Source of the DNA: Luteitalea sp. TBR-22 | GTDB taxonomy: Bacteria; Acidobacteriota; Vicinamibacteria; Vicinamibacterales; Vicinamibacteraceae | Direction: 5' to 3' | Assembly: GCF_016865485.1 (NCBI RefSeq) | Contig: NZ_AP024452.1 | Span: forward strand, 4,920,501 to 4,984,500 | DNA length: 64,000 nt | Part shown: piece by piece, positions 1 through 64,000 of the stretch | Layout: each line of letters starts with the position of its first letter | How positions within the stretch are numbered: position 1 is the stretch's first letter | The notes under the pieces: generated by a model | The model's database searches: none | Told to the model about the DNA's origin: nothing | Seen by the model: only the letters and a program-made list of their open reading frames with translations | Translations under genes and position numbers: made by a program

Positions 1-26
1 CGAAGGTTCGATTGTACAGAACAGGC

Positions 27-61
27 GGCGGCCTCTCGCCCGCCCGGCCGGTGAGGCCGCC
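27..61 (-). terminator. GC-rich hairpin after the Ku gene
   Basis: GGCGGCCTC (27-35) pairs perfectly with GAGGCCGCC (53-61), a 9-bp stem with a 17-nt loop, starting 15 nt past the Ku stop codon. No clear T tract follows on the minus strand, so it is only a possible terminator. Confidence 0.4.
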
Positions 62-76
62 GGTCGGCGGCCTTGC

Positions 77-940
77 CTACGCGCTGGCGCGCTTGCGGGG
101 CTTCCTGGTCGCGTCGGCGCCCTTGCTGGCGGCGAGCGTGGCCTTGGCAGGAGTCTTCTTGCCGGCGCTCACCGACTCGAGGCTGCGGCGCAGCGCTTCC
201 ATGAGGTCGACGACCTTGGCCGGCGCCTCTTCCTCGGTCTCGACGATCTCCTCGCCGGCGACCTTCGCGTCGATGAGCTTGCGGAGCGCTTCCTGGTAGT
301 TGTCGTGGAAGCTCTTGATGTCGAGGTCGCCCTCGAACGTGCCGATCACCTGCTGCGCCAGCTTGACCTCTGCCGGCTTGAGCGTGGCGGGAACGCCCTC
401 GAGTTCCTCGATCTGCGACATGCTGCGGACCTCGTCGGCCGACCGCAGCGTGTACATGACCAGCCCCTTCTCGCGCGGCTGGACGGCGACGATGTACTCG
501 CGTCCGTAGAGGGCCAGCTTGCCGATGCCGGCCTTGCCCTGCATGCCCTCGCGGATCACCGCGAAGGCCTCCGCCGCGACGTTGCCGTCGGGGGCGAGGT
601 AATAGGGCCGCTCGAAGTAGATCGGGTCGATCTGGTCGACGGTGGTGAACTGGGTGAGGTTGATCAGCCGCGTGGACTCCGGGCGGACCTTCGACAGGTC
701 CTCCTCGCTCACCGTCACGTACCGGCCCTTGGAGAACTCGTAGCCCTTCACGATCTCGGTGTTGGCCACCTCGCGCTCGCAGTGCGGGCACCACTTCTTC
801 TGCTGGATGCGCGTCTGACACTCCTCGTGGAGCTGGTTGAAGCTCACCGTGGCGTGCGCGTCGGTGGCCGGGAACACCCGAATCGGGATGGTCACCAGGC
901 TCAGCTTCAGATGTCCCTTCCACGTCGCACGTGCTGCCAT
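77..940 (-). CDS. ku: Ku-type DNA end-binding protein of bacterial NHEJ
   Basis: The 287-residue product opens with MAARATWKGHLKLSLVTIPI, a typical bacterial Ku start, and contains the Ku core beta-barrel signatures (KWCPHCEREV near residue 55, YEFSKGRYVTV, IDPIYFERPYYLAPD, GIGKLALYGREYIVA). In this family a Ku homodimer threads onto double-strand ends and recruits LigD. The C-terminus is a Lys/Ala-rich tail of about 35 residues, as in many bacterial Ku proteins, probably for DNA or ligase contact. I chose the ATG at 940 rather than the in-frame upstream ATG at 1012 because AAAGGGG lies just upstream of it and the homologous domain begins there. It is divergent from ligD across 190 bp, consistent with a two-gene NHEJ locus. 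Confidence 0.96.
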   Translation of the reverse strand: MAARATWKGHLKLSLVTIPIRVFPATDAHATVSFNQLHEECQTRIQQKKWCPHCEREVANTEIVKGYEFSKGRYVTVSEEDLSKVRPESTRLINLTQFTTVDQIDPIYFERPYYLAPDGNVAAEAFAVIREGMQGKAGIGKLALYGREYIVAVQPREKGLVMYTLRSADEVRSMSQIEELEGVPATLKPAEVKLAQQVIGTFEGDLDIKSFHDNYQEALRKLIDAKVAGEEIVETEEEAPAKVVDLMEALRRSLESVSAGKKTPAKATLAASKGADATRKPRKRASA

Positions 941-1018
941 GGTGTGCCCCTTTGCAAACGCTGCGCCCGACGGCGCGCTGACCTGATGAGCGACGCCCGA
1001 CCTGCGGGGCAACCCACG

Positions 1019-1089
1019 GTGTCCGGGTGTCCGGCGCCCGGTGCCCGGTGACCGGTGACCGGTGCCCGTCCCCGATCCGCAATCCCCGA
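1019..1089. repeat. Degenerate 7-bp tandem array between ku and ligD
   Basis: Consecutive units read GTGTCCG, GCGCCCG, GTGCCCG, GTGACCG, GTGACCG, GTGCCCG, TCCCCGA, TCCGCAA, TCCCCGA, with one extra G after the first. The period of 7 is held through a gradual change of unit sequence. It occupies much of the divergent promoter region of ku and ligD. Confidence 0.8.
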
Positions 1090-1130
1090 AACCTTGCTAT
1101 CGGCCGATGAGACCCCGATGATTACGCCTC

Positions 1131-3269
1131 ATGGCCCGCACGGTCCAGCCCTGGCAGGACACGGCGCCCCCGGCGCCGATGCTCGCCACGCCCTGCGAGT
1201 TGGACGCGCTGCCGCTGTCGAGTTCATCGCTCGTCTACGAGCAGAAGTTCGATGGCATCCGCGCCATCGTGGTCGTCGAGCCCGCCCACCCGGCGGCCCG
1301 GGTGGCCCTGTACTCGCGCAACGGCAACGACAAGGCCGCCCAGTTTCCCGACATCGTGAAGGCCCTGCGTGAGCTGGCGGCCTCGCTGACCGGTCCGGTC
1401 GTCCTCGACGGCGAGATCGTCGCCCTCGACGGGCGCGGCCGCCCGGCCTCGTTCACGGCCCTGCAGTCCCGCATGCACCTGAAGGGCACGCGCGACATCG
1501 AGGCACGGAGCGCGACCGTGCCCACCGCCCTGATCGTGTTCGACCTGCTGCGCGAGGGCCGCGACGACCTGCGCCCGTTGACGCTGGCCGCCCGACGCGC
1601 GCGGCTCGAACACCTCCTCCACGTGCGCACCAGCGAGCGCCTCCGCGAAGGCGCATTCACGGCAGGCGATGGCCACCGCGTGCTGGCGCAGGCCGAGCGC
1701 GAGGGATGGGAAGGCCTCATCGTCAAGGACGCCGACGCGCCGTATCTCTCGGGCGTCCGTTCGCGCACCTGGCGCAAGGTGAAGCTGCACAAGCGCGCCA
1801 CGCTGCTGATCGGCGGCTGGACCGACCCGAAGGGCACGCGTGGGGGATTCGGCGCGTTGATGGTCGGCAGCCCCGTCGATGCGCGCGGCAAGCCCGCCAC
1901 GCCGTCCAGGGACAGCGAGGCGACCCTCTGCTACGCCGGCAACGTCGGCACGGGCTTCAGCGACGCGACGATCACCGACGTCCTGGCGCGCCTGCGGCCC
2001 CTGGCCCGCCCGACGTCGCCGTTCGTCGATGCGCCGCGGGCCCGCGGGCAGCACTGGGTCACCCCGTCGCTGCTGTGCGAGGTGCGCTTCAGCGAGTGGA
2101 CGCCAGACAACCGCCTCCGCCACCCGGTCTTCCTCGGCCTGCGTGACGACGTGGGGCCCGAAGCGGTCGATCCGTGCGGACCGCGTCGCGAGCCGACGAC
2201 CACCGAACGACGGACATCGAGCCTCGAGGGCCACCAGTCCGGCCCCTCGGCCTCGACCGGCACTCGTCACCGAGCACACATACGATCGGCGGACCGGCTG
2301 TCATCGCTCCCCGCCACCCCGCTCGTCGAGCAGTTGCAGGCGCTCGAGGACGCCGGCCGCGACGGCACGCTGGCGCTCCCGGAGGGGCCGCTCGACGTCA
2401 CGAACCTGCGCAAGGTCTTCTGGCCCGCCAGCGGCCTCACCAAGGGCGACCTGCTGCGGTACTACGTCCGCATCGCGCCCTGGCTGCTGCCGGTGATCGC
2501 GGACCGACCGCTCGTGATGAAGCGCTACCCGAACGGCGTGCTGGGCAAGGCGTTCTACCAGCAGCGGGCGCCCGACGCGGTGCCGCCTGGCGTCCGGGTG
2601 GAGACGGTGGAGGGCGACGAGAGCGACGACGGGCCGACGCCGCGGCTGATCGGCGGCTCGCTCATCACGCTGCTCTACGTGGCGCAACTCGGGGCGATCT
2701 CGCTCGACCCGTGGTTCTCGCGGGCTGCGACGCCTGCGCAGGCCGACTTCGTGGCCATCGACCTCGATCCGATGCCGGGGGTCCCCTTCACGCAGGTCAA
2801 GGACGTGGCGCGGTGGGTGCACGAGGCGCTGGTGATGCTCGACATCCCGGCGGCACTCAAGACGTCGGGCTCGTCGGGCCTGCACATCCACATCCCGCTC
2901 GCGCCGGGCACGTCGTACGAATCGGGCCAGCTGCTCTGCCAGATCATCGCGTCGGCGGTGGCCTCGCAGCACCCCAGAGCGGCCACGGTGGAGCGGATGG
3001 TCGCCAGGCGGGGCCGCACGGTCTACGTGGACTACCTGCAGAACATCGAGGGCAAGACGCTGGCCTGCGCCTACAGCGCCCGCGCCAGCCAGTTCGCCGG
3101 CGTGTCCACGCCGCTGCAGTGGAGCGAACTCGACCAGGACGTGCGCCCGGAGGACTTCACGCTCCAGACGGCGCTGGATCGCTTCGAGGAGACCGGCGAC
3201 CTGTGGAACCCGGTGATGCAGGGCCGGGCCGCCGACCTGCACGCCGTGCTGGAGAAGCTGGGAAGGTAG
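1131..3269 (+). CDS. ligD: ATP-dependent DNA ligase LigD (ligase-polymerase, no phosphoesterase domain)
   Basis: This 712-residue protein has an N-terminal ATP-dependent ligase domain (about 15-345): adenylation motif EQKFDGIR with K39, DGEIV at 93-97, EGLIVKD at 194-200 and WRKVKLHK at 214-221. A low-complexity linker (about 346-400) leads to a C-terminal LigD-type primase-polymerase domain (about 415-700), with metal site DLDP (D544, D546), SSGLHIHI at 580-587 and DYLQN (D634). It repairs double-strand breaks with Ku by filling and sealing ends. The 3'-phosphoesterase domain common in other LigD proteins is absent, and the order is ligase then polymerase. The start ATG at 1131 has no strong Shine-Dalgarno sequence but fits the domain start. 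It is divergent from ku. Confidence 0.95.
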   Translation: MARTVQPWQDTAPPAPMLATPCELDALPLSSSSLVYEQKFDGIRAIVVVEPAHPAARVALYSRNGNDKAAQFPDIVKALRELAASLTGPVVLDGEIVALDGRGRPASFTALQSRMHLKGTRDIEARSATVPTALIVFDLLREGRDDLRPLTLAARRARLEHLLHVRTSERLREGAFTAGDGHRVLAQAEREGWEGLIVKDADAPYLSGVRSRTWRKVKLHKRATLLIGGWTDPKGTRGGFGALMVGSPVDARGKPATPSRDSEATLCYAGNVGTGFSDATITDVLARLRPLARPTSPFVDAPRARGQHWVTPSLLCEVRFSEWTPDNRLRHPVFLGLRDDVGPEAVDPCGPRREPTTTERRTSSLEGHQSGPSASTGTRHRAHIRSADRLSSLPATPLVEQLQALEDAGRDGTLALPEGPLDVTNLRKVFWPASGLTKGDLLRYYVRIAPWLLPVIADRPLVMKRYPNGVLGKAFYQQRAPDAVPPGVRVETVEGDESDDGPTPRLIGGSLITLLYVAQLGAISLDPWFSRAATPAQADFVAIDLDPMPGVPFTQVKDVARWVHEALVMLDIPAALKTSGSSGLHIHIPLAPGTSYESGQLLCQIIASAVASQHPRAATVERMVARRGRTVYVDYLQNIEGKTLACAYSARASQFAGVSTPLQWSELDQDVRPEDFTLQTALDRFEETGDLWNPVMQGRAADLHAVLEKLGR

Positions 3270-3338
3270 GCTCAGGACTCAGGGCTCAGGGCTCATTCAG
3301 CACGGTCTCTGAGCCTTGAGCCTTATGCCTCGAGCCTA
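3270..3338. repeat. 7-bp repeat array with inverted arms between convergent genes
   Basis: The left half carries GGCTCAG/GACTCAG/GGCTCAG units and the right half CCTTGAG/CCTTATG/CCTCGAG units. GGCTCA (3290-3295) pairs with TGAGCC (3310-3315), and outer units can pair too. It fills the whole gap between the ligD stop and the stop of the convergent gene, so it may act as a two-way terminator. Confidence 0.7.
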
Positions 3339-4022
3339 AGGCATCTTCCGAGTGCCCGTCACGACGACATTGCGGAACTCGGCGGTGTCGTCGAACGAGC
3401 CCACGCCGGCGCGCCCCCACGCGAGCGTCGCGTCGGTGGCCAGCATGATCGGCGTGGTCATGTCGTCGACGAACACCTCGATGCGCCCGGTGGACGGCGT
3501 GCGCACGACGCGGGCGGCGTGCCACTGCTGATCGGTGAGCGGCGTCACCTGCGACAGCGTGTCGATGCGTTTACGGTCGGCGTCGTTCACCAGGAAGATG
3601 CCGTTGTGCACGTCGTCTCGCGCCGCGGAGAGATGCACGTAATAGAAGCGCGTCGGCGATTGGTAGCCGACGACCAGGAGCGCGTCGCGTCGGGGCGTGA
3701 CGTCGGGCAGCGCGGCGGTCGACCGCACCTCGACGGCGAGCGTCGTCGCCGTCATCTCCGGGCCGTTGACCAGAGCGAGCGCCGAGGGGCGGCGGATGGC
3801 GCCACCGGGCTTGCCGGCCGTGACCAGGGCCAGCAGGCCCTGCCGCACGCTCCAGCTGCCGTTGCCGTCGAGCGTGAACTCGCGCGCCAACGCGTCGGCC
3901 GAGAGCGTCGGACGGACCGTCGTCGGGCCCTGCGCGGCGAGCACACCGCCGGCCAGTACCGCCCCCAGCGCCACCAGGCGTGCACGCCCTCCGCAAGTTG
4001 CCACGTTCCGCATGGCCTGCAT
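3336..4022 (-). CDS. Exported protein with a probable concanavalin-like (LamG-type) fold
   Basis: Product of 228 residues with a signal peptide (MQAMRNVATCGGRARLVALG, then a hydrophobic stretch ending GGVLAAQG). The mature part has beta-rich sequence with motifs typical of lectin/glucanase-like sandwich domains: RFYYVHLSA, WHAARVVRTPSTGRIEVFVD and a C-terminal GRAGVGSFDDTAEFRNVVV, the pattern seen in DUF1080 and LamG-type proteins that bind or hydrolyse sugars. No catalytic residues can be assigned. The start at 4022 has GAAAGG upstream; a longer reading frame to 4229 would run into the promoter of the divergent gene at 4120. It ends tail to tail with ligD. Sugar binding is an inference from fold type only. 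Confidence 0.75.
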   Translation of the reverse strand: MQAMRNVATCGGRARLVALGAVLAGGVLAAQGPTTVRPTLSADALAREFTLDGNGSWSVRQGLLALVTAGKPGGAIRRPSALALVNGPEMTATTLAVEVRSTAALPDVTPRRDALLVVGYQSPTRFYYVHLSAARDDVHNGIFLVNDADRKRIDTLSQVTPLTDQQWHAARVVRTPSTGRIEVFVDDMTTPIMLATDATLAWGRAGVGSFDDTAEFRNVVVTGTRKMP

Positions 4023-4119
4023 TCTCGGCCTTTCGGCATCATCCGTGCAATGACATCGCCCAGTCACATGCAACGTCGGGCGGCACATCGTCGCCCTGAC
4101 CACAGGTGGAGGACGCGCG

Positions 4120-4386
4120 ATGGGTATTCTTGGCTGGATTGTGTTCGGTTTGGTGATCGGTGCGCTGGCAAAGCTCGTGATGCCCGGGCGAGACCCCGGC
4201 GGCATCATCGTGACGATGCTGCTCGGCATCGTCGGGTCGTTGCTGGGCGGTTTCCTCGGTCAGGCACTCGGCCTGTACGGGCCCAACGACGCGGCAGGCT
4301 TCTTCATGTCGCTGCTCGGTGCGGTGGTCGTCCTGGCCATCTACCGCATGGCGATGGGACGCGGTCGCCACACCATCACGACCTGA
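4120..4386 (+). CDS. GlsB/YeaQ/YmgE-type small membrane protein
   Basis: This 88-residue protein is almost entirely hydrophobic, with three membrane segments (about 2-20, 28-48 and 57-77). GWIVFGLVIGALAKLVMPG at the start, followed by GGIIVTMLLGIVGSLLGGFL, is the hallmark of the transglycosylase-associated/YmgE stress-protein family. Members are inner-membrane proteins often induced by envelope, acid or stationary-phase stress; their biochemical role is not known. The start is well supported by GGAGG about 9 nt upstream of the ATG. It appears to be a single-gene unit, followed by a strong hairpin at 4414-4447. Confidence 0.92.
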   Translation: MGILGWIVFGLVIGALAKLVMPGRDPGGIIVTMLLGIVGSLLGGFLGQALGLYGPNDAAGFFMSLLGAVVVLAIYRMAMGRGRHTITT

Positions 4387-4413
4387 TTCAGTGCAGGACT
4401 GATGCGACACGCT

Positions 4414-4447
4414 ACAGGTTGCAGGCAATCGGCCGCCTGCAACCTGT
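4414..4447 (+). terminator. 13-bp perfect hairpin after the YmgE-like gene
   Basis: ACAGGTTGCAGGC (4414-4426) pairs perfectly with GCCTGCAACCTGT (4435-4447) around an 8-nt loop, 27 nt past the stop codon. No U tract follows, so it is a terminator-like or mRNA-stabilising hairpin. Confidence 0.55.
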
Positions 4448-4572
4448 TCCCGGCGGCCAGGGGTGTAGGAATTGCCACCCTGTCTTGCCGCTGATGCACA
4501 AGTGAACACGACAGTGCCGATGGTCGTGCCGGAATCGCCATCCGGCATTGGCCCAATTCCTGTAAATGAGCG

Positions 4573-4968
4573 ATGGGCACCGTCGCTCTCCTCCACGTCA
4601 CGCCCGGCCTCGCCGATGGATTGCGGAGCGCCTGCGCGGCGGCAGGGCTCGTGGTCTCTGCGGCACACCTGCACGACCTCGACGCCGGTCACTTCGATGC
4701 CGAGGCGTTCCTCCGCCAGCACGACCCCGTCGTCGTCGTCATCGACCTCGCGCCGCCGTATCCGGTGGCGCTCGAACGACTACAGGTCATCAGTCGGTTG
4801 CCGGCCGCCCAGGGCCGACAGTTGGTCGTCACGGCGCCCGACCCCGCGTTCGTCGCGGCCTCGCTCGATCACGCCGGTCGGCTCATCGAGATCGTCGGGC
4901 AACACGAGGACCTCGGGCCGCTGATCCTCGCCATCAAGGAAGCGACGCGTGCCCGTCCCGGCCGCTGA
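4573..4968 (+). CDS. Pseudo-receiver (response-regulator-like) single-domain protein
   Basis: The 131-residue product has the alternating beta/alpha layout of a receiver domain: beta1 VALLHVT, a central VVVVIDLAPPYP with D58 where the phospho-acceptor would lie, beta4 GRQLVVTAPD and beta5 RLIEIVG. The acidic pair after beta1 and the conserved lysine after beta5 are missing, so classical phosphorylation is doubtful. It ends 6 nt from the convergent end of the sigma-54 activator, which itself lacks an N-terminal receiver, so this may be a detached or partner sensory domain (inference). There is no convincing Shine-Dalgarno sequence and the start is the least certain part. Confidence 0.65.
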   Translation: MGTVALLHVTPGLADGLRSACAAAGLVVSAAHLHDLDAGHFDAEAFLRQHDPVVVVIDLAPPYPVALERLQVISRLPAAQGRQLVVTAPDPAFVAASLDHAGRLIEIVGQHEDLGPLILAIKEATRARPGR

Positions 4969-4974
4969 GCGTCG

Positions 4975-5958
4975 TCAGCGTTCCCTGTAAGTCGACCAGG
5001 CGATGCCGAGCTTGCGCATGCGGGCTCGCAGCGTGTGGGGGTTGACCTTGAGCAACCGGGCGGCACCGTCCGGGCCTTCGATGCGACCACGTGTCTCGGC
5101 CAGCGCCGCCTCGATGTGGCGACGAATGGCCTCGTCGAGCGGGACGATGCGGCCGGCCGGCGCGAGTGCGGCCGCGACTTCGGGCGACACGCTCCTCGAC
5201 GGGCCGCCTCGGCCGAGCGCCGCCGCGATCTCGAGCGAGCGCCCCTGCCCGAGCAGCACGGCGCGATCCATCACGGCCGACATCTCGCGCACGTTGCCCG
5301 GCCAGCGATACTCGCGCAGGAGTCGTTCGTGTTCGTCGGTCACGGGCACCGGACGCACGCCGAAGCGATCCGAGGCGCGACGCGCGAAGTACTCGGCGAA
5401 CTCGCGGATGTCGTCGGGGCGATCGCGCAGCGGCGGGATCACCACCGGGAAGACCGCGAGGCGGTAGTAGAGGTCGTCGCGGAAGGCGTGAGCCTCGACC
5501 ATCTCGGGGAGATCGCGGTGGGTCGCGGCGATCAGGCGCACCTTCACGCGGACGGGCCGGTCACCGCCGACACGCACCACCTCGCCGTCCTGCACGACCC
5601 GGAGCAGACGCACCTGCGCCGGAAGCGACAACTCCCCCACCTCGTCGAGGAACAGGGTGCCGCCGTCAGCCTGCTCGAACCAGCCCTGCCGCTGGGTGAG
5701 GGCCCCCGTGAAGGCGCCCTTTTCATGCCCGAAGAGTTCCGAGTCGATCAGCTCGGGCGGGATCGCACCACAGTTCACGCGGCGAAAGGGCCCGAGCCTG
5801 AAGGACGACTCCTGGTGGATGAGGCGCGCCACCACTTCCTTGCCGGTGCCGGTCTCGCCAAACAGCAACACGGGAGCGTTGCTGCGCGACACCATGCCGA
5901 CCCGCTCGAGCACGCTGGCCAGGCCCGTCGTGCTCCCGACAATTCGCTCTGTGACCAC
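4975..5958 (-). CDS. Sigma-54-dependent activator with AAA+ and Fis-type HTH only
   Basis: The protein has 327 residues. It begins directly with the AAA+ sigma-54 interaction domain: Walker A GETGTGKE (34-41), GAFTGA loop (81-86), Walker B TLFLDE (101-106), and RLAVFPVVIPPLRDRPDDI with the arginine finger region. A C-terminal Fis-like HTH of the FhlA/NorR style follows (GPDGAARLLKVNPHTLRARM). It opens sigma-54 promoters by ATP hydrolysis. The usual N-terminal GAF, PAS or receiver domain is absent, as in PspF. The start is a GTG with an in-frame stop codon three codons upstream, so no longer form exists. A near-perfect 35-bp palindrome lies 25 bp upstream, in the divergent region shared with the TonB receptor, and is a likely binding site. 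Confidence 0.93.
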   Translation of the reverse strand: MVTERIVGSTTGLASVLERVGMVSRSNAPVLLFGETGTGKEVVARLIHQESSFRLGPFRRVNCGAIPPELIDSELFGHEKGAFTGALTQRQGWFEQADGGTLFLDEVGELSLPAQVRLLRVVQDGEVVRVGGDRPVRVKVRLIAATHRDLPEMVEAHAFRDDLYYRLAVFPVVIPPLRDRPDDIREFAEYFARRASDRFGVRPVPVTDEHERLLREYRWPGNVREMSAVMDRAVLLGQGRSLEIAAALGRGGPSRSVSPEVAAALAPAGRIVPLDEAIRRHIEAALAETRGRIEGPDGAARLLKVNPHTLRARMRKLGIAWSTYRER

Positions 5959-5982
5959 GCCGTCTTATATCACGGCTTCAGC

Positions 5983-6017
5983 CATCACATTTGACGGCAA
6001 TGCCGTGACATGTGATG
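5983..6017. promoter_or_regulatory. 35-bp near-palindrome, candidate binding site of the sigma-54 activator
   Basis: CATCACAT (5983-5990) mirrors ATGTGATG (6010-6017) and, with the same centre at base 6000, ACGGC (5994-5998) mirrors GCCGT (6002-6006). Fifteen of seventeen position pairs are complementary. It lies 25 bp before the activator and 83 bp before the TonB receptor, the usual upstream position of an enhancer-type or autoregulatory site. Confidence 0.65.
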
Positions 6018-6099
6018 GGTCAACCGTGAACACATCCTGAAATGACCGAAAAACCGACATCCCAGACTTGGCCCGGCGGCTGCACATAGAAGGGCCGGC

Positions 6100-8799
6100 A
6101 TGGTACAGACACCTTATTTCCCCTTTGTTCAGGCGACCTCGCGGCGCCATCGGGCCGCCTTCCACGTCCTCTCGGTCCTCATCGTCGGCATATCGACACT
6201 GGTCGGCAGCGAGGTGGGCGCACAAGTGGCGAACACTGACGGCGGTTCGGCAGCCCCGCAGGCATCACAGGCCATCGCGGGCGCGACCCTCCCGAGCATC
6301 ACGGGCGTCGTGCGCGACACCGCCGGGCTGCCGATGCCCGGCGTCGTGGCGCGCGTGCTGACCGAGGGCGGCCAGGGCGTCGGCGAGGCCATCAGCGACG
6401 AGAACGGCGTGTTCCGGATCGACGTGCGTCGGGCCGGCCGCTACCAGGTGCAGGTCACCCTCGAGGGGTTCGAGCCGGTGACCCGCCCCGTGGACGCCTC
6501 GATGGGCGGCATCGTCTCGGTGGACGTCGCCCTCGAGCCGCGGATGTCGGAGATGGTGGTGGTCGCCGCGCGACGCATGGACGAGGCGCTGCAGGCCGCG
6601 CCGATGACCGGGTCGGTGGTCGAGGGCGAGCAGCTCAACGACGCTGGCGCCTTCAACGTCAACCGTCTGCGCGAGCTCGTGCCGACGGTGCAGTTCTTCT
6701 CCACCAATCCCCGCAACTCCTCGGTGAGCATCCGCGGCCTCGGCCTGCCGTTCGGATTGACCAACGACGGCATCGAGCCGGCGGTGGGCATGTACGTCGA
6801 CGGCGTGTTCTTCGCGCGGTCGGCGGCGGCCACGCTCGACCTCGTGGACGTCGAGCGGATCGAGGTGTTGCGAGGTCCGCAGGGCGCCGGTTTCGGCCGC
6901 AACACGACGGCCGGAGCGATCAGCGTGGTCAGTCGTCGTCCGAGCTTCACGCGCGAGTTCGACGCCGAGGTGACCGCCGGGTCGCTGGGCTTCGCGCAGG
7001 TCAAGTCCAGCGTCAACGTCCCGCTCGGCGCCCGGCTGTCGACCCGGTTCGCCTTCTCGGGCACCAGCCGTGACGGCCTGCTCTACAACACGACGACGCG
7101 CAGCGGGCTGAACGAGATGAACAACGTCGGCGGGCGCGGGCAGGTGCTGTACGCGCCGACCGACGGCTTCGCGATGGTGCTGGCCGCCGATCACACGCGC
7201 CAGCGTCCGCAGGGCTTCGCCCAGGTGGTCGCCGGTGTCGCGCCGACGCTGCGTCCGGCCAATCGCCAGTTCCCGCAGATCATCGCCGACCTGAACTACA
7301 CGCCGCCGTCCTACAACGCCTTCGATCGCCTGACCGACGCCGACACGCCGCATCGCTCGAACCAGGACCTCGGCGGCACGTCGCTGACGATGGAGAAGCG
7401 ACTCGGGTCGGCCAAGCTCACTTCGATCACCGCGTGGCGCTACTGGAACTGGGACCCGTCCAACGACCGCGACTTCCTCGGCCTGCCCGTGACGACGGTC
7501 TCGGCCAACCCGTCGAAGCAGCGGCAGTTCACCCAGGAGGTCCGCTACACGACGCCGTTGACGAGCAAGATCGCCTTCTCGGGCGGCGTGTTCGCCTTCC
7601 ACCAGTCGATCGACTCCGACGGCCGCCAGGAGCACGGCTCGGCCGCCGCGCGCTTCCTGCTGCCGCCGACCCAGGCCGCCCTCACGCCCGGCCTGCTCGA
7701 CGGCTACGGTCAGGTCGCCGACATCCAGTCCTCGTCGACGGCGGCCGCGCTCTTCGGCCAGGCCGAATGGTCGGTCACCGACCGGCTCACGCTGATCCCC
7801 GGCATCCGCCTCAATCACGACCGCAAGTCGCTCGACTACGACAGCCAGGTGTACGGCGGCCTGCAGACCACCGATCCGGTGCTGATCGCGCTGCAGCGCT
7901 CGGTGCTCGCTCCCCAGCAGTACGCGGCAGACGTCCGCGACACCAACGTCACCGGGCAGTTCACCGCGCGGTACCTGCTTGCGGGCACGACGCACGTCTT
8001 CGGCACGGTGTCGACGGCCGTCAAGCCGATCGGCCTGAACATGAACGGCGTCCCGGTCGACAGCACCGGCGCGCCGATCGTCAGCGCGGCCACGGTGCTG
8101 CCCGAACGCGTGCGCCACGCGGAGGGCGGCATCAAGACCGAGCCCTGGCGCGGCGTGCGCCTCAACCTCTCGGTGTTCAACACCGACGTGCACGATTTCC
8201 AGGCCAACGTGGTCAATGCCGACGTCGGCGTGCTGCGCGGGTACCTGGCCAACGCCGACCTGGTGCGGGTGCGGGGCGTGGAATTCGACGGCGCCGCCGA
8301 GATCACCAGTGCCGTATCGGTGTTCGGCGCGGCCGCCTGGACCGACGCGCGGTACGCCCGGTTCACCGACGCGCCCGCCCCGCTCGAGGAGACGGGTGGG
8401 CCGCTGGCCAAGGACATCTCGGGCAGCCGCCTGCCCGGCGTGCCCGAGTGGGCGCTCACCTTCGGCGTCGAGGCCCGTCGCGGCGCGACCCTGTTCTCGC
8501 AGTCCGGTGAGTTGTTCGTCGCCGGCGACACCAGCTACCGCACCGAGTTCTCGTCGAGCGCCACGCCGTCCCTCTACCTCAACGTGCCGGCGTACGCGCT
8601 GGCCAACCTGCGGGCGGGCTACCGCTGGGGCAACGGCTGGATGGTCTCGGTGTGGTGCCGCAATGCGTTCGACACCGATTACCTGGAACTGCTCTCGGCG
8701 GCCCCGGGCAACTCGGGACTCTACGTGGGCATGCCGGGCGAGCCCCGCACCTGGGGCGTCACGCTGCGCATGGCCCTCCGCTCGCCGGGGCGTCCATAG
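6100..8799 (+). CDS. TonB-dependent outer-membrane receptor with carboxypeptidase-like N-domain
   Basis: The protein has 899 residues. After a signal region (hydrophobic core about 20-40) comes a CarboxypepD_reg-like beta-sandwich starting SITGVVRDTAGLPMPGV (about 66-148), then a TonB plug (about 150-290; NSSVSIRGLGLPFG, YVDGVFFAR, VERIEVLRGPQGAGFGRN) and a 22-strand type barrel to the end. It resembles the iron-complex/siderophore receptor branch rather than the Oar branch, because of length and the closing GMPGEPRTWGVTL. It would take up a substrate through the outer membrane with TonB-ExbBD energy. GAAGGG 5 nt before the ATG supports the start. It shares its upstream region with a sigma-54 activator and is followed after 37 nt by a chromate-type transporter, possibly co-transcribed. 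Confidence 0.93.
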   Translation: MVQTPYFPFVQATSRRHRAAFHVLSVLIVGISTLVGSEVGAQVANTDGGSAAPQASQAIAGATLPSITGVVRDTAGLPMPGVVARVLTEGGQGVGEAISDENGVFRIDVRRAGRYQVQVTLEGFEPVTRPVDASMGGIVSVDVALEPRMSEMVVVAARRMDEALQAAPMTGSVVEGEQLNDAGAFNVNRLRELVPTVQFFSTNPRNSSVSIRGLGLPFGLTNDGIEPAVGMYVDGVFFARSAAATLDLVDVERIEVLRGPQGAGFGRNTTAGAISVVSRRPSFTREFDAEVTAGSLGFAQVKSSVNVPLGARLSTRFAFSGTSRDGLLYNTTTRSGLNEMNNVGGRGQVLYAPTDGFAMVLAADHTRQRPQGFAQVVAGVAPTLRPANRQFPQIIADLNYTPPSYNAFDRLTDADTPHRSNQDLGGTSLTMEKRLGSAKLTSITAWRYWNWDPSNDRDFLGLPVTTVSANPSKQRQFTQEVRYTTPLTSKIAFSGGVFAFHQSIDSDGRQEHGSAAARFLLPPTQAALTPGLLDGYGQVADIQSSSTAAALFGQAEWSVTDRLTLIPGIRLNHDRKSLDYDSQVYGGLQTTDPVLIALQRSVLAPQQYAADVRDTNVTGQFTARYLLAGTTHVFGTVSTAVKPIGLNMNGVPVDSTGAPIVSAATVLPERVRHAEGGIKTEPWRGVRLNLSVFNTDVHDFQANVVNADVGVLRGYLANADLVRVRGVEFDGAAEITSAVSVFGAAAWTDARYARFTDAPAPLEETGGPLAKDISGSRLPGVPEWALTFGVEARRGATLFSQSGELFVAGDTSYRTEFSSSATPSLYLNVPAYALANLRAGYRWGNGWMVSVWCRNAFDTDYLELLSAAPGNSGLYVGMPGEPRTWGVTLRMALRSPGRP

Positions 8800-8836
8800 G
8801 GCGCTCGCCTGACGAGTCACCACGAGGCATCCTGAC

Positions 8837-10033
8837 ATGCAGGCACACACGTCCCCGGCCACGCCCGCGACCGCTGACGCGATCCACGTCCCGGCGTGGC
8901 AGTTCTACCTGTACTTCCTCCGGCTCGGCGCCACCGGCTTCGGCGGCCCGATCGCCCTTGCGGGCTTCATGCAGCGGGATCTGGTGGAGCAGAAGCGCTG
9001 GATCTCGCGCGAGGACTACACCGACGGCCTGGCGCTCGCGCAGCTGGCGCCCGGCCCGCTGGCCGCGCAGTTGGCCATCTACCTCGGCTACGTGCGCGGC
9101 GGCAGGGTCGGCGCGACCATCGTCGCGGCGTGCTTCATCCTGCCGTCCTTCCTGATGGTCTGGGCCCTGTCGGTCGCCTACGTCAGGTTCGGCGGCCTCC
9201 CGTGGATGCAGGCGCTGTTCTACGGCATCGGCGCCGTGGTGATCGGCGTGATCGCACGGTCGGCCCAGAAGCTGACCGCGCTGACGCTGGGACGCAGCCC
9301 GCTGCTCTGGGCGATCTTCGGGGTGATGGCAATCACCACGGCATGGACGGAGCGGGAGATCGCCTGGATGTTCATCGCGGCAGGCGTCCTCACCACGCTG
9401 ATCGCGACCTGGCGCATGGCCCGGGAGGAGCGGCAGTTGGACGCCTCGGGCGCCGGCCTGTTCGCGCTCGCGTCGGCTCCCCTGGCCACGGCTGCCGTGC
9501 CCCCGACCCTCACCACGGTGTTCTGGGTGTTCGTCAAGGCCGGCGCGTTCGTGTTCGGCAGCGGCCTGGCGATCGTCCCCTTCCTGTACGGCGAGATCGT
9601 GCAGGTGCAGGGCTGGCTGACCGATCGGCAGTTCCTCGACGCGGTGGCGGTGGCGATGATCACGCCCGGCCCCGTGGTGATCACGGTGGCCTTCATCGGC
9701 TACCTCGCGGCCGGCACGTGGGGCATGACCGCGGCGGCGGTGGGCGTCTTCCTGCCGGTGTACGTGTTCGTGGTGCTCCCTGCGCCCTACTTCCGGAAGC
9801 ACCGGTCACAGCCGCAGATCAAGGGCTTCGTCGACGGCGTGTCGGCTGCGGCCACCGGGGCGATCGCCGGCGCCGCCTGGGTGCTCGCGACACGGGCGCT
9901 GGTCGACGCGTGGACCGTGCTGCTCGCGGTGACCGCCTTCGTCGTGCTGTGGCGCTGGAAGGTCTCCGAGTTGTGGCTCATCGCCGGTGGCGCGCTGGTC
10001 GGCCTGCTCGTGGCAGGTGCCGCGCGGTCCTGA
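8837..10033 (+). CDS. chrA: Chromate transporter family (CHR) permease, two-domain form
   Basis: This 398-residue membrane protein shows the duplicated CHR layout. The first half carries FLRLGATGFGGPIALAGFM, then GLALAQLAPGPLAAQLAIYLG; the second half repeats it with FVKAGAFVFGSGLAIVPFL and AVAVAMITPGPVVITVAFIG. About 10-12 membrane segments are visible. Family members export chromate, which enters through sulfate systems; many are of unproven specificity. It starts 37 nt after the TonB receptor on the same strand, with GAGG upstream of the ATG, so the two may be co-transcribed, although a functional link is not obvious. Confidence 0.93.
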   Translation: MQAHTSPATPATADAIHVPAWQFYLYFLRLGATGFGGPIALAGFMQRDLVEQKRWISREDYTDGLALAQLAPGPLAAQLAIYLGYVRGGRVGATIVAACFILPSFLMVWALSVAYVRFGGLPWMQALFYGIGAVVIGVIARSAQKLTALTLGRSPLLWAIFGVMAITTAWTEREIAWMFIAAGVLTTLIATWRMAREERQLDASGAGLFALASAPLATAAVPPTLTTVFWVFVKAGAFVFGSGLAIVPFLYGEIVQVQGWLTDRQFLDAVAVAMITPGPVVITVAFIGYLAAGTWGMTAAAVGVFLPVYVFVVLPAPYFRKHRSQPQIKGFVDGVSAAATGAIAGAAWVLATRALVDAWTVLLAVTAFVVLWRWKVSELWLIAGGALVGLLVAGAARS

Positions 10034-10053
10034 GGCGCGTCGCGCCAGCCCCC

Positions 10054-11901
10054 TCAGCCTTCGTCGAAGCCCAGCACGCGCAGCAATCGCAGCGCGTTGC
10101 CGGCATGTGCCGGTCCCGGTCGCAGACGGTAGTCGAAGGTCATCGTCACCGCGTCGCCCTCGCCGTGCAGCGTCTCCTGCAGGTGCACGCTCTCGGCGCG
10201 GGCGGTGAACGCAGGATCGGCGGCCAGTTCCAGGTCGTGCGTGGTCACCACCCCGACGGCCTGGCACCCCAGCAGATGCTCGACGACCGTGCGGACGGCC
10301 ACCTGGCGCTCGCCGCTGTTGGTGCCCTGCAACACCTCGTCGAGCAGGTAGCAGACCCGGCGCGAGGCCCGGGCCTCGCGCGCCGCCGTCACGATGCCCT
10401 TCAGGCGCACCAGCGACGCCATGAAGAGCGAGAGCCCGAGTTCCAGCGAATCAGAGATGCGCATGCTCGTGTGCAGCGCGAGAGGCGGCAACGAGAGCCG
10501 CGAGGCACACACCGGGCCACCGGCATGCGCGAGCACCACGTTCACGCCGATCGCCCGCAGCAACGTGCTCTTGCCCGACATGTTGGAACCGGTCACGAGC
10601 AGGAAGCGGCCCGTCGGGCCGACGGTGACGTCGTTGGTCACGCGGACGGCGTCGGCCAGCAGGGGATGCCCGAGGCCCTCGGCCGACAACCGGTCGTGCG
10701 CCGCCGAGAGGTCGGGGAACGTCCACGAGGCGTGGTCGAACGCCAGTGAGGCGAGGCCGCCCAACGCCTCGACGCGGCCCACCGCCTCGAGCCACTTGCG
10801 CACGCCGCCGCCGTGACGGCGCCGCCAGCGCTCGATGGCCCACCACACGTGCAGGTCCCAGAGGGTCAGGGTCTGCAGCGGCGCGAACAGCCAGGCGGAG
10901 TGCCGCACGTCGGAGAGCGCGACCAGTTGCTCCAGCGCCCGCAGCGCCGGCGGAGCGGAGGACAGATCCCGTTGCGCCGCCTGCAGCAGCGGCGCCGCGA
11001 ACGTCCGCGACTGCACGTGGTCGATCGCGGTCGCCCAGGGCCGCAGGCCGTGCTCGCCGGCCGCGCCGCCGATCGCGTGCTCGATCGGCTCGTGCACCCA
11101 CCAGCGCAACACCCACCCGAGCAGGCCCGTGAGCAGCCACCAGGATCCCGTCACCACGCCGACCAGCGTGCCGACCGCCCCGGCGAGCGTGCACGCCGTC
11201 AACACGACGGCCACGAGCGGCACCCAGGCCCGTCCGGCCACGCCGTCGGGTTGCTCGGCCCACCGCACCGCGTGCGGCAGGCTTCGCGCGTCGTCGCCGG
11301 GCACGTCCGGGAGCGCCCGGGCGAGCGCCGTGAGGTGCTGCCGGACGTCGAGCAGGGGCGCCAGTTCCTGCACGGCCGCCTGCCGCGCGGCAATCACCTC
11401 GACAGGGTCGTCGGCGCCGTGCAGGAGCCATCCGGCCAGCGCCTGCCGGCCGGTCGGAGTGCGCACGGGGCCGAGTACCTGCGCGACCGAGGCATGCCCG
11501 AACACGTCGAGATCGACGGCGAACGGATGCTCGTCGGGGATGGTCGGCGTCCACGCGGCGGGCAGGTCACTCCAACGCCGCGCGAGTCGCGCGAGCGCGT
11601 CGCGATTGAGCGCAGCCATCGCCTGCGCGGCGTCCCGACGACGCTCGACACGATCGTGCCGCACGACCAGCCACGCGAAGGCGACGACACCAGCAGTGAG
11701 CAGGGCCGCCCACGCGGGCGCGCCGGACCGCACCATGCCGACGATCGCCGCCACGACGATCGCCGCGACCAGCAGTCGCAGCCGCGAGTACACCCGCGAG
11801 CGCGCGTCCTCCTGCGCCGCGACCGCGCCGAACTGCCTGAGCCTGGTCTCGTACGCCTCGGCTGGTGAGGTGAACGACGGGGACGCGGAGGCGAGAGGCA
11901 C
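10054..11901 (-). CDS. Membrane-anchored MutS-like ATPase
   Basis: This 615-residue protein has two hydrophobic hairpins (about 42-80 and 226-268) within a region related to the MutS core/lever domains, and a C-terminal MutS ABC-type ATPase: Walker A TGSNMSGKST (437-446), Walker B VCYLLDEV (516-523) and the H-loop TTHD (H555). The N-terminal mismatch-recognition domains of MutS are absent. Such membrane MutS-like proteins are common in Acidobacteriota and Bacteroidota; their role is unknown and may not be mismatch repair. The start is a GTG only 8 nt past the stop of the S8 protease upstream, so it is probably in the same transcript. There are four likely membrane segments, with the ATPase facing the cytosol. 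Confidence 0.88.
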   Translation of the reverse strand: MPLASASPSFTSPAEAYETRLRQFGAVAAQEDARSRVYSRLRLLVAAIVVAAIVGMVRSGAPAWAALLTAGVVAFAWLVVRHDRVERRRDAAQAMAALNRDALARLARRWSDLPAAWTPTIPDEHPFAVDLDVFGHASVAQVLGPVRTPTGRQALAGWLLHGADDPVEVIAARQAAVQELAPLLDVRQHLTALARALPDVPGDDARSLPHAVRWAEQPDGVAGRAWVPLVAVVLTACTLAGAVGTLVGVVTGSWWLLTGLLGWVLRWWVHEPIEHAIGGAAGEHGLRPWATAIDHVQSRTFAAPLLQAAQRDLSSAPPALRALEQLVALSDVRHSAWLFAPLQTLTLWDLHVWWAIERWRRRHGGGVRKWLEAVGRVEALGGLASLAFDHASWTFPDLSAAHDRLSAEGLGHPLLADAVRVTNDVTVGPTGRFLLVTGSNMSGKSTLLRAIGVNVVLAHAGGPVCASRLSLPPLALHTSMRISDSLELGLSLFMASLVRLKGIVTAAREARASRRVCYLLDEVLQGTNSGERQVAVRTVVEHLLGCQAVGVVTTHDLELAADPAFTARAESVHLQETLHGEGDAVTMTFDYRLRPGPAHAGNALRLLRVLGFDEG

Positions 11902-11909
11902 ACCCCACG

Positions 11910-14900
11910 TTACCGCAGCCGCGTCGCCAGGGCATTGGTGCCAGCCGCCCAGTGCACGCTATCGGCGTCGCCATACATGGCGCGCTCGACGACGATCGAG
12001 GGCAGCGGATCGCCGTCCAGCAGGCCGAGCGCCTCGACGATGACGCCGAAGCGGGTGTCGCGCACGACGTCGGCGAACTCGGACTGGATGGCGACACTGG
12101 TGCGCGACGACGGCGCGAGCGCAACGACCCGATCGTGGGTCGTGCCGTCCTCGAGCACGACGGTCACGCGCGCCCGTCCCGGCGTCGTCGACGTGTTGGC
12201 GATGAGCACGTAGGTCTCGACCTCGGCGGGGCCGCCGGCCTCACCCTCGGCCAGCGCCCACGCGGTGCCCGCTTGCGTGGCGCCAGCCGAGGCGTGCGCC
12301 TCGTACCATGACGAGCCGTCGCCCGGCCACCACATCGCCCGCTCGACGACCAGCGGCACGCCGTTCAGCGACTCGACCGTCGTCGACACCGCCGCATCGG
12401 CGAGCGGCAGGCCGACCGTGCCCGCGAAGCGCTCCTGATCGACCCAGATGGTGGAACGCGAGGTGGCCGGCGCGATGAAGGAGCGCTGCAGCGTCTGGCC
12501 GGTCTCGAGCAGGTACGTCAGGCGCACGTCGGCGGCGACGTCACTCGGGTTGGCCACCAGCACGAACATGTCGAAGTAGGCGCCGGTCCGTCCCTCCGCC
12601 AGGAACCAGCGAGGCGTGGGCGCAGCCACGCCCATCACCTCATGACCGGCGTCGAACACGTGGGCCCGCGTGGAGCGGTACATCGCCCGCTCCGCGATGA
12701 AGGGTGCGCCGTCGACCGATTCGAGTACGGCGCTGAACTCGTCGGAGGCGAGCGCGCGCCCGAGCCCGGCGAAGTCCTCGACGTTGGCCCAGACGGTGGT
12801 CCGCGATCGCGGCGCGAGGTCGTACGTCTTCTCCAGCGGCGGGCCAGCCGCGCGCAGGAAGCGGGCCTGCACCGTGATGGTGTCGTCGCCGGGATTCTGC
12901 AACAGGTAGAAGAGCGAGAACCCGCTGTGGGTCGCACCCTCCGCGAAGTACCACCGCGACGACGCGTCAGCCGCCGCCGTCTCGGCGTGGGCACCGTAGC
13001 CGGCGCCATCCCACGTCATCGTCCGATCGACCACGATGGGCACGGACGCAGTGACCACCGTCGAGAACTCGGCCTGGTCGAGGCCGTCGGCGTCGCGCGG
13101 CCACACCGTGCGGCGTGCGTGCGCCGGCAGCGGCACGGTCTGCTCGACGACCGACCTCCCGGCGCGCAGGTACTGCAGCGAGGCAATCGTGTCGGTGTCG
13201 CCAGGGTTGAGCAACGCCAGGCGCGTGTCGAAGAAGCTGGACGTCGCGCCCTCGGCCAGGTAGCGCGTGTACGTCGACGGCGCGGCCGCCGGCACGAAGA
13301 CCACCGTCGCCGTGCGCACGCCGTCGGCATGGGCCTGCGTGACCATCACGGTGGCCGAGCCGGAGGGCAGTGGCGACGGCACCCCCATGACGGCCAGGCC
13401 GGCGCCATCGCTGCTCGCCGGCAGTGCGGCGATCGACACTCGGGCGTCGCCCTGCCCCTGCAGCGGACTCACGGTAATCCACGCCGCGTCGGTCCACGCG
13501 CGCCATGCGGGCAGTGCCGCCGGCACGTCGAGCGTCAGCTCGTGGACCCCGCCGGCCGCAGGTGCGATCCACGCGTCCTCGGCGGTCCTCGCCGTGGGCG
13601 GGTGCGGGGCCTGCGAGACCGCAATCGCCCGACCGGCGACAGTGAGGGTCGCGCTGCGCGCGTCGGAGCCACCGTGCGGTGCCACCGTCACCGACACCGC
13701 GCCAGTGCCGACGCCCGAGGCAGGGGTCACCGAGATCCAGGGCGCCGGGCTGGTGGCCGTCCACGGCGCATCGACGATGGTCGACGTGACGATCACGCTG
13801 TGGCTGCCGCCTTGCGCGGGCTCGCTGATGGCGCCGGGCGACACCGAGAAGGTGGCGATGGCGCCATCCTGCGACACGGTGACCACGTGCCCGCCGATCA
13901 GCAGTTGCCCCGTCCTGGGCGACACCGACGGGTTCGCCGCGACGGTGATCGCCGCGTGGCCGCTGCCGGTGCCGCTGGTGGGACTCACGGTGGCCCATCC
14001 GACGTCGCTCGAGGCCGTCCACGCCACGCTCGGCGGGGTGACGCTTGCCGAGAGCGACACCACGCCGCCGGCCGCCGGCAAGGCCGCCGACGCGGGGCTG
14101 AGCGAGATCGAGTAGCCATCCTGCGTCACCGACACGGTGCGGCCCGCGATTGTCGCCGTCGCCGTGCGTGGCTGGGCCGACGATGCGTGCACCGAAGCGG
14201 TGAGGGTGACCGAGCCGTTGCCGGTGCCGCTCGACGCACTGGCCGTGAGCCATGGCTGGCTCGTGGTCGCCGTCCAGGGCGCGTCGGCAAGCGAACTGGT
14301 CACCGTGACCAGGTGCGTCCCGCCCGCCGCCGCGGGCATCCACGCCGATGACGACAGGGTGAACGTGGCGGTGCTGCCGGCCTGCGTGACGGTGACCTGG
14401 TGGCCGGCAACGGTGGCCGTGGCGGTGCGCGAGAGCGCGGAGGCAGCGTTGGCCGACGCGGTCAGCGTGACGGTGGCGCTGCCCACGCCGCTGGCCGGCG
14501 ACACGCCGAGCCACGACGCGTTCGACGATGCGCTCCACGTGGCGCCGTCGGCGGCGCTGGTGAGCGCGACGCTCTCGGTCCCGCCGGCGGGAGCTGCGCT
14601 CCAGCTCGCCGGTGTGACCGTGAAGGCCGCCATCGCCTCCGCAGCAAGAGCGATGCGGATCCGGGGGAACGAGACCCCGGTGCCCGAGTCGAAGATCGAC
14701 AGTCCCGTGGACCTGAGCGCCGTGAGGACGGCGGTGACCGACGCCGTGGGCAGGCGCTGCTTCAGCAGGGCCCAGGCCCCGGCCACGTGGGGCGTTGCCA
14801 TCGACGTCCCGCTCCGGGCGGCCGTGCCGCCACCGGGGACCGGCGCGACGATGCCCACGCCTGGGGCGAACAGCTGCATGCCGCTCGCCGTGTTGCCGAA

Positions 14901-15950
14901 GCTGGCCACCGCGTCGGCGTCGTCGGTGGCGCCGACGCTCACCGCGTTGGAGAGGCAGCCCGGGAACTCGAGGCCGTTGGTGGTGGCGCCGGAGTTGCCG
15001 GCGGCGACGACCGGGGCGATGCCGGCCGCCCTCAAAGCGGCGAACGCCGCGTACATCGAGGAGGAGGTGGCATCGCAGGGCGTCGGCAGGCCCGACCCGC
15101 TGCCGATGCTCAGGTTGAGGGCGGCGATGCCCATCGTGTCGGCGAGCGTCAGCACGTGGTCGATCGCGAGGAGGATGTCGCTGTAGTACGCCAGCGCGTC
15201 CTTCGAGAAGACCTGCACCGCGACGATCGGCGCGTCGGGGGCGACGCCGGAGTTGCCCGCCGCGATGCCGGCCACGTGCGTGCCGTGCGTGCAGGTGGCG
15301 CACGGCGCGGCGGCGCCGAGGCCGACCTGCGAGGTGGCGCCGTTGGGACACTGGCTGTTGGCCACCACCGTGGCGCCGGAAAAGCAGGCCTCCTGCACCA
15401 CCCGGCCACCGAATGCCGGATGCGACGCCTCCACGCCATCGTCGAGCACGGCAACCGCCCAGCCAGTGCCCCGGTAGCCCTCGCTCCACAACTGGTCGGC
15501 CTGCACGAGCGGCACGCTCTCGGTCAGTCGGGATGCGGCGGCGAAGTCCTCCTCGAGGGTGGCGACGTCGGGATCGGCCACCAGCGCGTCGAGGCCGTCG
15601 AGGTCGACGGTCACGACGAGCACCGGCAGCGTGGTGGCGGCGCGAACGCTCCGCCCGCGGCTGCCGATACGCGCCAGGACGGCATTCCGGGCGCGACCGA
15701 CGGCGGGCCGCAACGAGGACCGCGAGGTCGCAGCGGTGACGCCGGCAGGGAGACGCATCCCCACGAGCAGCCGCACGGAAGTGCCCAGCACGACGCGGGC
15801 CCGCAGTTGCCCGAGGCGGGCCCCACTGGCCCCATCAGCCGGCTGCCCGCTGGCAAGACGAATGGCCGGCGCCTGCGCTGACGCCGGTGCAGCCCCCGCG
15901 ACTACGAGCAGGGCGAGCGTAAGGGCACGGAGCAGGCGGGCGCGGCGCAT
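11910..15950 (-). CDS. Giant secreted subtilisin-like (S8) protease with BACON-like and FAEG repeats
   Basis: The protein has 1346 residues. A signal peptide (1-25, ending PASAQA) and an I9-like propeptide (about 50-140) precede an S8 catalytic domain with D170 (VAVLDDGV), H222 (HGTHVAGIAAG), oxyanion N319 (VVAAGNSG) and S383 (SGTSMATPHVAGA). Five BACON-like beta repeats follow (about 445-525, 527-611, 613-695, 698-781, 785-871), recognisable by W-x-A/T-x-S and SxxSGxGxGxxxVTxxA. The last 450 residues are four repeats opening YLAEG (897), YFAEG (1001), WFLAEG (1115) and ALAEG (1232), ending WAAGTNALATRLR. The same module ends the protein at 60409-62325. It is probably secreted or surface-bound, cutting or binding extracellular material. 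A MutS-like gene follows after 8 nt. Confidence 0.93.
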   Translation of the reverse strand: MRRARLLRALTLALLVVAGAAPASAQAPAIRLASGQPADGASGARLGQLRARVVLGTSVRLLVGMRLPAGVTAATSRSSLRPAVGRARNAVLARIGSRGRSVRAATTLPVLVVTVDLDGLDALVADPDVATLEEDFAAASRLTESVPLVQADQLWSEGYRGTGWAVAVLDDGVEASHPAFGGRVVQEACFSGATVVANSQCPNGATSQVGLGAAAPCATCTHGTHVAGIAAGNSGVAPDAPIVAVQVFSKDALAYYSDILLAIDHVLTLADTMGIAALNLSIGSGSGLPTPCDATSSSMYAAFAALRAAGIAPVVAAGNSGATTNGLEFPGCLSNAVSVGATDDADAVASFGNTASGMQLFAPGVGIVAPVPGGGTAARSGTSMATPHVAGAWALLKQRLPTASVTAVLTALRSTGLSIFDSGTGVSFPRIRIALAAEAMAAFTVTPASWSAAPAGGTESVALTSAADGATWSASSNASWLGVSPASGVGSATVTLTASANAASALSRTATATVAGHQVTVTQAGSTATFTLSSSAWMPAAAGGTHLVTVTSSLADAPWTATTSQPWLTASASSGTGNGSVTLTASVHASSAQPRTATATIAGRTVSVTQDGYSISLSPASAALPAAGGVVSLSASVTPPSVAWTASSDVGWATVSPTSGTGSGHAAITVAANPSVSPRTGQLLIGGHVVTVSQDGAIATFSVSPGAISEPAQGGSHSVIVTSTIVDAPWTATSPAPWISVTPASGVGTGAVSVTVAPHGGSDARSATLTVAGRAIAVSQAPHPPTARTAEDAWIAPAAGGVHELTLDVPAALPAWRAWTDAAWITVSPLQGQGDARVSIAALPASSDGAGLAVMGVPSPLPSGSATVMVTQAHADGVRTATVVFVPAAAPSTYTRYLAEGATSSFFDTRLALLNPGDTDTIASLQYLRAGRSVVEQTVPLPAHARRTVWPRDADGLDQAEFSTVVTASVPIVVDRTMTWDGAGYGAHAETAAADASSRWYFAEGATHSGFSLFYLLQNPGDDTITVQARFLRAAGPPLEKTYDLAPRSRTTVWANVEDFAGLGRALASDEFSAVLESVDGAPFIAERAMYRSTRAHVFDAGHEVMGVAAPTPRWFLAEGRTGAYFDMFVLVANPSDVAADVRLTYLLETGQTLQRSFIAPATSRSTIWVDQERFAGTVGLPLADAAVSTTVESLNGVPLVVERAMWWPGDGSSWYEAHASAGATQAGTAWALAEGEAGGPAEVETYVLIANTSTTPGRARVTVVLEDGTTHDRVVALAPSSRTSVAIQSEFADVVRDTRFGVIVEALGLLDGDPLPSIVVERAMYGDADSVHWAAGTNALATRLR

Positions 15951-16061
15951 TCGGGAGCGGTCGGCCGACGGGGAGACACGTCGCCTTACCTCGACAATCG
16001 GCGCGGCGGTGCATTCGCACAGTCGGCGGGCAAGGCCCAGGGCCGTCGAACAAGGTCGGAC

Positions 16062-16107
16062 GCTCCCGATCCCCCGGTCCGCGATCCCCGATCCCCGATC
16101 CGCAGGT
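16062..16107. repeat. 7-bp tandem array upstream of the PQQ dehydrogenase
   Basis: Units read CGATCCC, CCGGTCC, GCGATCC, CCGATCC, CCGATCC, GCAGGTA, holding a 7-bp period. It lies in the divergent region between the S8 protease and the dehydrogenase, ending about 43 nt before the dehydrogenase start. Confidence 0.7.
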
Positions 16108-16149
16108 ACTATCCCCCTCGGGCGACAGCCGCCCCGGGAGAACGCGTCG

Positions 16150-18045
16150 ATGCACGGTCGGACAGTGAAGGGGCGGACGGTACGAGGACTCGGGATGGGC
16201 CTGGCGCTGGCAACGGCAGCGGGGCTCGCGGTGGTGCACGGAGCGAAGCAGGCGCCCCGCGAGTGGCGCGATTACGCCGGCGGCCCCGACAGTTCACGGT
16301 TCGTCGCAGCCACGCAGATCGACAAGACCAACGTGACGCAGTTGAAGGTCGCCTGGACGTTTGCCGAGGGCGACACGGACTTCAACCCGCTGGTGGTTCG
16401 CGACGTGGTCTACACGCGGGCCCGCGGCGGGACGATCGTGGCGCTCGACGCCGCGACGGGCACCCTCAAGTGGCGGTCGCCCGAGATCAAGGGGTTCGCG
16501 ATTCGCGGCCTGAACTACTGGGAGAGCGGCGACGGCAAACAACGCCGCCTCTTCTTCTCCGCGCTGAACCAGCTGCAGGCGGTCGATGCGGCCACCGGGC
16601 AACTGGTCACGACGTTCGGCAAGGACGGCAAGGTGGACCTGCGCGAGGGCCTCGACCGCGATCCGGCGACGGTCCAGCAGCAGAGCCGATTGCCCGGGCG
16701 CGTCTTCGGCAACCTGATCATCGTCGGCTCGGCGACCAACACCGAGTACACCTCGGCCCCCGGCGACGTGCGTGCCTTCGACGTCCGCACCGGCGCGCTC
16801 GTGTGGAGCTTCCGGACGATCCCGCGCACCGGCGAGTTCGGCGCCGACACGTGGCCCGAGAACGCGCGCGCCACGGTGGGCGGCGCCAACAACTGGGGCG
16901 AGCTCTCGATCGACGAGGCCCGCGGCATCGTGTACGTGCCGACCGGCAGCGGCAAGTTCAACTTCTTCGGCGGCTATCGCCGCGGCGACAACCTGTTCTC
17001 CGACAGCCTCGTCGCCCTCGACGCCCGCACCGGCAAGCGCCTCTGGCACTTCCAGACGGTGCACCACGACATCTGGGACCTCGACAACAACTCCGCGCCG
17101 CAGCTGACGACCATCACGCACGACGGCAAGCGCGTCGACATCGTCGCGATGGCCAGCAAGACCGGCTACCTCTACGTGTTCGACCGTGTCACCGGCGCGC
17201 CGATCTGGCCCATCGTGGAGCGCCCCGTCCCGACCAAGACGACGGTGCCGGGGCAGTACCTCTCGCCGACCCAGCCCTTCCCCACCAAGCCGGAGCCGTT
17301 CTCGCGCCAGTCGTTCACGGTGGACGACCTCAACCCGTACATCCTCACGCCCGAAGAACGCGAGGCGTTCCGCCAGCGCATCCTCAAGGCCCGCAACGAG
17401 GGGCCGTTCACCCCGATCGGCTTCGAGGAAGTCGTGCACATGCCAGGCAACCAGGGCGGGTCGAACTGGGGCAGCACGGCGGGGCACCCGACCGACGGCC
17501 GGGTGTACGTGATCGGCTTCAACGTGCCGACGATCATCCGGCTGCTCAAGCCCGGCGAGGTGCGCCCGGCGCGCGCCAACAACGCCGAGGAGATCGTCAA
17601 GGAGGGCTACCCGACCACCGACGGGTTCGGGTTGTACCCGACGATCGTCAAGCCGCCGTACACCACGCTGACGGCGTATGACCTCAACACCGGCGCCATC
17701 GCCTGGCAGAAGGGACTGGGCGACGACCTGCGCCTGCTGCCTCTCGGCATCACTGGCACCGGCTCTGCCGCCACGGTCAAGGGTGGGCTGATCGTGACCG
17801 GGTCGGGGCTGGTGTTCGCCACGGCTGCCGACCGCAAGGTCCACGTGTACGACAGCGCCGACGGCAAGGAGCTGGCCACCTTCCCGCTCGGAGGACCGAC
17901 CAGCGGCGGGCCGTCGATGTACGAACACGGTGGGCGGCAGTACCTGCTGGTGACGGCATCGGCGACTCAGCCGACCGGCCCCGGCGCGGTGCCGACGCCC
18001 CATACGGGTCCCACCGGCCTGGTGGCCTGGGCGTTGCCCCGGTGA
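16150..18045 (+). CDS. PQQ-dependent (quinoprotein) sugar/alcohol dehydrogenase
   Basis: The 631-residue product has an N-terminal signal or anchor (hydrophobic core about 17-32) followed by an eight-bladed quinoprotein propeller. Family features include EWRDYAGGPDSSRF, tryptophan-docking blades such as GTIVALDAATGTLKWRS, VRAFDVRTGALVWSF and LVALDARTGKRLWHFQ, the HHDIWDLDN motif typical of membrane-type glucose dehydrogenase relatives, and SNWGSTAGHP. It would oxidise a sugar or alcohol in the periplasm and pass electrons to quinone. No cytochrome c domain is present. The start ATG at 16150 has GGGAG upstream; the frame stays open to 15559 but that extension overlaps the divergent protease gene. 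Substrate cannot be told from sequence. Confidence 0.92.
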   Translation: MHGRTVKGRTVRGLGMGLALATAAGLAVVHGAKQAPREWRDYAGGPDSSRFVAATQIDKTNVTQLKVAWTFAEGDTDFNPLVVRDVVYTRARGGTIVALDAATGTLKWRSPEIKGFAIRGLNYWESGDGKQRRLFFSALNQLQAVDAATGQLVTTFGKDGKVDLREGLDRDPATVQQQSRLPGRVFGNLIIVGSATNTEYTSAPGDVRAFDVRTGALVWSFRTIPRTGEFGADTWPENARATVGGANNWGELSIDEARGIVYVPTGSGKFNFFGGYRRGDNLFSDSLVALDARTGKRLWHFQTVHHDIWDLDNNSAPQLTTITHDGKRVDIVAMASKTGYLYVFDRVTGAPIWPIVERPVPTKTTVPGQYLSPTQPFPTKPEPFSRQSFTVDDLNPYILTPEEREAFRQRILKARNEGPFTPIGFEEVVHMPGNQGGSNWGSTAGHPTDGRVYVIGFNVPTIIRLLKPGEVRPARANNAEEIVKEGYPTTDGFGLYPTIVKPPYTTLTAYDLNTGAIAWQKGLGDDLRLLPLGITGTGSAATVKGGLIVTGSGLVFATAADRKVHVYDSADGKELATFPLGGPTSGGPSMYEHGGRQYLLVTASATQPTGPGAVPTPHTGPTGLVAWALPR

Positions 18046-18060
18046 CCGACGGGGAGCCGG

Positions 18061-18441
18061 TCAGGCTTCCGGCTTCATGAGGATTTTCCCGGTCGCGTGC
18101 AGCACCGCGAGGTGCACGCGGCCGGACACGCCGACCCGATCGTAGATGCGGGCCAGGCTGTTGCTGACCGTCCGGGGACTGATGCCGAGCTCGTCAGCAA
18201 TCTGCTGATCCGTGCGCCCGCGTGCGACGCGGGAAACGATCTCGTATTGCCGTTGGGTAAGTCTGTACACACACAAGATGTCGCGCGCCCTTCGATCCGC
18301 AGAGCGTAGCAACGGCGTCACCTGTCTGTCGTGAGTAGGGTTGCTCACCAGGGCGCCGATCACACCTGCGCGGCCCGCGCGTGCCCACCCGCGGGACGCG
18401 CGTCGATGGCGCTCACGATTGGAGGGACCGGCATCTGACAC
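18061..18441 (-). CDS. Small LuxR/NarL-type HTH regulator without a receiver
   Basis: The predicted 126 residues contain a LuxR-type HTH (about 61-118): LTQRQYEIVSRVARGRTDQQ, then IADELGISPRTVSNSLARIY. Nothing resembling a receiver, PAS or autoinducer domain precedes it; the first 50 residues are Arg/Ala-rich and may be partly untranslated, so the GTG start is tentative. It would bind DNA as a dimer. It is convergent with the PQQ dehydrogenase, 15 nt from its stop, and downstream of the ROK regulator gene on the same strand, separated by 147 nt with a GC hairpin. Confidence 0.75.
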   Translation of the reverse strand: MSDAGPSNRERHRRASRGWARAGRAGVIGALVSNPTHDRQVTPLLRSADRRARDILCVYRLTQRQYEIVSRVARGRTDQQIADELGISPRTVSNSLARIYDRVGVSGRVHLAVLHATGKILMKPEA

Positions 18442-18507
18442 CGGCGGCGTGAGCGCGCGTTGTTGTCACCCGTTCTATCGGCCCGGGTGCGGCCGTTCTG
18501 AAGACCT

Positions 18508-18535
18508 GCCCCGGCAGTACCCGCCGAGCCGGGGC
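18508..18535 (-). terminator. 8-bp GC hairpin after the ROK regulator gene
   Basis: GCCCCGGC (18508-18515) pairs with GCCGGGGC (18528-18535) around a 12-nt loop, 54 nt past the ROK stop codon. No T tract follows on the minus strand. Confidence 0.35.
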
Positions 18536-18588
18536 GGACTCGACCTTCCTCGACCTCGGCGTCGGTTGCCGACGCCCTGTTCGGTTCC

Positions 18589-19806
18589 CTACGCGACCAC
18601 GGGCGCGGCAAAGGCCGGTGAGGTGACCAGCGCCGCCGCGCCGCGCAGTCGGGGCTGATCGCCGAGCGGCACGATGGCGATCTCGATCTCGGCGTCGTCG
18701 GGCGTCAGCGCGAGCTCACGCAGCACGCGCCGGACACCTGGCTCGACAAGTTCCCAGCCCTCCGTGATCTCGCCGCTCATGTAGATGCAGCTCGGCTGGA
18801 CCGCCTTGATGACCATCGCCAGGCCGCGTCCCAGGTACTCGCCCGTCTCGTCGAGCACCTGGCAGGCACGGGCCTCGCCGGCCCGCGCCCGCTCGACGAT
18901 CGTCGGTACGGTGAGCGCCGGCTTGCTGCACGCCGGCCACGACAGGCTCGTGCCGAGGTAGCGTGCCACCGTGGCGCGCACCGAGGCATAGGCCTCCCAG
19001 CAGCCACGCGAGCCGCAGGCGCACACCGGACCATCGATGTCGATGGGGACGTGACCGAACTCGCCGGCGCCGTTGCGGGCACCCCGCACCAGTTGGCCGT
19101 CGAGGGCGATGCCCACGCCGACGCCGTCGGAGGCGTTGACGAAGACCAGCGGACCTTCCGGGAGCGGCGTGTCACGCACCTCCCAGAGCTGCGCGAGCGC
19201 GCAGGCCTTGGTGGAGTTCTCGACGACGACGGCGTGGCCGGTGGCGGCCTCGAGCGGCGCACGCAGGTCGACGTCCTGCCAGCCGAGCGTCGGGGCACGC
19301 AGCAGGCGGCCGCGCTCGGTGTCGACCAGGCCGGCCACCACGACGCCGATGCCCTGGCACTCGCCCACGCCGGGATGAGCCAGCAGCGCCACGATGCGCT
19401 GCGCGAGGTGCTGCAGCAGCTCGCCCGCGTCTTCGGTGGTCTGGAACTCCTCGATCTCCTGCAGCGGATGGCCGAGCGGATCGGTCACCTGCAGGAGCGT
19501 GCGGCTGGCGCTGATGTCGATGGCGACCGCGCAGCGGCGGCGCGTCTCGATGAAGAGGTGCTGCGGCTTGCGACCGCCCTGGCTGTCGCCCTTCGCGCCC
19601 TCGAAGATCTGGCCGGTGTCGAGCAGGTCCTGCACCAGGCGGCTGATGACGCCACGGCGCACGCCCATCAGCCGCGCCAGTTCGGCACGCGAGATCGGCT
19701 GGTTGGTCCGGACCAGGTTCAGCACGATCTGCCGGTTGATCTCGCGCGACGTTCCGCGATGAGCGATGCGGAAGTCCGTCGGGCTGATCTGGCGCATCGG
19801 AGACAT
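18589..19806 (-). CDS. ROK-family transcriptional regulator (NagC/XylR-like)
   Basis: The protein has 405 residues with an N-terminal winged HTH (about 22-75; ISRAELARLMGVRRGVISRL) and a ROK sugar-kinase-like fold. The ROK zinc motif CACGSRGC (C262, C264, C269) and GEFGHVPID (E249, H252) are intact. The catalytic-Asp motif, normally NDAN, reads VENSTKACA (about 195-202), so kinase activity is unlikely and the sugar site probably serves as a sensor. It is divergent from two coupled FG-GAP proteins across 34 bp and stands at the edge of the carbohydrate region up to 39.5 kb, making it the best candidate for the local repressor (inference). A repeat TGGTCC/GGGCCA at about 19822-19838 could be an operator but is imperfect. 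Confidence 0.92.
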   Translation of the reverse strand: MSPMRQISPTDFRIAHRGTSREINRQIVLNLVRTNQPISRAELARLMGVRRGVISRLVQDLLDTGQIFEGAKGDSQGGRKPQHLFIETRRRCAVAIDISASRTLLQVTDPLGHPLQEIEEFQTTEDAGELLQHLAQRIVALLAHPGVGECQGIGVVVAGLVDTERGRLLRAPTLGWQDVDLRAPLEAATGHAVVVENSTKACALAQLWEVRDTPLPEGPLVFVNASDGVGVGIALDGQLVRGARNGAGEFGHVPIDIDGPVCACGSRGCWEAYASVRATVARYLGTSLSWPACSKPALTVPTIVERARAGEARACQVLDETGEYLGRGLAMVIKAVQPSCIYMSGEITEGWELVEPGVRRVLRELALTPDDAEIEIAIVPLGDQPRLRGAAALVTSPAFAAPVVA

Positions 19807-19840
19807 GCGACGACGAGATTATGGTCCAGAATGGGCCACG

Positions 19841-22045
19841 GTGACAGTCGTGGACATCCCGCCTCGGTCGAGGCGCGGCCCCGGCGGGCTGCGCGCAGTG
19901 CTCCTGGGCGCGTTGTGCGCCGCCCTCTGCGCGCAGGCCGACGCGCGTGGCCCCGTCGTCGCGCCGCTGCAGTCGCCCGCGGGTCAGGCGCCCGACACGC
20001 GGCACGCACGCCTGCTCGGCGAGGCCGACGCGATCGTCGCCGGCCTCGACGCGCCCACCTCCGGGGTGTCCGCGCTGGACCGCCTCGCCTCGGCGCTCGG
20101 CTCGCTCGGTTCGGATCTCCGCGGCACTACGCTGCACGCCGACGTGGTCGCCGACCTCGATCGCGCCGTCGCCGCCCTGCGGGCGATCGTCGCAGCCCCC
20201 GGCCCCGACCTGCCGGCGCAGCGTCGTGCCACCGGCGTCGACGAGGCATCGCTGCGCGCGCTGCTGGCGCGGGTGCGTCGCGCCGTCGACGGCACGGTGG
20301 CGCTCGGCCTCGCCTTCCAGGGCAGCTACAGCCAGAGCAAGGTGAAGGAGCAGGCCTACGGGGGGCATGCGTCGGCCATGGGGCCCGCCCCGGCGCCGGC
20401 CGCACCGTCGGCCGACGGGCCAGCCTCCCCGGTCACCTTCGTCGAGCGGGGTCCGTTGCCCACGCGCACCTTCGACGGTGGCCCCACCAAGGATCACGTG
20501 CTCGAGTCGCCGGGCAACGGCCTGGCCCTCGTCGACGTGGACAACGACGGGTGGCTCGACATCTACCTCGTGACGGGCGCGCAGTTGACCGCGACGCGCG
20601 AGCGCGTCGCGCACCGCAATGCGCTGTACCGCAACCGCGGCGACTGGACCTTCGAGGACGTCTCGGCACGGGCCGGCGTCGATGCCGCGTCCTGGGGCAA
20701 CGGCGTGTGTGCCGGCGACGTGGATGGCGACGCACGCATCGACATGTACGTCACCAACTGGGGGCCCAACCTGCTCTATCGCAACCGCGGCGACGGCACG
20801 TTCGAGGAGATCGGGGCGCGCGCCGGTGTCGCGGTCGACGGCTGGAGCACCGGGTGTGCCTTCCTCGACGCCGATGCCGACGGCGACCTGGATCTCTACG
20901 TGGCGCGGTACGTGCGCACCTCCTGGGAAGAGGTGCTGCGCGCGAGGAAGACGCTCCGCTGGCGCAACGGTCCCGCCATCATGGTGGGCCCCGCCGGCCT
21001 GCCCGGCGAGGCCGACCTCTTCTTCGAGAACCTCGGCGAGGGGCGGTTCCGCGAGGCGACGGCGGCCTTCGGCCTGGTCGACGACACGAAAGCGTACGGC
21101 TTCGGCGTCGTGCCGACCGACGTCGACGACGATGGCGACGTCGACCTGTTCGTGGCCAACGACTCGAACCCGAACTTCCTGTATCGCAACACCGGCCGCG
21201 GCACCTTCGAGAGCGCCGGCATGCTGGCCGGCGTCGGCGTCAACGCCGAGGCGCGGGCACAGGCCGGCATGGGCGTGGACGCTGGCGACGCGGATGGCGA
21301 TGGCCGCATGGACCTCGTGCTCACGGCGTTCGCGCACGACCGGAACACGCTGTATCGCAACCTGGGTGACGGACTGTTCGAGGATGCGTCGCTGGCGGCC
21401 GGCCTGGCGACCTCGACGTTCACGCGCATGGGCTGGGGTGTCGCCTTCCTCGATGCCGACCTCGACGGCCGTCAGGACCTGTTCGTCGCCAACGGCCACA
21501 TCTTCCCGGACGTCGCCGCCTTCCCCGACCTGGACGAGCAGTACGCGCAGAAGAACCAGCTGCTGTTGAACCGCGGCGGGATCGCCTTCAGCGACGTGTC
21601 GGCAAGTGCCGGCCCGGGCCTGCAGGTCGCCAGGGTGTCGCGCGGCATGGCCGTCGGCGACCTCGACAACGACGGCGACCCCGACGTGGTGGTGAGCAAC
21701 ATGGACGACACGCCGACGCTGCTCGAGAACCGTCAGGCTACCGGGCATCATTGGGTCGCGCTGCGACTCGACGCGCCCACCGGCAACCGGCTGGCGATCG
21801 GCGCAACGGTCACCGTGACGGCGGGCCCGCGGTCGTACGTGCGGGAGGTGCGGTCGGGCGGCAGCTTCATGTCGCAGGGCGACCTGCGGGTGCTGGTCGG
21901 CCTCGGGACGCACAGTGCGCCCGTTCAGGTGGACGTCCGGATGCCCGGCGGGGCGCGCTGGCGCTGGTCCGGCCTGCCGGTCGACCGGCTGCACCGGCTC
22001 ACGCTCACGCCCGAGGCGCGGCTGGCGCCGGGGGCGGCGCGATGA
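19841..22045 (+). CDS. Secreted CRTAC1-type protein: FG-GAP/VCBS repeats plus ASPIC/UnbV domain
   Basis: About 734 residues. After a signal peptide (hydrophobic core near LLGALCAALCAQADA) and a helical region comes a propeller of Ca-binding FG-GAP/VCBS blades, each with DxDxDGxxD-type loops (LVDVDNDGWLDIYLV, AGDVDGDARIDMYV, FLDADADGDLDLYV, PTDVDDDGDVDLFV, AGDADGDGRMDLVL, FLDADLDGRQDLFV, VGDLDNDGDPDVVV). It ends with an ASPIC/UnbV domain (GATVTVTAGPRSYVREVRSG). The molecular role of the family is unknown; binding of surface or extracellular ligands is usual. The start is uncertain: GTG at 19841 or 19850, as the longer frame would invade the divergent ROK gene. Its TGA overlaps the ATG of the next gene (ATGA), a translationally coupled pair. 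Confidence 0.9.
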   Translation: MTVVDIPPRSRRGPGGLRAVLLGALCAALCAQADARGPVVAPLQSPAGQAPDTRHARLLGEADAIVAGLDAPTSGVSALDRLASALGSLGSDLRGTTLHADVVADLDRAVAALRAIVAAPGPDLPAQRRATGVDEASLRALLARVRRAVDGTVALGLAFQGSYSQSKVKEQAYGGHASAMGPAPAPAAPSADGPASPVTFVERGPLPTRTFDGGPTKDHVLESPGNGLALVDVDNDGWLDIYLVTGAQLTATRERVAHRNALYRNRGDWTFEDVSARAGVDAASWGNGVCAGDVDGDARIDMYVTNWGPNLLYRNRGDGTFEEIGARAGVAVDGWSTGCAFLDADADGDLDLYVARYVRTSWEEVLRARKTLRWRNGPAIMVGPAGLPGEADLFFENLGEGRFREATAAFGLVDDTKAYGFGVVPTDVDDDGDVDLFVANDSNPNFLYRNTGRGTFESAGMLAGVGVNAEARAQAGMGVDAGDADGDGRMDLVLTAFAHDRNTLYRNLGDGLFEDASLAAGLATSTFTRMGWGVAFLDADLDGRQDLFVANGHIFPDVAAFPDLDEQYAQKNQLLLNRGGIAFSDVSASAGPGLQVARVSRGMAVGDLDNDGDPDVVVSNMDDTPTLLENRQATGHHWVALRLDAPTGNRLAIGATVTVTAGPRSYVREVRSGGSFMSQGDLRVLVGLGTHSAPVQVDVRMPGGARWRWSGLPVDRLHRLTLTPEARLAPGAAR

Positions 22046-25000
22046 GACCACGTCACCTCGCGCTGGCCCTCGCGCTTGCCATCGCCCCGGTCGCCGCGCA
22101 ACAGGGCCCGGCCGTCTACCAGCCGGCCCTGACGACACCGGAATCGCTCGTGCCATTCCTCGAGCACCTCGAGGCCGGCAAGGATGCGTTCCCGCTCGAA
22201 CGCGACGCCGAGCGGATCGAGGCGCGGCTTGCGCAGCTTGGCCAATGGCTGCGCGCGCCGGCCGGCCGCGCCACGCCGCCACCGGGCCTGTTCGCGCCGG
22301 AGTTCCGCGGCGGGCGGCTCCGCCCCGACGCCGACGCCACGCCCTCCGACGCCGAGCCGCTCGCCATCCATCGCGCGACGGTGGATGCCACGCCGCGGCA
22401 GGACGCGACGGCGACCCTGGCCGACCTGCGCAGCCTCGTCGGCGGCGCCACGCGCGTCACGGTCGCGGAGTTCATCGTGACGGCCATCGCGCCCGTCGAG
22501 GGCGGCTCCGACCTCCGCGCCGACGTCCGCTTCGAGATCGTGACCGAGGCCGCCGGCGGCGCGCGTCGGGCCCACGTGGGCACCTGGCGGATGTTGTGGC
22601 GACGGCAGGCGGCGGGGAACGCGGATCGGGGATCGCGGATCGCGAGCCCAACGGGTGCCACGGCCGGCGATGACGCGTCGCAGCTGGTGCAGTGGGTGGC
22701 GACCGCGCACACGGTGACGCGCAGCGCGCGGCCGCTGTTTGCCGACGTCACGACCCACGCCATCGACCAGGCCTCGGCGGCGGCGCGGCAGTTCGCCGTG
22801 CCGCTCGACACGTGGATGTCGCGCCTCGACTCGGTGCTGACGCGCGACTCCAACGGGCACCACGGCGTGTCGGTCGGCGACGCCGACGGCGACGGCTTCG
22901 AGGACCTGTACGTCGCGCAGCCGTCGGGATTGCCCAACCGGCTGCTGCGCAACAAGGGCGACGGCACCTTCGAGGACGTCACCGACGCGTCCGGCGCGGG
23001 GCTGCTCGACGACACCGCGCAGTCGCTCTTCGCCGACGTCGACAGCGACGGCGACCAGGACCTCGTGCTCGCGACGAGCCTGCGACCGCTGCTGCTGCGC
23101 AACGAGGGTCGGGGCCGGTTCGTGGTGGTCGACGGCGCGTTCACCTTCGCGTCGCCGCTGCAGGGCGTGCTGACCGGCGTGACGATGGCCGACTACGACC
23201 GCGACGGCCACCTCGACGCGTACCTGTGCGTCTACTCGTACTTCTTCGGAGCCGGCGAGGACAAGGCCGGCACGCCGATGCCGTACCACGATGCGCGCAA
23301 CGGCCCGCCCGGCGTGTTGTTCCGCAACGACGGCACCGGCCGCTTCGTCGACGCCACGGCGGAGGCGGGGCTCGACGTCGGCAACGACCGCTACCACTTC
23401 GCCGGCGCGTGGGCCGACTTCGACGAGGACGGCTGGCCCGACCTGCTGGTGGCCAACGACTTCGGCACCAAGAACCTCTATCGCAACCTCGGGCGACAGG
23501 GCGGCCGCGTGCGGTTCGAGGACGTGGCGGCGCGCGCCGGCGTGCTCGACCACGGCGCCGGCATGAGCGCCGCCTTCCTCGACTACGACAACGACGGGCG
23601 CCTCGACATCTACACCGGCAACATGTGGGCCGCCCCCGGGCAACGCGTGACGGCGGCGCCGACCTTCATGCCCGACGCGCCGGCCGACGTGCGCGAGGCC
23701 TATCGGCGCCACGCCCGCGGCAACGGGCTGTTCCGCAATCGCGGCGACGGCACCTTCGACGATCGATCCGTCGAGGCCGGCGTCACCATGGGCCGCTGGG
23801 CCTGGGCCTCCGACGCGCTCGACGTGGACGGCGACGGCTGGCAGGACCTCTACGTCGCCAACGGCATGCTGTCGCGCGGCGATGGTGACCGCGATCTCGA
23901 GAGCTACTTCTGGCGCCAGGTCGTGGCCCGCTCGCCGCTCACGCGCATCACCGGCGCGCCGTACGACGACGCGTGGCGGGCGATCAACATGCGCCTGGTG
24001 CACGGGTCGATCGCGAGCCGGCAACGCAACGTGCTCTACCGCAACGACCGCGCCGGGAGGTTCGACGACGTGTCCGGCGTGACCGGCCTCGACCTCGACC
24101 AGGACGGCCGATCGTTTGCCAGCCTCGATCTCGATCGCGACGGGGATCCCGACCTGGCGATCATGGCGGCCCGGCAGGCGCCGCACCTGCGGATCGTCCG
24201 CAACGATCACCCGGCGCGTCCGGCCATCGCCCTGCGACTGGTGGGCACCAGGAGCAACCGCGACGCAATCGGCGCGCGGGTGGACGTCGAGGCCGACGCG
24301 GTGCACGTGACCCGCCTCGTGCAGGCGGGGTCCGGCTTCCTGTCGCAGCACTCGCGCGAGGTGCTGGTCGGGCTCGGCGCGAGCCGTGCCATCAGGAAGG
24401 TCGTCGTCACGTGGCCGTCGGGCCTGCGGCAGGAGTTCACCGACGTCGCGATCGACGCGCGGTATCGCCTGGTGGAAGGCGGAGCCCTCGAATCCACGCC
24501 GATGACGCGCGGCGCGAGCATGGCGCCACCGTCGCCCGTGAGTGCCGCGCCAGCCGCGCCACCCACGACCACGTGGTTCTACCGCCCGGTGCCCGCGCCT
24601 GCCTTCACGGCAACCGATCTGACCGGCACGACGCGATCGCTCGCCGCCCTGCAGGGGCGTCCGGCGCTGCTCGTGCTCTGGCGGGCCGATGCAGCCGCGT
24701 CGGTGCGCGCGGTCGCGGAGGTGGCGAGCGCGCAGCGCCGCCTCGAGGCGGGAGGCATCACGGCGATCGCCATCGCGCTCGATCCGCCCGACGCGGGGGC
24801 CCGTGTGCGTGCCGCGGCCCCTGCCGGCCTGCCGGTCGTCCATGCGTCGCGCGAGCTGGCGTACACGTGGGCGATCACGTGGCGGCATCTGTTCATGAAC
24901 CGGCCACCGGTGCCGCTGCCGGCAGCGCTGCTGCTCGACGGGTCCGGCGCCATCGTGCGCGCGTGGCGCGACACGATCGACGCCGACGCGGTGCTGCGGG

Positions 25001-25836
25001 ACGCCGCCGCGATCGAGGCGCCCGACGAGGCGCGGCTGGCGCGGGCGCTGCCCTTCGGCGGCACGTTCCATGCGAAGGTGCCGATGCGCAACTGGCTGCC
25101 CTACGGCAGCGCGTTGCTCGACGAAGGCCTCGAGACGGAGGCCATCGCGGCCTTCGAGCGGGCGTCCCAATCGAGTCCGAGCGCGTCGATCCTGTATCGC
25201 CTCGGGACGCTGCTGGCCAGGCATGGGCAGCGGGCCCGGGCGCGGCAGGCGTTCGAGTCGGCGTTGGCGCTCGACCCGAAGCTGGCCGAAGCCCACAACG
25301 ATCTGGGAACGCTGCTGGCGCAGGACGGCGACCTCCCTGCCGCGGTGGCGCGATTCAAGCAGGCCCTCGCCGCGACACCCGACTACCCGGACGCGCTGAA
25401 CAACCTCGGGTACGCGTTGCTGCTCGGCGGCCAACCGGAGCAGGCCCGGGCGCTGTACGAGCGGGCGCTGCAGTTGCAACCCGACTTCCCCGAGGCGCTC
25501 AACAACCTCGGGTTGATCGCCGGGCGTGCCGGCGACCTGGTCACGGCCGAACGGCGCTTTCGCGAGGCGCTCGCGCGACGGCCGGCGTACGGCGAGGCGG
25601 CCAACAACCTGGCGCTGGCGCTCGTCGCGCAGGGGCGGGCGGCCGATGCGGTGACGCTGCTCGAGGATCTGGTCGCACGGGTGCCTGCCTTCGAGGACGC
25701 CTGGGTCACCCTCGCCAAGTTGCACCTCTCGGCCGGGCGCACCGCCGAGGGCCTGGCGGCGGTGCAGCGCCTGCTGCAGCGCAACCCCACGCACCCGGTG
25801 GGCGTGGCCCTGCTGCGCGAGTACGGACCGCGCTGA
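22042..25836 (+). CDS. FG-GAP/ASPIC-UnbV protein fused to a cysteine-less redoxin and TPR repeats
   Basis: The 1264-residue product has a signal peptide (MRPRHLALALALAIAPVAAQ), FG-GAP/VCBS blades from about 270 to 730 (VGDADGDGFEDLYVA, FADVDSDGDQDLVLA, MADYDRDGHLDAYLC, FLDYDNDGRLDIYTG) and an ASPIC/UnbV domain (about 730-810; IGARVDVEADAVHVTRLVQAG). A redoxin/thioredoxin-like domain follows (about 845-1000), in which the strand that should carry CxxC reads LLVLWRADAAAS, so it cannot do thiol redox chemistry. At least five TPRs (about 1040-1255, e.g. AEAHNDLGTLLAQDGDLPAA) close it. ATGA overlap with the preceding gene indicates coupling. A 7-bp repeat array sits inside the frame near residues 193-203. 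It probably forms a secreted complex with the preceding homologue. Confidence 0.9.
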   Translation: MRPRHLALALALAIAPVAAQQGPAVYQPALTTPESLVPFLEHLEAGKDAFPLERDAERIEARLAQLGQWLRAPAGRATPPPGLFAPEFRGGRLRPDADATPSDAEPLAIHRATVDATPRQDATATLADLRSLVGGATRVTVAEFIVTAIAPVEGGSDLRADVRFEIVTEAAGGARRAHVGTWRMLWRRQAAGNADRGSRIASPTGATAGDDASQLVQWVATAHTVTRSARPLFADVTTHAIDQASAAARQFAVPLDTWMSRLDSVLTRDSNGHHGVSVGDADGDGFEDLYVAQPSGLPNRLLRNKGDGTFEDVTDASGAGLLDDTAQSLFADVDSDGDQDLVLATSLRPLLLRNEGRGRFVVVDGAFTFASPLQGVLTGVTMADYDRDGHLDAYLCVYSYFFGAGEDKAGTPMPYHDARNGPPGVLFRNDGTGRFVDATAEAGLDVGNDRYHFAGAWADFDEDGWPDLLVANDFGTKNLYRNLGRQGGRVRFEDVAARAGVLDHGAGMSAAFLDYDNDGRLDIYTGNMWAAPGQRVTAAPTFMPDAPADVREAYRRHARGNGLFRNRGDGTFDDRSVEAGVTMGRWAWASDALDVDGDGWQDLYVANGMLSRGDGDRDLESYFWRQVVARSPLTRITGAPYDDAWRAINMRLVHGSIASRQRNVLYRNDRAGRFDDVSGVTGLDLDQDGRSFASLDLDRDGDPDLAIMAARQAPHLRIVRNDHPARPAIALRLVGTRSNRDAIGARVDVEADAVHVTRLVQAGSGFLSQHSREVLVGLGASRAIRKVVVTWPSGLRQEFTDVAIDARYRLVEGGALESTPMTRGASMAPPSPVSAAPAAPPTTTWFYRPVPAPAFTATDLTGTTRSLAALQGRPALLVLWRADAAASVRAVAEVASAQRRLEAGGITAIAIALDPPDAGARVRAAAPAGLPVVHASRELAYTWAITWRHLFMNRPPVPLPAALLLDGSGAIVRAWRDTIDADAVLRDAAAIEAPDEARLARALPFGGTFHAKVPMRNWLPYGSALLDEGLETEAIAAFERASQSSPSASILYRLGTLLARHGQRARARQAFESALALDPKLAEAHNDLGTLLAQDGDLPAAVARFKQALAATPDYPDALNNLGYALLLGGQPEQARALYERALQLQPDFPEALNNLGLIAGRAGDLVTAERRFREALARRPAYGEAANNLALALVAQGRAADAVTLLEDLVARVPAFEDAWVTLAKLHLSAGRTAEGLAAVQRLLQRNPTHPVGVALLREYGPR
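22621..22646. repeat. 7-bp repeat array inside a coding region
   Basis: GCGGATC, GGGGATC, GCGGATC, GCGAGCC follow in register. This is the reverse complement of the unit type seen at 16062-16107 and 1069-1089. It is read in frame as NADRGSRIASP within the FG-GAP/redoxin/TPR protein, in a stretch that looks like a linker. Confidence 0.65.
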
Positions 25837-25868
25837 CAGGACACTTCGGCACGCCCGCAAACAGTGGC

Positions 25869-25898
25869 TTGACAACTGCCATCCAACGTCGATATCGT
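25869..25898 (+). promoter_or_regulatory. Candidate sigma-70 promoter of the Oar-like receptor gene
   Basis: TTGACA (25869-25874) and TATCGT (25893-25898) are separated by 18 nt, and lie 69 nt before the ATG at 25967. The -35 matches consensus fully; the -10 matches 4 of 6. Confidence 0.5.
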
Positions 25899-25966
25899 CG
25901 GCGCGCTTCGTCTCACTGTGAGTCAAACCGGCATCGCCATTTGCGTGCGCGATGCGAGGAGGAACC

Positions 25967-28900
25967 ATGTCCTTCCACCGAAGGCTCCAAGGCCTCGTGC
26001 GCGTTGCGCTCGCGGGTCTCCTGGTGCTGGCGGGAGCGACGGGCACTCGGGCCCAGACCACGAGCGCCTCCGTCACCGGCAGCGTCAGCGACCAGCAAGG
26101 CGGCATGCTCCCGGGCGTCACCGTCACTCTCACCAGCAGGACCCAGGGCAACGCCCTGACCGCCGTCACCGACGAGAATGGCCGCTTCACCTTCGCCATC
26201 GTCCGTCCCGACACCTACACGCTCAGCGCCGCGCTTCAGGGGTTCAAGACCCTCGAGCAGACCAACTTCGTCGTCAACGCCAACGACCGCATCACGGTCC
26301 CGACGATGGGGCTCGAGGTCGGGCAGATGTCGGAGGAAGTCACCGTTTCCAGTCGCGTGAGCGAGTTGCAGACGACCAACGGCGAGCGCTCGTTCGCGCT
26401 CGAGAACAAGGCGCTCACCAGCATCGCCAACAACGGCCGTCAGTTGTTCAACTTCGCCAGGCTCGTGCCGGGCGCGTTGCCCCAGGGCACGTCAGGCACG
26501 GAAGTCGGCTCGGTCAGCGGCTTCACCGTCAACGGCATGCGCCCGAACTCGAACAACATGACCATCGACGGTGTCGCCAACATCGACACCGGCGACAACG
26601 GCGGCAACATGGCGACCACCAACATCGACTCGGTCGCCGAGTTCAAGGTGCTCACCAACTCGTACGCCGCCGAGTACGGCCGCGCCACCGGCGCCCAGGT
26701 CCAGGTGGTCACCAAGAGCGGGTCGCGAGAATTCCACGGGTCGGGCTACTGGTATGGCCGCCGCTCCGACTGGAATGCCAACTCGTGGACCAACAAGCGC
26801 GTCACTCCCGAGATTCCCAAGGTCAAGGCCAATCGTAACGACGGCGGCTACACCATCGGCGGCCCGGTGTTCTTCCCCGGCTTCAACGAGGAGAAGAAGA
26901 AGCTGTTCTTCTTCTTCAGCCAGGAGTACCAGCGCCGCACCGACCCGCTCGCCAGCGCGCGCGAGACCCGCGTGCCGACGGCCCTCGAACGTCAGGGCGA
27001 TTTCTCGCAGAGCGTGGACGCCAGCGGCAACCGCTTCAACCTGATCCGGGACTACACCACAGGGCTGCCCTGCACTGCCGCCGACACGCGTGGCTGCTTC
27101 CAGGACGGCGGCGTGCTCGGGAAGATTCCAGCCAATCGCCTGTATCAGCCCGGCCTGGCGATTCTGAACATCTACCCCGACCCCAACGCTTCAGGCCTCG
27201 GCGCCGGCATGAACTTCACCAGCCAGGACGCCACCAGCTCGCCGCGGCGTGAAGACCTGTTGCGGATGGATTACCAGATCACCGACAAGTGGCGCGTGAC
27301 CGGCCGCTACATGAACACCAACTTCACCCCGCTCCAGGCCTACGGTACGACCTGGGCTGGCAACGGCAGCGACCAGCTGCCGCTTCCGGTGCAGCACAGC
27401 CTGCCGGGCAAGAACTACATGCTGTCGACGACGATGGTCCTCAACAACTCGACATCCCTCGAAGCCAGCTGGGGTCGGGCTGCCAACTCGTTGAACTACG
27501 ACATGAAGCTGGACAAGCTGTACCGCGCCAATTCCGGTACCGCCGGCCTGCCCTACCTGTTCCCGGATGCGGTGCAGGGTGACTACGTGCCGTGGTTCCA
27601 GTTCCGTGGCGGCCGCACCGCCAACGCCGGCCAGTACCAGACCGACCGCGGGCCGTTCACCAACGAGAACATCACCCACGACGTCATCGCCAACATCACG
27701 AAGGTGTGGGGCTCGCACAACTCCAAGGCCGGCGTCTACTACCAGAACAGCTACAAGCCGCAGAGCATCTTCGCGAGCTTCAACGGCGCCATCAACTTCG
27801 CCGACGACGCCAACAACCCGTTCGACACCGGTTACGGGTATGCCAATGCCGCGACCGGCGTCTTCAACACCTACACGCAGGCCAACAAGTTCGCCATCCC
27901 GGAGTGGCGGTACACGAACTTCGAGTACTACGTGCAGGACAACTGGCGCGCCGGCAGGAAGTTCACGCTCGACTACGGCGTGCGCTTCTACCACTTGTCG
28001 CCGCAGTGGGACCACACCGAACAGGCCTCCAACTTCCTGCCCGACCAGTTCAACGCGTCGCAGGCGGCGCGGCTGTTCCGTCCGGTCTGTCTCAATGCCT
28101 ATCCGTGCTCGGGCGCCGATCGCCGCGGCATGGATCCGCGCCTCATCGCCCAGGGTGTCGCCCCGACGGCCGCCAACACGGTCGAGGGCCGCTTCATCGG
28201 CCGGCTGACGCCTGATTCCAACCGCTTCAACGGCGCCTTCCAGGCCGGCCAGGGCATCAACCCCGAGCTGCAGGACGGCACGGCGTTCCAGATCTCGCCG
28301 CGCGTCGGCTTCGTCTACGACCTGACGGGCGAAGCGGTGACGATTCTGCGCGGCGGCTGGGGCATCTTCTACGACCGGCCGCAGGGCAACATGGTGTTCG
28401 ACATGATTGCCAACGCCCCGGGCGTGCTGAACTCCACGGTCCAGTGGGGAACGCTGCAGAGCCTCACCTCCGGCGGCAGCGACCCGAACCCGGTGCTGGC
28501 GATGAACCCGACGGTCTACGGATTCAACCCGCCGAAGACGACGCAGTGGAACATCGGCATGCAGCGCAAGCTGTTCAAGAACTTCATGTTCGACCTGGCG
28601 TACGTCGGCAACACGTCGGACAACCTGCTGCGCCAGCAGCAGATCAACGCCCTGCCGTTCGGCGCGACCTTCCAGGCGGCCAACCAGGATCCGACGCGCG
28701 CCCCGAGCGCGACGCCGGGGGCGACGGCCCTGCCGGCCGACCTGCTGCGGCCCTACCCGGGCTACGGCAACATCCGGATGTGGGACTACACCGGCTACGG
28801 CAACTACCACTCGCTGCAGACCGGCATCAACCGTCGCTACGACAACGGGTTCATGTTCTCGTTCTTCTACGTCTGGTCGAAGGCCCTGGCCATCAACAGC

Positions 28901-29581
28901 ACCGATGGCTCGGCCGGCGTGCCGAACCTGAGCGAAGCGGAGACCCGTCGTCTCGACTACTCGCTGACCGACTACGATCGCCCGCACAACTTCTCCACCA
29001 ACTTCGTCTATCAGACGCCGGAACTGAGCCAGTCCAAGCTGCTGGGCCTGTTCACCAACAACTGGCAGATTTCGGGTGTCTACTTCTGGACGAGCGGGCG
29101 TCCGTACGGCGTCGGCTTCAACATCCCCGGCATCGGCGCCACCAACCTGACCGGCACCGACACCCCGAACGCACGCATCGTGCTGACCTGCGACCCGGGC
29201 AACGGCTGGAGCGACGACCCGTATCGTCAGTTCAACACCGCGTGCTTCGCGCCGCCGAAGCCCGGCAGCGACGGCGCCGAGTCGGCACGCTTCTTCGTGC
29301 GCGCGCCGCCAATCAACAACCTCGACCTCTCGCTCTCGAAGACGTTCGCGCTGCCGAGGAACATGCGGTTCGAGCTCCGCGTCGACATGTTCAACGCCCT
29401 GAACCACACGCAGTTCACCGGCGTCAACGCGACGGCGAACTTCGCGAGCCTGACCGACCCGACCATCACCAACCTGCCGTACGACAACAACGGCAACCTG
29501 GTACGGCCGCAGGGCTTCGGCGCCATCAACGGGGTCGCGCCGGCCCGCAACCTGCAGGTGATGACGCGCTTCACCTTCTAG
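25967..29581 (+). CDS. Oar-like TonB-dependent receptor (CarboxypepD_reg plus plug and barrel)
   Basis: The 1204-residue product has a signal peptide ending near TRAQ, a CarboxypepD_reg domain (about 33-112; TGSVSDQQGGMLPGVTVTL ... TVTDENGRFTFAIV), a plug (about 120-260; SGFTVNGMRPNSNNMTIDGV, FKVLTNSYAAEYGRATGAQV, VVTKSGSREFHGSGYWYGR) and a long barrel ending in LQVMTRFTF with the C-terminal Phe expected for BAM assembly. This Oar branch is expanded in Acidobacteriota and usually linked to polymer or glycan uptake. The start is the ATG with GAGGAGGAACC immediately before it; an ATG 15 nt upstream would place the ribosome site inside the coding sequence. A strong terminator follows at 29628. 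Confidence 0.95.
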   Translation: MSFHRRLQGLVRVALAGLLVLAGATGTRAQTTSASVTGSVSDQQGGMLPGVTVTLTSRTQGNALTAVTDENGRFTFAIVRPDTYTLSAALQGFKTLEQTNFVVNANDRITVPTMGLEVGQMSEEVTVSSRVSELQTTNGERSFALENKALTSIANNGRQLFNFARLVPGALPQGTSGTEVGSVSGFTVNGMRPNSNNMTIDGVANIDTGDNGGNMATTNIDSVAEFKVLTNSYAAEYGRATGAQVQVVTKSGSREFHGSGYWYGRRSDWNANSWTNKRVTPEIPKVKANRNDGGYTIGGPVFFPGFNEEKKKLFFFFSQEYQRRTDPLASARETRVPTALERQGDFSQSVDASGNRFNLIRDYTTGLPCTAADTRGCFQDGGVLGKIPANRLYQPGLAILNIYPDPNASGLGAGMNFTSQDATSSPRREDLLRMDYQITDKWRVTGRYMNTNFTPLQAYGTTWAGNGSDQLPLPVQHSLPGKNYMLSTTMVLNNSTSLEASWGRAANSLNYDMKLDKLYRANSGTAGLPYLFPDAVQGDYVPWFQFRGGRTANAGQYQTDRGPFTNENITHDVIANITKVWGSHNSKAGVYYQNSYKPQSIFASFNGAINFADDANNPFDTGYGYANAATGVFNTYTQANKFAIPEWRYTNFEYYVQDNWRAGRKFTLDYGVRFYHLSPQWDHTEQASNFLPDQFNASQAARLFRPVCLNAYPCSGADRRGMDPRLIAQGVAPTAANTVEGRFIGRLTPDSNRFNGAFQAGQGINPELQDGTAFQISPRVGFVYDLTGEAVTILRGGWGIFYDRPQGNMVFDMIANAPGVLNSTVQWGTLQSLTSGGSDPNPVLAMNPTVYGFNPPKTTQWNIGMQRKLFKNFMFDLAYVGNTSDNLLRQQQINALPFGATFQAANQDPTRAPSATPGATALPADLLRPYPGYGNIRMWDYTGYGNYHSLQTGINRRYDNGFMFSFFYVWSKALAINSTDGSAGVPNLSEAETRRLDYSLTDYDRPHNFSTNFVYQTPELSQSKLLGLFTNNWQISGVYFWTSGRPYGVGFNIPGIGATNLTGTDTPNARIVLTCDPGNGWSDDPYRQFNTACFAPPKPGSDGAESARFFVRAPPINNLDLSLSKTFALPRNMRFELRVDMFNALNHTQFTGVNATANFASLTDPTITNLPYDNNGNLVRPQGFGAINGVAPARNLQVMTRFTF

Positions 29582-29627
29582 TCAGCCTCCGGGCGCAAGG
29601 CGCCCTGGGCTGACAACGTTCACGGCC

Positions 29628-29667
29628 GAGCCCGGCCCTCCACCTGGGGGGCCGGGCTCGTTTCGTT
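29628..29667 (+). terminator. Rho-independent terminator of the Oar-like receptor gene
   Basis: GAGCCCGGCCC (29628-29638) pairs perfectly with GGGCCGGGCTC (29649-29659) around a 10-nt loop, followed by GTTTCGTT. It lies 47 nt past the stop codon. Confidence 0.85.
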
Positions 29668-29690
29668 CCGGCAGCCATGTTCCGGAGCCT

Positions 29691-29746
29691 GAAATGCCGA
29701 ATGCTGAACCCGAGGCCGAAGGGCGAATGACGAAGGCCGGAGGACG
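29691..29746. repeat. Degenerate 7-bp tandem array before the PHP hydrolase gene
   Basis: Eight successive 7-mers read GAAATGC, CGAATGC, TGAACCC, GAGGCCG, AAGGGCG, AATGACG, AAGGCCG, GAGGACG. Unit identity is low but the period is regular. It is placed between the terminator at 29628 and the GTG start at 29764. Confidence 0.5.
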
Positions 29747-29763
29747 CAGGTAGACTCGGCGCC

Positions 29764-31791
29764 GTGCCCACCCGTCTCCGCGTCCTGCCGCGCCTCGGTG
29801 CGGCTGCGCCCCTGTTGGCCGTGTCTGCCGCGCTTGCGGCGTCGCAGCCGCCGGGCACCGCGGTCGGGCCACCGGCCACCGGACAGGACCTGTTGGCGCA
29901 GCCCACGCACCTGGGCATCGCCGGGCGGCCCGAGTGGGACTGGTTCAGGGGACGGACGCCGGTCGGCGAGTCCCTCACGCTGACCTTCGATTCGCGCCCG
30001 AACTCCGGCGAGTACACGCTGATCGTGCGCCAGCAGGACGTCAAGGAAGGGTGGGCCGTCGAGCTGAACGGCCGACCGCTGGGCACGCTGGTGCGCATGG
30101 AGGCCAGCCTCGTGCATGCGCTCCCGGTGCCGGCCGGCGCGCTGCGCGAGGGCGCCAACACGCTGCGCATCGCCTGCCGCACGCCCGGCGACGACATCCT
30201 CCTGCACGACGTCCGCCTCGAGCCCGTGCCGCAGGAGACGCTTCTCACCGCCGCGTCGCTCCGCGTCCGCGTCCTCGGCGACGACGGGGAGCCGCTGCCG
30301 GCGCGGGTGACGGTGGTGGACGAGTCCGGATCGCTGGCCGCGCTGCGGCCGCTGCCCGGACCGCGGCAGGCAGTGCGACCGGGCGTCGCATACGTCGCCA
30401 CCGATCCGGCGATCGTCGGCCTGCGACCCGGCACCTACCAGATCAGCGCGACGCGCGGACCCGAGTACGGGCGGCACCGGGCGACCGTCACCCTCCGCGC
30501 CGGTGACGCGCGGGAACTGGACCTGCGCCTGTCGAGGGAGGTGCGCACCGACGGCTGGGTCGCCGCCGACACGCACATCCACACCCTCGAGGTGAGCGGC
30601 CACGGCGACGCCTCGCTGGCCGAGCGGGCGCTCACGCTGGCCGGTGAGGGCGTGGAACTGGCCATCGCCACCGAGCACGACGTGCAGGCCGACTATGCCC
30701 CCACCCTGCACGCGACGGGCGCGTCGGGATCGGTGACGCCCGTGGTCGGCACGGAAGTGACCACCAAGACCGGGCACTTCAACGTGTTCCCCGCCATCGC
30801 CGGCCACAGGGGCGTGGAAGGCCCCGTCACCGTGCTGAACCACCCGCACGACACGCACGCGGGCTTCACGCCGTTCGACGGAAGCCACTTCAACGCCGCG
30901 ACCGGCGCGAGCCGCGACCTGCCGCGCGCCTTCACCGCGATGGAGGTGGTCAACTCGGGCGCGATGCGGTCGGACTGGATGGAGCCCGTCCGCAGCTGGT
31001 TCGCGCTGCTCAATCGCGGCCTGCGCATCACCCCCATCGGCGCCAGCGACTCCCACGATGTGAGTCGCTTCATCGTCGGTCAGGGGCGCACCTACGTGCG
31101 CGCGCCGGACGGGGACGCCAGACGCATCGCGGTATCGACCGCGGTGGAGAGCCTTCGAGCGGGGCGCGTGATGGTGAGCCTGGGGCTGTTCGCGGAGGCG
31201 CGGATCGGTACGGCCGGCCCCGGCGACCTCGTCGATGCGCGCGCCGCCACGGTGGTGGAGGGGACGGTGTCGGGCGCCACGTGGGTGCGCGCCGACCGCG
31301 TGACGCTGTTCGTGAACGGCGTCGAGGCAGCCCACGCGCCCATCGGCGGCGTCCTCGCCGGGCGGGTGCGCAAGGCCGACGTTCGCTGGCCACTGCCGTC
31401 ACGGCGGCACGACTACCACGTGGTGGTGATCGCGCGCGGGCCGGGCGTCACCGATCCATCCTGGGCGATCCCGACGCCCTACCAGCCCACCGCACCGACG
31501 TGGAGCCCGGTGGTGTTCGCCCTGACGGCGCCGATCTACGTCGACGCCGATGGCGACGGCGTGTTCTCGTCGGCCCGCGACTACGCGGGCCGGCTCGTCG
31601 AGGCCCACGGTGCATCGCTGCCGGCGCTCTTCAGGGCGCTCGCCAGCCACGATGCCGTGGTGTCCTCGCATGCCGCGGAACTGCTCGAAGCGCGCGGCGT
31701 GGACCTCGCGGGTGAGGACGTGCGGCGTGCGCTGAGGGTCGCGGCCGTGCCGGTGCGAGCCGGTGTGGCGGCGTACCTCGCGGCGAAGTGA
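29764..31791 (+). CDS. CehA/McbA-type secreted metallohydrolase with PHP domain
   Basis: The protein has 675 residues: signal peptide (about 1-26, ending AALAASQ), two beta domains (about 45-160 and 165-255) and a PHP-type metal-dependent hydrolase (about 262-520). Metal ligands are visible as ADTHIHT (H271, H273), ATEHD (E304, H305), GTEVTTKTGHFNVF, NHPHD (H360, H362) and GASDSHD (D429, H431). Family members hydrolyse carbamates, phosphoesters or unknown substrates in the periplasm; CehA and McbA themselves act on carbaryl. It lies between two Oar-like receptor genes. The GTG at 29764 is preceded by AGG at a long distance, so the start is moderately sure. Confidence 0.88.
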   Translation: MPTRLRVLPRLGAAAPLLAVSAALAASQPPGTAVGPPATGQDLLAQPTHLGIAGRPEWDWFRGRTPVGESLTLTFDSRPNSGEYTLIVRQQDVKEGWAVELNGRPLGTLVRMEASLVHALPVPAGALREGANTLRIACRTPGDDILLHDVRLEPVPQETLLTAASLRVRVLGDDGEPLPARVTVVDESGSLAALRPLPGPRQAVRPGVAYVATDPAIVGLRPGTYQISATRGPEYGRHRATVTLRAGDARELDLRLSREVRTDGWVAADTHIHTLEVSGHGDASLAERALTLAGEGVELAIATEHDVQADYAPTLHATGASGSVTPVVGTEVTTKTGHFNVFPAIAGHRGVEGPVTVLNHPHDTHAGFTPFDGSHFNAATGASRDLPRAFTAMEVVNSGAMRSDWMEPVRSWFALLNRGLRITPIGASDSHDVSRFIVGQGRTYVRAPDGDARRIAVSTAVESLRAGRVMVSLGLFAEARIGTAGPGDLVDARAATVVEGTVSGATWVRADRVTLFVNGVEAAHAPIGGVLAGRVRKADVRWPLPSRRHDYHVVVIARGPGVTDPSWAIPTPYQPTAPTWSPVVFALTAPIYVDADGDGVFSSARDYAGRLVEAHGASLPALFRALASHDAVVSSHAAELLEARGVDLAGEDVRRALRVAAVPVRAGVAAYLAAK

Positions 31792-31895
31792 ATCGGGGCG
31801 GCCTGCGTCGTTGGGCCGTCGGCCTTCGTGAGCGTCGCCCAAGGGCGACGCCTACACCTGCACCTGCCCCGCCCCCCCTTCACCTGCCCTTCTGC

Positions 31896-32013
31896 CCTTC
31901 TACCTTCTACCTCCGCCTTCCGCCTTCCGCCTTCTACCTTCCACCTTCTGCCTTCTGCCCTGAGCCCTGAGCCCTGAGTCCTGAGCCCTGCGCCTTGCGC
32001 CGTGAGCCGTGAT
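31896..32013. repeat. Long degenerate 7-bp tandem array in the 302-bp gap after the PHP hydrolase
   Basis: Seventeen units run in one register with a single 6-bp slip: CCTTCTA, CCTCCG, CCTTCCG twice, CCTTCTA, CCTTCCA, CCTTCTG twice, then CCCTGAG three times, TCCTGAG, CCCTGCG, CCTTGCG, CCGTGAG, CCGTGAT. The unit changes step by step while the period is kept. Looser C/T-rich sequence precedes it from 31860. The rest of the gap holds only the terminator at 32041. Confidence 0.85.
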
Positions 32014-32040
32014 CATCCGCGGCATCACCAGTGCCCACGA

Positions 32041-32077
32041 AAAAAGCCCGGCCCTCACGTGGAGAGCCGGGCTCTTC
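32041..32077 (-). terminator. Rho-independent terminator of the second Oar-like receptor gene
   Basis: On the minus strand AGCCCGGC (complement of 32074-32067) pairs with GCCGGGCT (complement of 32053-32046), and a run of six T follows (32046-32041). It lies about 17 nt past the stop codon. The stem repeats that of the terminator at 29628. Confidence 0.85.
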
Positions 32078-32093
32078 TGGCCGAGCGAGCAGT

Positions 32094-35000
32094 CTAGAAG
32101 GCGAACCGCAGGCCGAGCTGCACGGTGCGCGGCGCGTCGTACGAGCCGGCGCCCACCCACTGCATGAACGTCGGGCTGTTGATGTTCGTGTCCGGGTTGA
32201 GGTACCGCGTGTGGTTCAGGACGTTGGCGGCCTGGGCGCGGAACTCGAGCCGGTAGCGGCCGATCGGGATGTTCTTGAACAGCGAGAAGTCGAGGTTCCA
32301 GACGCCGGGCGCGCGGAAGGCGTTGCGACCGGAGTTGCCCCACTGCAGGCCCGTCGGGTTGCTGAGCACCGACGTGTCGATCCACTTCACGTCGCGGCTC
32401 GGATCGTTGATGTAGGAGATGTCGCCGCTCTGGTTCGCGGTGATGGCGCCGGCGCCCGGCGCGAGCAGCTGCGGGTTGTTGCCGCCGATGGTGAACGGCG
32501 TGCCCGAGAAGGCCGAGAAGATGCCGTTGATCTGCCAGTCCTTGACGATGTACGCGAGGATGTTGCTGCTGTCGCGCATGAAGGGCAGCTCGTAGACGAA
32601 CGCCATCTGCAGGATGTGGGTGCGGTCGTAGCCGGCGCGCGCGTAGTTGCGCGCGTACTGGCTCGGGATGTTCCAGGTCATGCCCGTCCACCCATCGTCG
32701 TCGGTCTCGTTCATCGCCTTGCTCCAGGTGTACGCGCCCTTGAGCAGGAGGCCGTTCTTGAAGGGACGGTTCACCGCGACCTGCAGCGAGTGGTACTTGC
32801 TGGTCGTCCACGCGCCCCAGTCGAGGATGTTGGCGTTGCCGGCCTGCGTGAAGAACTGACGGCCGGCGTTGCCCGTGCCGGGCTCGGCGTAGTTCAGGTT
32901 GATGTCGGCGTACCCGCCGTTGTTCTGCGTGCCGACGTACGCGACGCTGGTCACGATGTCGAGCGGCAGGCGGCGCTCCAGCGTGACGTTCCACTGGTGC
33001 AGCGTGGCGCGGTCGACGTTGCCGGGGTTCGGCGTGCGCATGTCGACGCCGCTCGGGAGGCGGGTGCTGCCCGTGCTCAGGTCCGGCTGGGCGATGGGCG
33101 GGATGCCCTGCTCGAGCGTGCCGATGAAGTTGAAGCCCGCGGCCGTGTTGCTGTAGGCCACGGTGGCCGGGTAGAAGCCGCGCAGCGGCCGCGACCACGG
33201 CATCGGGTTGATGGTGATGCCATAGCCGGAGCGGAACACGGTGTTGTCGTCGATGCGGTACGCGAGGCCGAGGCGCGGCGCCACGTAGACCGGCTTGCCC
33301 TTGACGCCGACGTCGTTCGGGTTGCCACCACGGCCGCCGATCAGCACGTTCCACGTCGAGAAGTCGAGGCGCTCGATGCCGCGGTCGGCGCGGGTCATCG
33401 TCGGGTACATCTCGAAGCGCAGACCGCCGTTGAGGGTGAGCTTGTCGTTGACCTGCCAGCGGTCACGGACGTAGAGGCCGTGCTGCCACTCGCGCGTCGT
33501 CATCTCCTCGGCCTGCAGGCTCTTGCCGATCGAACTGGGGAGGCCGAGCAGGAAGCTGCCGTAGCTGTTGAAGCCACCGATCGGCTGGTAGCCCGGCGCG
33601 CCCGTCACGTTGCCGCCGAAGGTGAAGCCACCACGCGGGCCGATGCCGATCTCCGGCTGCCAGTGGTTCATCTCGAGCTTGTTGAAGTCGTACCCGACGC
33701 GCACTTCATGGCGTCCGGCGACCTTGGTGAGGGCCTGCGAGAACGAGTAGACCGACGTCGTGTAGAAGTAGGGATTCCACGACGAGAAGTTGCCGATCGT
33801 GCTGAGGCCCGTGTTGATCTGCGGCTGACCGGACTGGCGGATGTCGGGACCGTTGGTGCCCGGGATGCCCCACACGTCGGTGCCCCAGTTGGTGCCGTAG
33901 TCGGGCGACAGGCCCTCCTGCTCGTTGTAGGTCACGCCGAAGTTGCCGTCGAGGATGAGCGTCGGCGACAGCGTCCAGGTGTGCCCGACGACCGGCGCGT
34001 TCACCTTGGTGGGCGCCGGGGCGACCTGGTCGAAGCCGATCTGGAAGCGGTCCTGCACGTCGGCGTCGAGGTAGGAGTACTTGGCCCAGATCTGGTGCGC
34101 GCTCGAGCGGTTGAACGAGACCTTCAGGTCGTAGTTGTTGCGGTCGAACGTCGGCGCGCGGGTGATCACGTAGTCGTCGGCGATGCGGTTGCCGTTCAGG
34201 TCGCCGGCGTTGGGCAGCGGGTAGACGTCCTGGATCTTCCGGGCGATCGAGCTGATGCGGTTGGCCGGGATGACCGCGCCCGGGAAGAGCGCGCGGCCGT
34301 TGCCGCTGGCATCGCCGGTGAGCGGATCGTAGAGGCGGAAGTTCGGGTAGGCCGCCAGGATCTCGCTGAAGTCGCCGTTGCGCATCCGCGCCGTCGGCAC
34401 CGAGAAGGTCTCCTGGAAGCCGCGCTCCTCGTAGAACTTCTCGTACGACCCGAAGTAGAACAGCCGGTTCTTCACGATCGGGCCGCCGAGCGTGCCGCCC
34501 CAGATCGAGTTGGTCACCTGCGGCTTGGCCAGCTTGTTGGCGTTGTTGAAGAACGTGTTGGCGTTCCAGTCGTCGCGGTTGTTGAAGAAGAACGCCGAGC
34601 CCCGCAGGTTGTTGGTGCCCGACTTGGTGACGACCGCCACGGCGGCGCCGCCGGCCATGCCCGTGTCGGCGTCGAAGTTGTTGGTCACGATGTTGACCGT
34701 GTCCACCGTCTCGGCCGAGGCCACCATGCCGGCGTGGTGCGGCAGCCAGATGTTGATGCTGGCCGCGCCGTCGATGCGGGTGCTGTTGTTGTTGCGGTTG
34801 ACGCCGTTGACGTTGACGCTCAGCGACCGCTGCGGCGTCGAGCCCTGCGAGTTCTGGAACGCACCCGGCGTCGCACCGGGCACCAGGTTGATCAGCGCCT
34901 GGTAGTTCCGGAACTGGTTCAGCGGCAGGTCGGTGATCTCCTTGGGCTGCAGCTGCACGCTCACGTCCGCCTTGTCGGTCTTGAGCAGTGCCGCCTCGGT

Positions 35001-35381
35001 GGTCACCGTGATCGACTCGGTCAGGGCGCCGATCTCCAGTTCCGCGTTGACGCGCAGGATGTTGCCCGCGGTCAGCGGGATCGCCGTCTGCGTGAAGGTC
35101 TTGAAGCCCTGGAGCGACGCGGTGAGCTTGTAGGAGCCCGGCGCGAGGTTGCGGATGGTGTAGGCCCCTTCCGCGTCGGAGACCGCATCGACCGTGAGCC
35201 CGGTGCCCTCGTTGGTGGCGGTCACCGTCGCCCCGGGGATGGCGGCGCCCGTCTTGTCGGTGACCGAGCCCGTCAGGGTGCCATAGAGGGTTTGCGCGCC
35301 GGCCGCCGGCGCGAGGACCAGCCAGGTACAGGCCATCAAGGCCAGGGTGAGCGCGACGTGCAGCCTGCGAGCGAGCTTCAA
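32094..35381 (-). CDS. Oar-like TonB-dependent receptor
   Basis: The 1095-residue protein has a signal peptide (1-29, ending AAGAQ), a CarboxypepD_reg domain (about 33-115; LTGSVTDKTGAAIPGATVTA, DAEGAYTIRNLAPGSYKL), a plug (about 120-270; LSVNVNGVNRNNNSTRIDGA, VNIVTNNFDADTGMAGGAAV, VVTKSGTNNLRGSAFFFN) and a beta-barrel ending VQLGLRFAF. The type is shared with the receptor at 25967 but the two are clearly diverged, so different ligands are likely. The start is a TTG with GCGGAGG about 6 nt upstream. It is divergent from the glycosidase-like gene at 35587 over 205 bp, which suggests shared control of binding and degradation. Confidence 0.95.
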   Translation of the reverse strand: MKLARRLHVALTLALMACTWLVLAPAAGAQTLYGTLTGSVTDKTGAAIPGATVTATNEGTGLTVDAVSDAEGAYTIRNLAPGSYKLTASLQGFKTFTQTAIPLTAGNILRVNAELEIGALTESITVTTEAALLKTDKADVSVQLQPKEITDLPLNQFRNYQALINLVPGATPGAFQNSQGSTPQRSLSVNVNGVNRNNNSTRIDGAASINIWLPHHAGMVASAETVDTVNIVTNNFDADTGMAGGAAVAVVTKSGTNNLRGSAFFFNNRDDWNANTFFNNANKLAKPQVTNSIWGGTLGGPIVKNRLFYFGSYEKFYEERGFQETFSVPTARMRNGDFSEILAAYPNFRLYDPLTGDASGNGRALFPGAVIPANRISSIARKIQDVYPLPNAGDLNGNRIADDYVITRAPTFDRNNYDLKVSFNRSSAHQIWAKYSYLDADVQDRFQIGFDQVAPAPTKVNAPVVGHTWTLSPTLILDGNFGVTYNEQEGLSPDYGTNWGTDVWGIPGTNGPDIRQSGQPQINTGLSTIGNFSSWNPYFYTTSVYSFSQALTKVAGRHEVRVGYDFNKLEMNHWQPEIGIGPRGGFTFGGNVTGAPGYQPIGGFNSYGSFLLGLPSSIGKSLQAEEMTTREWQHGLYVRDRWQVNDKLTLNGGLRFEMYPTMTRADRGIERLDFSTWNVLIGGRGGNPNDVGVKGKPVYVAPRLGLAYRIDDNTVFRSGYGITINPMPWSRPLRGFYPATVAYSNTAAGFNFIGTLEQGIPPIAQPDLSTGSTRLPSGVDMRTPNPGNVDRATLHQWNVTLERRLPLDIVTSVAYVGTQNNGGYADINLNYAEPGTGNAGRQFFTQAGNANILDWGAWTTSKYHSLQVAVNRPFKNGLLLKGAYTWSKAMNETDDDGWTGMTWNIPSQYARNYARAGYDRTHILQMAFVYELPFMRDSSNILAYIVKDWQINGIFSAFSGTPFTIGGNNPQLLAPGAGAITANQSGDISYINDPSRDVKWIDTSVLSNPTGLQWGNSGRNAFRAPGVWNLDFSLFKNIPIGRYRLEFRAQAANVLNHTRYLNPDTNINSPTFMQWVGAGSYDAPRTVQLGLRFAF

Positions 35382-35586
35382 GGGGGGCCTCCGCTAAAGG
35401 TGGCCGACGAGCGCGCGACTCGTGAAGCAGGGGCCTCGCCGAGTCGTCATCAGGACCATCGGTGGGGCTTTCGCAGCTCGCCGGATGCCGCATAGCATGA
35501 AGGAGAATCGCCACGAGTCAAGAGGCAACTGCTGGCCCAAAAGCCGCACTTCTGTCCCCATAAGGACCGAGCAGGAGGAGGGTACT

Positions 35587-37299
35587 TTGCCCCACGCCGG
35601 AGCAAACGTCGCGCGCCTGCGACTGCACCTGATGACGAGCTGCCTCGCGCTGCTCGCCACCGCCTTCGTCCTTGCCGAATCCGGCGACCTGGCGGGGGAG
35701 GCGACGCGCAACGGCCGGCTCGCGACGCGTGCCCTCGTCCAGAGCCAGCGGGTGATGCACGCCTGGCTCGCGCGCCGCGACACGGTGAGCGGCCTGCTCC
35801 CCCATCGCGGCGTCTTCCAGGGCAGCCGCCCCGACCCGGGCTGGGTCGTGGCCAACACCGCCGCCGACCTCTACCCGTTCATGGTGATGGCCGCGCGCCT
35901 GACCGAGCCGGCCACCTACCACGGCGCCATGCTCGACATCCTCCGCCAGGAGACGCTGCGCACCACGCGGGTCGGTCGCCTGTCCGACGACGTGAAGGCG
36001 GGCAATGGCGGGTTCACCAGGCCAACCGTCGACATGGACGCCGTCATCTTCGGCTCGAGCGAGTACATGAAGGACGGCCTGATCCCGCTCACCGAGCTGT
36101 TCGGCGACACGCCCTGGTACCACCGCATGCAGGGCATCGCGACAGACATCGTCGCAAACGCGCCCTACGAGACGTCGCGCGGGCGGCTGCCGGCCAGGAC
36201 CACCGAGATCAACGGCAACATGCTGCAGGTGCTCTCGCGGCTGTACCACCGCACCGGCGACCGCGCGTACCTGGAGCAGGTGCTGGCGATCGCCGACTTC
36301 TACTTCCTCGACATGCTGCCGACCACCGGCGGGCTGCCCGCCGACCGGTGGGACGTGGCGGCTCGCAAGCCGCTGACGACCCGCTTCGTGCTGTCGGACC
36401 ACGGCAACGAGATCGTCGGCGGACTCGCCGAGGCGTTCGTCCTCGCCTCGCACGTGCGCCCCGACAAGGCGGCACAGTACCGACCCGCCTTCGTCGGCAT
36501 GATCGACCGGCTGCTGGCCGTCGGCCTGAACGGCGACGGCCTCTGGCATCACGACATCGACATCGTCACGGGGCGGCCGATCGAGCCGCGCCATGCGCAC
36601 TGCTGGGGCTACATGTTCAACGCGGTGTACACGGCGTACATGGTGACGGGCGAGCCGCGCTTCCGGGCCGCCGTCGAGCGGGCGCTCGCGACGGTGACCC
36701 GGACGCCGGACTACCTGTTCGACGAAACGCCGCCCGTCGCGTGGTGGAGCGCCGATTCGTACTCGGACGCCATCGAGTCGGCCCTCGTGTTGATGAACCG
36801 CCTGCCGCACCCCGGACTGGCCGCGCAGGTCGACGCCGCGACGACGAAGATGCTCGACCGGGTGCGTCCCGACGGCATCGTCGAGGACTGGCACGGCGAC
36901 GGCAACGTGATCCGGACGGCGCTGATGTACGCCTTGTGGAAGTCGCAGGGGGCGCGCCTCGAGCCGTGGAATGCGCGCGTGCACCTCGGTGCGGCCCGCG
37001 ACGAGACGCAGGCCGTCTTCACGGTGACGGCCGGCGCGCCGTGGCAGGGCGTGGTGCGCCTCGACCACCCGCGCCATCGCGATCACCTGCACCTGCCGAT
37101 CAACTACCCGCGGCTGAACGAATGGCCCGAGTGGTTCACCGTGGAGCACGACCGCCGCTACCGCGTGACGATCGGCTCGGCCCCGCCCGTCGAGCGCCTC
37201 GGCGCAGAACTGGTACAGGGCCTCCCGGTGTCGCTCGCCGCCGGCGAGACGATCCGCCTCACCGTCGTCGACGGCGGGGCGGCGCCGTACGGGAAGTAG
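35587..37299 (+). CDS. Secreted six-hairpin-glycosidase-like protein
   Basis: Product of 570 residues with a signal peptide (hydrophobic LMTSCLALLATAFVLA). The body is all-helical with the repeated paired-helix pattern of (alpha/alpha)6 barrels (GNMLQVLSRLYHRTGDRAYL, NEIVGGLAEAFVLASHVRPD, GYMFNAVYTAYMVTGEPRFR, DAIESALVLMNRLPHPG). Conserved acidic/aromatic patches such as VDMDAVIFGSSEYMKDG and GLWHHDIDIVTG could form the active site; the exact GH family cannot be named from sequence alone. A beta domain closes the protein. I chose the TTG at 35587 because AGGAGG lies 9 nt before it and the signal peptide then starts naturally; frames to 35422 have no ribosome site. It is divergent from an Oar receptor and followed by an SSS symporter gene. 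Confidence 0.72.
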   Translation: MPHAGANVARLRLHLMTSCLALLATAFVLAESGDLAGEATRNGRLATRALVQSQRVMHAWLARRDTVSGLLPHRGVFQGSRPDPGWVVANTAADLYPFMVMAARLTEPATYHGAMLDILRQETLRTTRVGRLSDDVKAGNGGFTRPTVDMDAVIFGSSEYMKDGLIPLTELFGDTPWYHRMQGIATDIVANAPYETSRGRLPARTTEINGNMLQVLSRLYHRTGDRAYLEQVLAIADFYFLDMLPTTGGLPADRWDVAARKPLTTRFVLSDHGNEIVGGLAEAFVLASHVRPDKAAQYRPAFVGMIDRLLAVGLNGDGLWHHDIDIVTGRPIEPRHAHCWGYMFNAVYTAYMVTGEPRFRAAVERALATVTRTPDYLFDETPPVAWWSADSYSDAIESALVLMNRLPHPGLAAQVDAATTKMLDRVRPDGIVEDWHGDGNVIRTALMYALWKSQGARLEPWNARVHLGAARDETQAVFTVTAGAPWQGVVRLDHPRHRDHLHLPINYPRLNEWPEWFTVEHDRRYRVTIGSAPPVERLGAELVQGLPVSLAAGETIRLTVVDGGAAPYGK

Positions 37300-37310
37300 G
37301 CGTACGGCTA

Positions 37311-37470
37311 CGGGCTCAGGGCTCAGGGCTCAGAAAGCATCCCGAAAGAGGGCGCATGGTTTCTGAGCCTTCAGGCTTGAGCCCTGGGCCTTGGGCCTTG
37401 GGCCTTGGGCCTTGGGCCTTGGGCATTGGGCCTTGGGCCTGATGCCGTTCGGCGTTCGGCGTTCGGCGAG
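37311..37470. repeat. Composite 7-bp repeat element before the SSS symporter gene
   Basis: Three 7-bp series join here: GGGCTCA units (37312-37332), CCTTGGG repeated about eight times (37386-37440), and GTTCGGC three times (about 37447-37467). GGCTCAGAAA (37327-37336) pairs perfectly with TTTCTGAGCC (37360-37369) over a 23-nt loop, so the left part can form a hairpin after the glycosidase-like gene. Confidence 0.8.
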
Positions 37471-37497
37471 TATGATGCCTCCCTCGGAGGGACACGC

Positions 37498-39216
<1,719 letters not shown>

Positions 39217-39226
39217 GGACACGCCG

Positions 39227-39424
39227 ATGGGACTCGACATCCGGTGGCCGATGGGCCTGCTCCTCTTCGCGCTCGGCGCGATCCTGGCCGGGTACGGCCT
39301 GGGCTCCGACCCGGCGATCTACGCGCGCTCGCTCGGCATCAACGTGAACCTGTGGTGGGGCCTGGTGATGATCGTCTGCGGCGGCGTGATGGTGGCGCTG
39401 GCGCGGCGGGCCACGCCCCGCTGA
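39227..39424 (+). CDS. Small two-segment membrane protein paired with the SSS symporter
   Basis: The 65-residue product has two hydrophobic segments (about 8-27 and 42-58) and ends in Arg-rich residues. Its ATG is 10 nt past the symporter stop with AAGGA upstream, so it is almost surely co-translated. Small companions of SSS symporters are known in other phyla, so a role as accessory subunit or stabiliser is a reasonable inference, not shown by the sequence. Confidence 0.75.
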   Translation: MGLDIRWPMGLLLFALGAILAGYGLGSDPAIYARSLGINVNLWWGLVMIVCGGVMVALARRATPR

Positions 39425-39430
39425 GGTGGC

Positions 39431-39550
39431 AATTTGAAATGTGAAATGTGAAATTCAGGGCGGCTCGGCCTTCGGCCTTGCCGCTCGCGGCATCACGAGG
39501 CGACAGGCCGAAGGCCGTCGCCTCGAGAATTTCGAATTTCACATTTCCAA
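39431..39550. repeat. Inverted-repeat element with 7-bp tandem arms between convergent genes
   Basis: The left arm reads AATTTGA, AATGTGA, AATGTGA, AATTCAG; the right arm GAATTTC, GAATTTC, ACATTTC. GAAATGTGAAATTC (39443-39456) and GAATTTCACATTTC (39534-39547) are exact reverse complements of 14 bp. The interior also contains self-complementary GGCCTTCGGCCTT and AGGCCGAAGGCCG. It fills the gap between the small membrane protein and rhomboid genes and is far more AT-rich at its ends than its surroundings. Confidence 0.85.
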
Positions 39551-40738
39551 CTACGAGAAGCGGCGTGCCGGGAACTTCTGCATCGCGCCGACGGCCTGCA
39601 GCCCGGCGCGGGCCGCCGCAGCCGTGTGCGGGTCGGGTGAGGCCTCGAGCGCATCCACGAAGTGCTGGTACGCCACCGCCGGCTGGCCGAGTTGCCGCAG
39701 CAGGACCATCCCGGCACCGACGTGCGCCGCGGCCGCCGTCTCCCCGGTGGGCTCGCGACGCACCACGCGCTGGAACACCGTGACGGCGGCCTGCGCGTGC
39801 CCGCTCTCGGCGAGCCACGTGCCGAGGGCCATCGCCTCCGCCGGGGCCAGCGCCGCGTCGGCCTCTCGCGGCGGCAGGGCGAAGTACGCGCGAGCCGCGG
39901 TCGGCATGTCGCCCGCGCGCAAGGCCTGCGAAACCGCGCTGCCAGGCACGGCCAGCCCGCGCACCTCCGTCCGGTACTCCCGGGGCGTGCCGTCGACAGC
40001 GCGCCGGTCCAACAGCCAGGCCCACCCCAGGCCCGCCACGAACCCGCCGATGTGCGCCCCGTGCGCGACGCCGCCACCGCCGTCGCCGCCGGCGAGCAGC
40101 ATCGGCAGCAGGTTGTCCATCACCAGGTACAGCCCGAGGACGATGCGCGCCGGGACCTCGACGACGCGCACGAGGAACGGGAAGAACAGCAGCAGGAGGC
40201 GGACGACGTTCTTCGGGAACCACCAGAAGTAGAAGCCGAGGACCCCGGAGATCGCGCCCGATGCGCCCACCATCGGCACCATCGAGCCGGGCGCCAGCAC
40301 CGCGAAGAAGAGCGTCGCCGCCACGCCGGTCGCCAGGTACGCGACCAGGTACCAGAAGTGCCCCAGTCGGTGCTCGACGTTGTCGCCGTAGATCCAGAGG
40401 AACAGCATGTTCCCGAACAGGTGCATGAAGCCGCCGTGCAGGAACATCGCCGCCAACAGGTCGGAAATTTGCGGCGCCGCCGGCTTGTAGCCGTGCTCGA
40501 ACGTGAACAGGTCGTACTCGCTGATCGACCCCAGGATCTCGCGCATCGAGACGCCGGCCGGCACTGACTCGCGCAGCACCTGCACGTAGGCCGCCAGTCG
40601 CGGATCGCCGGGCGAGGGCGCCTGACCGGAGAGCGGGAACGTGTAGAGGACGAAGATCAGCACGTTGAGCGCGATCAGCGCGTACGTGACGATTGGCGTC
40701 CCTGCCGGGTTGGGGCGGTCGCTCAGGGGGAACACCAC
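39551..40738 (-). CDS. Rhomboid-family intramembrane serine protease with C-terminal helical repeats
   Basis: The product has 395 residues and seven or so membrane segments. Rhomboid signatures are present: HGGFMHLFGNMLFLWIYG (N110 as oxyanion residue), GASGAISGVLG with catalytic S160, and HGAHIGGFVAG with H229. A soluble C-terminal part of about 130 residues (265-390) has TPR-like helical pairs. Rhomboids cleave membrane proteins within or near the bilayer. The start is a GTG without a strong ribosome site; GTG at 40738 or 40735 are equivalent. It is convergent with the SSS-associated small gene across the inverted-repeat element. Confidence 0.93.
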   Translation of the reverse strand: MVFPLSDRPNPAGTPIVTYALIALNVLIFVLYTFPLSGQAPSPGDPRLAAYVQVLRESVPAGVSMREILGSISEYDLFTFEHGYKPAAPQISDLLAAMFLHGGFMHLFGNMLFLWIYGDNVEHRLGHFWYLVAYLATGVAATLFFAVLAPGSMVPMVGASGAISGVLGFYFWWFPKNVVRLLLLFFPFLVRVVEVPARIVLGLYLVMDNLLPMLLAGGDGGGGVAHGAHIGGFVAGLGWAWLLDRRAVDGTPREYRTEVRGLAVPGSAVSQALRAGDMPTAARAYFALPPREADAALAPAEAMALGTWLAESGHAQAAVTVFQRVVRREPTGETAAAAHVGAGMVLLRQLGQPAVAYQHFVDALEASPDPHTAAAARAGLQAVGAMQKFPARRFS

Positions 40739-40783
40739 GCCATTACATGGGGTCGCCGCCCGCGACGCAAGCAGCCCTTGGTC

Positions 40784-40826
40784 GGCTCAGGGCTCGAGAC
40801 TCAGGGCTCAGGGCTCAGGGTCGAAG
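40784..40826. repeat. 7-bp tandem array between rhomboid and YeeE genes
   Basis: Units read GGCTCAG, GGCTCGA, GACTCAG, GGCTCAG, GGCTCAG, GGTCGAA. It is the same unit type as 3270 and 37312, here in a divergent promoter region. Confidence 0.8.
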
Positions 40827-40933
40827 GGGGGAGGACCAGCGCGGATGCCGTGTCATGGCGGCCCGAGGTGCGTCATGGCCACCGGCGGCGCTGCAGTCGA
40901 GCGGCTACGATGGCAGAGGAGGCACACCCGCCG

Positions 40934-41509
40934 ATGCGAGATCTGTTGTCCACCACGCCGTGGCCGTGGCCCGTGTCCGGCCTGCTCATCGGCCTGGTCG
41001 TCCCGGCCCTCTTCCTCATCGGCGGCAGGCGGTTCGCCATCTCGTCGAACCTGCGACACCTGTGCGCCATGGCAGGCGCGCGTGCGCCGCTGTTCCGCTA
41101 CGACTGGTGGCGCGAGGGCGCGTGGAACCTCGCCTTCGCTGCCGGCCTGGTCCTCGGCGGCTGGCTGGCGGTGACCTTCCTGACGTCCACGCCCGACATC
41201 GCCATCTCCGCAGCGACCGCCGCCGACCTGCGGGCCCTGGGCCTCACCGACCTCGGCGGGGTGGCGCCGCGTGAACTCGCAAGCTGGCAGGCCCTGCGGA
41301 CGGCGCAGGGCTGGCTCACGCTCGGGCTGGGCGGCTTCCTCGTGGGCTTCGGCGCACGATGGGCCGGCGGCTGCACGTCGGGTCACGCCATCTCGGGCCT
41401 GGCCGCCTTCCGCGCCTCGTCGCTCCTGGCCGTCGTCGGCTTCTTCGCCGGCGGCCTGCTGATGACGCACGTCCTGCTGCCGTGGCTGCTCCAGGGAGCC
41501 GGGCGATGA
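40934..41509 (+). CDS. YeeE/YedE-family transporter subunit, first half
   Basis: The 191-residue membrane protein carries the family motif WAGGCTSGHAISGLAAF near its C-terminus, with the conserved Cys in GGCTSGH. Members of the YeeE/YedE (DUF395) group move thiosulfate or other sulfur species through cysteine relays. About five membrane segments are visible. I chose the ATG at 40934, which has GAGGAGG about 11 nt upstream; the longer frame begins in the repeat array. The stop overlaps the next start (ATGA), so both halves are co-translated. Confidence 0.88.
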   Translation: MRDLLSTTPWPWPVSGLLIGLVVPALFLIGGRRFAISSNLRHLCAMAGARAPLFRYDWWREGAWNLAFAAGLVLGGWLAVTFLTSTPDIAISAATAADLRALGLTDLGGVAPRELASWQALRTAQGWLTLGLGGFLVGFGARWAGGCTSGHAISGLAAFRASSLLAVVGFFAGGLLMTHVLLPWLLQGAGR

Positions 41510-42006
41510 ACGCGCCCCTCGACTCGCGGCAGGCCTCCGATGGCCGCGGCGCCACGGCGCAGGCGGGGCAGGCTCGACGCGACGGCGTGCGCGAGTACGT
41601 CGGCTACGTGCTGGCGGGCACGGCCCTGGGCATCCTGTTCATGCAGGCGCAGGTCCTCTCCTGGTTCCGCATCCAGGAGATGTTCCGGTTCCAGAGCCTG
41701 CACATGTTCGGCATCATCGGCGTCGCGATTGCCGTGGCGGTCGCCGGACGGTGGACCCTCACGCGCCTGGCGCCGCGCAGCGCGGCCGCGCAGGCGATCG
41801 CCAACGACGCCGCCGTCGAGGCGCCCCCGATGGCCAGGCACCTGCTCGGCGGGATCGTGTTCGGGCTCGGCTGGGCACTGCTCGGCGCGTGCCCGGGTCC
41901 GATCTTCACGTTGATCGGCGCCGGCCGCACCGAGTACGTCGTGGCGCTGGCGGCCGCTACCGCAGGCACGTGGGCGTACGGCCACCTGCAGTCGCGCCTG
42001 CCCTAG
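41506..42006 (+). CDS. YeeE/YedE-family (DUF6691-type) transporter subunit, second half
   Basis: The 166-residue membrane protein has four to five segments and the partner motif LLGACPGPIFTLIGAG with a conserved Cys, preceded by GIVFGLGWAL. Together with the preceding gene it corresponds to a split YeeE-type sulfur transporter, one Cys motif in each half. It starts inside the stop of the first subunit gene. Its stop codon overlaps by 3 bases the stop of the convergent gasdermin-like gene. Confidence 0.88.
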   Translation: MNAPLDSRQASDGRGATAQAGQARRDGVREYVGYVLAGTALGILFMQAQVLSWFRIQEMFRFQSLHMFGIIGVAIAVAVAGRWTLTRLAPRSAAAQAIANDAAVEAPPMARHLLGGIVFGLGWALLGACPGPIFTLIGAGRTEYVVALAAATAGTWAYGHLQSRLP

Positions 42007-42812
42007 CCGGCCATCCGCACGAATGCGCCCGGCGCGGTGAGGTAGCGCTGCTGGCCCGGCGACACGGCGGGCGTGGCCATCGCGCGCGCCGCCGCCTCCC
42101 CCGCCTTCAGCGCCTCGGTGGTCAGGAACTCGCCCGAGCTGTCGAACACCAGTTGTACCGCCTGGAACGCGAACGGGATCGCGATCGGCCCCTCGAAGGT
42201 CACATCGACCTGCGATGCGCCCTCGATCCCCACCTTGATGTTGGCCCCGACCGCCTGCTGGATGACCGGCACGTCGAGCGCGACCGAGTTGCCGCCCTCC
42301 GCGTGCCCCCTGACGATGATCTTGCGCGTCTTGAGCACCGAGGTGATCACGTAGACCTCATCGTCGATCAGCTTGTCGACCGTGCCTGACGGGATGAGGG
42401 GGCTGATCCGCCCGGCCTTCACGAAGCGCTCGAGGGCCAGCACGTCGACGCGGTCCTCGACCACCGCCGCGTACGTGAAGGTGACGGTGCGCGCTCGCGA
42501 GAACCCCGTGGTCACGCCGAGGTTGCCGCCGCCGAGCGCGCCGATGAACGAGCCCAGGATGGTCACGCCGATGGCGACGTTGACCTTGCTGCTCTCGGTG
42601 CCCTCGATGTTCACCCCGGGCGTGTCGTCGCGCCTGATCTCCGGGACGGCGACCGCGCCAGGCTCGACCAGGTCGGCCACCCCGCCGAGCCGCGTGAGGT
42701 CCTTGCCAGTGCGGTGCAGCACGTCGAGCGGCTGCGCACCCGGGCGCGGCACGCGGAACACGCTGTAGCCGACGTTGCGGAGGAACGTGATCGACTGGTC
42801 CGGTCGCGACAT
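42003..42812 (-). CDS. Bacterial gasdermin-like protein (probable pore-forming effector)
   Basis: This 269-residue protein has no signal peptide. Its layout matches bacterial gasdermins as I know them: an N-terminal FLRNVGYSVF helix/strand, PLDVLHRTGKDLTRLGGVAD (28-47), a hydrophobic glycine-rich hairpin VAIGVTILGSFIGALGGGN (79-97), VVEDRVDVLALERFVKAG (117-134), DDEVYVITSVLKTRKIIV (150-167) and AIPFAFQAVQLVFD (211-224), then a 45-residue tail that could be the autoinhibitory end. In that family a protease clips the tail and the protein forms large membrane pores that kill the infected cell. Here there is no cysteine at all, so the usual N-terminal palmitoylation site is missing, and no protease gene adjoins. 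The ATG has GAGGAG 6 nt upstream. It lies downstream of a PP2C phosphatase gene on the same strand. Homology needs a profile search to be sure. Confidence 0.62.
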   Translation of the reverse strand: MSRPDQSITFLRNVGYSVFRVPRPGAQPLDVLHRTGKDLTRLGGVADLVEPGAVAVPEIRRDDTPGVNIEGTESSKVNVAIGVTILGSFIGALGGGNLGVTTGFSRARTVTFTYAAVVEDRVDVLALERFVKAGRISPLIPSGTVDKLIDDEVYVITSVLKTRKIIVRGHAEGGNSVALDVPVIQQAVGANIKVGIEGASQVDVTFEGPIAIPFAFQAVQLVFDSSGEFLTTEALKAGEAAARAMATPAVSPGQQRYLTAPGAFVRMAG

Positions 42813-42911
42813 GGCGCTCTCCTCGGGCCCCGTGGTTCGGGGCCGACTTCGGAAAGAACGTCGGGAACGCGCGCGACGGACACGCCGGTGGCCGGTCGCC
42901 CGGCGGCCGGC

Positions 42912-43817
42912 TCAGGCGCCCGGGGACGAGGTGGCAAAGCGATACGTCGCGACGACGGCCGTCACGTTGTCGCGCCCACCGGCGTCGAGCGCCAGGGCGA
43001 CCAGCGTGCGGCAGGCCTCCTCCGAGGTCGTCGCCTCGGTCATCGCGTGCCGGATGGCCTCGTCGTCCACGAGATCGCTGAGCCCGTCGCTGCACAGCAA
43101 CAGCCGGTCGCCATCCTCGAGCGGCACGTGCTGCACGTCGACGCGGACGTCCTCGTTGACGCCGCCGACCGCGTTGACCAGCACGTGGCGCGTTCGCGAC
43201 CGCGCTGCCTGTTCGAGGGTCATGGCGCCGCAATCGACCAGCATCTGCACGTACGTGTGATCACGGGTGAGCCGAGTCAGGCGGCCCTGGCGCAGCAGGT
43301 AGGCGCGCGAATCGCCGACGTGCGCGATCTGCAGCATGCGCCCGAGGTTGCGCACCGCGGTGACGGTGCTGCCCATGCCCGACAGCTCGGGCTCGCGGCG
43401 GCTTTCGGCCAGGATGGCCTCGTGCGCCTTCACGATGCGGTCCTCGGATCGTTGCGCGGCGATGTCGAGCGTGCGCTCGTCGAGGCGGACGATCCAGTCG
43501 GGCAGCGAGAGCGCCATCCGCACCAGCTCTCGGATGGCCAGACGGCTGGCGAACTCGCCGGCCGCGTGCCCGCCCATCCCGTCGGCCACCACCAGGGCGT
43601 ACCCCGCCTCGTCGGCCCGCGCCGGCATGTCGCCGTCGGGCAGGCTGGTGGACTGCGTCTCGAAGTAGCGGCCGATCCGCGCGATGAGGAAGTGATCCTC
43701 GTTGGTGGGGCGCCGGTGCCCCACGTCGGACAGGCCGAACGCGTCGACAAGGACCGGAGCATCGAAGGCGAGGCCCGGCAGCGCCGGGGACGCCGCGTCA
43801 TGCAGGGAGTCGGACAT
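42912..43817 (-). CDS. PP2C-type serine/threonine protein phosphatase
   Basis: The 301-residue protein has the PP2C motifs in order: GHRRPTNEDHFLIA, VVADGMGGHAAGEFASRLAI, MGSTVTAV, AHVGDSRAYLLRQGRLTRLT followed by RDHT, LLLCSDGLSDLV and GGRDNVTAVVATY. The metal-binding aspartates are all present, so it should be active on phospho-Ser/Thr proteins in the cytosol. No kinase gene is nearby. I chose the ATG at 43817, with GAGG about 5 nt upstream, instead of the longer frame from 43901. The next gene on this strand, 99 nt downstream, is the gasdermin-like one, and an AI-2E family gene lies 108 nt upstream. Confidence 0.94.
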   Translation of the reverse strand: MSDSLHDAASPALPGLAFDAPVLVDAFGLSDVGHRRPTNEDHFLIARIGRYFETQSTSLPDGDMPARADEAGYALVVADGMGGHAAGEFASRLAIRELVRMALSLPDWIVRLDERTLDIAAQRSEDRIVKAHEAILAESRREPELSGMGSTVTAVRNLGRMLQIAHVGDSRAYLLRQGRLTRLTRDHTYVQMLVDCGAMTLEQAARSRTRHVLVNAVGGVNEDVRVDVQHVPLEDGDRLLLCSDGLSDLVDDEAIRHAMTEATTSEEACRTLVALALDAGGRDNVTAVVATYRFATSSPGA

Positions 43818-43925
43818 CGGGGCCTCGTGGTCGATGCCTCCGATGATACGCGCATCGCCCGGCGTCGACCGCGGAGCGGGCGTCGAACAGCGCGGCGCCA
43901 CTTGACGAGCTGGACGCGGCGAGTG

Positions 43926-44972
43926 CTAGCGTGTCACCCAGTCCTTCGCCAGCGTGTACGTCGCCGCGAGGATCACCGGCCCCACGAACAGTCCCACTAC
44001 CCCGAAGCCGATCAGGCCGCCGATCACCCCGGCGATGATCAGCAGCATCGGCAGTTGCACGCCCCGCCGGATGAGGATCGGCCGCACCACGTTGTCGAGG
44101 GCCGCCACGGGCAGGCTCCAGATCAGGAGCGCGGAGCCCCACCCCGACAGGCCGCTCCAGAACAGCCACCCCACCGCCGGCGCGAGCACCAGCATCGGGC
44201 CGATCTGGGCGACACCGAGGATGAAGGCGAGGGCGGTGAGCACGCCGGCATGCGGCACGCCCGCGACCCACAGTCCGAGGCCCGCCAGCAGCGACTGCAC
44301 GAGTGCCGTGACGACGACGCCGAGCGCGACGCTGCGCACGGCTTGCGCGGCAAGCACCACCGTGCGCTGGCTGGTCTCGCCCCCGAGCCGGTCCGCCAGC
44401 GCCAACACCCCGGCGGCGGCCGTCTCGCCCTGCGCGTAGAGGATGCCGAGCAGAATCACGGTCAGCAGGATCAGCATCATCACGCTGCCGATCCCACCGG
44501 TCGCGGCCAGCGCCCAGGCTGCGGCGGCCCGCGTGTGCGGTTGCAGCGCCGCGGCGAGCGCATCGGGCCCGCCAGCCTGGATGGCCAGCCAACGCTGCAA
44601 CGCCGCCGGCCCGACGAGCGGCAGGTCGCCGAGCCACGTCGGCGGATTGCCGAGCCCGTGCGTCGTGAAATCTCGGAGCAGCGCGGGGCTCCGGCCGGCC
44701 GCCTCGATCAGCGCGCCGATCGCCAGCGTGAACGGCACGATCACCACCGTCAGCACCAGTGCCATCATCAGGAGCACGGCCAGGTTGCGCCGCCCCCAGA
44801 GGAGACGCTCCAGGCGCAGCAGCACCGGCCAGGTCGCGATGGCGATGGTCGTCGCCCAGACGATCGCGCTCAGGAACGGCCGCAGCGTCCAGGCGCTGCC
44901 CGCGAGCAGCACCCCGATGACGAGCACGAGGAGGACGACGCGGGTGATGTCGGAGGGCTGTGCCGCCTGCAT
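43926..44972 (-). CDS. AI-2E family (PerM/YdiK-like) transporter
   Basis: A 348-residue membrane protein with about eight segments and the family arrangement of two N-terminal pairs, a soluble loop (about 95-150) and a C-terminal block AFILGVAQIGPMLVLAPAVG followed by PILIRRGVQLPMLLIIAGVI and GFGVVGLFVGPVILAATY. The family was named for autoinducer-2 export but many members are Na+/H+ antiporters or of unknown role. The ATG has GGGAG upstream. It lies on the same strand as the PP2C and gasdermin-like genes. Confidence 0.92.
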   Translation of the reverse strand: MQAAQPSDITRVVLLVLVIGVLLAGSAWTLRPFLSAIVWATTIAIATWPVLLRLERLLWGRRNLAVLLMMALVLTVVIVPFTLAIGALIEAAGRSPALLRDFTTHGLGNPPTWLGDLPLVGPAALQRWLAIQAGGPDALAAALQPHTRAAAAWALAATGGIGSVMMLILLTVILLGILYAQGETAAAGVLALADRLGGETSQRTVVLAAQAVRSVALGVVVTALVQSLLAGLGLWVAGVPHAGVLTALAFILGVAQIGPMLVLAPAVGWLFWSGLSGWGSALLIWSLPVAALDNVVRPILIRRGVQLPMLLIIAGVIGGLIGFGVVGLFVGPVILAATYTLAKDWVTR

Positions 44973-45056
44973 GGGTGACTCCCGTGGGATGGTCTCACGC
45001 CGGCCCCTGCATGAGATGGCACAAACCGGCGTGCCCGGCCACCCCCCGCGGCTCCG

Positions 45057-45686
45057 TCAGTCGTCGAGGTGGATGATGCCCTGCTGCAGCGCCGTGGTCA
45101 CGGCGTGCGTGCGGTCGTTGGCCTCGAGCTTGCCGATGATGCTGCGCACGTGAATCTTCACGGTGTGCTCGCTGATGTCGAGCACCTTGCCGATCTCGCG
45201 GTTGGTCAGCCCGCGCACCACGAGCCGCAACACCTCGATCTCGCGCGGCGACAGCGGCGCGTGGCCGAGCCGGGCCTGCATCCGCGCGGCGATCTCGGCC
45301 GGCACGGCGTCGCCGCCGCCGGCCACGGCGCGAATCGCCTCGAGCAGGTCGGCGCGCCGCATGTCCTTGAGCAGGTATCCGCGCGCACCGGCCTGCAACG
45401 CCCGGTGGATGTCCTCCTCACTGTCGAAGCTGGACAGCACGAGAACGCGCGCGCCGGGATCGCGCTGGCGAATCGCCGCAATCGTCTCGGGCCCGCTCAT
45501 GCCCGGCAGTCGCAGGTCCATCACGACGATGTCGGGCGTGAGCTCGTGGTAGGCCGTCACCGCCTGCGGGCCATCGGCTGCCTCGCCGACCACGGCCAGG
45601 TCCGGCTGCGTCGCGATCAGCGCCGCGAGCCCTTCCCTCAGGATCGGATGGTCATCGACGACGAGAATGCGGATCGGTGTCGTCAT
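45057..45686 (-). CDS. NarL/FixJ-type response regulator
   Basis: The protein has 209 residues. The receiver domain (1-120) has the acidic pair D11/D12, phospho-acceptor D57 in IVVMDLRLPGMSG, S85 and K107. The LuxR-type HTH (145-205) reads LSPREIEVLRLVVRGLTNRE then IGKVLDISEHTVKIHVRSII. Its ATG overlaps the stop of the kinase gene by 4 bases (ATGA), so the pair is translationally coupled and it is the partner of that kinase. It would control target genes upon phosphorylation, possibly including the TonB receptor gene at the head of this operon. Confidence 0.96.
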   Translation of the reverse strand: MTTPIRILVVDDHPILREGLAALIATQPDLAVVGEAADGPQAVTAYHELTPDIVVMDLRLPGMSGPETIAAIRQRDPGARVLVLSSFDSEEDIHRALQAGARGYLLKDMRRADLLEAIRAVAGGGDAVPAEIAARMQARLGHAPLSPREIEVLRLVVRGLTNREIGKVLDISEHTVKIHVRSIIGKLEANDRTHAVTTALQQGIIHLDD

Positions 45687-48600
45687 GCGCCCATCCGCGT
45701 CGCCGCGGGCTCGATGGCCGGGTGCCGGCGATGCCACGCGCGTCGCACCCTCCCGGCCAGGCCCAACGGGACGATGAGCTCGACACGGGTACCGCGGCCG
45801 GGCGTGGAGTCGACGTGCAACCGCGCCGCCAGCTGCCGCGCCCGCTCGCGCATGCCGATGAACCCGAAGCGTGGCCGGTCGTCCCCGCCGGCGGCCTCGG
45901 CCATGCCACATCCATCGTCGGCCACGGCGACGCGCAGGGCACGGGGCGCGCCGATCAGCGTCACGTCGATGCGTGATGCATTGGCGTGCGAGATCGCGTT
46001 GGCGATGGCCTGCTGCGCGACGCGGAAGATCTGGTCCTCCAGGTCCCGCTCGAGCGCGGCCGGCCAGTCGTGCTCGTGGACCTCGAGGTGCACCTTGCCG
46101 GTGGCCAGCAGGCGGCCCGACTCGGCGAGCGCCGCCGCGAGCGGCTGGCCGTCGAGCCAGGCCGACCGCATGTTGCGCACTGAGCGACGGGCGTCGCCGA
46201 GGCACGAGTCCACGTGCGCCGAGACGCGGTCGAGCACCTGCGCCGCCCCGTCGGGGTCGCGGTGGAGCCGATGGCGGGCCGCCTCGAGCTGGAACCCGAT
46301 GCCGGCGACGCCCTGCAGGAGCGTGTCGTGGATCTCGCGGGCCATCCGGTTGCGCTCGGCCTTCACCGCGCGCAGCCGCGCCAGCATCTGGCGCATGCGC
46401 ACCGCATAGGTGCCCCAGGCCGCGCCGGCCAGCCCGAGCAGGCAGAGGCCCGCGAACAGCGGCGTCTGGACGAAGCGGGGCGCCACGGCGACGCGCAGGC
46501 CGGCGGGCGACTCGCTCCACACGCCTTCTTCGTTGCGGGCCATCACCTGGAACGTGTAACGCCCCGGCGGCACGTTGGTGTAGGTGGCGACGCGGCGATC
46601 GCCGGCATCGGCCCAGGTCGGCGCGAAGTCGTCGAGGCGGTGGCGGAAGCGCACCTTCTCCGGGGCCGCGAAACTCGGCGCGGTATACCGGACCTCCAGG
46701 GTGCGGCTCCCGGGCGGGATCCGCACCTCGCCTGCGACCGCGACCGCGCGGCCGTCGACGAGCACTTCCTCGAGCACGATGGGCGGCGGCACGCGCGCCG
46801 GCTCGCCGGTCGAGGGCGGCACCACCACCACGCCGCGCGTCGTCGCGAACCACAGTTCGCCGTTGCCCCGCCGCCATGCCCCCGGAGAGGCCTCGCTGGT
46901 GCCTTCCGTGCTGAGCATGCCGTCGCGAGCGCCGTAGGTGGCCAGGACCAGCGGCGCGCCACGCCCCGACGCGACCGCGTCGAGGCCGCTGCGTGACGTC
47001 CGCACGAGGCCGCGCTTGGTCGACAGCCACAGCCGATCGGCGTCGTCACCGGCCAGTGCCACGACCTCCTCGATGGCGAGGCCGTGCGCCGGCGTGAAGG
47101 CGAACGCACCCGTGTCGTCGATGCGCACCAACCCGGCCGCGGTGCCGAGCCAGAGTACGTCGCGGTGATCGAGCCAGGCGGCGTGGATGGTCGAGCCGAC
47201 GGCGTGCAGCCGGCGCACCTGCCGGCGTTCGCGATCGTCGGCGCGGAACACCGACTCGCCGGCGCACACCCAGAGCCGCCGGCGCCTGTCCTCGACCACC
47301 GCGCGCACCGGCGTGCCCGGCGCCACGCCCGGCAGCGGCACCGGCACGAGGCGATCCTCGTCGCGCCGGAACAGGCCCTGCATCGTCCCCACCCAGAGCG
47401 TCCCGACGCGATCCTCGGCGACGAGGCGCACGCGGAGCGGCGCAGGCGTCCCCGGCGCCGGGACGAGGCGGACGCGGCCGGCGTCGAGCCGCGCCAGCCC
47501 CGCGTCGGTGCCCGCCCAGAGCGTCCCACGGCGATCCTCCAGCAGCGCGAAGACGCGAGCGTCCGGCAGCCCGTCGGCCGTCGAGAACGTGCGGGGTGCG
47601 CCCTCGCCGAGGCGCACCAACCCGCCGCCCCACGTCCCCACCCACATGGCACCGGCGCGATCCTCGCGCACCGCCAGCGCCACGCCGCGTGGCAGGCCGT
47701 CGGCCGTGGCGACCGTCCGGAACTGGCCGGCCCGCACGCGGTACAAGCCGGCGTTGGTGCCGACCCACAGGTTCTGCTCGCGATCCTCGCCGAGCGCCAG
47801 CGCGATCGCCTCGACGCCGGCCAGCCCGGTCGGCGTGACCCAGCGCTCGTCGTCGCGCAGTTGGCGGATGCCGGTATCGGTACCCAGCCAGACCTGGCCG
47901 TCGGCGCCGACGTGCAGCAGGCGCACGCGCTCGCGCGGTCCTACCGCAATCACGCGCGGCACCTCGCCGGCGCGGTCGACCCGCAGCAAGCCGTCCCGAC
48001 TGGCCGCCCACAGGCGCCCCGCCGGATCCTCGGCGACCGAGGTGACCGGCCCGTGCGCGGCGCTGCCGACGACGATCTGCAGCGACTCGCCGTCCTCGGC
48101 GACGCGCGCCAGTCCAGCCTGCAGGCCCACCCACACCCGGTCGGCGCCATCGGTGCCTATCGCAAAGACGGACGGCCGACCGCCGTCGTGCATGCGGATC
48201 CGGCGCCAGCCCGCCGCGGTGCGACGGAAGAGGCCCGCCGCGGTTCCCGCCCACATGGTGCCGTCACGCGTCTCGAGCACGGTGCGCACGAAGGCGGCCT
48301 CCGGGTCTGCCGCCAGCGCCAGCCGCACGAAGGCGCCAGCCGCGCGTCGTTGCCAGAGCCCGCCGCCGTCGAGCGCCACCAGCAAGTGCCCATCACGCGT
48401 CACCTGCAGCGCGCGCACCGGATGCCGCGCCAGCGCCTCGTGGAAGTCGCCCTGGGCGGCCACGGGCACGAATCGGACGCCGTCGAACCGCACGAGGCCA
48501 CGTTGGGTGCCGACCCACAGGAAGCCGTCGGCGTCCTGCGCGACGGCCTGCACCGAGTTGCGCGGCAGCCCATCGTCGGTCTGCCAGAGGCGCAGGCCGT

Positions 48601-48718
48601 ACGACGCCTCCGACGACGAGGCGGCCGACGCCGGCCTCGAGGCGATGCCGGCCCCGGGCAGGCCGACGGCCAGCAAGGCCGCGAGCCACGCCCGGAGGAG
48701 CCGCACCCGTCCACGCAT
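45683..48718 (-). CDS. Sensor histidine kinase with periplasmic two-component propeller and Y_Y_Y domain
   Basis: The 1011-residue product has a signal peptide (about 1-32) and then a long periplasmic sensor of Reg_prop propeller repeats (about 45-640), each with the pattern DRxGxLWVGTxxGLxR. A Y_Y_Y Ig-like domain follows (about 683-745; RFRHRLDDFAPTW, YTNVPPGRYTFQVMA), one membrane helix (754-772) and a cytosolic HisKA_3 (REIHDTLLQGVAGIGFQLEA, phospho-His H797) with an HATPase (AQQAIANAISHANA, ADDGCGM, GFIGMRERA). This build is like the glycan sensors of Bacteroidota, but with a NarX-type kinase. It starts 2 nt after the TonB receptor stop and overlaps the regulator gene, indicating one operon. 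Confidence 0.95.
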   Translation of the reverse strand: MRGRVRLLRAWLAALLAVGLPGAGIASRPASAASSSEASYGLRLWQTDDGLPRNSVQAVAQDADGFLWVGTQRGLVRFDGVRFVPVAAQGDFHEALARHPVRALQVTRDGHLLVALDGGGLWQRRAAGAFVRLALAADPEAAFVRTVLETRDGTMWAGTAAGLFRRTAAGWRRIRMHDGGRPSVFAIGTDGADRVWVGLQAGLARVAEDGESLQIVVGSAAHGPVTSVAEDPAGRLWAASRDGLLRVDRAGEVPRVIAVGPRERVRLLHVGADGQVWLGTDTGIRQLRDDERWVTPTGLAGVEAIALALGEDREQNLWVGTNAGLYRVRAGQFRTVATADGLPRGVALAVREDRAGAMWVGTWGGGLVRLGEGAPRTFSTADGLPDARVFALLEDRRGTLWAGTDAGLARLDAGRVRLVPAPGTPAPLRVRLVAEDRVGTLWVGTMQGLFRRDEDRLVPVPLPGVAPGTPVRAVVEDRRRRLWVCAGESVFRADDRERRQVRRLHAVGSTIHAAWLDHRDVLWLGTAAGLVRIDDTGAFAFTPAHGLAIEEVVALAGDDADRLWLSTKRGLVRTSRSGLDAVASGRGAPLVLATYGARDGMLSTEGTSEASPGAWRRGNGELWFATTRGVVVVPPSTGEPARVPPPIVLEEVLVDGRAVAVAGEVRIPPGSRTLEVRYTAPSFAAPEKVRFRHRLDDFAPTWADAGDRRVATYTNVPPGRYTFQVMARNEEGVWSESPAGLRVAVAPRFVQTPLFAGLCLLGLAGAAWGTYAVRMRQMLARLRAVKAERNRMAREIHDTLLQGVAGIGFQLEAARHRLHRDPDGAAQVLDRVSAHVDSCLGDARRSVRNMRSAWLDGQPLAAALAESGRLLATGKVHLEVHEHDWPAALERDLEDQIFRVAQQAIANAISHANASRIDVTLIGAPRALRVAVADDGCGMAEAAGGDDRPRFGFIGMRERARQLAARLHVDSTPGRGTRVELIVPLGLAGRVRRAWHRRHPAIEPAATRMGA

Positions 48719-48720
48719 GG

Positions 48721-51700
48721 TCAGAACTGTACGCGAACGGCGAGCTGGATCGTGCGCGACAGGATGCTGTTCTGGTTCAACCGGTAGAAGCCGCCGTTGA
48801 GCCGTCCCACCAGATCCGTGTAGACGCCGCGCGGACTGAGCGACTCGCCGGCCGGCGCCGTCGGGGCGCCGGGCAGGCCCGTCGGGTCGTTGGCGAGGAT
48901 CGCGTCCCACACCTCGGGCGTGAGGTTGGCGTACCGATTGGGCTGGCCGGGCAGGTTCTGCGCCAGGCTGCCGAACAGCGACGTGTTGAAGTTGGTCGTG
49001 AGGGCCTTCATGTTGAACACGTTGAAGACGTCGGCCCGGAACTGCAGCGAGCGCCCGCCCCCGAAGGGCACCGTCTTGGTGAGGCTCATGTCCAACACCT
49101 TCACCCACGGCAGGCGCGCGTCGGAGAAGTTGCGGGGGGCGCTACCGTACGTGCCGGGGTCGGGGATGACGAAGGCGCGCGGGTTGACGTAGGGCGTCGT
49201 CGCGGCGTTCTGGGGGGTCCAGGCGGGGTTGACGACGGGCACGCCGGGGACGAGGTTCGGGCGGATGGCAGCGCCGATGCCGCCGTCGCGCACCTGGTTG
49301 GCGTTGCCGAGGGCCACGGTCACCGGGTAGCCCGAGTAGAGGCGACCGAGGGCGCTCACCTGCCAGCCGCCGACGATCCAGTCCAGCACGCCCTCGCGGT
49401 CGAGGAAGCGTCGGCCACTGCCGAACGGAAGCTCCCAGATGCCGCTGAGGTTGAACACGTGCGGCGTGTCGAAGCTGGAGACGGCCCACTCGCTCGCCAG
49501 GTCGTTGGGATTCTGGATGCGCTGGATGAGGATCGCGCCCTGGTCCTGGCCCGAGAGGTTGGCGATGTCGTAGTCGATGCCGCCGCTGGTATCGTCCTCG
49601 GATCGGCTGAACGTGTAATTGAACTTGAACGCGAGCCCGCGGGAGAACCGGCGGTCGACCGAGGTGATCAGCGCGTGGTACTGCGACGTGCCACGGGTCA
49701 CGTCGAGCATGGCGATGCGCCCGTCGCCCGGCCCGTTGAAGCCGGGGTAGGGCTGCGCGGTGAGCGCGTTGGCGTTGAACACGTCGATCTGGTTGACGTT
49801 GATCGTGCCGATGGAGAGGTTGGTGCCACGGCTGCCCTGGTAGCCGGCGGTCACGGTGGTGTGGCCACCGAGGTCGCGCTGCACCTGCACGCTGTAGCTC
49901 TGGACGTACGGCGTGGTGAAGTCGGTGTTGCGCGCGTAGCCGGTCTGCGCGTACCGCGCGTCCTGCCGGCCGGCGGCATTGACGTCGCCGGGGCGGATGA
50001 CGCCGCCGGCGGGGATGTCGAACAGGCCGGGGTCGGGCCGGTAGAGGACGTTGTTGTAGCCGAACTGCAGCGGGATGTTGGCCTCGGGACGCGCCGCGCC
50101 GTTGAAGAAGACGTTGGACGGGTCGAAGCGCGGCGACGTGCCGTAGAGGACGTTGAAGCGGCGGAAGTCGTCGGCGCGGCTCCCGAGGTTGGGGAAGGGC
50201 GCCTTGTTGTTGCCGTAGAGCGGGACGTGCGCCAGCCCGTAGCCGCCGCTGACCACCCAGCGTTGCGCCGGCAGCCAGGAGAAGCCGAGCCGCGGCTCGA
50301 AGTCGAGGTACTGCGGTTCCACGAGGTACCGCGATCGGCCGTCAACCCCGGCGAACTCGAACACCGGCGAGGGCAGGTTCGCCGGAATGCCGGCGCGCGA
50401 CGACGAGTACGGGTTGGTCTCGAGCGTGGCGAGGTCCAACGCGCCCTGCCTGTCGAACTTCTCCCAGCGCGGCGACTGGTACTGGTAGCGGACGCCCAGG
50501 TTCAGCGTGAGGTTCTCGCGCACCTTCCAGTCGTCCTGCAGGTAGGCGCCGACGTCGCGCCAGCGGTAGTAGTACGGCTGCGCGATGTTCTCGTACGCGA
50601 AGAGCGTGTTCGGCACGCCGAGCAGGAAGCTGCCGTAGGCGTCACCGGTGGCGTTGTTCTGCGCGCAGCCCGGGATCGTCCCGCCGAGCGGGTTGGCGCT
50701 GCAGTAGGCGTTGCGGGTCTGGTTGGGGCTGAAGTTCCAGCGCCCGCCGGCCTGGTAGCCGTAGCCATTGGCCGCGACGTTGAACATCCGGAGGTACGCC
50801 GCGACGCCCGCCTTGAACGTGTGCCGCCCGCGCACCAGCGTCAGGTCGTCGATCAGCGAGTAGATGTGGTTCTTCTCCTTGCCGACGTTCTGCGGCCCGT
50901 TGAGCCCCATCGACGGGAACTGGGCGCCGTTGCCGCCGTTGGGGCGCTGGAGGTCGCGGAAATCGGCCAGGCCGTACCCGAGGTAGTTCGGCGTCCCGAG
51001 GCCGGGGCCGCCGAGATCGAGCAGCGGCGTGGTGTAGTCCTTCTCGAGCAGCGGCGACGGGAAGTTGCGCGAGAAGTTGCCGTACACGTAGCTGAGGCGC
51101 AGCTCGTTGACGATCTTCGACCCGAGGGTGGCGTTCCAGGCCAGCAGGCTCTGGCTGGCGCGGGTCGTGTCGCTGACCAGGCCCTGGCGGATGGGATCGA
51201 TCATGTAGCGGTCGCCGTCGCTCGGCGTGTACGTGAAGCGCCCGTACACGTTCTGCGCGTTGCCGAGACGGTGATCGACGCGCAGCGAGTAGCGGTCGTC
51301 GCGGTTCTCGGTGCGGCGGAAGTACAGGTAGTTCGCGTCGGCGTTCGGCCCCGAGGTGATGCGGTCGATGTTGGGCCGCGGCATCAGCTCGCGCAGGATC
51401 CGCTGGGCCGCCGGGTTCACCCAGCTCACGCCGTTGAGCGAGAGCAGGCGCCCGTTGCCGTCGAACATCGGGAAGTTGTCGTACTGGAAGCGCGGGTTGG
51501 TCGCGCTCTCGGGCAGCGCCGCGTTGAAGGCGGGATTGGGCCTGTACGTCAGGGTGCCGTCGGGCAGGCGGTCGAACTGGGCGTACATCTGCGGGTACGG
51601 CACCGTCGTGCCGTTCTGGAGGTACACGACGGAGTTGCGGAAGTCGCCGGCGATCTCCTCGTCGGTCGGGACGCGCGCGAAGCTCGCGCCGCTCGGGTTG

Positions 51701-52683
51701 GAGCGCTCCTCGCGCGTCGGCTCGTAGGAGGCGAAGAAGAAGGTGCGATTGCGGCGCACGGGGCCGCCGAGCGTCACGCCCGCCTGGTGCCGCTCGAGCG
51801 GCGGACGCGCGTCGTTGCCGAGCTGCGGCAGGCGCTGCGCGTTGAACGGCGTCGCGGTGAGCGCCTTCTCGCGATAGAACCAGTAGCCCGAGCCGCGCCA
51901 CTCGTTGGTGCCGCTGCGCGTCGTCTGGTTGATGATGCCGCCGCCGGCCTGCGCGTACTGCGCCGAATAGTTGGACTGCTGGACCGAGAACTCCTGGATG
52001 GCATCGGGCGAGAACGAGACGCTGGTGCGGGCCAGGCCCACGCTCGTGGTGTTGGCGCCGTCGGCGAAGAACTGCGTGGATCCGGGACGTCCGCCGTTGA
52101 CGATCAGCTCGCGGCCGGGCAGCGGCAGGTTCGTGCCCAGTTCCGACAGCTCCGACCCGGCGCTGCCCGTGGTGCCCGGCAGCGTGAGCGCGAGTTCGAG
52201 GGTGTTGCGGCCGTTGAGCGGCAGGTTCTGGATCGTCCGCTGGTCGACCGTCAGCGTGACGGCGCCCGACTCGGTGCGCAGGGTCGGGGCGGCAGCCACC
52301 ACCTCCACCGACTCCTGCACGCCACCGGGGGCGAGCACGAGGTCGACCCGGGCGTCACGCGCCGTGTCGACCTTCACGCCGGTCGTCGCCGCCGCGCGGA
52401 ACCCGGGCAACTCGCCCTTCACGCTGTAGTAGACCGGACGCAGCGCCGGCACCACGTACGCGCCGGCCTCGTCGGTGACGGCCACGACCTGCTGCGCCGT
52501 GCCCTCGTCGGTGACCGTGACGGTCACCCCGGGCAGCACCAGCCCGTCGCTGTCCTTCACCACGCCGCGGATCGAGCCGAAGTTCGATTGTCCCGACGCG
52601 GCCGTGACCGTGACCAGCACCACGGCCACGCACCACGCCGCCACCCGCGCGCATGCCCGCCCGGGCCATCCCGCAGTTGCCAT
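48721..52683 (-). CDS. Oar-like TonB-dependent receptor heading the kinase/regulator operon
   Basis: The 1320-residue protein has a signal peptide (about 1-31, ending TVTAASGQ), CarboxypepD_reg domain (about 37-120; IRGVVKDSDGLVLPGVTVTV, DEAGAYVVPALRPVYYSVKG), plug (about 125-270; NLPLNGRNTLELALTLPG, FSVQQSNYSAQYAQAGGGII) and barrel, ending SRTIQLAVRVQF. I chose the ATG at 52683, with GGAGG about 6 nt upstream, over a longer frame from 52731. Its TGA is separated by only 2 nt from the kinase ATG, so receptor, sensor and regulator are made together, suggesting that the system senses the substrate carried by this receptor. Confidence 0.95.
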   Translation of the reverse strand: MATAGWPGRACARVAAWCVAVVLVTVTAASGQSNFGSIRGVVKDSDGLVLPGVTVTVTDEGTAQQVVAVTDEAGAYVVPALRPVYYSVKGELPGFRAAATTGVKVDTARDARVDLVLAPGGVQESVEVVAAAPTLRTESGAVTLTVDQRTIQNLPLNGRNTLELALTLPGTTGSAGSELSELGTNLPLPGRELIVNGGRPGSTQFFADGANTTSVGLARTSVSFSPDAIQEFSVQQSNYSAQYAQAGGGIINQTTRSGTNEWRGSGYWFYREKALTATPFNAQRLPQLGNDARPPLERHQAGVTLGGPVRRNRTFFFASYEPTREERSNPSGASFARVPTDEEIAGDFRNSVVYLQNGTTVPYPQMYAQFDRLPDGTLTYRPNPAFNAALPESATNPRFQYDNFPMFDGNGRLLSLNGVSWVNPAAQRILRELMPRPNIDRITSGPNADANYLYFRRTENRDDRYSLRVDHRLGNAQNVYGRFTYTPSDGDRYMIDPIRQGLVSDTTRASQSLLAWNATLGSKIVNELRLSYVYGNFSRNFPSPLLEKDYTTPLLDLGGPGLGTPNYLGYGLADFRDLQRPNGGNGAQFPSMGLNGPQNVGKEKNHIYSLIDDLTLVRGRHTFKAGVAAYLRMFNVAANGYGYQAGGRWNFSPNQTRNAYCSANPLGGTIPGCAQNNATGDAYGSFLLGVPNTLFAYENIAQPYYYRWRDVGAYLQDDWKVRENLTLNLGVRYQYQSPRWEKFDRQGALDLATLETNPYSSSRAGIPANLPSPVFEFAGVDGRSRYLVEPQYLDFEPRLGFSWLPAQRWVVSGGYGLAHVPLYGNNKAPFPNLGSRADDFRRFNVLYGTSPRFDPSNVFFNGAARPEANIPLQFGYNNVLYRPDPGLFDIPAGGVIRPGDVNAAGRQDARYAQTGYARNTDFTTPYVQSYSVQVQRDLGGHTTVTAGYQGSRGTNLSIGTINVNQIDVFNANALTAQPYPGFNGPGDGRIAMLDVTRGTSQYHALITSVDRRFSRGLAFKFNYTFSRSEDDTSGGIDYDIANLSGQDQGAILIQRIQNPNDLASEWAVSSFDTPHVFNLSGIWELPFGSGRRFLDREGVLDWIVGGWQVSALGRLYSGYPVTVALGNANQVRDGGIGAAIRPNLVPGVPVVNPAWTPQNAATTPYVNPRAFVIPDPGTYGSAPRNFSDARLPWVKVLDMSLTKTVPFGGGRSLQFRADVFNVFNMKALTTNFNTSLFGSLAQNLPGQPNRYANLTPEVWDAILANDPTGLPGAPTAPAGESLSPRGVYTDLVGRLNGGFYRLNQNSILSRTIQLAVRVQF

Positions 52684-52751
52684 CGGAGCCTCCAGTGCCC
52701 GACAGCATCGGGGGCACGTGGGGCCAGGCACAATCGCTCGATCGAGCTATC

Positions 52752-52811
52752 GGGAGGGAGATCGTCGCTCCCTCCCCCGCCCTGACGCAGACCGCCGGAC
52801 AAGTCCGGCGG
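52752..52811 (-). terminator. Two successive hairpins between the tricorn and receptor genes
   Basis: CCGCCGGAC/GTCCGGCGG (52792-52800 and 52803-52811, 2-nt centre) and GGGAGGGAG/CTCCCTCCC (52752-52760 and 52768-52776, 7-nt loop). They lie downstream of the tricorn stop on the minus strand and upstream of the receptor gene. No long T tract is seen. Confidence 0.5.
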
Positions 52812-52853
52812 CGACGTCCGGTGGTGGAACGTGCTTCGTTCGGCGTTCGCTCC

Positions 52854-55800
52854 TCAGCGCCGCTCGACCTTCACTGGCGGCGCCGGCTTCTTCGGCAGCG
52901 CCACGGGCGTCTGCAGCTTCTTCATGACCTCGGCGACTGCCCGTTCGAGTTGCGGGTCCTTGCCTTCGATCACCGACTTCGGGTCGTTCTCGACGTCGAT
53001 GTCCGGATCGACGCCGTAGCCCTCGATCACCCAGGCGCCCTTGGCGCTGGCCAGGCCCGACAGCGGCACCGACACCACGCCGCCGTCGATCAGCGGCCCG
53101 CGCGGCGAGATGCCGACGACGCCGCCCCACGACCGGCGGCCGATGAGCGGCCCGAGCCCGGCCTCGCGGAACATGTACGGGAAGATGTCGCCGTCGCTCG
53201 ACGAGTTCTCGTTGAGGATCGCCGCCTTCGGCCCGATGAACACGCCGTCGGGATACGGACTGCCTTCCTCGTCCACCCGCCCGTAATTGACGCCGAGCAG
53301 CGTCCGCCGCAGGCGCTCGATGAGCATCCGCGAGACGTTGCCGCCGCCGTTGGCACGCACGTCGACGATCAGGCCTTCCTTGCGGAGCTGCGGGTAGTAC
53401 CACTTGATGAACTCGCGCAGCCCGGGCGCTCCCATGTCGGGGATGTGGAGGTACCCGATGCGACCATTCGACAGCCGGTCGACGCGCGCCCGGTTGCCCT
53501 GCACCCAGTCCAGGTAGATGAGGTCACTCTCGGAAGCGATCGGGTTGAAGGTGACCTTCCTCGCGCCCTCGAGGGAGGCTGACGTGTTGACCGTGAGCTC
53601 GACGGGCCGACCCGCCTTGTTGCGGAGCAGCCGGTACGGATCCTCGTCGGCGCGGAGCGCCTCTCCGTCAATCGCCAGCACGTAGTCGCCGACCTTCACG
53701 TCGACGCCGATCTCGGTGAGCGGCGCCCGGTAGGTGGGCTCCTCGTTCTGGCCCGCGAAGATCTTCGCGAGACGGTAGCGTCCCGAGGCCTTGTCGAGTG
53801 CCAGCCTCGCGCCCGGCAACGCCACGCCCGGGCGAGGCGGCATCGTGAAGTCACCGCCCTCGATGTAGGCGTGCTGCACGGTGAGCTCCGACACCATCTC
53901 GCTGATCAGGTAGTTGAGGTCGGACCGGTGCGCGACGTGCGCGAGCCACGGCTCGTACTGCTTGCGGATGGCCACCCAGTCGAACCCGTGCATGTTGGGC
54001 ACGTAGAACCAGTCGCGATACTGCCGCCACACCTCGTGGAAGATCTGCCGCCACTCCTCGGTGGGCACGCGATCGACCACGAGTCCGGCCGTCGACACGG
54101 GCTTGCGCGCGTTGGCGCCTGCCGGCGTGGCGTCGTGCAAGGTGTAGCCTCCCGGGCCGCGCACGAGGACCTTGGACCCGTCCGACGAGAGCGCATAGCC
54201 CTGCGCGTCGTCGACCAGCGTGGTCTCCTTCCGGTCCTTGAGCGAGTACAGGCGCACCGACGGCTTCCGCTCGCTCTGCCGCCCGTAGTAGAAGCCCGCG
54301 CCGACGACGTAGATCAGGTGGCCCTTCTTCGCGGTGAGCCCGACGTAGTTGTCGCCGTCGAGCGGCACGCGCGCCACACGTGAACCGAGGCCCTCGAAAT
54401 CGATGGCCAGCGTCGGCGACGGGGGCGCCCCGGGCATCGGGGACGGAGCCGCGGCCGACGTCGCGCCCGCCCCGGCGACCTCGGCCTTCGGCGTCACGGC
54501 GGCGGCCTCCAGCTTCGACAGGGTGACCTCGTCGCTCTCCGGCGGGAACGGATGCTTGACGCCCTTGCGGAGGGCCAGCGCGAAGATGCCGGTGGTGCGG
54601 TTGGTCGCGAAGTTGAACTCCACCGACGAGATGAACGGCGCGTAGTCGCGATCGCTCAGGTAGAACAGGTAGTCGCCGTCGGGATCCCAGGCCGGGTTCT
54701 CGGCGTTGAACAGGCCGTCGGTCACCTGGCGGCGCTGCCCGTCGCCGGCGCTCCACACGTGCACGGCGCTCACGCCGTTGGCGCCGGTCATGCTGAAGGC
54801 GAGGTGGTTGCCGCGCGGCGACCACGTGTAGTCACGCACCTGCCCGCGCGGCGCGTCGGCCACCTCGGTCACGGCCCTGGTGTCGAACGCGTAGACGAAC
54901 ACCTTCCCGTCGCGGTCGCTGAACGCGATCCGCTTGCCGTCGGGAGCCCACTCCGGCTGGTAGCGCATCGTCGCGCCGTTGCTCGTGAGCTGCTCCGGCT
55001 GCCCGGAGCCGTCCTGCGCGACCGCGTACAGCTCGTCCTCGCCGCTGCGATCGGAGATGAACGCGATGCGCGACCCGTCGGGCGACCATCGCGCCCACTT
55101 GTCGTGCGCCCCCGACGACATCGTCAGGTTGCGCGTCGGCCCCTTCTCGATCGGCACGGTGAACACGTCGCCGCGCGCGACGAACAGGGCCCGCTCTCCC
55201 TTCGGCGACAGCTCGAAGTCCTCGATCTGCCCGGCCGCCGGGACGCGTGAGGGGCGTTTCCACGTGCCGTCGGTCGGCACCGTGATCGCGATCGGCGTGC
55301 TCCGTCCCGTCTTCACGTCGATCACCTGCAACTCGCCGTTCAGTTCGTAGACGATGCGCTGGCGCTTGTCGGAGCTGGGCCAGCGGACGTCCCAGGTGCG
55401 GCTGGTCGTGAGCGGCGCCACCTTCGCGGAGGCCACGTCGTAGGCGTAGAGGTTGAAGGTGCCGTCGCGGTCGGAGGTGAAGTAGATCGTGCCGTCGATC
55501 CACATCGGGTCACGGTCGGCGCGCGGGTGGTCGAGGATGCGCTTCGCGTCGTTGGACTTCAGGTCGAAGACGAACAGGTCGTTGGCCATGCCGCCGCCGT
55601 ACCGCTTCTCGGGCCGGAAGTCCCGGAACAACGGCGAGTAGACGACGCGGGTGCCGTCGGGCGAGTAGTCACCGGCGCCCGACTCGGGCATCGGCAAGGG
55701 CTCGGCGGGGCCACCTGCTGCGGGCACGGTGTACAGCCGGTTGAGCCCGAGCGTCCACGAGTCGCGCATGGAGCGGAAGAGGATGTTCTTGCCGTCGGGC

Positions 55801-56198
55801 GTCCAGCCGTAGACCTGGTTGTCCCAGCCCCAGCGTGGCGTGAGCGGGCCACGCGCCGGGTAGTAGGTGAGCTGCCTCGGCTCGCCGCCCGTGGACGGCA
55901 CCACGTAGACCTGCTCGTCGCCGTCGTACTGGCCGGTGAAGGCGATCCACTTGCCGTCGGGCGAGAACCGCGCGAACACCTCCATGCCCGGATGGGCGGT
56001 GAGTCGCGTGGCCGTGCCGCCCGCCACCGGCGCCACCCAGAGGTCGCCGGCGTACGTGAAGGCGACCCGGTCGCCATGGATGGCCGGGAAGCGGAGCAGG
56101 CGAGTCTGCGCGTGGGCCGGCGCGCTGCACGTCGACAGCGCCGCCAGAAGCACGCCGCCCGTCAGCGCCGCGCGGAACGTTCGATACACGTGGGTCAC
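52854..56198 (-). CDS. Secreted tricorn-type protease
   Basis: The protein has 1114 residues: signal peptide (about 1-30), a first WD40/PD40-type propeller (about 35-330; FPAIHGDRVAFTYAGDLWVA, FSPDGKWIAFTGQYDGDEQV), a second propeller (about 340-680), the C1 core (about 700-790), a PDZ domain (about 800-890; VKVGDYVLAIDGEAL) and an S41/tricorn catalytic core with GLIVDVRANGGG and LNENSSSDGDIFPY. The Ser before DGD, residue 1001, is the expected nucleophile. Archaeal tricorn trims oligopeptides in the cytosol; this bacterial form has an export signal. The GTG at 56198 has GGAGG 4-5 nt upstream and replaces a longer frame from 56255. A Ser/Pro/Ala-rich loop lies at about 575-600. Confidence 0.95.
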   Translation of the reverse strand: MTHVYRTFRAALTGGVLLAALSTCSAPAHAQTRLLRFPAIHGDRVAFTYAGDLWVAPVAGGTATRLTAHPGMEVFARFSPDGKWIAFTGQYDGDEQVYVVPSTGGEPRQLTYYPARGPLTPRWGWDNQVYGWTPDGKNILFRSMRDSWTLGLNRLYTVPAAGGPAEPLPMPESGAGDYSPDGTRVVYSPLFRDFRPEKRYGGGMANDLFVFDLKSNDAKRILDHPRADRDPMWIDGTIYFTSDRDGTFNLYAYDVASAKVAPLTTSRTWDVRWPSSDKRQRIVYELNGELQVIDVKTGRSTPIAITVPTDGTWKRPSRVPAAGQIEDFELSPKGERALFVARGDVFTVPIEKGPTRNLTMSSGAHDKWARWSPDGSRIAFISDRSGEDELYAVAQDGSGQPEQLTSNGATMRYQPEWAPDGKRIAFSDRDGKVFVYAFDTRAVTEVADAPRGQVRDYTWSPRGNHLAFSMTGANGVSAVHVWSAGDGQRRQVTDGLFNAENPAWDPDGDYLFYLSDRDYAPFISSVEFNFATNRTTGIFALALRKGVKHPFPPESDEVTLSKLEAAAVTPKAEVAGAGATSAAAPSPMPGAPPSPTLAIDFEGLGSRVARVPLDGDNYVGLTAKKGHLIYVVGAGFYYGRQSERKPSVRLYSLKDRKETTLVDDAQGYALSSDGSKVLVRGPGGYTLHDATPAGANARKPVSTAGLVVDRVPTEEWRQIFHEVWRQYRDWFYVPNMHGFDWVAIRKQYEPWLAHVAHRSDLNYLISEMVSELTVQHAYIEGGDFTMPPRPGVALPGARLALDKASGRYRLAKIFAGQNEEPTYRAPLTEIGVDVKVGDYVLAIDGEALRADEDPYRLLRNKAGRPVELTVNTSASLEGARKVTFNPIASESDLIYLDWVQGNRARVDRLSNGRIGYLHIPDMGAPGLREFIKWYYPQLRKEGLIVDVRANGGGNVSRMLIERLRRTLLGVNYGRVDEEGSPYPDGVFIGPKAAILNENSSSDGDIFPYMFREAGLGPLIGRRSWGGVVGISPRGPLIDGGVVSVPLSGLASAKGAWVIEGYGVDPDIDVENDPKSVIEGKDPQLERAVAEVMKKLQTPVALPKKPAPPVKVERR

Positions 56199-56261
56199 TG
56201 GACCTCCATCAGGGCCAACGCTCCGGCCGTCCCGGCGGGAGCCACTGCCGAGCATACAGGT

Positions 56262-56350
56262 CCTTCACCCCCTTCACCCCTTCCCCCTTCCCCCTTCACC
56301 CTTCCCCCTTCCCGCCCTGCCTTCTACCCTTCTACCCTTCTACCCTTCTT
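56262..56350. repeat. C/T-rich array of 7- to 8-bp units overlapping the end of the DUF2834 gene
   Basis: CCCTTCA, CCCCTTC and CCCTTCTA units run in succession, mixing 7- and 8-bp spacing. The DUF2834 stop codon lies inside, so its last residues (about GRRVEG) are read from repeat sequence. It lies 60 nt upstream of the tricorn start. Confidence 0.7.
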
Positions 56351-56632
56351 GCTTTCCCTGACCAGCAGGTACGTGAGCGGTCCGAACGAGCCGCCCACGA
56401 GCGTCAGCGCGATGAAGGGCCAGGCCGACAGGCCGCGGCCGCGCGCGTCGCCGAGCATCCACAGGCACGACAGCAGCGCCAGGATCACCAGGTCGGCGAG
56501 CACCTGTCCAGCGCCCCAGCTCTGGAAATGCGGCGCGATGAGGCCGAGGTAGCCGACGTCGAGGAGCGCCACGCCGGTAAGGGCACCGAAGAGCAGGAGC
56601 ACGACGAGCAGGACGACGAGGCGTGCGGACAT
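56324..56632 (-). CDS. DUF2834-type small membrane protein
   Basis: The 102-residue product has three hydrophobic segments (about 4-24, 43-60, 70-90) and the family pattern DVGYLGLIAPHFQSWGAGQV, DLVILALLSCLWMLGDARGR and GSFGPLTYLLVRE. Family function is unknown. The ATG has GGAGG about 6 nt upstream. Its last codons come from the repeat array beginning at 56350, suggesting that the original stop was moved by repeat growth. The tricorn gene follows 125 nt downstream on the same strand. Confidence 0.88.
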   Translation of the reverse strand: MSARLVVLLVVLLLFGALTGVALLDVGYLGLIAPHFQSWGAGQVLADLVILALLSCLWMLGDARGRGLSAWPFIALTLVGGSFGPLTYLLVRESKKGRRVEG

Positions 56633-56705
56633 GAGGACCTCCGGACAGGGGACGCGCCACCCGCGGCATGCGGGACGTGCGTCGCGTCTCGCGCCGGAGT
56701 GTCGA

Positions 56706-56725
56706 TGCGGCGCGGCCGCGCCGCA
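56706..56725. promoter_or_regulatory. 20-bp perfect GC palindrome, candidate operator
   Basis: TGCGGCGCGG is followed directly by its reverse complement CCGCGCCGCA, with no spacer. It lies midway in the 161-bp region between the divergent DUF2834 and XRE-regulator genes, a suitable place for a dimeric regulator. It could be chance in such GC-rich sequence. Confidence 0.35.
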
Positions 56726-56793
56726 ATTACGTCGGAGGTCATTGCCAGCCCGCGGCAGGCAGCCCACAATCATCGCGAACTGGAGGAAGTCGG

Positions 56794-57645
56794 GTGTCCG
56801 TGGTGTCGCCTGTTGCCCCGAACGTCGAGCCGGTGCCGTTCCGCGCGCTGCTCCGCACCTGGCGGCAGCGGCGTCGCCTGTCGCAGCTGGCCCTGGCGCT
56901 CGAGACGGGCGTCTCGCAGCGGCACCTGAGCTTCCTCGAGTCGGGACGTGCCGCGCCGAGTCGCGCCATGGTGCTGCAACTGGGCGAGGCCCTGGACGTG
57001 CCCCTGCGGGTCCGCAACGAGTGGCTCGTCGCGGCCGGCTTCGCGCCGATCTACCGTGCCCGCACGCTCGACGATCCGCAGATGCGGCAGGTGCACACCG
57101 CCGTCCGGTTGATGCTGGCCAACCACGAGCCGTTTCCTGCCGTCGCCATCGACCGCACCTGGACCATCCGCCTGTCCAATGCGTCGTTCGACCGCCTGGT
57201 CGATCTGGTCGGCCCCGGACTCTGGGAACGCGTCGGTGGTCCCTCACGCAACCTGATGCGGCTGTTCTTCCATCGCGAGGGCCTGCGGCCCTTTGTCGCG
57301 AACTGGCGCGAGATCGCGCCGCTCCTCTGGCAACGCGCCCAGCGGGAAGCGGCCGCCGCCGATGGCGCCGACATGCAGGCAGTGCTCGCGGAGCTGGCGC
57401 CGCACGTCGACGCGGAGACCCGGACGGCATCCGAGGACTCGTCGCTGCTGCCCGTGCTGCCGCTCGTGCTCGAGCGCGACGGCGTCCGCCTGTCCCTCTT
57501 CACGGTCATCGCGACCTTCGGCACGCCGCAGGACGTGACGACCGACGAACTGCGGGTCGAGAGCCTGTTCCCGGCCGACGAGCCGACCGCCGGCGCGCTC
57601 AGGAGTCTCGCCTCGACGGCGCACACGGACGCATGGCGTTCCTGA
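56794..57645 (+). CDS. XRE-type regulator with MmyB-like ligand-binding domain
   Basis: The 283-residue protein has an N-terminal XRE HTH (about 12-70; RRRLSQLALALETGVSQRHL then SFLESGRAAPSR) and an MmyB-like PAS-type domain (about 105-275; PAVAIDRTWTIRLSNASFDR, NLMRLFFHREGLRPFVANWR, FTVIATFGTPQDVT). Members bind a fatty-acid-like ligand in that domain and regulate adjacent genes. The GTG at 56794 has GGAGG 7 nt upstream. Its 3' end overlaps the next gene by 13 nt, so it probably controls its own operon. Confidence 0.93.
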   Translation: MSVVSPVAPNVEPVPFRALLRTWRQRRRLSQLALALETGVSQRHLSFLESGRAAPSRAMVLQLGEALDVPLRVRNEWLVAAGFAPIYRARTLDDPQMRQVHTAVRLMLANHEPFPAVAIDRTWTIRLSNASFDRLVDLVGPGLWERVGGPSRNLMRLFFHREGLRPFVANWREIAPLLWQRAQREAAAADGADMQAVLAELAPHVDAETRTASEDSSLLPVLPLVLERDGVRLSLFTVIATFGTPQDVTTDELRVESLFPADEPTAGALRSLASTAHTDAWRS

Positions 57646-58343
57646 CCGCACGCTGGGAGAGCCTCGTGCTCCTCAACTACCGCTGCCCGGCCTCGCTCCT
57701 CGCGCCGCTCGTGCCTCGCGGGACGATCCTCGACACCTTGGACGGCGAGGCGCTCGTCAGCCTGGTCGGGTTCATGTTCGCCGACACTCGCCTGCTCGGC
57801 CTGCCCGTGCCCTTCCATCGCACGTTCGAGGAGGTCAACCTCCGGTTCTACGTGCGCCGCGAAGGGCGGGAGGTCCGTCGCGCGGTGGTATTCGTGCGGG
57901 AGCTCGTGCCGCGTGCCGCGATCGCGACGGTCGCCCGCGTCGTGTACAACGAGCCCTACCTGGCGGTGCCGATGCGGCACGACGTCGCCCTCGCCCCGGA
58001 CACGGGCGGCACGGTGCGGTACGGCTGGCGCCACGGCGGGGCCGACTTCGAGATCGGCGCGACGGCGAGTGGCGCGGCGGCGCCGCTCGTGCCTGGCTCG
58101 GAGGCCGAGTTCATCACCGAGCATTACTGGGGCTACACGCGGCAGCGCGATGGCCGCACGCTGGAGTACCAGGTGGAGCATCCCTCGTGGCGCGTCTGGA
58201 CCGCCGAGCGCAGCTGGTTCACAGGCCCGGCCGGGTCACTGTACGGCCCGGCCTTCGCCGGTGTGCTCGCGCAGCCCCCGCGTTCGGCCTTCATTGCCGT
58301 CGGCTCCGCCATTGAAGTCCACAGGGGCCGCCTCCTCCCCTGA
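57633..58343 (+). CDS. DUF2071 (YqjF-like) protein
   Basis: The 236-residue protein begins MAFLTARWESLVLLNYRCPA and includes VSLVGFMFADTRLLGLPVPF, EVNLRFYVRREGREVRRAVV and FITEHYWGYTRQRDGRTLEY, typical of DUF2071 proteins, which share the acetoacetate-decarboxylase-like fold. The catalytic role of the group is unknown. It starts within the last codons of the XRE regulator gene, 13-nt overlap, so it is co-translated and likely under control of that regulator. Confidence 0.9.
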   Translation: MAFLTARWESLVLLNYRCPASLLAPLVPRGTILDTLDGEALVSLVGFMFADTRLLGLPVPFHRTFEEVNLRFYVRREGREVRRAVVFVRELVPRAAIATVARVVYNEPYLAVPMRHDVALAPDTGGTVRYGWRHGGADFEIGATASGAAAPLVPGSEAEFITEHYWGYTRQRDGRTLEYQVEHPSWRVWTAERSWFTGPAGSLYGPAFAGVLAQPPRSAFIAVGSAIEVHRGRLLP

Positions 58344-58478
58344 GGGGCCTGGCCGGCTCGCTCACCCGGCGGGCTCTCTGGTCGCGACCTCCTTGCCAAG
58401 CTCGAGCGCGGCGATTAGACTTCGACGGCCCTCCAAGGCAGGTCGTGTCCGCCCGTCGTCTCGGGCACAGGAGTCGTC

Positions 58479-60404
58479 GTGTCGTTCTCGCTCAGGTTTC
58501 GGTTCGTCGCTCAGCTGGGAGCGGCCTTCCTCATGGCGCTTGGCGTCGTCCAGGGCACCTCCGCCCAGCAGCCGCTCGGGACCGCCTTCACCTACCAGGG
58601 GCGCCTCACCGATGCCGGCGCGCCTGCCACGGGCAGCTACGACTTCGAGATGCGGCTGTTCGGTTCGCCGACAGAGGGCGTGCAGGTCGGTCCGACGCTG
58701 ACGCTCGACGACGTCGCCGTGGCCGCCGGGGCCTTTACGGTGCAGCTGGATTTCGGGAGTGCGCCGTTCGGGACCGATCGCCGCTGGCTGCAGATGGCCG
58801 TCCGGCCGGGCGCCAGCACGGGAACGTTCACGCCGCTCACGCCGCGACAGGAGCTCACCCCCACACCGACCGCGCTCGTCGCCACCCGGGCCAACACGGT
58901 CGCAGCCGGCGCCGTCGGCGCCGCGGCCATCGACCCGGCGACCGTGCAGGCGCGCATCACCGGCCAGTGCGCCGCGGGCAGCAGCATCCGTCAGGTCAAC
59001 GCCGACGGCAGCGTCGTGTGCCAGTCCGATCTCGTGGGCGGCGGCACCGTGTCGGCCGTCACGGCCGGCGCCGGCCTCACCGGCGGCACGATCACCACGG
59101 CTGGCACGATTGGCATCGCGCCCGGCGGAATCACCGGCGCGATGGTCGCGTCGGGCGCCATCGGCCTCGCGCAGATCGATGCGTCGCAGGTACAGGCCCG
59201 CGTCGCCGCGAGTTGCGCCAATGGCACCTTCCTCCGTGCCATCGCCGCCAACGGCACGCCCGACTGCGCCGCCCTGCCGACGCCGCCGAAGACCGGCGTC
59301 GTGATTGCCGCCGAGGGGCGCGTCGCGACCATCGCGCGCAACGACGGCACGGCGACGTGGGTCGCCCAGGCCGGCCCCAACAGCTGGCGCCCGAGCGTGA
59401 AGCGCTGCCTGAACACGCCCTGTCAAGGTGTGGTGTCGGGATTCACCGCCATATCCGGCGGCCCGAGCGGCACCCCACAGCACTTCTCCCTGGCGATGAC
59501 ACAGTCGGGGCTGCCGATGGTGGCCTACAGTACGTTCCTCAGCAGCACCCCGTTGGAGAGCACGCTGGTGCTCGAGCGCTGTTTCGAACCGACCTGCACT
59601 GGCATCGAAGGAGACGTGATTCGATCGAGTCCGAGCAATCGGGTCGGCCTGTTCTCGGCGCTGGTGTCCGGGGCCGATGGGCTCCCCGTGGTGCTCTATT
59701 CGCTGCACAACGGCAACATCCCCCTGGCATTCGAAGGGCTGAGACTCGGCCGCTGCACGAACAACACGTGCAACGCCTTCACCACCACGTCGATCACGCC
59801 GGTGGGCGTCGCACGGCCAGAGTTCGCGCTGGTCATCTCCGGCGGCGTGCCGGTGGGCGTGTTCATCGATGGCATGGAGGTGCGCGCGTTCTCCTGCGCG
59901 GCGGCGGACTGCGCCTCCCTGGTCACGAGCGACGTGACCTTCGAGGAGCGATCGGCGCGGTTTCCGTCCATGGCCGTCGGCGCCAACGGGCGTCCGGTCG
60001 TGGCCTTCGGCAGCGACGGCGGGCTGAAGCTCGCGCGCTGCCGCGACGCCGTGTGTAACCGGTCGGATGCGCCCGTGGTGCTCGACGCGACCGCCACGGG
60101 ACCCGAAGTGACGTCGGCCGTCGCCGTGACCGCCGACGGGCGGCCCGTCATCGCCTACCTGAAGGACTTCACGATCAACCTGATCAGCTGCGGCAACGCG
60201 ACGTGCACGAGCGGGAACGTGCAGACGACGATCGACGCCGCGCGGACCGATACGTCGGACCTCCTGTCCTTCCAGTTGGAGGGACTGGCGCTGCCCAGTC
60301 GCCCCGGCCTCGTGCTGAACGGGAGCCTGCCCGTGGTGACCTACCCGGACATGGCGACCGGTCACGTCAAGACGGCCTCGTGCACCACCGACACCTGCCG
60401 CTGA
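58479..60404 (+). CDS. Secreted protein with fibre-like N-domain and seven C-x4-C propeller repeats
   Basis: The 641-residue product has a signal peptide (1-29), a beta domain FTYQGRLTDAGAPATGSYDF (37-56) seen at the start of many large secreted proteins of soil bacteria, and glycine-rich tail-fibre-like repeats (about 187-230). From residue 300 there are seven repeats of about 47-64 residues, each ending in a cysteine pair with exactly four residues between: C310/315, C368/373, C426/431, C473/478, C521/526, C571/576, C635/640. Each is preceded by G-x-PVVAY or similar, the likely inner strand of a seven-bladed propeller closed by disulfides. Function unknown. GTG start with AGGAG 6 nt upstream. 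The next gene starts 4 nt after its stop. Confidence 0.8.
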   Translation: MSFSLRFRFVAQLGAAFLMALGVVQGTSAQQPLGTAFTYQGRLTDAGAPATGSYDFEMRLFGSPTEGVQVGPTLTLDDVAVAAGAFTVQLDFGSAPFGTDRRWLQMAVRPGASTGTFTPLTPRQELTPTPTALVATRANTVAAGAVGAAAIDPATVQARITGQCAAGSSIRQVNADGSVVCQSDLVGGGTVSAVTAGAGLTGGTITTAGTIGIAPGGITGAMVASGAIGLAQIDASQVQARVAASCANGTFLRAIAANGTPDCAALPTPPKTGVVIAAEGRVATIARNDGTATWVAQAGPNSWRPSVKRCLNTPCQGVVSGFTAISGGPSGTPQHFSLAMTQSGLPMVAYSTFLSSTPLESTLVLERCFEPTCTGIEGDVIRSSPSNRVGLFSALVSGADGLPVVLYSLHNGNIPLAFEGLRLGRCTNNTCNAFTTTSITPVGVARPEFALVISGGVPVGVFIDGMEVRAFSCAAADCASLVTSDVTFEERSARFPSMAVGANGRPVVAFGSDGGLKLARCRDAVCNRSDAPVVLDATATGPEVTSAVAVTADGRPVIAYLKDFTINLISCGNATCTSGNVQTTIDAARTDTSDLLSFQLEGLALPSRPGLVLNGSLPVVTYPDMATGHVKTASCTTDTCR

Positions 60405-60408
60405 TCCC

Positions 60409-62325
60409 GTGTCATCCACCACCATGGGGACGCGCGGCACCACCCTCCGGACCTGGCTTGCCGCCGCAGTGTGCGTGGCCGCGGGCGCCGGCGCGGCACA
60501 GGCGCAGCCCTACGCCGTGCGCGAAGGCTCGGTCACGGGTGGCGGCGGCACCTCCAGCGGCGGCGGCTTCACTGCGTACGGCGCGCTGGCCCCGACCGCG
60601 TCGAACGCGTCGTCGGGTGGCGGCTTCACGGTCGAGGGCGGACCGCTCACCGACCCGGCCATCGTCCTGGCGCCGCCCACCATCACGACCATCCTTCCGC
60701 AGCAGACGACGGCCAGCGTCGCGGTGCAGGTGACGTTCATCATCGGCGACGCCGAGACACCCCCCACCGCCCTCACGCTCCAGGCGAGCGCGGACGCCCC
60801 CGCGCTGGTCCCTCCCACCGGACTGGCCCTGACCGGCACGGGGACGAGCCGCACGCTCACCATCACGCCGCTTGCGGGGCAGTCAGGCAGCACGCGCATC
60901 ACCGTGACGGTGACCGACGGCGACGGCCTGAAGGCGAGCACGACCTTCACGCTCGACGTCGCCGCGCCGCCGACCTACACGTCGTTTCTCGCCGAGGGCG
61001 CCACGTCGTCGTTCTTCGACACGCGCCTGGCCATCCTCAACCCCGGCGACGCGGACACGATGGCGTCGCTCTCGTTCCTGAGGAACGGTCAGCCGCCCGT
61101 GCCGCTCGGCGTGGCCGTGCCGGCGAGGACACGGGTGACGATCTGGCCAAAGACGCTGCCGGCCCTGGCCGAGGCGGAGTTCTCGACGGTGGTCACCTCC
61201 GACGTGCCGCTGGTGGTCGATCGGACGATGACGTGGGGAGCCGGCAACTACGGCGCCCACGCCGAAACGGCAACGTCGTCGCCCTCGGCGGTGTGGTACC
61301 TGGCCGAAGGCGCCACGCACAACGGCTTCGCGCTGTTCTACCTGCTCCAGAACCCGTCGGACGCCGCCACGTCTGTCCGCGTGCGCTACCTGCGCGCTGC
61401 CGGAGGTCCACTCGAGAAGGTGTACCCGCTGCCGGCGCGCTCCCGTACCAACATCTGGGTCAACGTGGAGGAGTTCCCGGGACTCGGCAAGGCCCTGGCC
61501 GCCGCAGAGGTCAGCGCGGTAATCGAGTCGCTCGACGCCACGCCGTTCATCGTCGAGCGGGCGATGTACCGGTCCACGCCCGAGCGTACCTTCGACGCCG
61601 GGCACGAGTCGATGGCCGTGCCCGCGCCCGCCACGCGCTGGTTCCTGGCCGAGGGCGCCACCGGCCCGTACTTCGATGAGTTCGTGCTGATCGCCAACCC
61701 GACGAGCATCGACGCCACCGTCGAACTCACGTACCTGCTCGACACGGGCCAGAGCTACGGCAAGACCATCACGGCGCCGGCCAATGCGCGGACCACCGTG
61801 TGGGTCGACAACGAGACGTTCCCCGGCATCCCGGGCACGCCCCTGGGCAACGTCGCCGTGTCGACGACAGTGGCGTCGACCAACGGTGTTCCGCTGGTGG
61901 TGGAGCGGGCGATGTGGTGGCCCGGCGACTCCACGTCGTGGCAGGAGGCGCACAACTCGAGCGGGGCCGTCCACACGGGTACGCTGTGGGCACTGGCCGA
62001 GGGCGAGACCGGTGGCCCCAACGCCACCGAGACGTACGTGCTGGTCGCCAACACGTCGGCCACGGCAGGCACGGCGCGCGTCACCGTGCTGTTCGAGGAC
62101 GGCACACCTGCGGTCACGGGGAACTTCCCTCTGGCGCCGCGGAGTCGCACCGACGTGGTGCCCGCCGTGCACTTCCCGGCCACCGCCGGCAAGCGCTTCA
62201 GCATGCTCGTCGAGAGCATCGGCGACACGCCGGCGCAGATCGTCGTCGAGCGCGCGATGTACAGCAACGCGGGCGGCGTGACGTGGGCGGCCGGCACCAA
62301 CGCGCTGGCCACGCGACTCCGCTAG
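60409..62325 (+). CDS. Secreted protein with Ig-like domain and four FAEG repeats
   Basis: The 638-residue protein has a signal peptide (cleavage near 31-33, GAAQAQ), two SSGGGFT motifs (49-55 and 68-74) of a type found at the N-terminus of many exported proteins, an Ig/cadherin-like domain (about 90-187) and four repeats of about 105 residues opening FLAEG (193), YLAEG (297), WFLAEG (411) and ALAEG (528). Each has an NP or NT turn, RTxxW and VVERAM/VDRTM. The last 13 residues, WAAGTNALATRLR, equal those of the S8 protease at 11910-15950, and the whole module aligns repeat by repeat. It is coupled to the preceding propeller gene (4-nt gap). The start is a GTG at 60409 or the ATG at 60424, neither with a clear ribosome site. 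Confidence 0.82.
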   Translation: MSSTTMGTRGTTLRTWLAAAVCVAAGAGAAQAQPYAVREGSVTGGGGTSSGGGFTAYGALAPTASNASSGGGFTVEGGPLTDPAIVLAPPTITTILPQQTTASVAVQVTFIIGDAETPPTALTLQASADAPALVPPTGLALTGTGTSRTLTITPLAGQSGSTRITVTVTDGDGLKASTTFTLDVAAPPTYTSFLAEGATSSFFDTRLAILNPGDADTMASLSFLRNGQPPVPLGVAVPARTRVTIWPKTLPALAEAEFSTVVTSDVPLVVDRTMTWGAGNYGAHAETATSSPSAVWYLAEGATHNGFALFYLLQNPSDAATSVRVRYLRAAGGPLEKVYPLPARSRTNIWVNVEEFPGLGKALAAAEVSAVIESLDATPFIVERAMYRSTPERTFDAGHESMAVPAPATRWFLAEGATGPYFDEFVLIANPTSIDATVELTYLLDTGQSYGKTITAPANARTTVWVDNETFPGIPGTPLGNVAVSTTVASTNGVPLVVERAMWWPGDSTSWQEAHNSSGAVHTGTLWALAEGETGGPNATETYVLVANTSATAGTARVTVLFEDGTPAVTGNFPLAPRSRTDVVPAVHFPATAGKRFSMLVESIGDTPAQIVVERAMYSNAGGVTWAAGTNALATRLR

Positions 62326-62385
62326 CCGTGCCGGCCCCGGCGCCGTCCACCAGTGGTCGCCATCGGCCAGTTGACGCGCGACGAC

Positions 62386-62402
62386 GCGAGGCATAGCCTC
62401 GC
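62386..62402 (+). terminator. 7-bp perfect hairpin upstream of the GH51 gene
   Basis: GCGAGGC (62386-62392) and GCCTCGC (62396-62402) with a 3-nt loop, 60 nt past the previous stop and 55 nt before the next start. No T tract follows. It could be an attenuator or terminator. Confidence 0.35.
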
Positions 62403-62456
62403 CTCCACAACACGCGCCACGCCGTCAGTCGCGGCCTTGTGCCCCGGAGACCCTGC

Positions 62457-64000
62457 ATGTCCGCACTCTTCTCGCCTCGCGGCCCTCGTCGGCTCGCCCG
62501 TGCGTCCTCCATCGTCCTGACGGCCGCGGTCGTGGCACTCGTCGGCATCACGACGCGCGCCCAGCAGGCGCCCATCGCGATCACGCTCGATGCCGCCAGG
62601 CCAGGGCCGACGCTGAACCGGCACTTGTTCGGGCAGTTCGCCGAGCACCTCGGCAAGGGCATCTACGAAGGCATCTGGGTCGGCCCCGACTCCTCGATCC
62701 CGAACACGCGCGGCATCCGCAACGACGTGGTGGCGGCGTTGAAGGCACTGAAGGTGCCCAACGTGCGCTGGCCGGGCGGCTGCTTCGCCGACGAGTACCA
62801 CTGGCGCAAGGGCATCGGTCCGCTGAAGGATCGTCCGGTGACGCTGAACCCGAACTGGGGCGGCGTCACCGAGCCGAACACGTTCGGCACCCACGAGTTC
62901 CTCGACTTCGTGGAACAGATCGGCGCCGATCCCTACCTGTCGGTCAACGTCGGGTCCGGCACCCCCGCCGAGGCCGCCGACTGGCTCGAGTACCTCACCA
63001 CCGACCAGCAGACGGCGCTGGCCAGGGAGCGCGCCGCCAACGGCCACCCGGCGCCCTACCGCATTCCGATTCTGGGCATCGGCAACGAGAGCTGGGATTG
63101 CGGCGGCAACATGTCGCCCGAGTACTACACGAGCCAGCTGCGCGTGTTCAGCCGCTTCGTGCGCAACTTCAACCCGAAGCAGCAGGGCGACGACCGGATG
63201 CTGAAGATCGCCGTCGGCCCGGGCGGTGGCGAGCCGCGGTTCGCCGAGTGGACCGAGACGGTGATGAAGTCATGGAAGGGCCGCCAGTGGAGCTGGGACC
63301 ACATGGACGGCCTCTCGCTGCACAACTACACCGTGGTGCGCTTCCCCGCGTCGTACAAGTCCGTGGGCTTCGGCGAGCAGGAGTACGCCGAGATCCTCCA
63401 GGACACGCTGAAGATGGACCGCCTCATCCGCGAGCACTCGGCGATCATGGACAAGTACGATCCCGAGAAGAAGGTGGCCCTCGTGGTCGACGAGTGGGGC
63501 GCGTGGTACGCCCAGCTCCCGGGCACGACGCCGGGCTTCCTGGCGCAGCAGAACAGCGTGCGCGACGCGATCATCGTGGCCCTCAACATCAACACGTTCG
63601 CCCGCTATGCCGACCGCGTGCGGATGGCCAACATCGCGCAGATGATCAACGTGCTGCAGGCGATGATCCTCACCGACGGCCCGAAGATGGTGTTGACGCC
63701 GACCTACCACGCGTTCCGCATGTACGTGCCCTTCCAGGGCGCCTCCGTGGTGCCGATGACCTTCGACGCGGGCCGCTACGTGAAGGGCAGCATCTCACTG
63801 CCACGCGTCGATGCCATGGCCGCGAAGGACGCGTCTGGCACGCTGTGGATCTCGCTCACCAACGTGGATCCCAACCAGCCGGCCGAGATCGACACCACCG
63901 TGAACGGGCTCGCGGCGCGCTCGGCGTCCGGCGAGGTGCTGACCGGCCCGGCCATCGACAGCGTCAACACCTTCGAGGCGCCGCAGGCGGTGACGCCGAA
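62457..64000 (+). CDS. Alpha-L-arabinofuranosidase, GH51 (incomplete at window end)
   Basis: The reading frame is open to the window end, giving at least 514 residues. A signal peptide (about 1-36, ending TTRAQ) precedes the GH51 barrel: LFGQFAEHLGKGIYEGIWVG, NVRWPGGCFADEYHWRKGIG, acid/base E211 in GIGNESWDCGG, MDGLSLHNYTV and nucleophile E346 in VVDEWGAWYA. A C-terminal beta domain has begun (from about 420). It removes arabinose from arabinan or arabinoxylan, here in the periplasm or outside the cell. The ATG has GGAG about 8 nt upstream. The pairing of SSS, TonB and this enzyme fits use of plant cell-wall material. Confidence 0.95.
   Translation, partial: MSALFSPRGPRRLARASSIVLTAAVVALVGITTRAQQAPIAITLDAARPGPTLNRHLFGQFAEHLGKGIYEGIWVGPDSSIPNTRGIRNDVVAALKALKVPNVRWPGGCFADEYHWRKGIGPLKDRPVTLNPNWGGVTEPNTFGTHEFLDFVEQIGADPYLSVNVGSGTPAEAADWLEYLTTDQQTALARERAANGHPAPYRIPILGIGNESWDCGGNMSPEYYTSQLRVFSRFVRNFNPKQQGDDRMLKIAVGPGGGEPRFAEWTETVMKSWKGRQWSWDHMDGLSLHNYTVVRFPASYKSVGFGEQEYAEILQDTLKMDRLIREHSAIMDKYDPEKKVALVVDEWGAWYAQLPGTTPGFLAQQNSVRDAIIVALNINTFARYADRVRMANIAQMINVLQAMILTDGPKMVLTPTYHAFRMYVPFQGASVVPMTFDAGRYVKGSISLPRVDAMAAKDASGTLWISLTNVDPNQPAEIDTTVNGLAARSASGEVLTGPAIDSVNTFEAPQAVTP

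Follow-up and report, generated by a model that had tools for sequence, protein, structure and literature searches.

Within the window, by which we mean the whole 64,000-nucleotide stretch of the Luteitalea sp. TBR-22 genome that was analysed, a sigma-54 activator gene and a TonB-dependent receptor gene diverge from an intergenic region that holds a near-perfect palindrome. Pfam domains confirmed the description of the flanks given in an earlier note made from the sequence, namely a sigma-54 activator without a sensory domain on one side and a TonB receptor on the other. The features discussed below are as follows.

4975 to 5958, minus strand: sigma-54 activator (bEBP), 327 aa, GTG start; Pfam Sigma54_activat, AAA_lid_14 and HTH_8, no N-terminal sensory domain
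5960 to 5975, no strand assigned: operator A (predicted), CCGTCTTATATCACGG, matrix score 21.1, one of three matches above 10 in the window; abuts the activator start codon
5964 to 5969, minus strand: TATAAG, a weak, possible -10 hexamer of the activator gene, picked by eye inside operator A
5977 to 6023, no strand assigned: the whole palindrome, with 19 of 23 pairs; operators B and C form it as inverted copies around base 6000
5982 to 5997, minus strand: operator B (predicted), CCGTCAAATGTGATGG on that strand
6003 to 6018, plus strand: operator C (predicted), CCGTGACATGTGATGG
6068 to 6084, plus strand: predicted sigma-54 -24/-12 element, TTGGCCCGGCGGCTGCA, 49 nt after operator C, with 12 of 14 consensus letters and facing the TonB receptor
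6100 to 8799, plus strand: TonB-dependent receptor, 899 aa, the proposed target; Pfam TonB_dep_Rec_b-barrel, Plug and CarboxypepD_reg
8837 to 10033, plus strand: chromate-transporter-type (CHR-family) gene that follows the receptor; PF02417, and TIGR00937 above cut-off

The core of the palindrome, CATCACATTTGACGGCAATGCCGTGACATGTGATG at 5983-6017, is centred on the A at 6000, and a direct count of pairs bore out the claim of a 35-bp near-perfect dyad: 15 of 17 pairs are complementary, the mismatches falling at arm positions 7 and 9. That such a dyad is unlikely by chance also held. It is the sole palindrome with an odd centre and at least 15 of 17 pairs in the 64-kb window, first-order Markov shuffles of the window gave a mean of 0.1 such places (maximum 1 in 60 shuffles), and an equal palindrome arose in 0 of 20,000 shuffles of the intergenic region (5959-6099). 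The genome search that the earlier note had proposed returned a single exact match to CATCACAT-N19-ATGTGATG in the 6.47-Mb genome and, among the matches listed at up to three mismatches, five other places, all with three. The only other palindrome of comparable quality in the window is even-centred, at 29643, where a GC-rich hairpin (29619-29668) is followed by a few T's in a terminator-like arrangement.

A palindrome of this kind might act as RNA, either as a hairpin in the leader of the activator transcript or as a terminator, and predicted folding is indeed strong for either strand (-22.6 and -20.6 kcal/mol, z -4.8 and -3.7). Any perfect palindrome in DNA will fold once transcribed, however, and a terminator scan gave no terminator-like site at the palindrome, which lies upstream of the predicted receptor start. 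Furthermore, the related loci L012, L108, L013 and L014 carry the component units in arrays without one long hairpin. We therefore consider a role as RNA extremely unlikely and favor a reading in which the palindrome is a composite of protein-binding sites on DNA.

Beyond what the earlier note described, the palindrome can be broken down into two inverted copies of a 16-bp operator with a consensus of about CCRTSAYATRTSAYGG, each arm being nearly self-complementary, and operator A is a third copy. From centre to centre, A to B measures 22 bp and B to C 21 bp, or about two helical turns. With a matrix built from these three sites, A, B and C score 21.1-22.9 and the rest of the window 9.9 or less; a pattern fitted to A, B and C matches the genome exactly only at B and C (n=2). 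The central AT is invariant across 17 collected sites, a descriptive statement, as the sites were picked by eye and by the matrix. A fourth operator, suspected by eye at about 6024-6040, was not borne out by the matrix. Operator A stops one base short of the regulator's GTG and takes in the TATAAG on the minus strand, and a consensus scan found no sigma-70 promoter near the dyad.

What the operators are positioned to do is suggested most directly by the -24/-12 element, which the earlier note did not mention either. Scoring was by 14 letters of the sigma-54 consensus, and the score at 6068-6084 was equalled in 0 of 500 shuffles of 6019-6099. The start of this 17-mer lies 49 nt after the nearest operator, and a similar geometry (48-50 nt) was found at three other promoters, those of two TonB-receptor orthologues (48 nt in L012, 50 nt in L108) and that of a porin-sulfate-transporter operon (48 nt in L147). 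An equal match at these three offsets would arise by chance with a probability of 0.00085 in L012, where a second candidate of equal score (10 of 14 letters) lies at offset 99 and distance decided in favour of that at 48; for L108 the figure was 0 of 40,000 and for L147 0.0011. TonB orthologues in genomes without a close regulator had at most 8 of 14 sigma-54 letters (nine usable controls). The receptor is thus preceded by a -24/-12 element, and by upstream sites at a conserved distance from it (the sites being predicted binding sites), as is characteristic of a sigma-54 promoter with an upstream activating sequence. This shared operator-to-promoter geometry is our main reason for calling the palindrome an upstream activating sequence.

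The earlier note had suggested that the site could set autoregulation of the adjacent regulator, and the proximity of operators to regulator genes gives this some weight. Besides operator A in the window, operators in L012 and L108 overlap the regulator start codon (ATG), and in L109, L013 and L014 they lie just upstream of the regulator gene. Because operators touch the activator start in the window, L012 and L108, autorepression via operator A is plausible. Operators B and C, on the other hand, are probably not mainly autoregulatory because they are fixed 48-50 nt from a sigma-54 element that faces the TonB receptor, as in the three other promoters, that of L147 being distant from every regulator gene; in the genome G059, moreover, the receptor has an array of its own about 7 kb from the regulator. 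That the main role of the dyad is to repress or boost the activator gene is therefore unlikely, and the main target of the site is probably the receptor and not the regulator. This argues against autoregulation only as the sole role; it may coexist with receptor control. Accordingly, the part of the suggestion that stands is that the site is tied to the sensor-less activator, with 16-bp units recurring beside its orthologues, and the part that probably does not is that autoregulation is its main job.

Comparison with relatives bears on both the operators and the protein that might bind them. Among 162 genomes of the order, regulator orthologues at 71-74% identity were found in G059, G029 and G110 (the contig of the last and L012 are the same sequence); G006 has a homologue at 56%. 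When 396 genomes were drawn from the phylum and searched at a stricter cut-off (1e-105), no further close orthologue turned up. TonB orthologues at E 1e-200 or better were present in 16 of the 162 genomes, the window's own included. Our control set was drawn from the 15 besides the window's, 11 of which were used (2 with the regulator and 9 without); L151 was dropped for having only 89 nt upstream, and L157, L158 and L159 for a truncated match, which led to a wrongly extrapolated upstream position (the 9 of 14 sigma-54 letters of L158 belong to this group), while L150 was kept with only 315 nt upstream. The matrix built from the window alone detected arrays before the TonB gene in L012 (spacing 22 and 22) and L108 (20 and 18), the two genomes besides the window's own where regulator and receptor occur together. 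L012, the nearest locus, has the same divergent regulator-TonB layout and a short regulator. The best matches in G059 are four at one mismatch, two of which precede the regulator and the receptor. By contrast, of the nine usable controls, whose genomes lack a close regulator, eight show no operator before the TonB gene (P 0.10 or more). In L152, the exception, a single operator-like match falls in the start region of a leader rich in Cys, with no -24/-12 element at the expected distance from it and no close regulator found in the genome. The best regulator homologues in the genomes of these nine controls reach 44-51%, with none at 1e-75 in G044.

We also scanned upstream of 83 regulator homologues (80 of 573, plus L108, L109 and L111; 100 shuffles each). 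At 59% identity or more, an operator was found upstream in five of five (L012, L013, L014, L108 and L109; P at most 0.04), with two units 23 bp apart in L014, two units 21 bp apart in L109 and maybe three in L013, 22 and 20 bp apart, of which two are weak. L013 is labelled KSB1 and L014 Pirellulales. The 56% homologues L015 and L111 have no operator by the window matrix, two homologues near 50% are borderline (L016, P 0.06; L019, P 0.05), and of the remaining homologues with a computed P only L077 fell below 0.05 (0.03). Conservation of the dyad near orthologous regulators, which the earlier note had taken as decisive, is therefore found for the component 16-bp operators and not for the 35-bp palindrome as such.

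As binding by the activator is something we infer, the sites could belong to another factor, such as a CRP/FNR-type protein or a repressor, with the neighbouring activator not binding at all. The CRP consensus is TGTGA-N6-TCACA and the arms do contain TGTGA-like letters, but their order is opposite to that of a CRP site. The operator also tracks orthologues of the activator from Acidobacteria to KSB1 and Pirellulales (as the loci are labelled), fading with identity, and arrays are missing from TonB orthologues in genomes without a close activator. Given this pattern we judge another factor very unlikely, and we see good support for reading the 16-bp units as regulatory binding sites that go with the sensor-less sigma-54 activator.

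The genes found near the operator and the receptor in other species point to a physiological theme. In G029 the operator with the highest score precedes genes encoding a Porin_O_P porin, a sulfate-binding protein (510 bits, cut-off 288) and CysT (416 bits, cut-off 246). In L013 and L111 a sulfate-binding-protein gene diverges from the regulator, although L111 is one of the loci without an operator by the matrix, and the L015 regulator lies downstream of matches to sulfate-binding-protein genes. TonB orthologues have as neighbours TauE/SafE, CysD and CysN in L116, Sbp and CysA in L117, and TauE/SafE, an Rrf2 regulator, CysD and CysH in L154; CysH is also near the TonB orthologue in L152 and in L153, the latter again with an Rrf2 regulator. 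No sulfur-gene neighbours were seen by eye for the TonB orthologues of L115, L155 and L156. Within the window, no classical sulfur gene adjoins the receptor or activator, and the genome has no TIGR00971 sulfate-binding protein. A search of the same genome for operators, its cysD/cysN cluster included, yielded no second convincing target: the best score at that cluster (9.7) is inside a reading frame and was not counted, and among the next best matches, 4663802 is inside a reading frame and 6106290 lacks the central AT (it lies between a phosphoesterase-like gene and one of unassigned function, as judged from reading frames); no gene begins convincingly after 678254. Because of the sulfate transporter and Cys gene neighbours in relatives, sulfur acquisition is likely to be the regulated theme, by association with neighbours in other species.

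Some observations on the relatives stand apart from the operator. Rrf2-family regulators (L153:7502-7948 and L154:6217-6681) adjoin the TonB receptor and sulfate-assimilation genes and are CymR-like, though both score below the CymR cut-off of 195, with 84 bits for the L154 protein. Short Cys-rich ORFs (for example MTFSHSTCCRACCACAACRCACMQPTTGR) precede the TonB orthologues of L116, L115, L153, L154, L155, L156 and L108; they share a C-x-PT ending, and the shuffle P was 0.02 or less in six of the seven and 0.08 in L108. Such a leader is weak in L012 (P 0.21) and there is none before the window's receptor. G059 also has a second TonB-like outer-membrane protein (L108:8763-11804) with a leader ORF, MVRLPFFCCCCCRSPRGRCHVQG, before it. 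The short Cys-rich ORFs resemble the polycysteine leader ORFs of mycobacteria, which act as cysteine attenuators (PMC4633059, and Canestrari 2020 through text citing it). The two cases differ in phylum and target gene, and the likeness is separate from the palindrome, the window having no such leader. We also considered a copper leader of the CruR type; according to PMC9426467 CruR is much longer and carries CXXC and RAPP motifs, and for this reason the cysteine reading is preferred for the Cys-rich ORFs.

With regard to the activator itself, alignment showed the GAFTGA motif, Walker A and the HTH to be intact, giving the AAA+ domain with GAFTGA and the HTH expected of a bEBP, and the genome has an RpoN gene. 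Right before the activator start, inside operator A, comes an in-frame TAA, and the activator therefore has no longer reading frame. L013 and L014 are examples of homologues extended at the N-terminus, by about 190 residues, a region in which no Pfam-named domain was found. Since the window's protein has no sensory domain while homologues carry this extra region, it is probably controlled through its amount. It fell below the curated cut-off in all 25 listed NCBIfam families for known bEBP subfamilies (of 27 matched), scoring 316 against 476 for NorR and 256 against 444 for PspF, with NifA and NtrC also below. The 56% homologue in G006 (L111:2792-4579), itself divergent from a sulfate-binding-protein gene, apparently has two tandem copies of the C-terminal HTH. 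A 131-aa ORF at 4573-4968 (plus strand) converges on the window's activator gene; it has no Pfam match and is absent from the other loci compared.

We regard it as quite likely that the palindrome comprises two of the three operators of the divergent sigma-54 activator and serves as the upstream activating sequence of the promoter at 6068-6084, which would drive the TonB receptor. Computation directly gave the operators and how they are spaced, the fixed distance to the -24/-12 element, the co-occurrence with the regulator and the sulfur context in relatives. On these results, which like all the evidence here are computational, a working model can be placed as follows: (i) activator dimers would bind each 16-bp operator through the C-terminal HTH; (ii) with operators about two helical turns apart, the AAA+ domains could be brought to one face of the DNA for oligomerisation; (iii) the oligomer would contact sigma-54 RNA polymerase about 50 nt away and open the receptor promoter; (iv) in a protein without a sensory domain, output would follow the cellular amount of activator and (v) occupancy of operator A by the activator would limit its own synthesis. 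The CHR-family transporter gene behind the receptor is possibly co-transcribed with it and may be included in the target. The process induced would most likely be sulfur acquisition, with sulfur limitation as the presumed signal.

A sigma-54 activator with its upstream activating sequence is an arrangement of a known kind. In NtrC- and NorR-type promoters, paired near-symmetrical activator sites lie upstream of the -24/-12 element; the window's operator differs from these in sequence and its activator, as noted, falls below every listed family cut-off. PspF, like the window's activator, consists of AAA+ and HTH without a regulatory domain, but no psp genes are adjacent in the window and the score is well short of the PspF cut-off. 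SfnR of Pseudomonas putida lacks a sensory domain and is governed by its amount, through CysB. As a sigma-54 activator of dimethyl sulfone use, in sulfur scavenging under sulfate limitation, SfnR would be the nearest functional parallel to the proposed sulfur role, a likeness drawn from paper titles; it belongs to another phylum, and its targets are monooxygenase genes whereas those proposed here are a TonB receptor or a sulfate transporter. That some bEBPs have no regulatory domain is also stated in PMC7175178.

A broader scenario, which we consider somewhat less likely than not, is that these sites belong to an undescribed sigma-54 regulon for sulfur acquisition that spans several phyla with a single operator, about CCRTSAYATRTSAYGG. 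Within a small group of acidobacteria the activator would have lost its sensory region, becoming a dose-controlled and self-limiting switch, and would have taken over receptors that relatives control otherwise, perhaps by a CymR-like repressor and Cys-rich leader peptides. Our literature search, which covered part of the literature, found no report of the operator or regulon, and a term search of the main text of a sigma-54 regulon survey (PMC12316311) returned neither 'Acidobacteri' nor 'sulfate'. With this locus, a group of regulators that had no described role gains a concrete candidate promoter and operator. In acidobacteria, sulfur acquisition and TonB uptake would thereby be linked to control by sigma-54, a link for which we found no report in the literature searched. 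A sensor-less activator with N-terminally extended close homologues also offers a natural case for how such activators are controlled.

Elsewhere in the window, at 77-3269, a Ku-like frame (77-1012, minus strand) lies beside a LigD-like frame (1131-3269, plus strand), a putative Ku/LigD end-joining pair.

Follow-up and report, generated by a model that had tools for sequence, protein, structure and literature searches.

A SusD-less receptor-kinase-regulator operon of Luteitalea sp. TBR-22 looks like a compact variant of known carbohydrate-sensing uptake loci

When genes for an outer membrane receptor, a sensor histidine kinase, and a response regulator are found in direct contact, do they constitute a single nutrient-sensing uptake system, and is such a system of a new kind? 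This question is raised by three genes on the minus strand of the window, by which we mean the entire 64,000-nucleotide stretch of Luteitalea sp. TBR-22 DNA that was analyzed. According to Pfam and sequence features, the first gene encodes an Oar-like outer membrane receptor of 1320 aa (48721..52683, (-)), the second a sensor histidine kinase of 1011 aa (45683..48718, (-)), and the third a NarL/FixJ-type response regulator of 209 aa (45057..45686, (-)). The receptor stop and kinase start lie 2 nt apart within the junction TGACCATG (48716..48723, (-)), which reads as the receptor TGA, CC, and the kinase ATG, while the kinase stop and the regulator start overlap as ATGA (45683..45686, (-)). Thus, the three touching genes of the original prediction were borne out base for base. 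The 2-nt spacing suggests that expression of the receptor and kinase is coupled, and all three genes are presumably cotranscribed. A sigma-70 promoter scan detected no site and an intrinsic terminator scan detected one terminator-like site, no more than in shuffled sequences, but these scans are uninformative because the genome is GC-rich. Upstream of the receptor and on the same strand, a PD40/tricorn/S41 peptidase gene (52854-56255, (-)) is separated from the operon by 170 nt, while an AI-2E-type permease gene follows the regulator after 84 nt and a PP2C phosphatase gene is also among the neighbors. Pfam detected no SusD among these neighbors, no CAZyme or sugar-catabolic gene was present among the flanking genes scanned, and neither an inner-membrane transporter nor degradative enzymes of the CUT type were found beside the operon. 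Both the relatives and the taxonomy place this DNA in the Acidobacteriota (Vicinamibacteraceae), so an assignment to the Bacteroidota was rejected.

The receptor has a signal peptide at its N-terminus, a CarboxypepD_reg domain (aa 37-117; 2.8e-14), an OMP_b-brl_4 barrel (aa 254-1241; 7.8e-167), and a C-terminal Phe. This pairing of a CarboxypepD_reg extension with an outer membrane barrel is that of an Oar-like receptor. The claim that no SusD accompanies it was likewise supported. The N-terminal CarboxypepD_reg domain is expected to face the periplasm. Pfam detected no STN signaling domain and no plug domain above its threshold, although the related receptor of locus L225 does match Plug. No relative in the PDB was found by sequence, and the receptor is presumably TonB dependent. 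In the receptor tree, it groups with those of three other genomes (G081, G111, and G005) with 100% local support. The kinase begins with a signal-like stretch, which is followed by a Reg_prop double propeller (3.5e-46), a Y_Y_Y domain (aa 682-741), a single transmembrane helix at ~aa 749-770, and the HisKA_3 and HATPase_c domains. Alignment indicates that its catalytic residues are intact (H797 in the H-box EIHDTLLQ, N907, and DDGCG), and the regulator, which consists of a Response_reg receiver and a LuxR/GerE helix-turn-helix domain, similarly has the Asp in VVMDL and the Lys in LLKD. A HisKA_3 kinase with H-, N-, and G-boxes adjacent to a receiver-GerE regulator is the composition of a NarL-type system, while a periplasmic Reg_prop double propeller with Y_Y_Y is that of an HTCS sensor. 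The single polypeptide of an HTCS is not found, as the receiver and GerE domains reside on the separate 209-aa protein. The sensor half is related by sequence to the periplasmic domains of three Bacteroides hybrids, namely the glycan-sensing BT4663 (4a2l) and BT3049 (3v9f) as well as BT4673 (3ott), with a family-profile search of the PDB yielding 1.4e-98 for 4a2l and 5e-86 for 3v9f. Likewise, a Foldseek search with an AlphaFold model of the kinase (mean pLDDT 79.7) returned BT3049 (target TM-score 0.79, rmsd 4.4) and BT4663 (~0.74) as the best solved structures. The catalytic half has DesK and VraS as its sequence relatives in the PDB, which makes the kinase, by sequence and predicted fold, a mosaic of an HTCS-type sensor placed upon an unfused NarL-type system. 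The proposed union of an HTCS-like propeller sensor with a conventional two-protein system was supported.

The closest known counterparts are the Bacteroidota PUL with an HTCS (BT3049 and BT4663), in which the gene for an outer membrane receptor likewise neighbors that of a regulator whose sensor combines a Reg_prop double propeller with Y_Y_Y, and the sensor is homologous in both sequence and predicted fold. However, the Luteitalea operon comes from another phylum, lacks the SusC-SusD pair and an adjoining CAZyme, and has an Oar-like OMP_b-brl_4 receptor, and its kinase core is of the HisKA_3 (DesK) type with a separate NarL-type regulator rather than part of a hybrid polypeptide. Carbohydrate TonB-type receptors without SusD are known from the Xanthomonas CUT loci, and Oar-like extensions have also been described among Xanthomonas receptors (PMC1790865), but these loci include degradative enzymes for a plant carbohydrate and an inner-membrane transporter and have a different regulator. 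NarX/NarL and DesK/DesR share the HisKA_3 kinase and the adjacent, separate receiver-GerE regulator, whereas here a large double propeller in the periplasm serves as the sensor and the first gene of the operon encodes an outer membrane receptor. In its working, the operon resembles both an HTCS-regulated PUL and a CUT locus, but it belongs to neither class: it lacks SusD and CAZymes, and its two-component system is not fused. No description of such loci in Acidobacteria was found in the open-license papers searched.

Our survey covered 100 relatives and 396 genomes of the phylum together with GTDB contigs; the neighborhoods of the matches were fetched and yielded 137 kinases with the Reg_prop/Y_Y_Y/HisKA_3 composition. 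Most have an adjacent NarL-type regulator, often with an overlap, which makes such kinase-regulator pairs a common arrangement. Only 4 of the 137 kinases are immediately preceded by a receptor gene on the same strand: the window kinase and those of L322 (from the same taxonomic order), L205 (Acidobacteriaceae), and L376 (G290, from the same phylum). In L322, the receptor ends ~67 nt upstream of the probable start of the kinase. Both L322 and L376 contain inverted repeats between receptor and kinase, which in L376 are terminator-like; therefore, the genes truly touch only in the window and cotranscription is not general. A receptor adjoins the module in another orientation at six more loci (L108, L367, L115, L320, L352, and L225). 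Among the strong receptors located within 6 kb of a module, 7 of 18 lie ≤700 bp away versus 2.1 expected (p = 0.003), a ~3-fold enrichment relative to nearby distances. The window and edge-limited loci were left out of this test, and it provides only moderate evidence, as the choice of the 700-bp cut followed inspection of the results, and the loci are related to one another. The principal alternative is that a common kinase-regulator pair came to lie behind one of many Oar-like receptors by accident, in which case cotranscribed genes would serve separate functions. Consistent with this, the closed 6.47 Mb genome encodes ~28 strong OMP_b-brl_4 receptors and ~6 Reg_prop sensors, and among the sensors whose surroundings were read, only the window kinase touches a receptor. 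Likewise, neither the receptor-linked label on the kinase tree (9 changes vs 9.8 in shuffles) nor the kinase-paired label on the receptor tree (10 vs 9.5) is clustered. The adjacency enrichment and the 2-nt spacing both argue against an accident, as does one receptor family that is linked to one kinase clade across families: the receptors of L205, L216, L217, and L328 share 52–80% identity, and each is found no more than ~5 kb from a kinase of a single clade, in three different arrangements, so that the link was kept despite rearrangement. We therefore consider an accidental neighborhood unlikely, though far from negligible. The absence of clustering on the trees does indicate that receptor-kinase pairing appears to have arisen repeatedly, with the linkage in those four loci looking like an inherited exception.

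The receptor-kinase-regulator order was not found in sister genomes, which also fits an accidental neighborhood. In the syntenic region of the sister species (G001), the phosphatase that flanks the operon is 77% identical and adjoins a truncated AI-2E-type permease remnant, while nothing there matched the window receptor, Reg_prop kinase, or peptidase. The unit was thus either gained in the lineage of the window or lost from the sister region. In the permease remnant (L187, G001:C1:1660692-1661140), residues 4-76 and 270-348 abut and the middle is missing. The window kinase itself forms a long, solitary branch and is 38% identical to the closest relative in the survey; no orthologue was found within the genus and the best match among the 100 relatives is in G081. 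The refuting case named at the outset, a three-gene order without conservation in relatives, did not arise, as the same-strand trio recurs in L322, L205, and L376 and adjacency is enriched. A distinct locus type, as originally suggested, was not supported, given an order found for 4 of 137 kinases but not in the sister genomes, contact in the window alone, and pairs scattered on both trees; a single conserved locus type is unsupported by the same tree comparisons. Because pairing of this sort recurs, if loosely, within the phylum, the operon looks like a variant of known uptake loci that sense carbohydrates, compact and self-contained, rather than a new kind of system.

The nature of the ligand is suggested mainly by relatives. 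HTCS sensors of this kind respond to the oligosaccharides that induce their loci (PMC3243724), and the CUT loci provide precedents for TonB receptors that handle carbohydrates without a SusD (PMC1790865). In G081, a relative from the same taxonomic order, near kin of the window receptor adjoins a GH106 alpha-L-rhamnosidase gene, and the same locus (L191, G081:C14) also holds genes for L-rhamnose isomerase (RhaI), rhamnulose-phosphate aldolase/dehydrogenase (RhaD-ADH), rhamnulokinase, and a sugar ABC transporter, all named by their best family matches, some of which fall below the curated cut-off. The G081 kinase gene stops 14 bases short of the end of contig C368, and the receptor gene has its 3' end at the end of C14; judging from these contig ends, the two would join end to end to give the order of L225. 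Near kin of the window receptor in G005 adjoins a sulfatase-like gene, L376 sits between GH106 and GH2 genes, and L205 comes after a GH76 gene. CAZymes are thus present in the loci of G081, L376, and L205, and CUT-type content is partly present in G081. Rhamnose was not adopted as the substrate of the window operon, as the sole GH106 gene of its genome is ~845 kb away. The immediate neighbors of the surveyed kinases are diverse and many are unrelated to sugars (cytochromes and PQQ dehydrogenases); therefore, the kinase type alone is no proof of a sugar ligand. The same circuit could instead serve a peptide, protein, or other non-sugar ligand, such as peptides taken up together with the action of the upstream tricorn-like S41 peptidase, whose gene is on the same strand just 170 nt away, while sugar genes are absent next to the operon. 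However, no such peptidase was recognized beside near kin of the receptor (GH106 in G081 and sulfatase-like in G005), the relatives of both sensor and receptor point to sugars, and a structured gap separates the peptidase from the receptor. Hence, we hold a non-sugar ligand to be quite improbable, and the ligand is probably an oligosaccharide.

Overall, we read these genes as a SusD-less, self-regulating nutrient-uptake operon whose ligand is most likely an oligosaccharide, with a probability of roughly 0.55. The gene contacts, homology to HTCS sensors, recurrence, and the sugar genes near several relatives all support this reading, and we counted against it the lack of an adjoining sugar gene, the upstream peptidase, the distant GH106 gene, the lack of a close kinase relative, the repeats in L322 and L376, the diverse kinase neighbors, and a G081 linkage that we infer from contig ends. 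In the proposed working, the Oar-like receptor would import the ligand over the outer membrane with TonB energy, and the ligand would then bind the kinase double propeller in the periplasm. The signal would pass via Y_Y_Y and the transmembrane helix to the DesK-like kinase core, leading to autophosphorylation on H797 and transfer of the phosphate to the regulator. Both the target and the direction of regulation are assumed: the phosphorylated regulator would activate its own operon and thereby raise receptor output while ligand is present. Direct contact of the loaded receptor with the kinase propeller, as FecA contacts FecR, would make the receptor itself the sensor input, and such a contact would suit an operon of fixed 1:1 composition whose receptor has a CarboxypepD_reg domain at its N-terminus, on the expected periplasmic side. 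We regard it as very improbable indeed, as the receptor has no STN signaling domain and sensor domains like this one are known to bind oligosaccharides themselves (PMC3243724). Returning to the uptake operon, it is possible, though somewhat doubtful, that the Acidobacteriota own a SusD-less PUL counterpart in which Oar-like receptors are placed under unfused Reg_prop/HisKA_3-NarL systems and re-paired repeatedly, the window operon being the most compact form. The Acidobacteriota are abundant in soil yet under-studied, and each genome encodes dozens of Oar-like receptors about whose ligands and regulation little is known. Should adjacent sensors control these receptors, the ligand of a sensor would reveal the substrate of its receptor and provide a handle on the diet of these bacteria, as HTCS did for gut Bacteroides.

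The 170-nt gap before the receptor (52684..52853, (-)) is strongly structured (z = -3.4) and is the likely place of the promoter and operator. It includes a perfect 12-bp palindrome, GCTCGATCGAGC (52736-52747), which by itself is weak operator evidence because the 64 kb window contains 41 perfect palindromes of at least 12 bp. Three diverged copies of parts of this gap (78–85% identity) occur at other sites in the genome, and the structured stretch is perhaps a small dispersed intergenic element.

A separate observation concerns a secreted protein family of ~150–180 aa without a Pfam match, which is encoded just downstream of a Reg_prop/HisKA_3 kinase and NarL regulator at ~20 Acidobacteriota loci (L216:13404-13943 (+), with relatives in L203, L204, L205, L217, L229, L233, L259, L262, L330-L332, L333, L334-L337, L338, L339, L341, L342, L349, and L353). 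This kinase-regulator-secreted protein cassette is more conserved than the three-gene unit of the window, in which the secreted gene was not found. The window also contains two further Oar-like receptor genes (25967-31791 and 32094-37299), each of which adjoins a gene for a 555–675 aa protein without a Pfam match above the cut-off, and genes for FG-GAP/ASPIC and TPR proteins lie beside them at 19766-25836.
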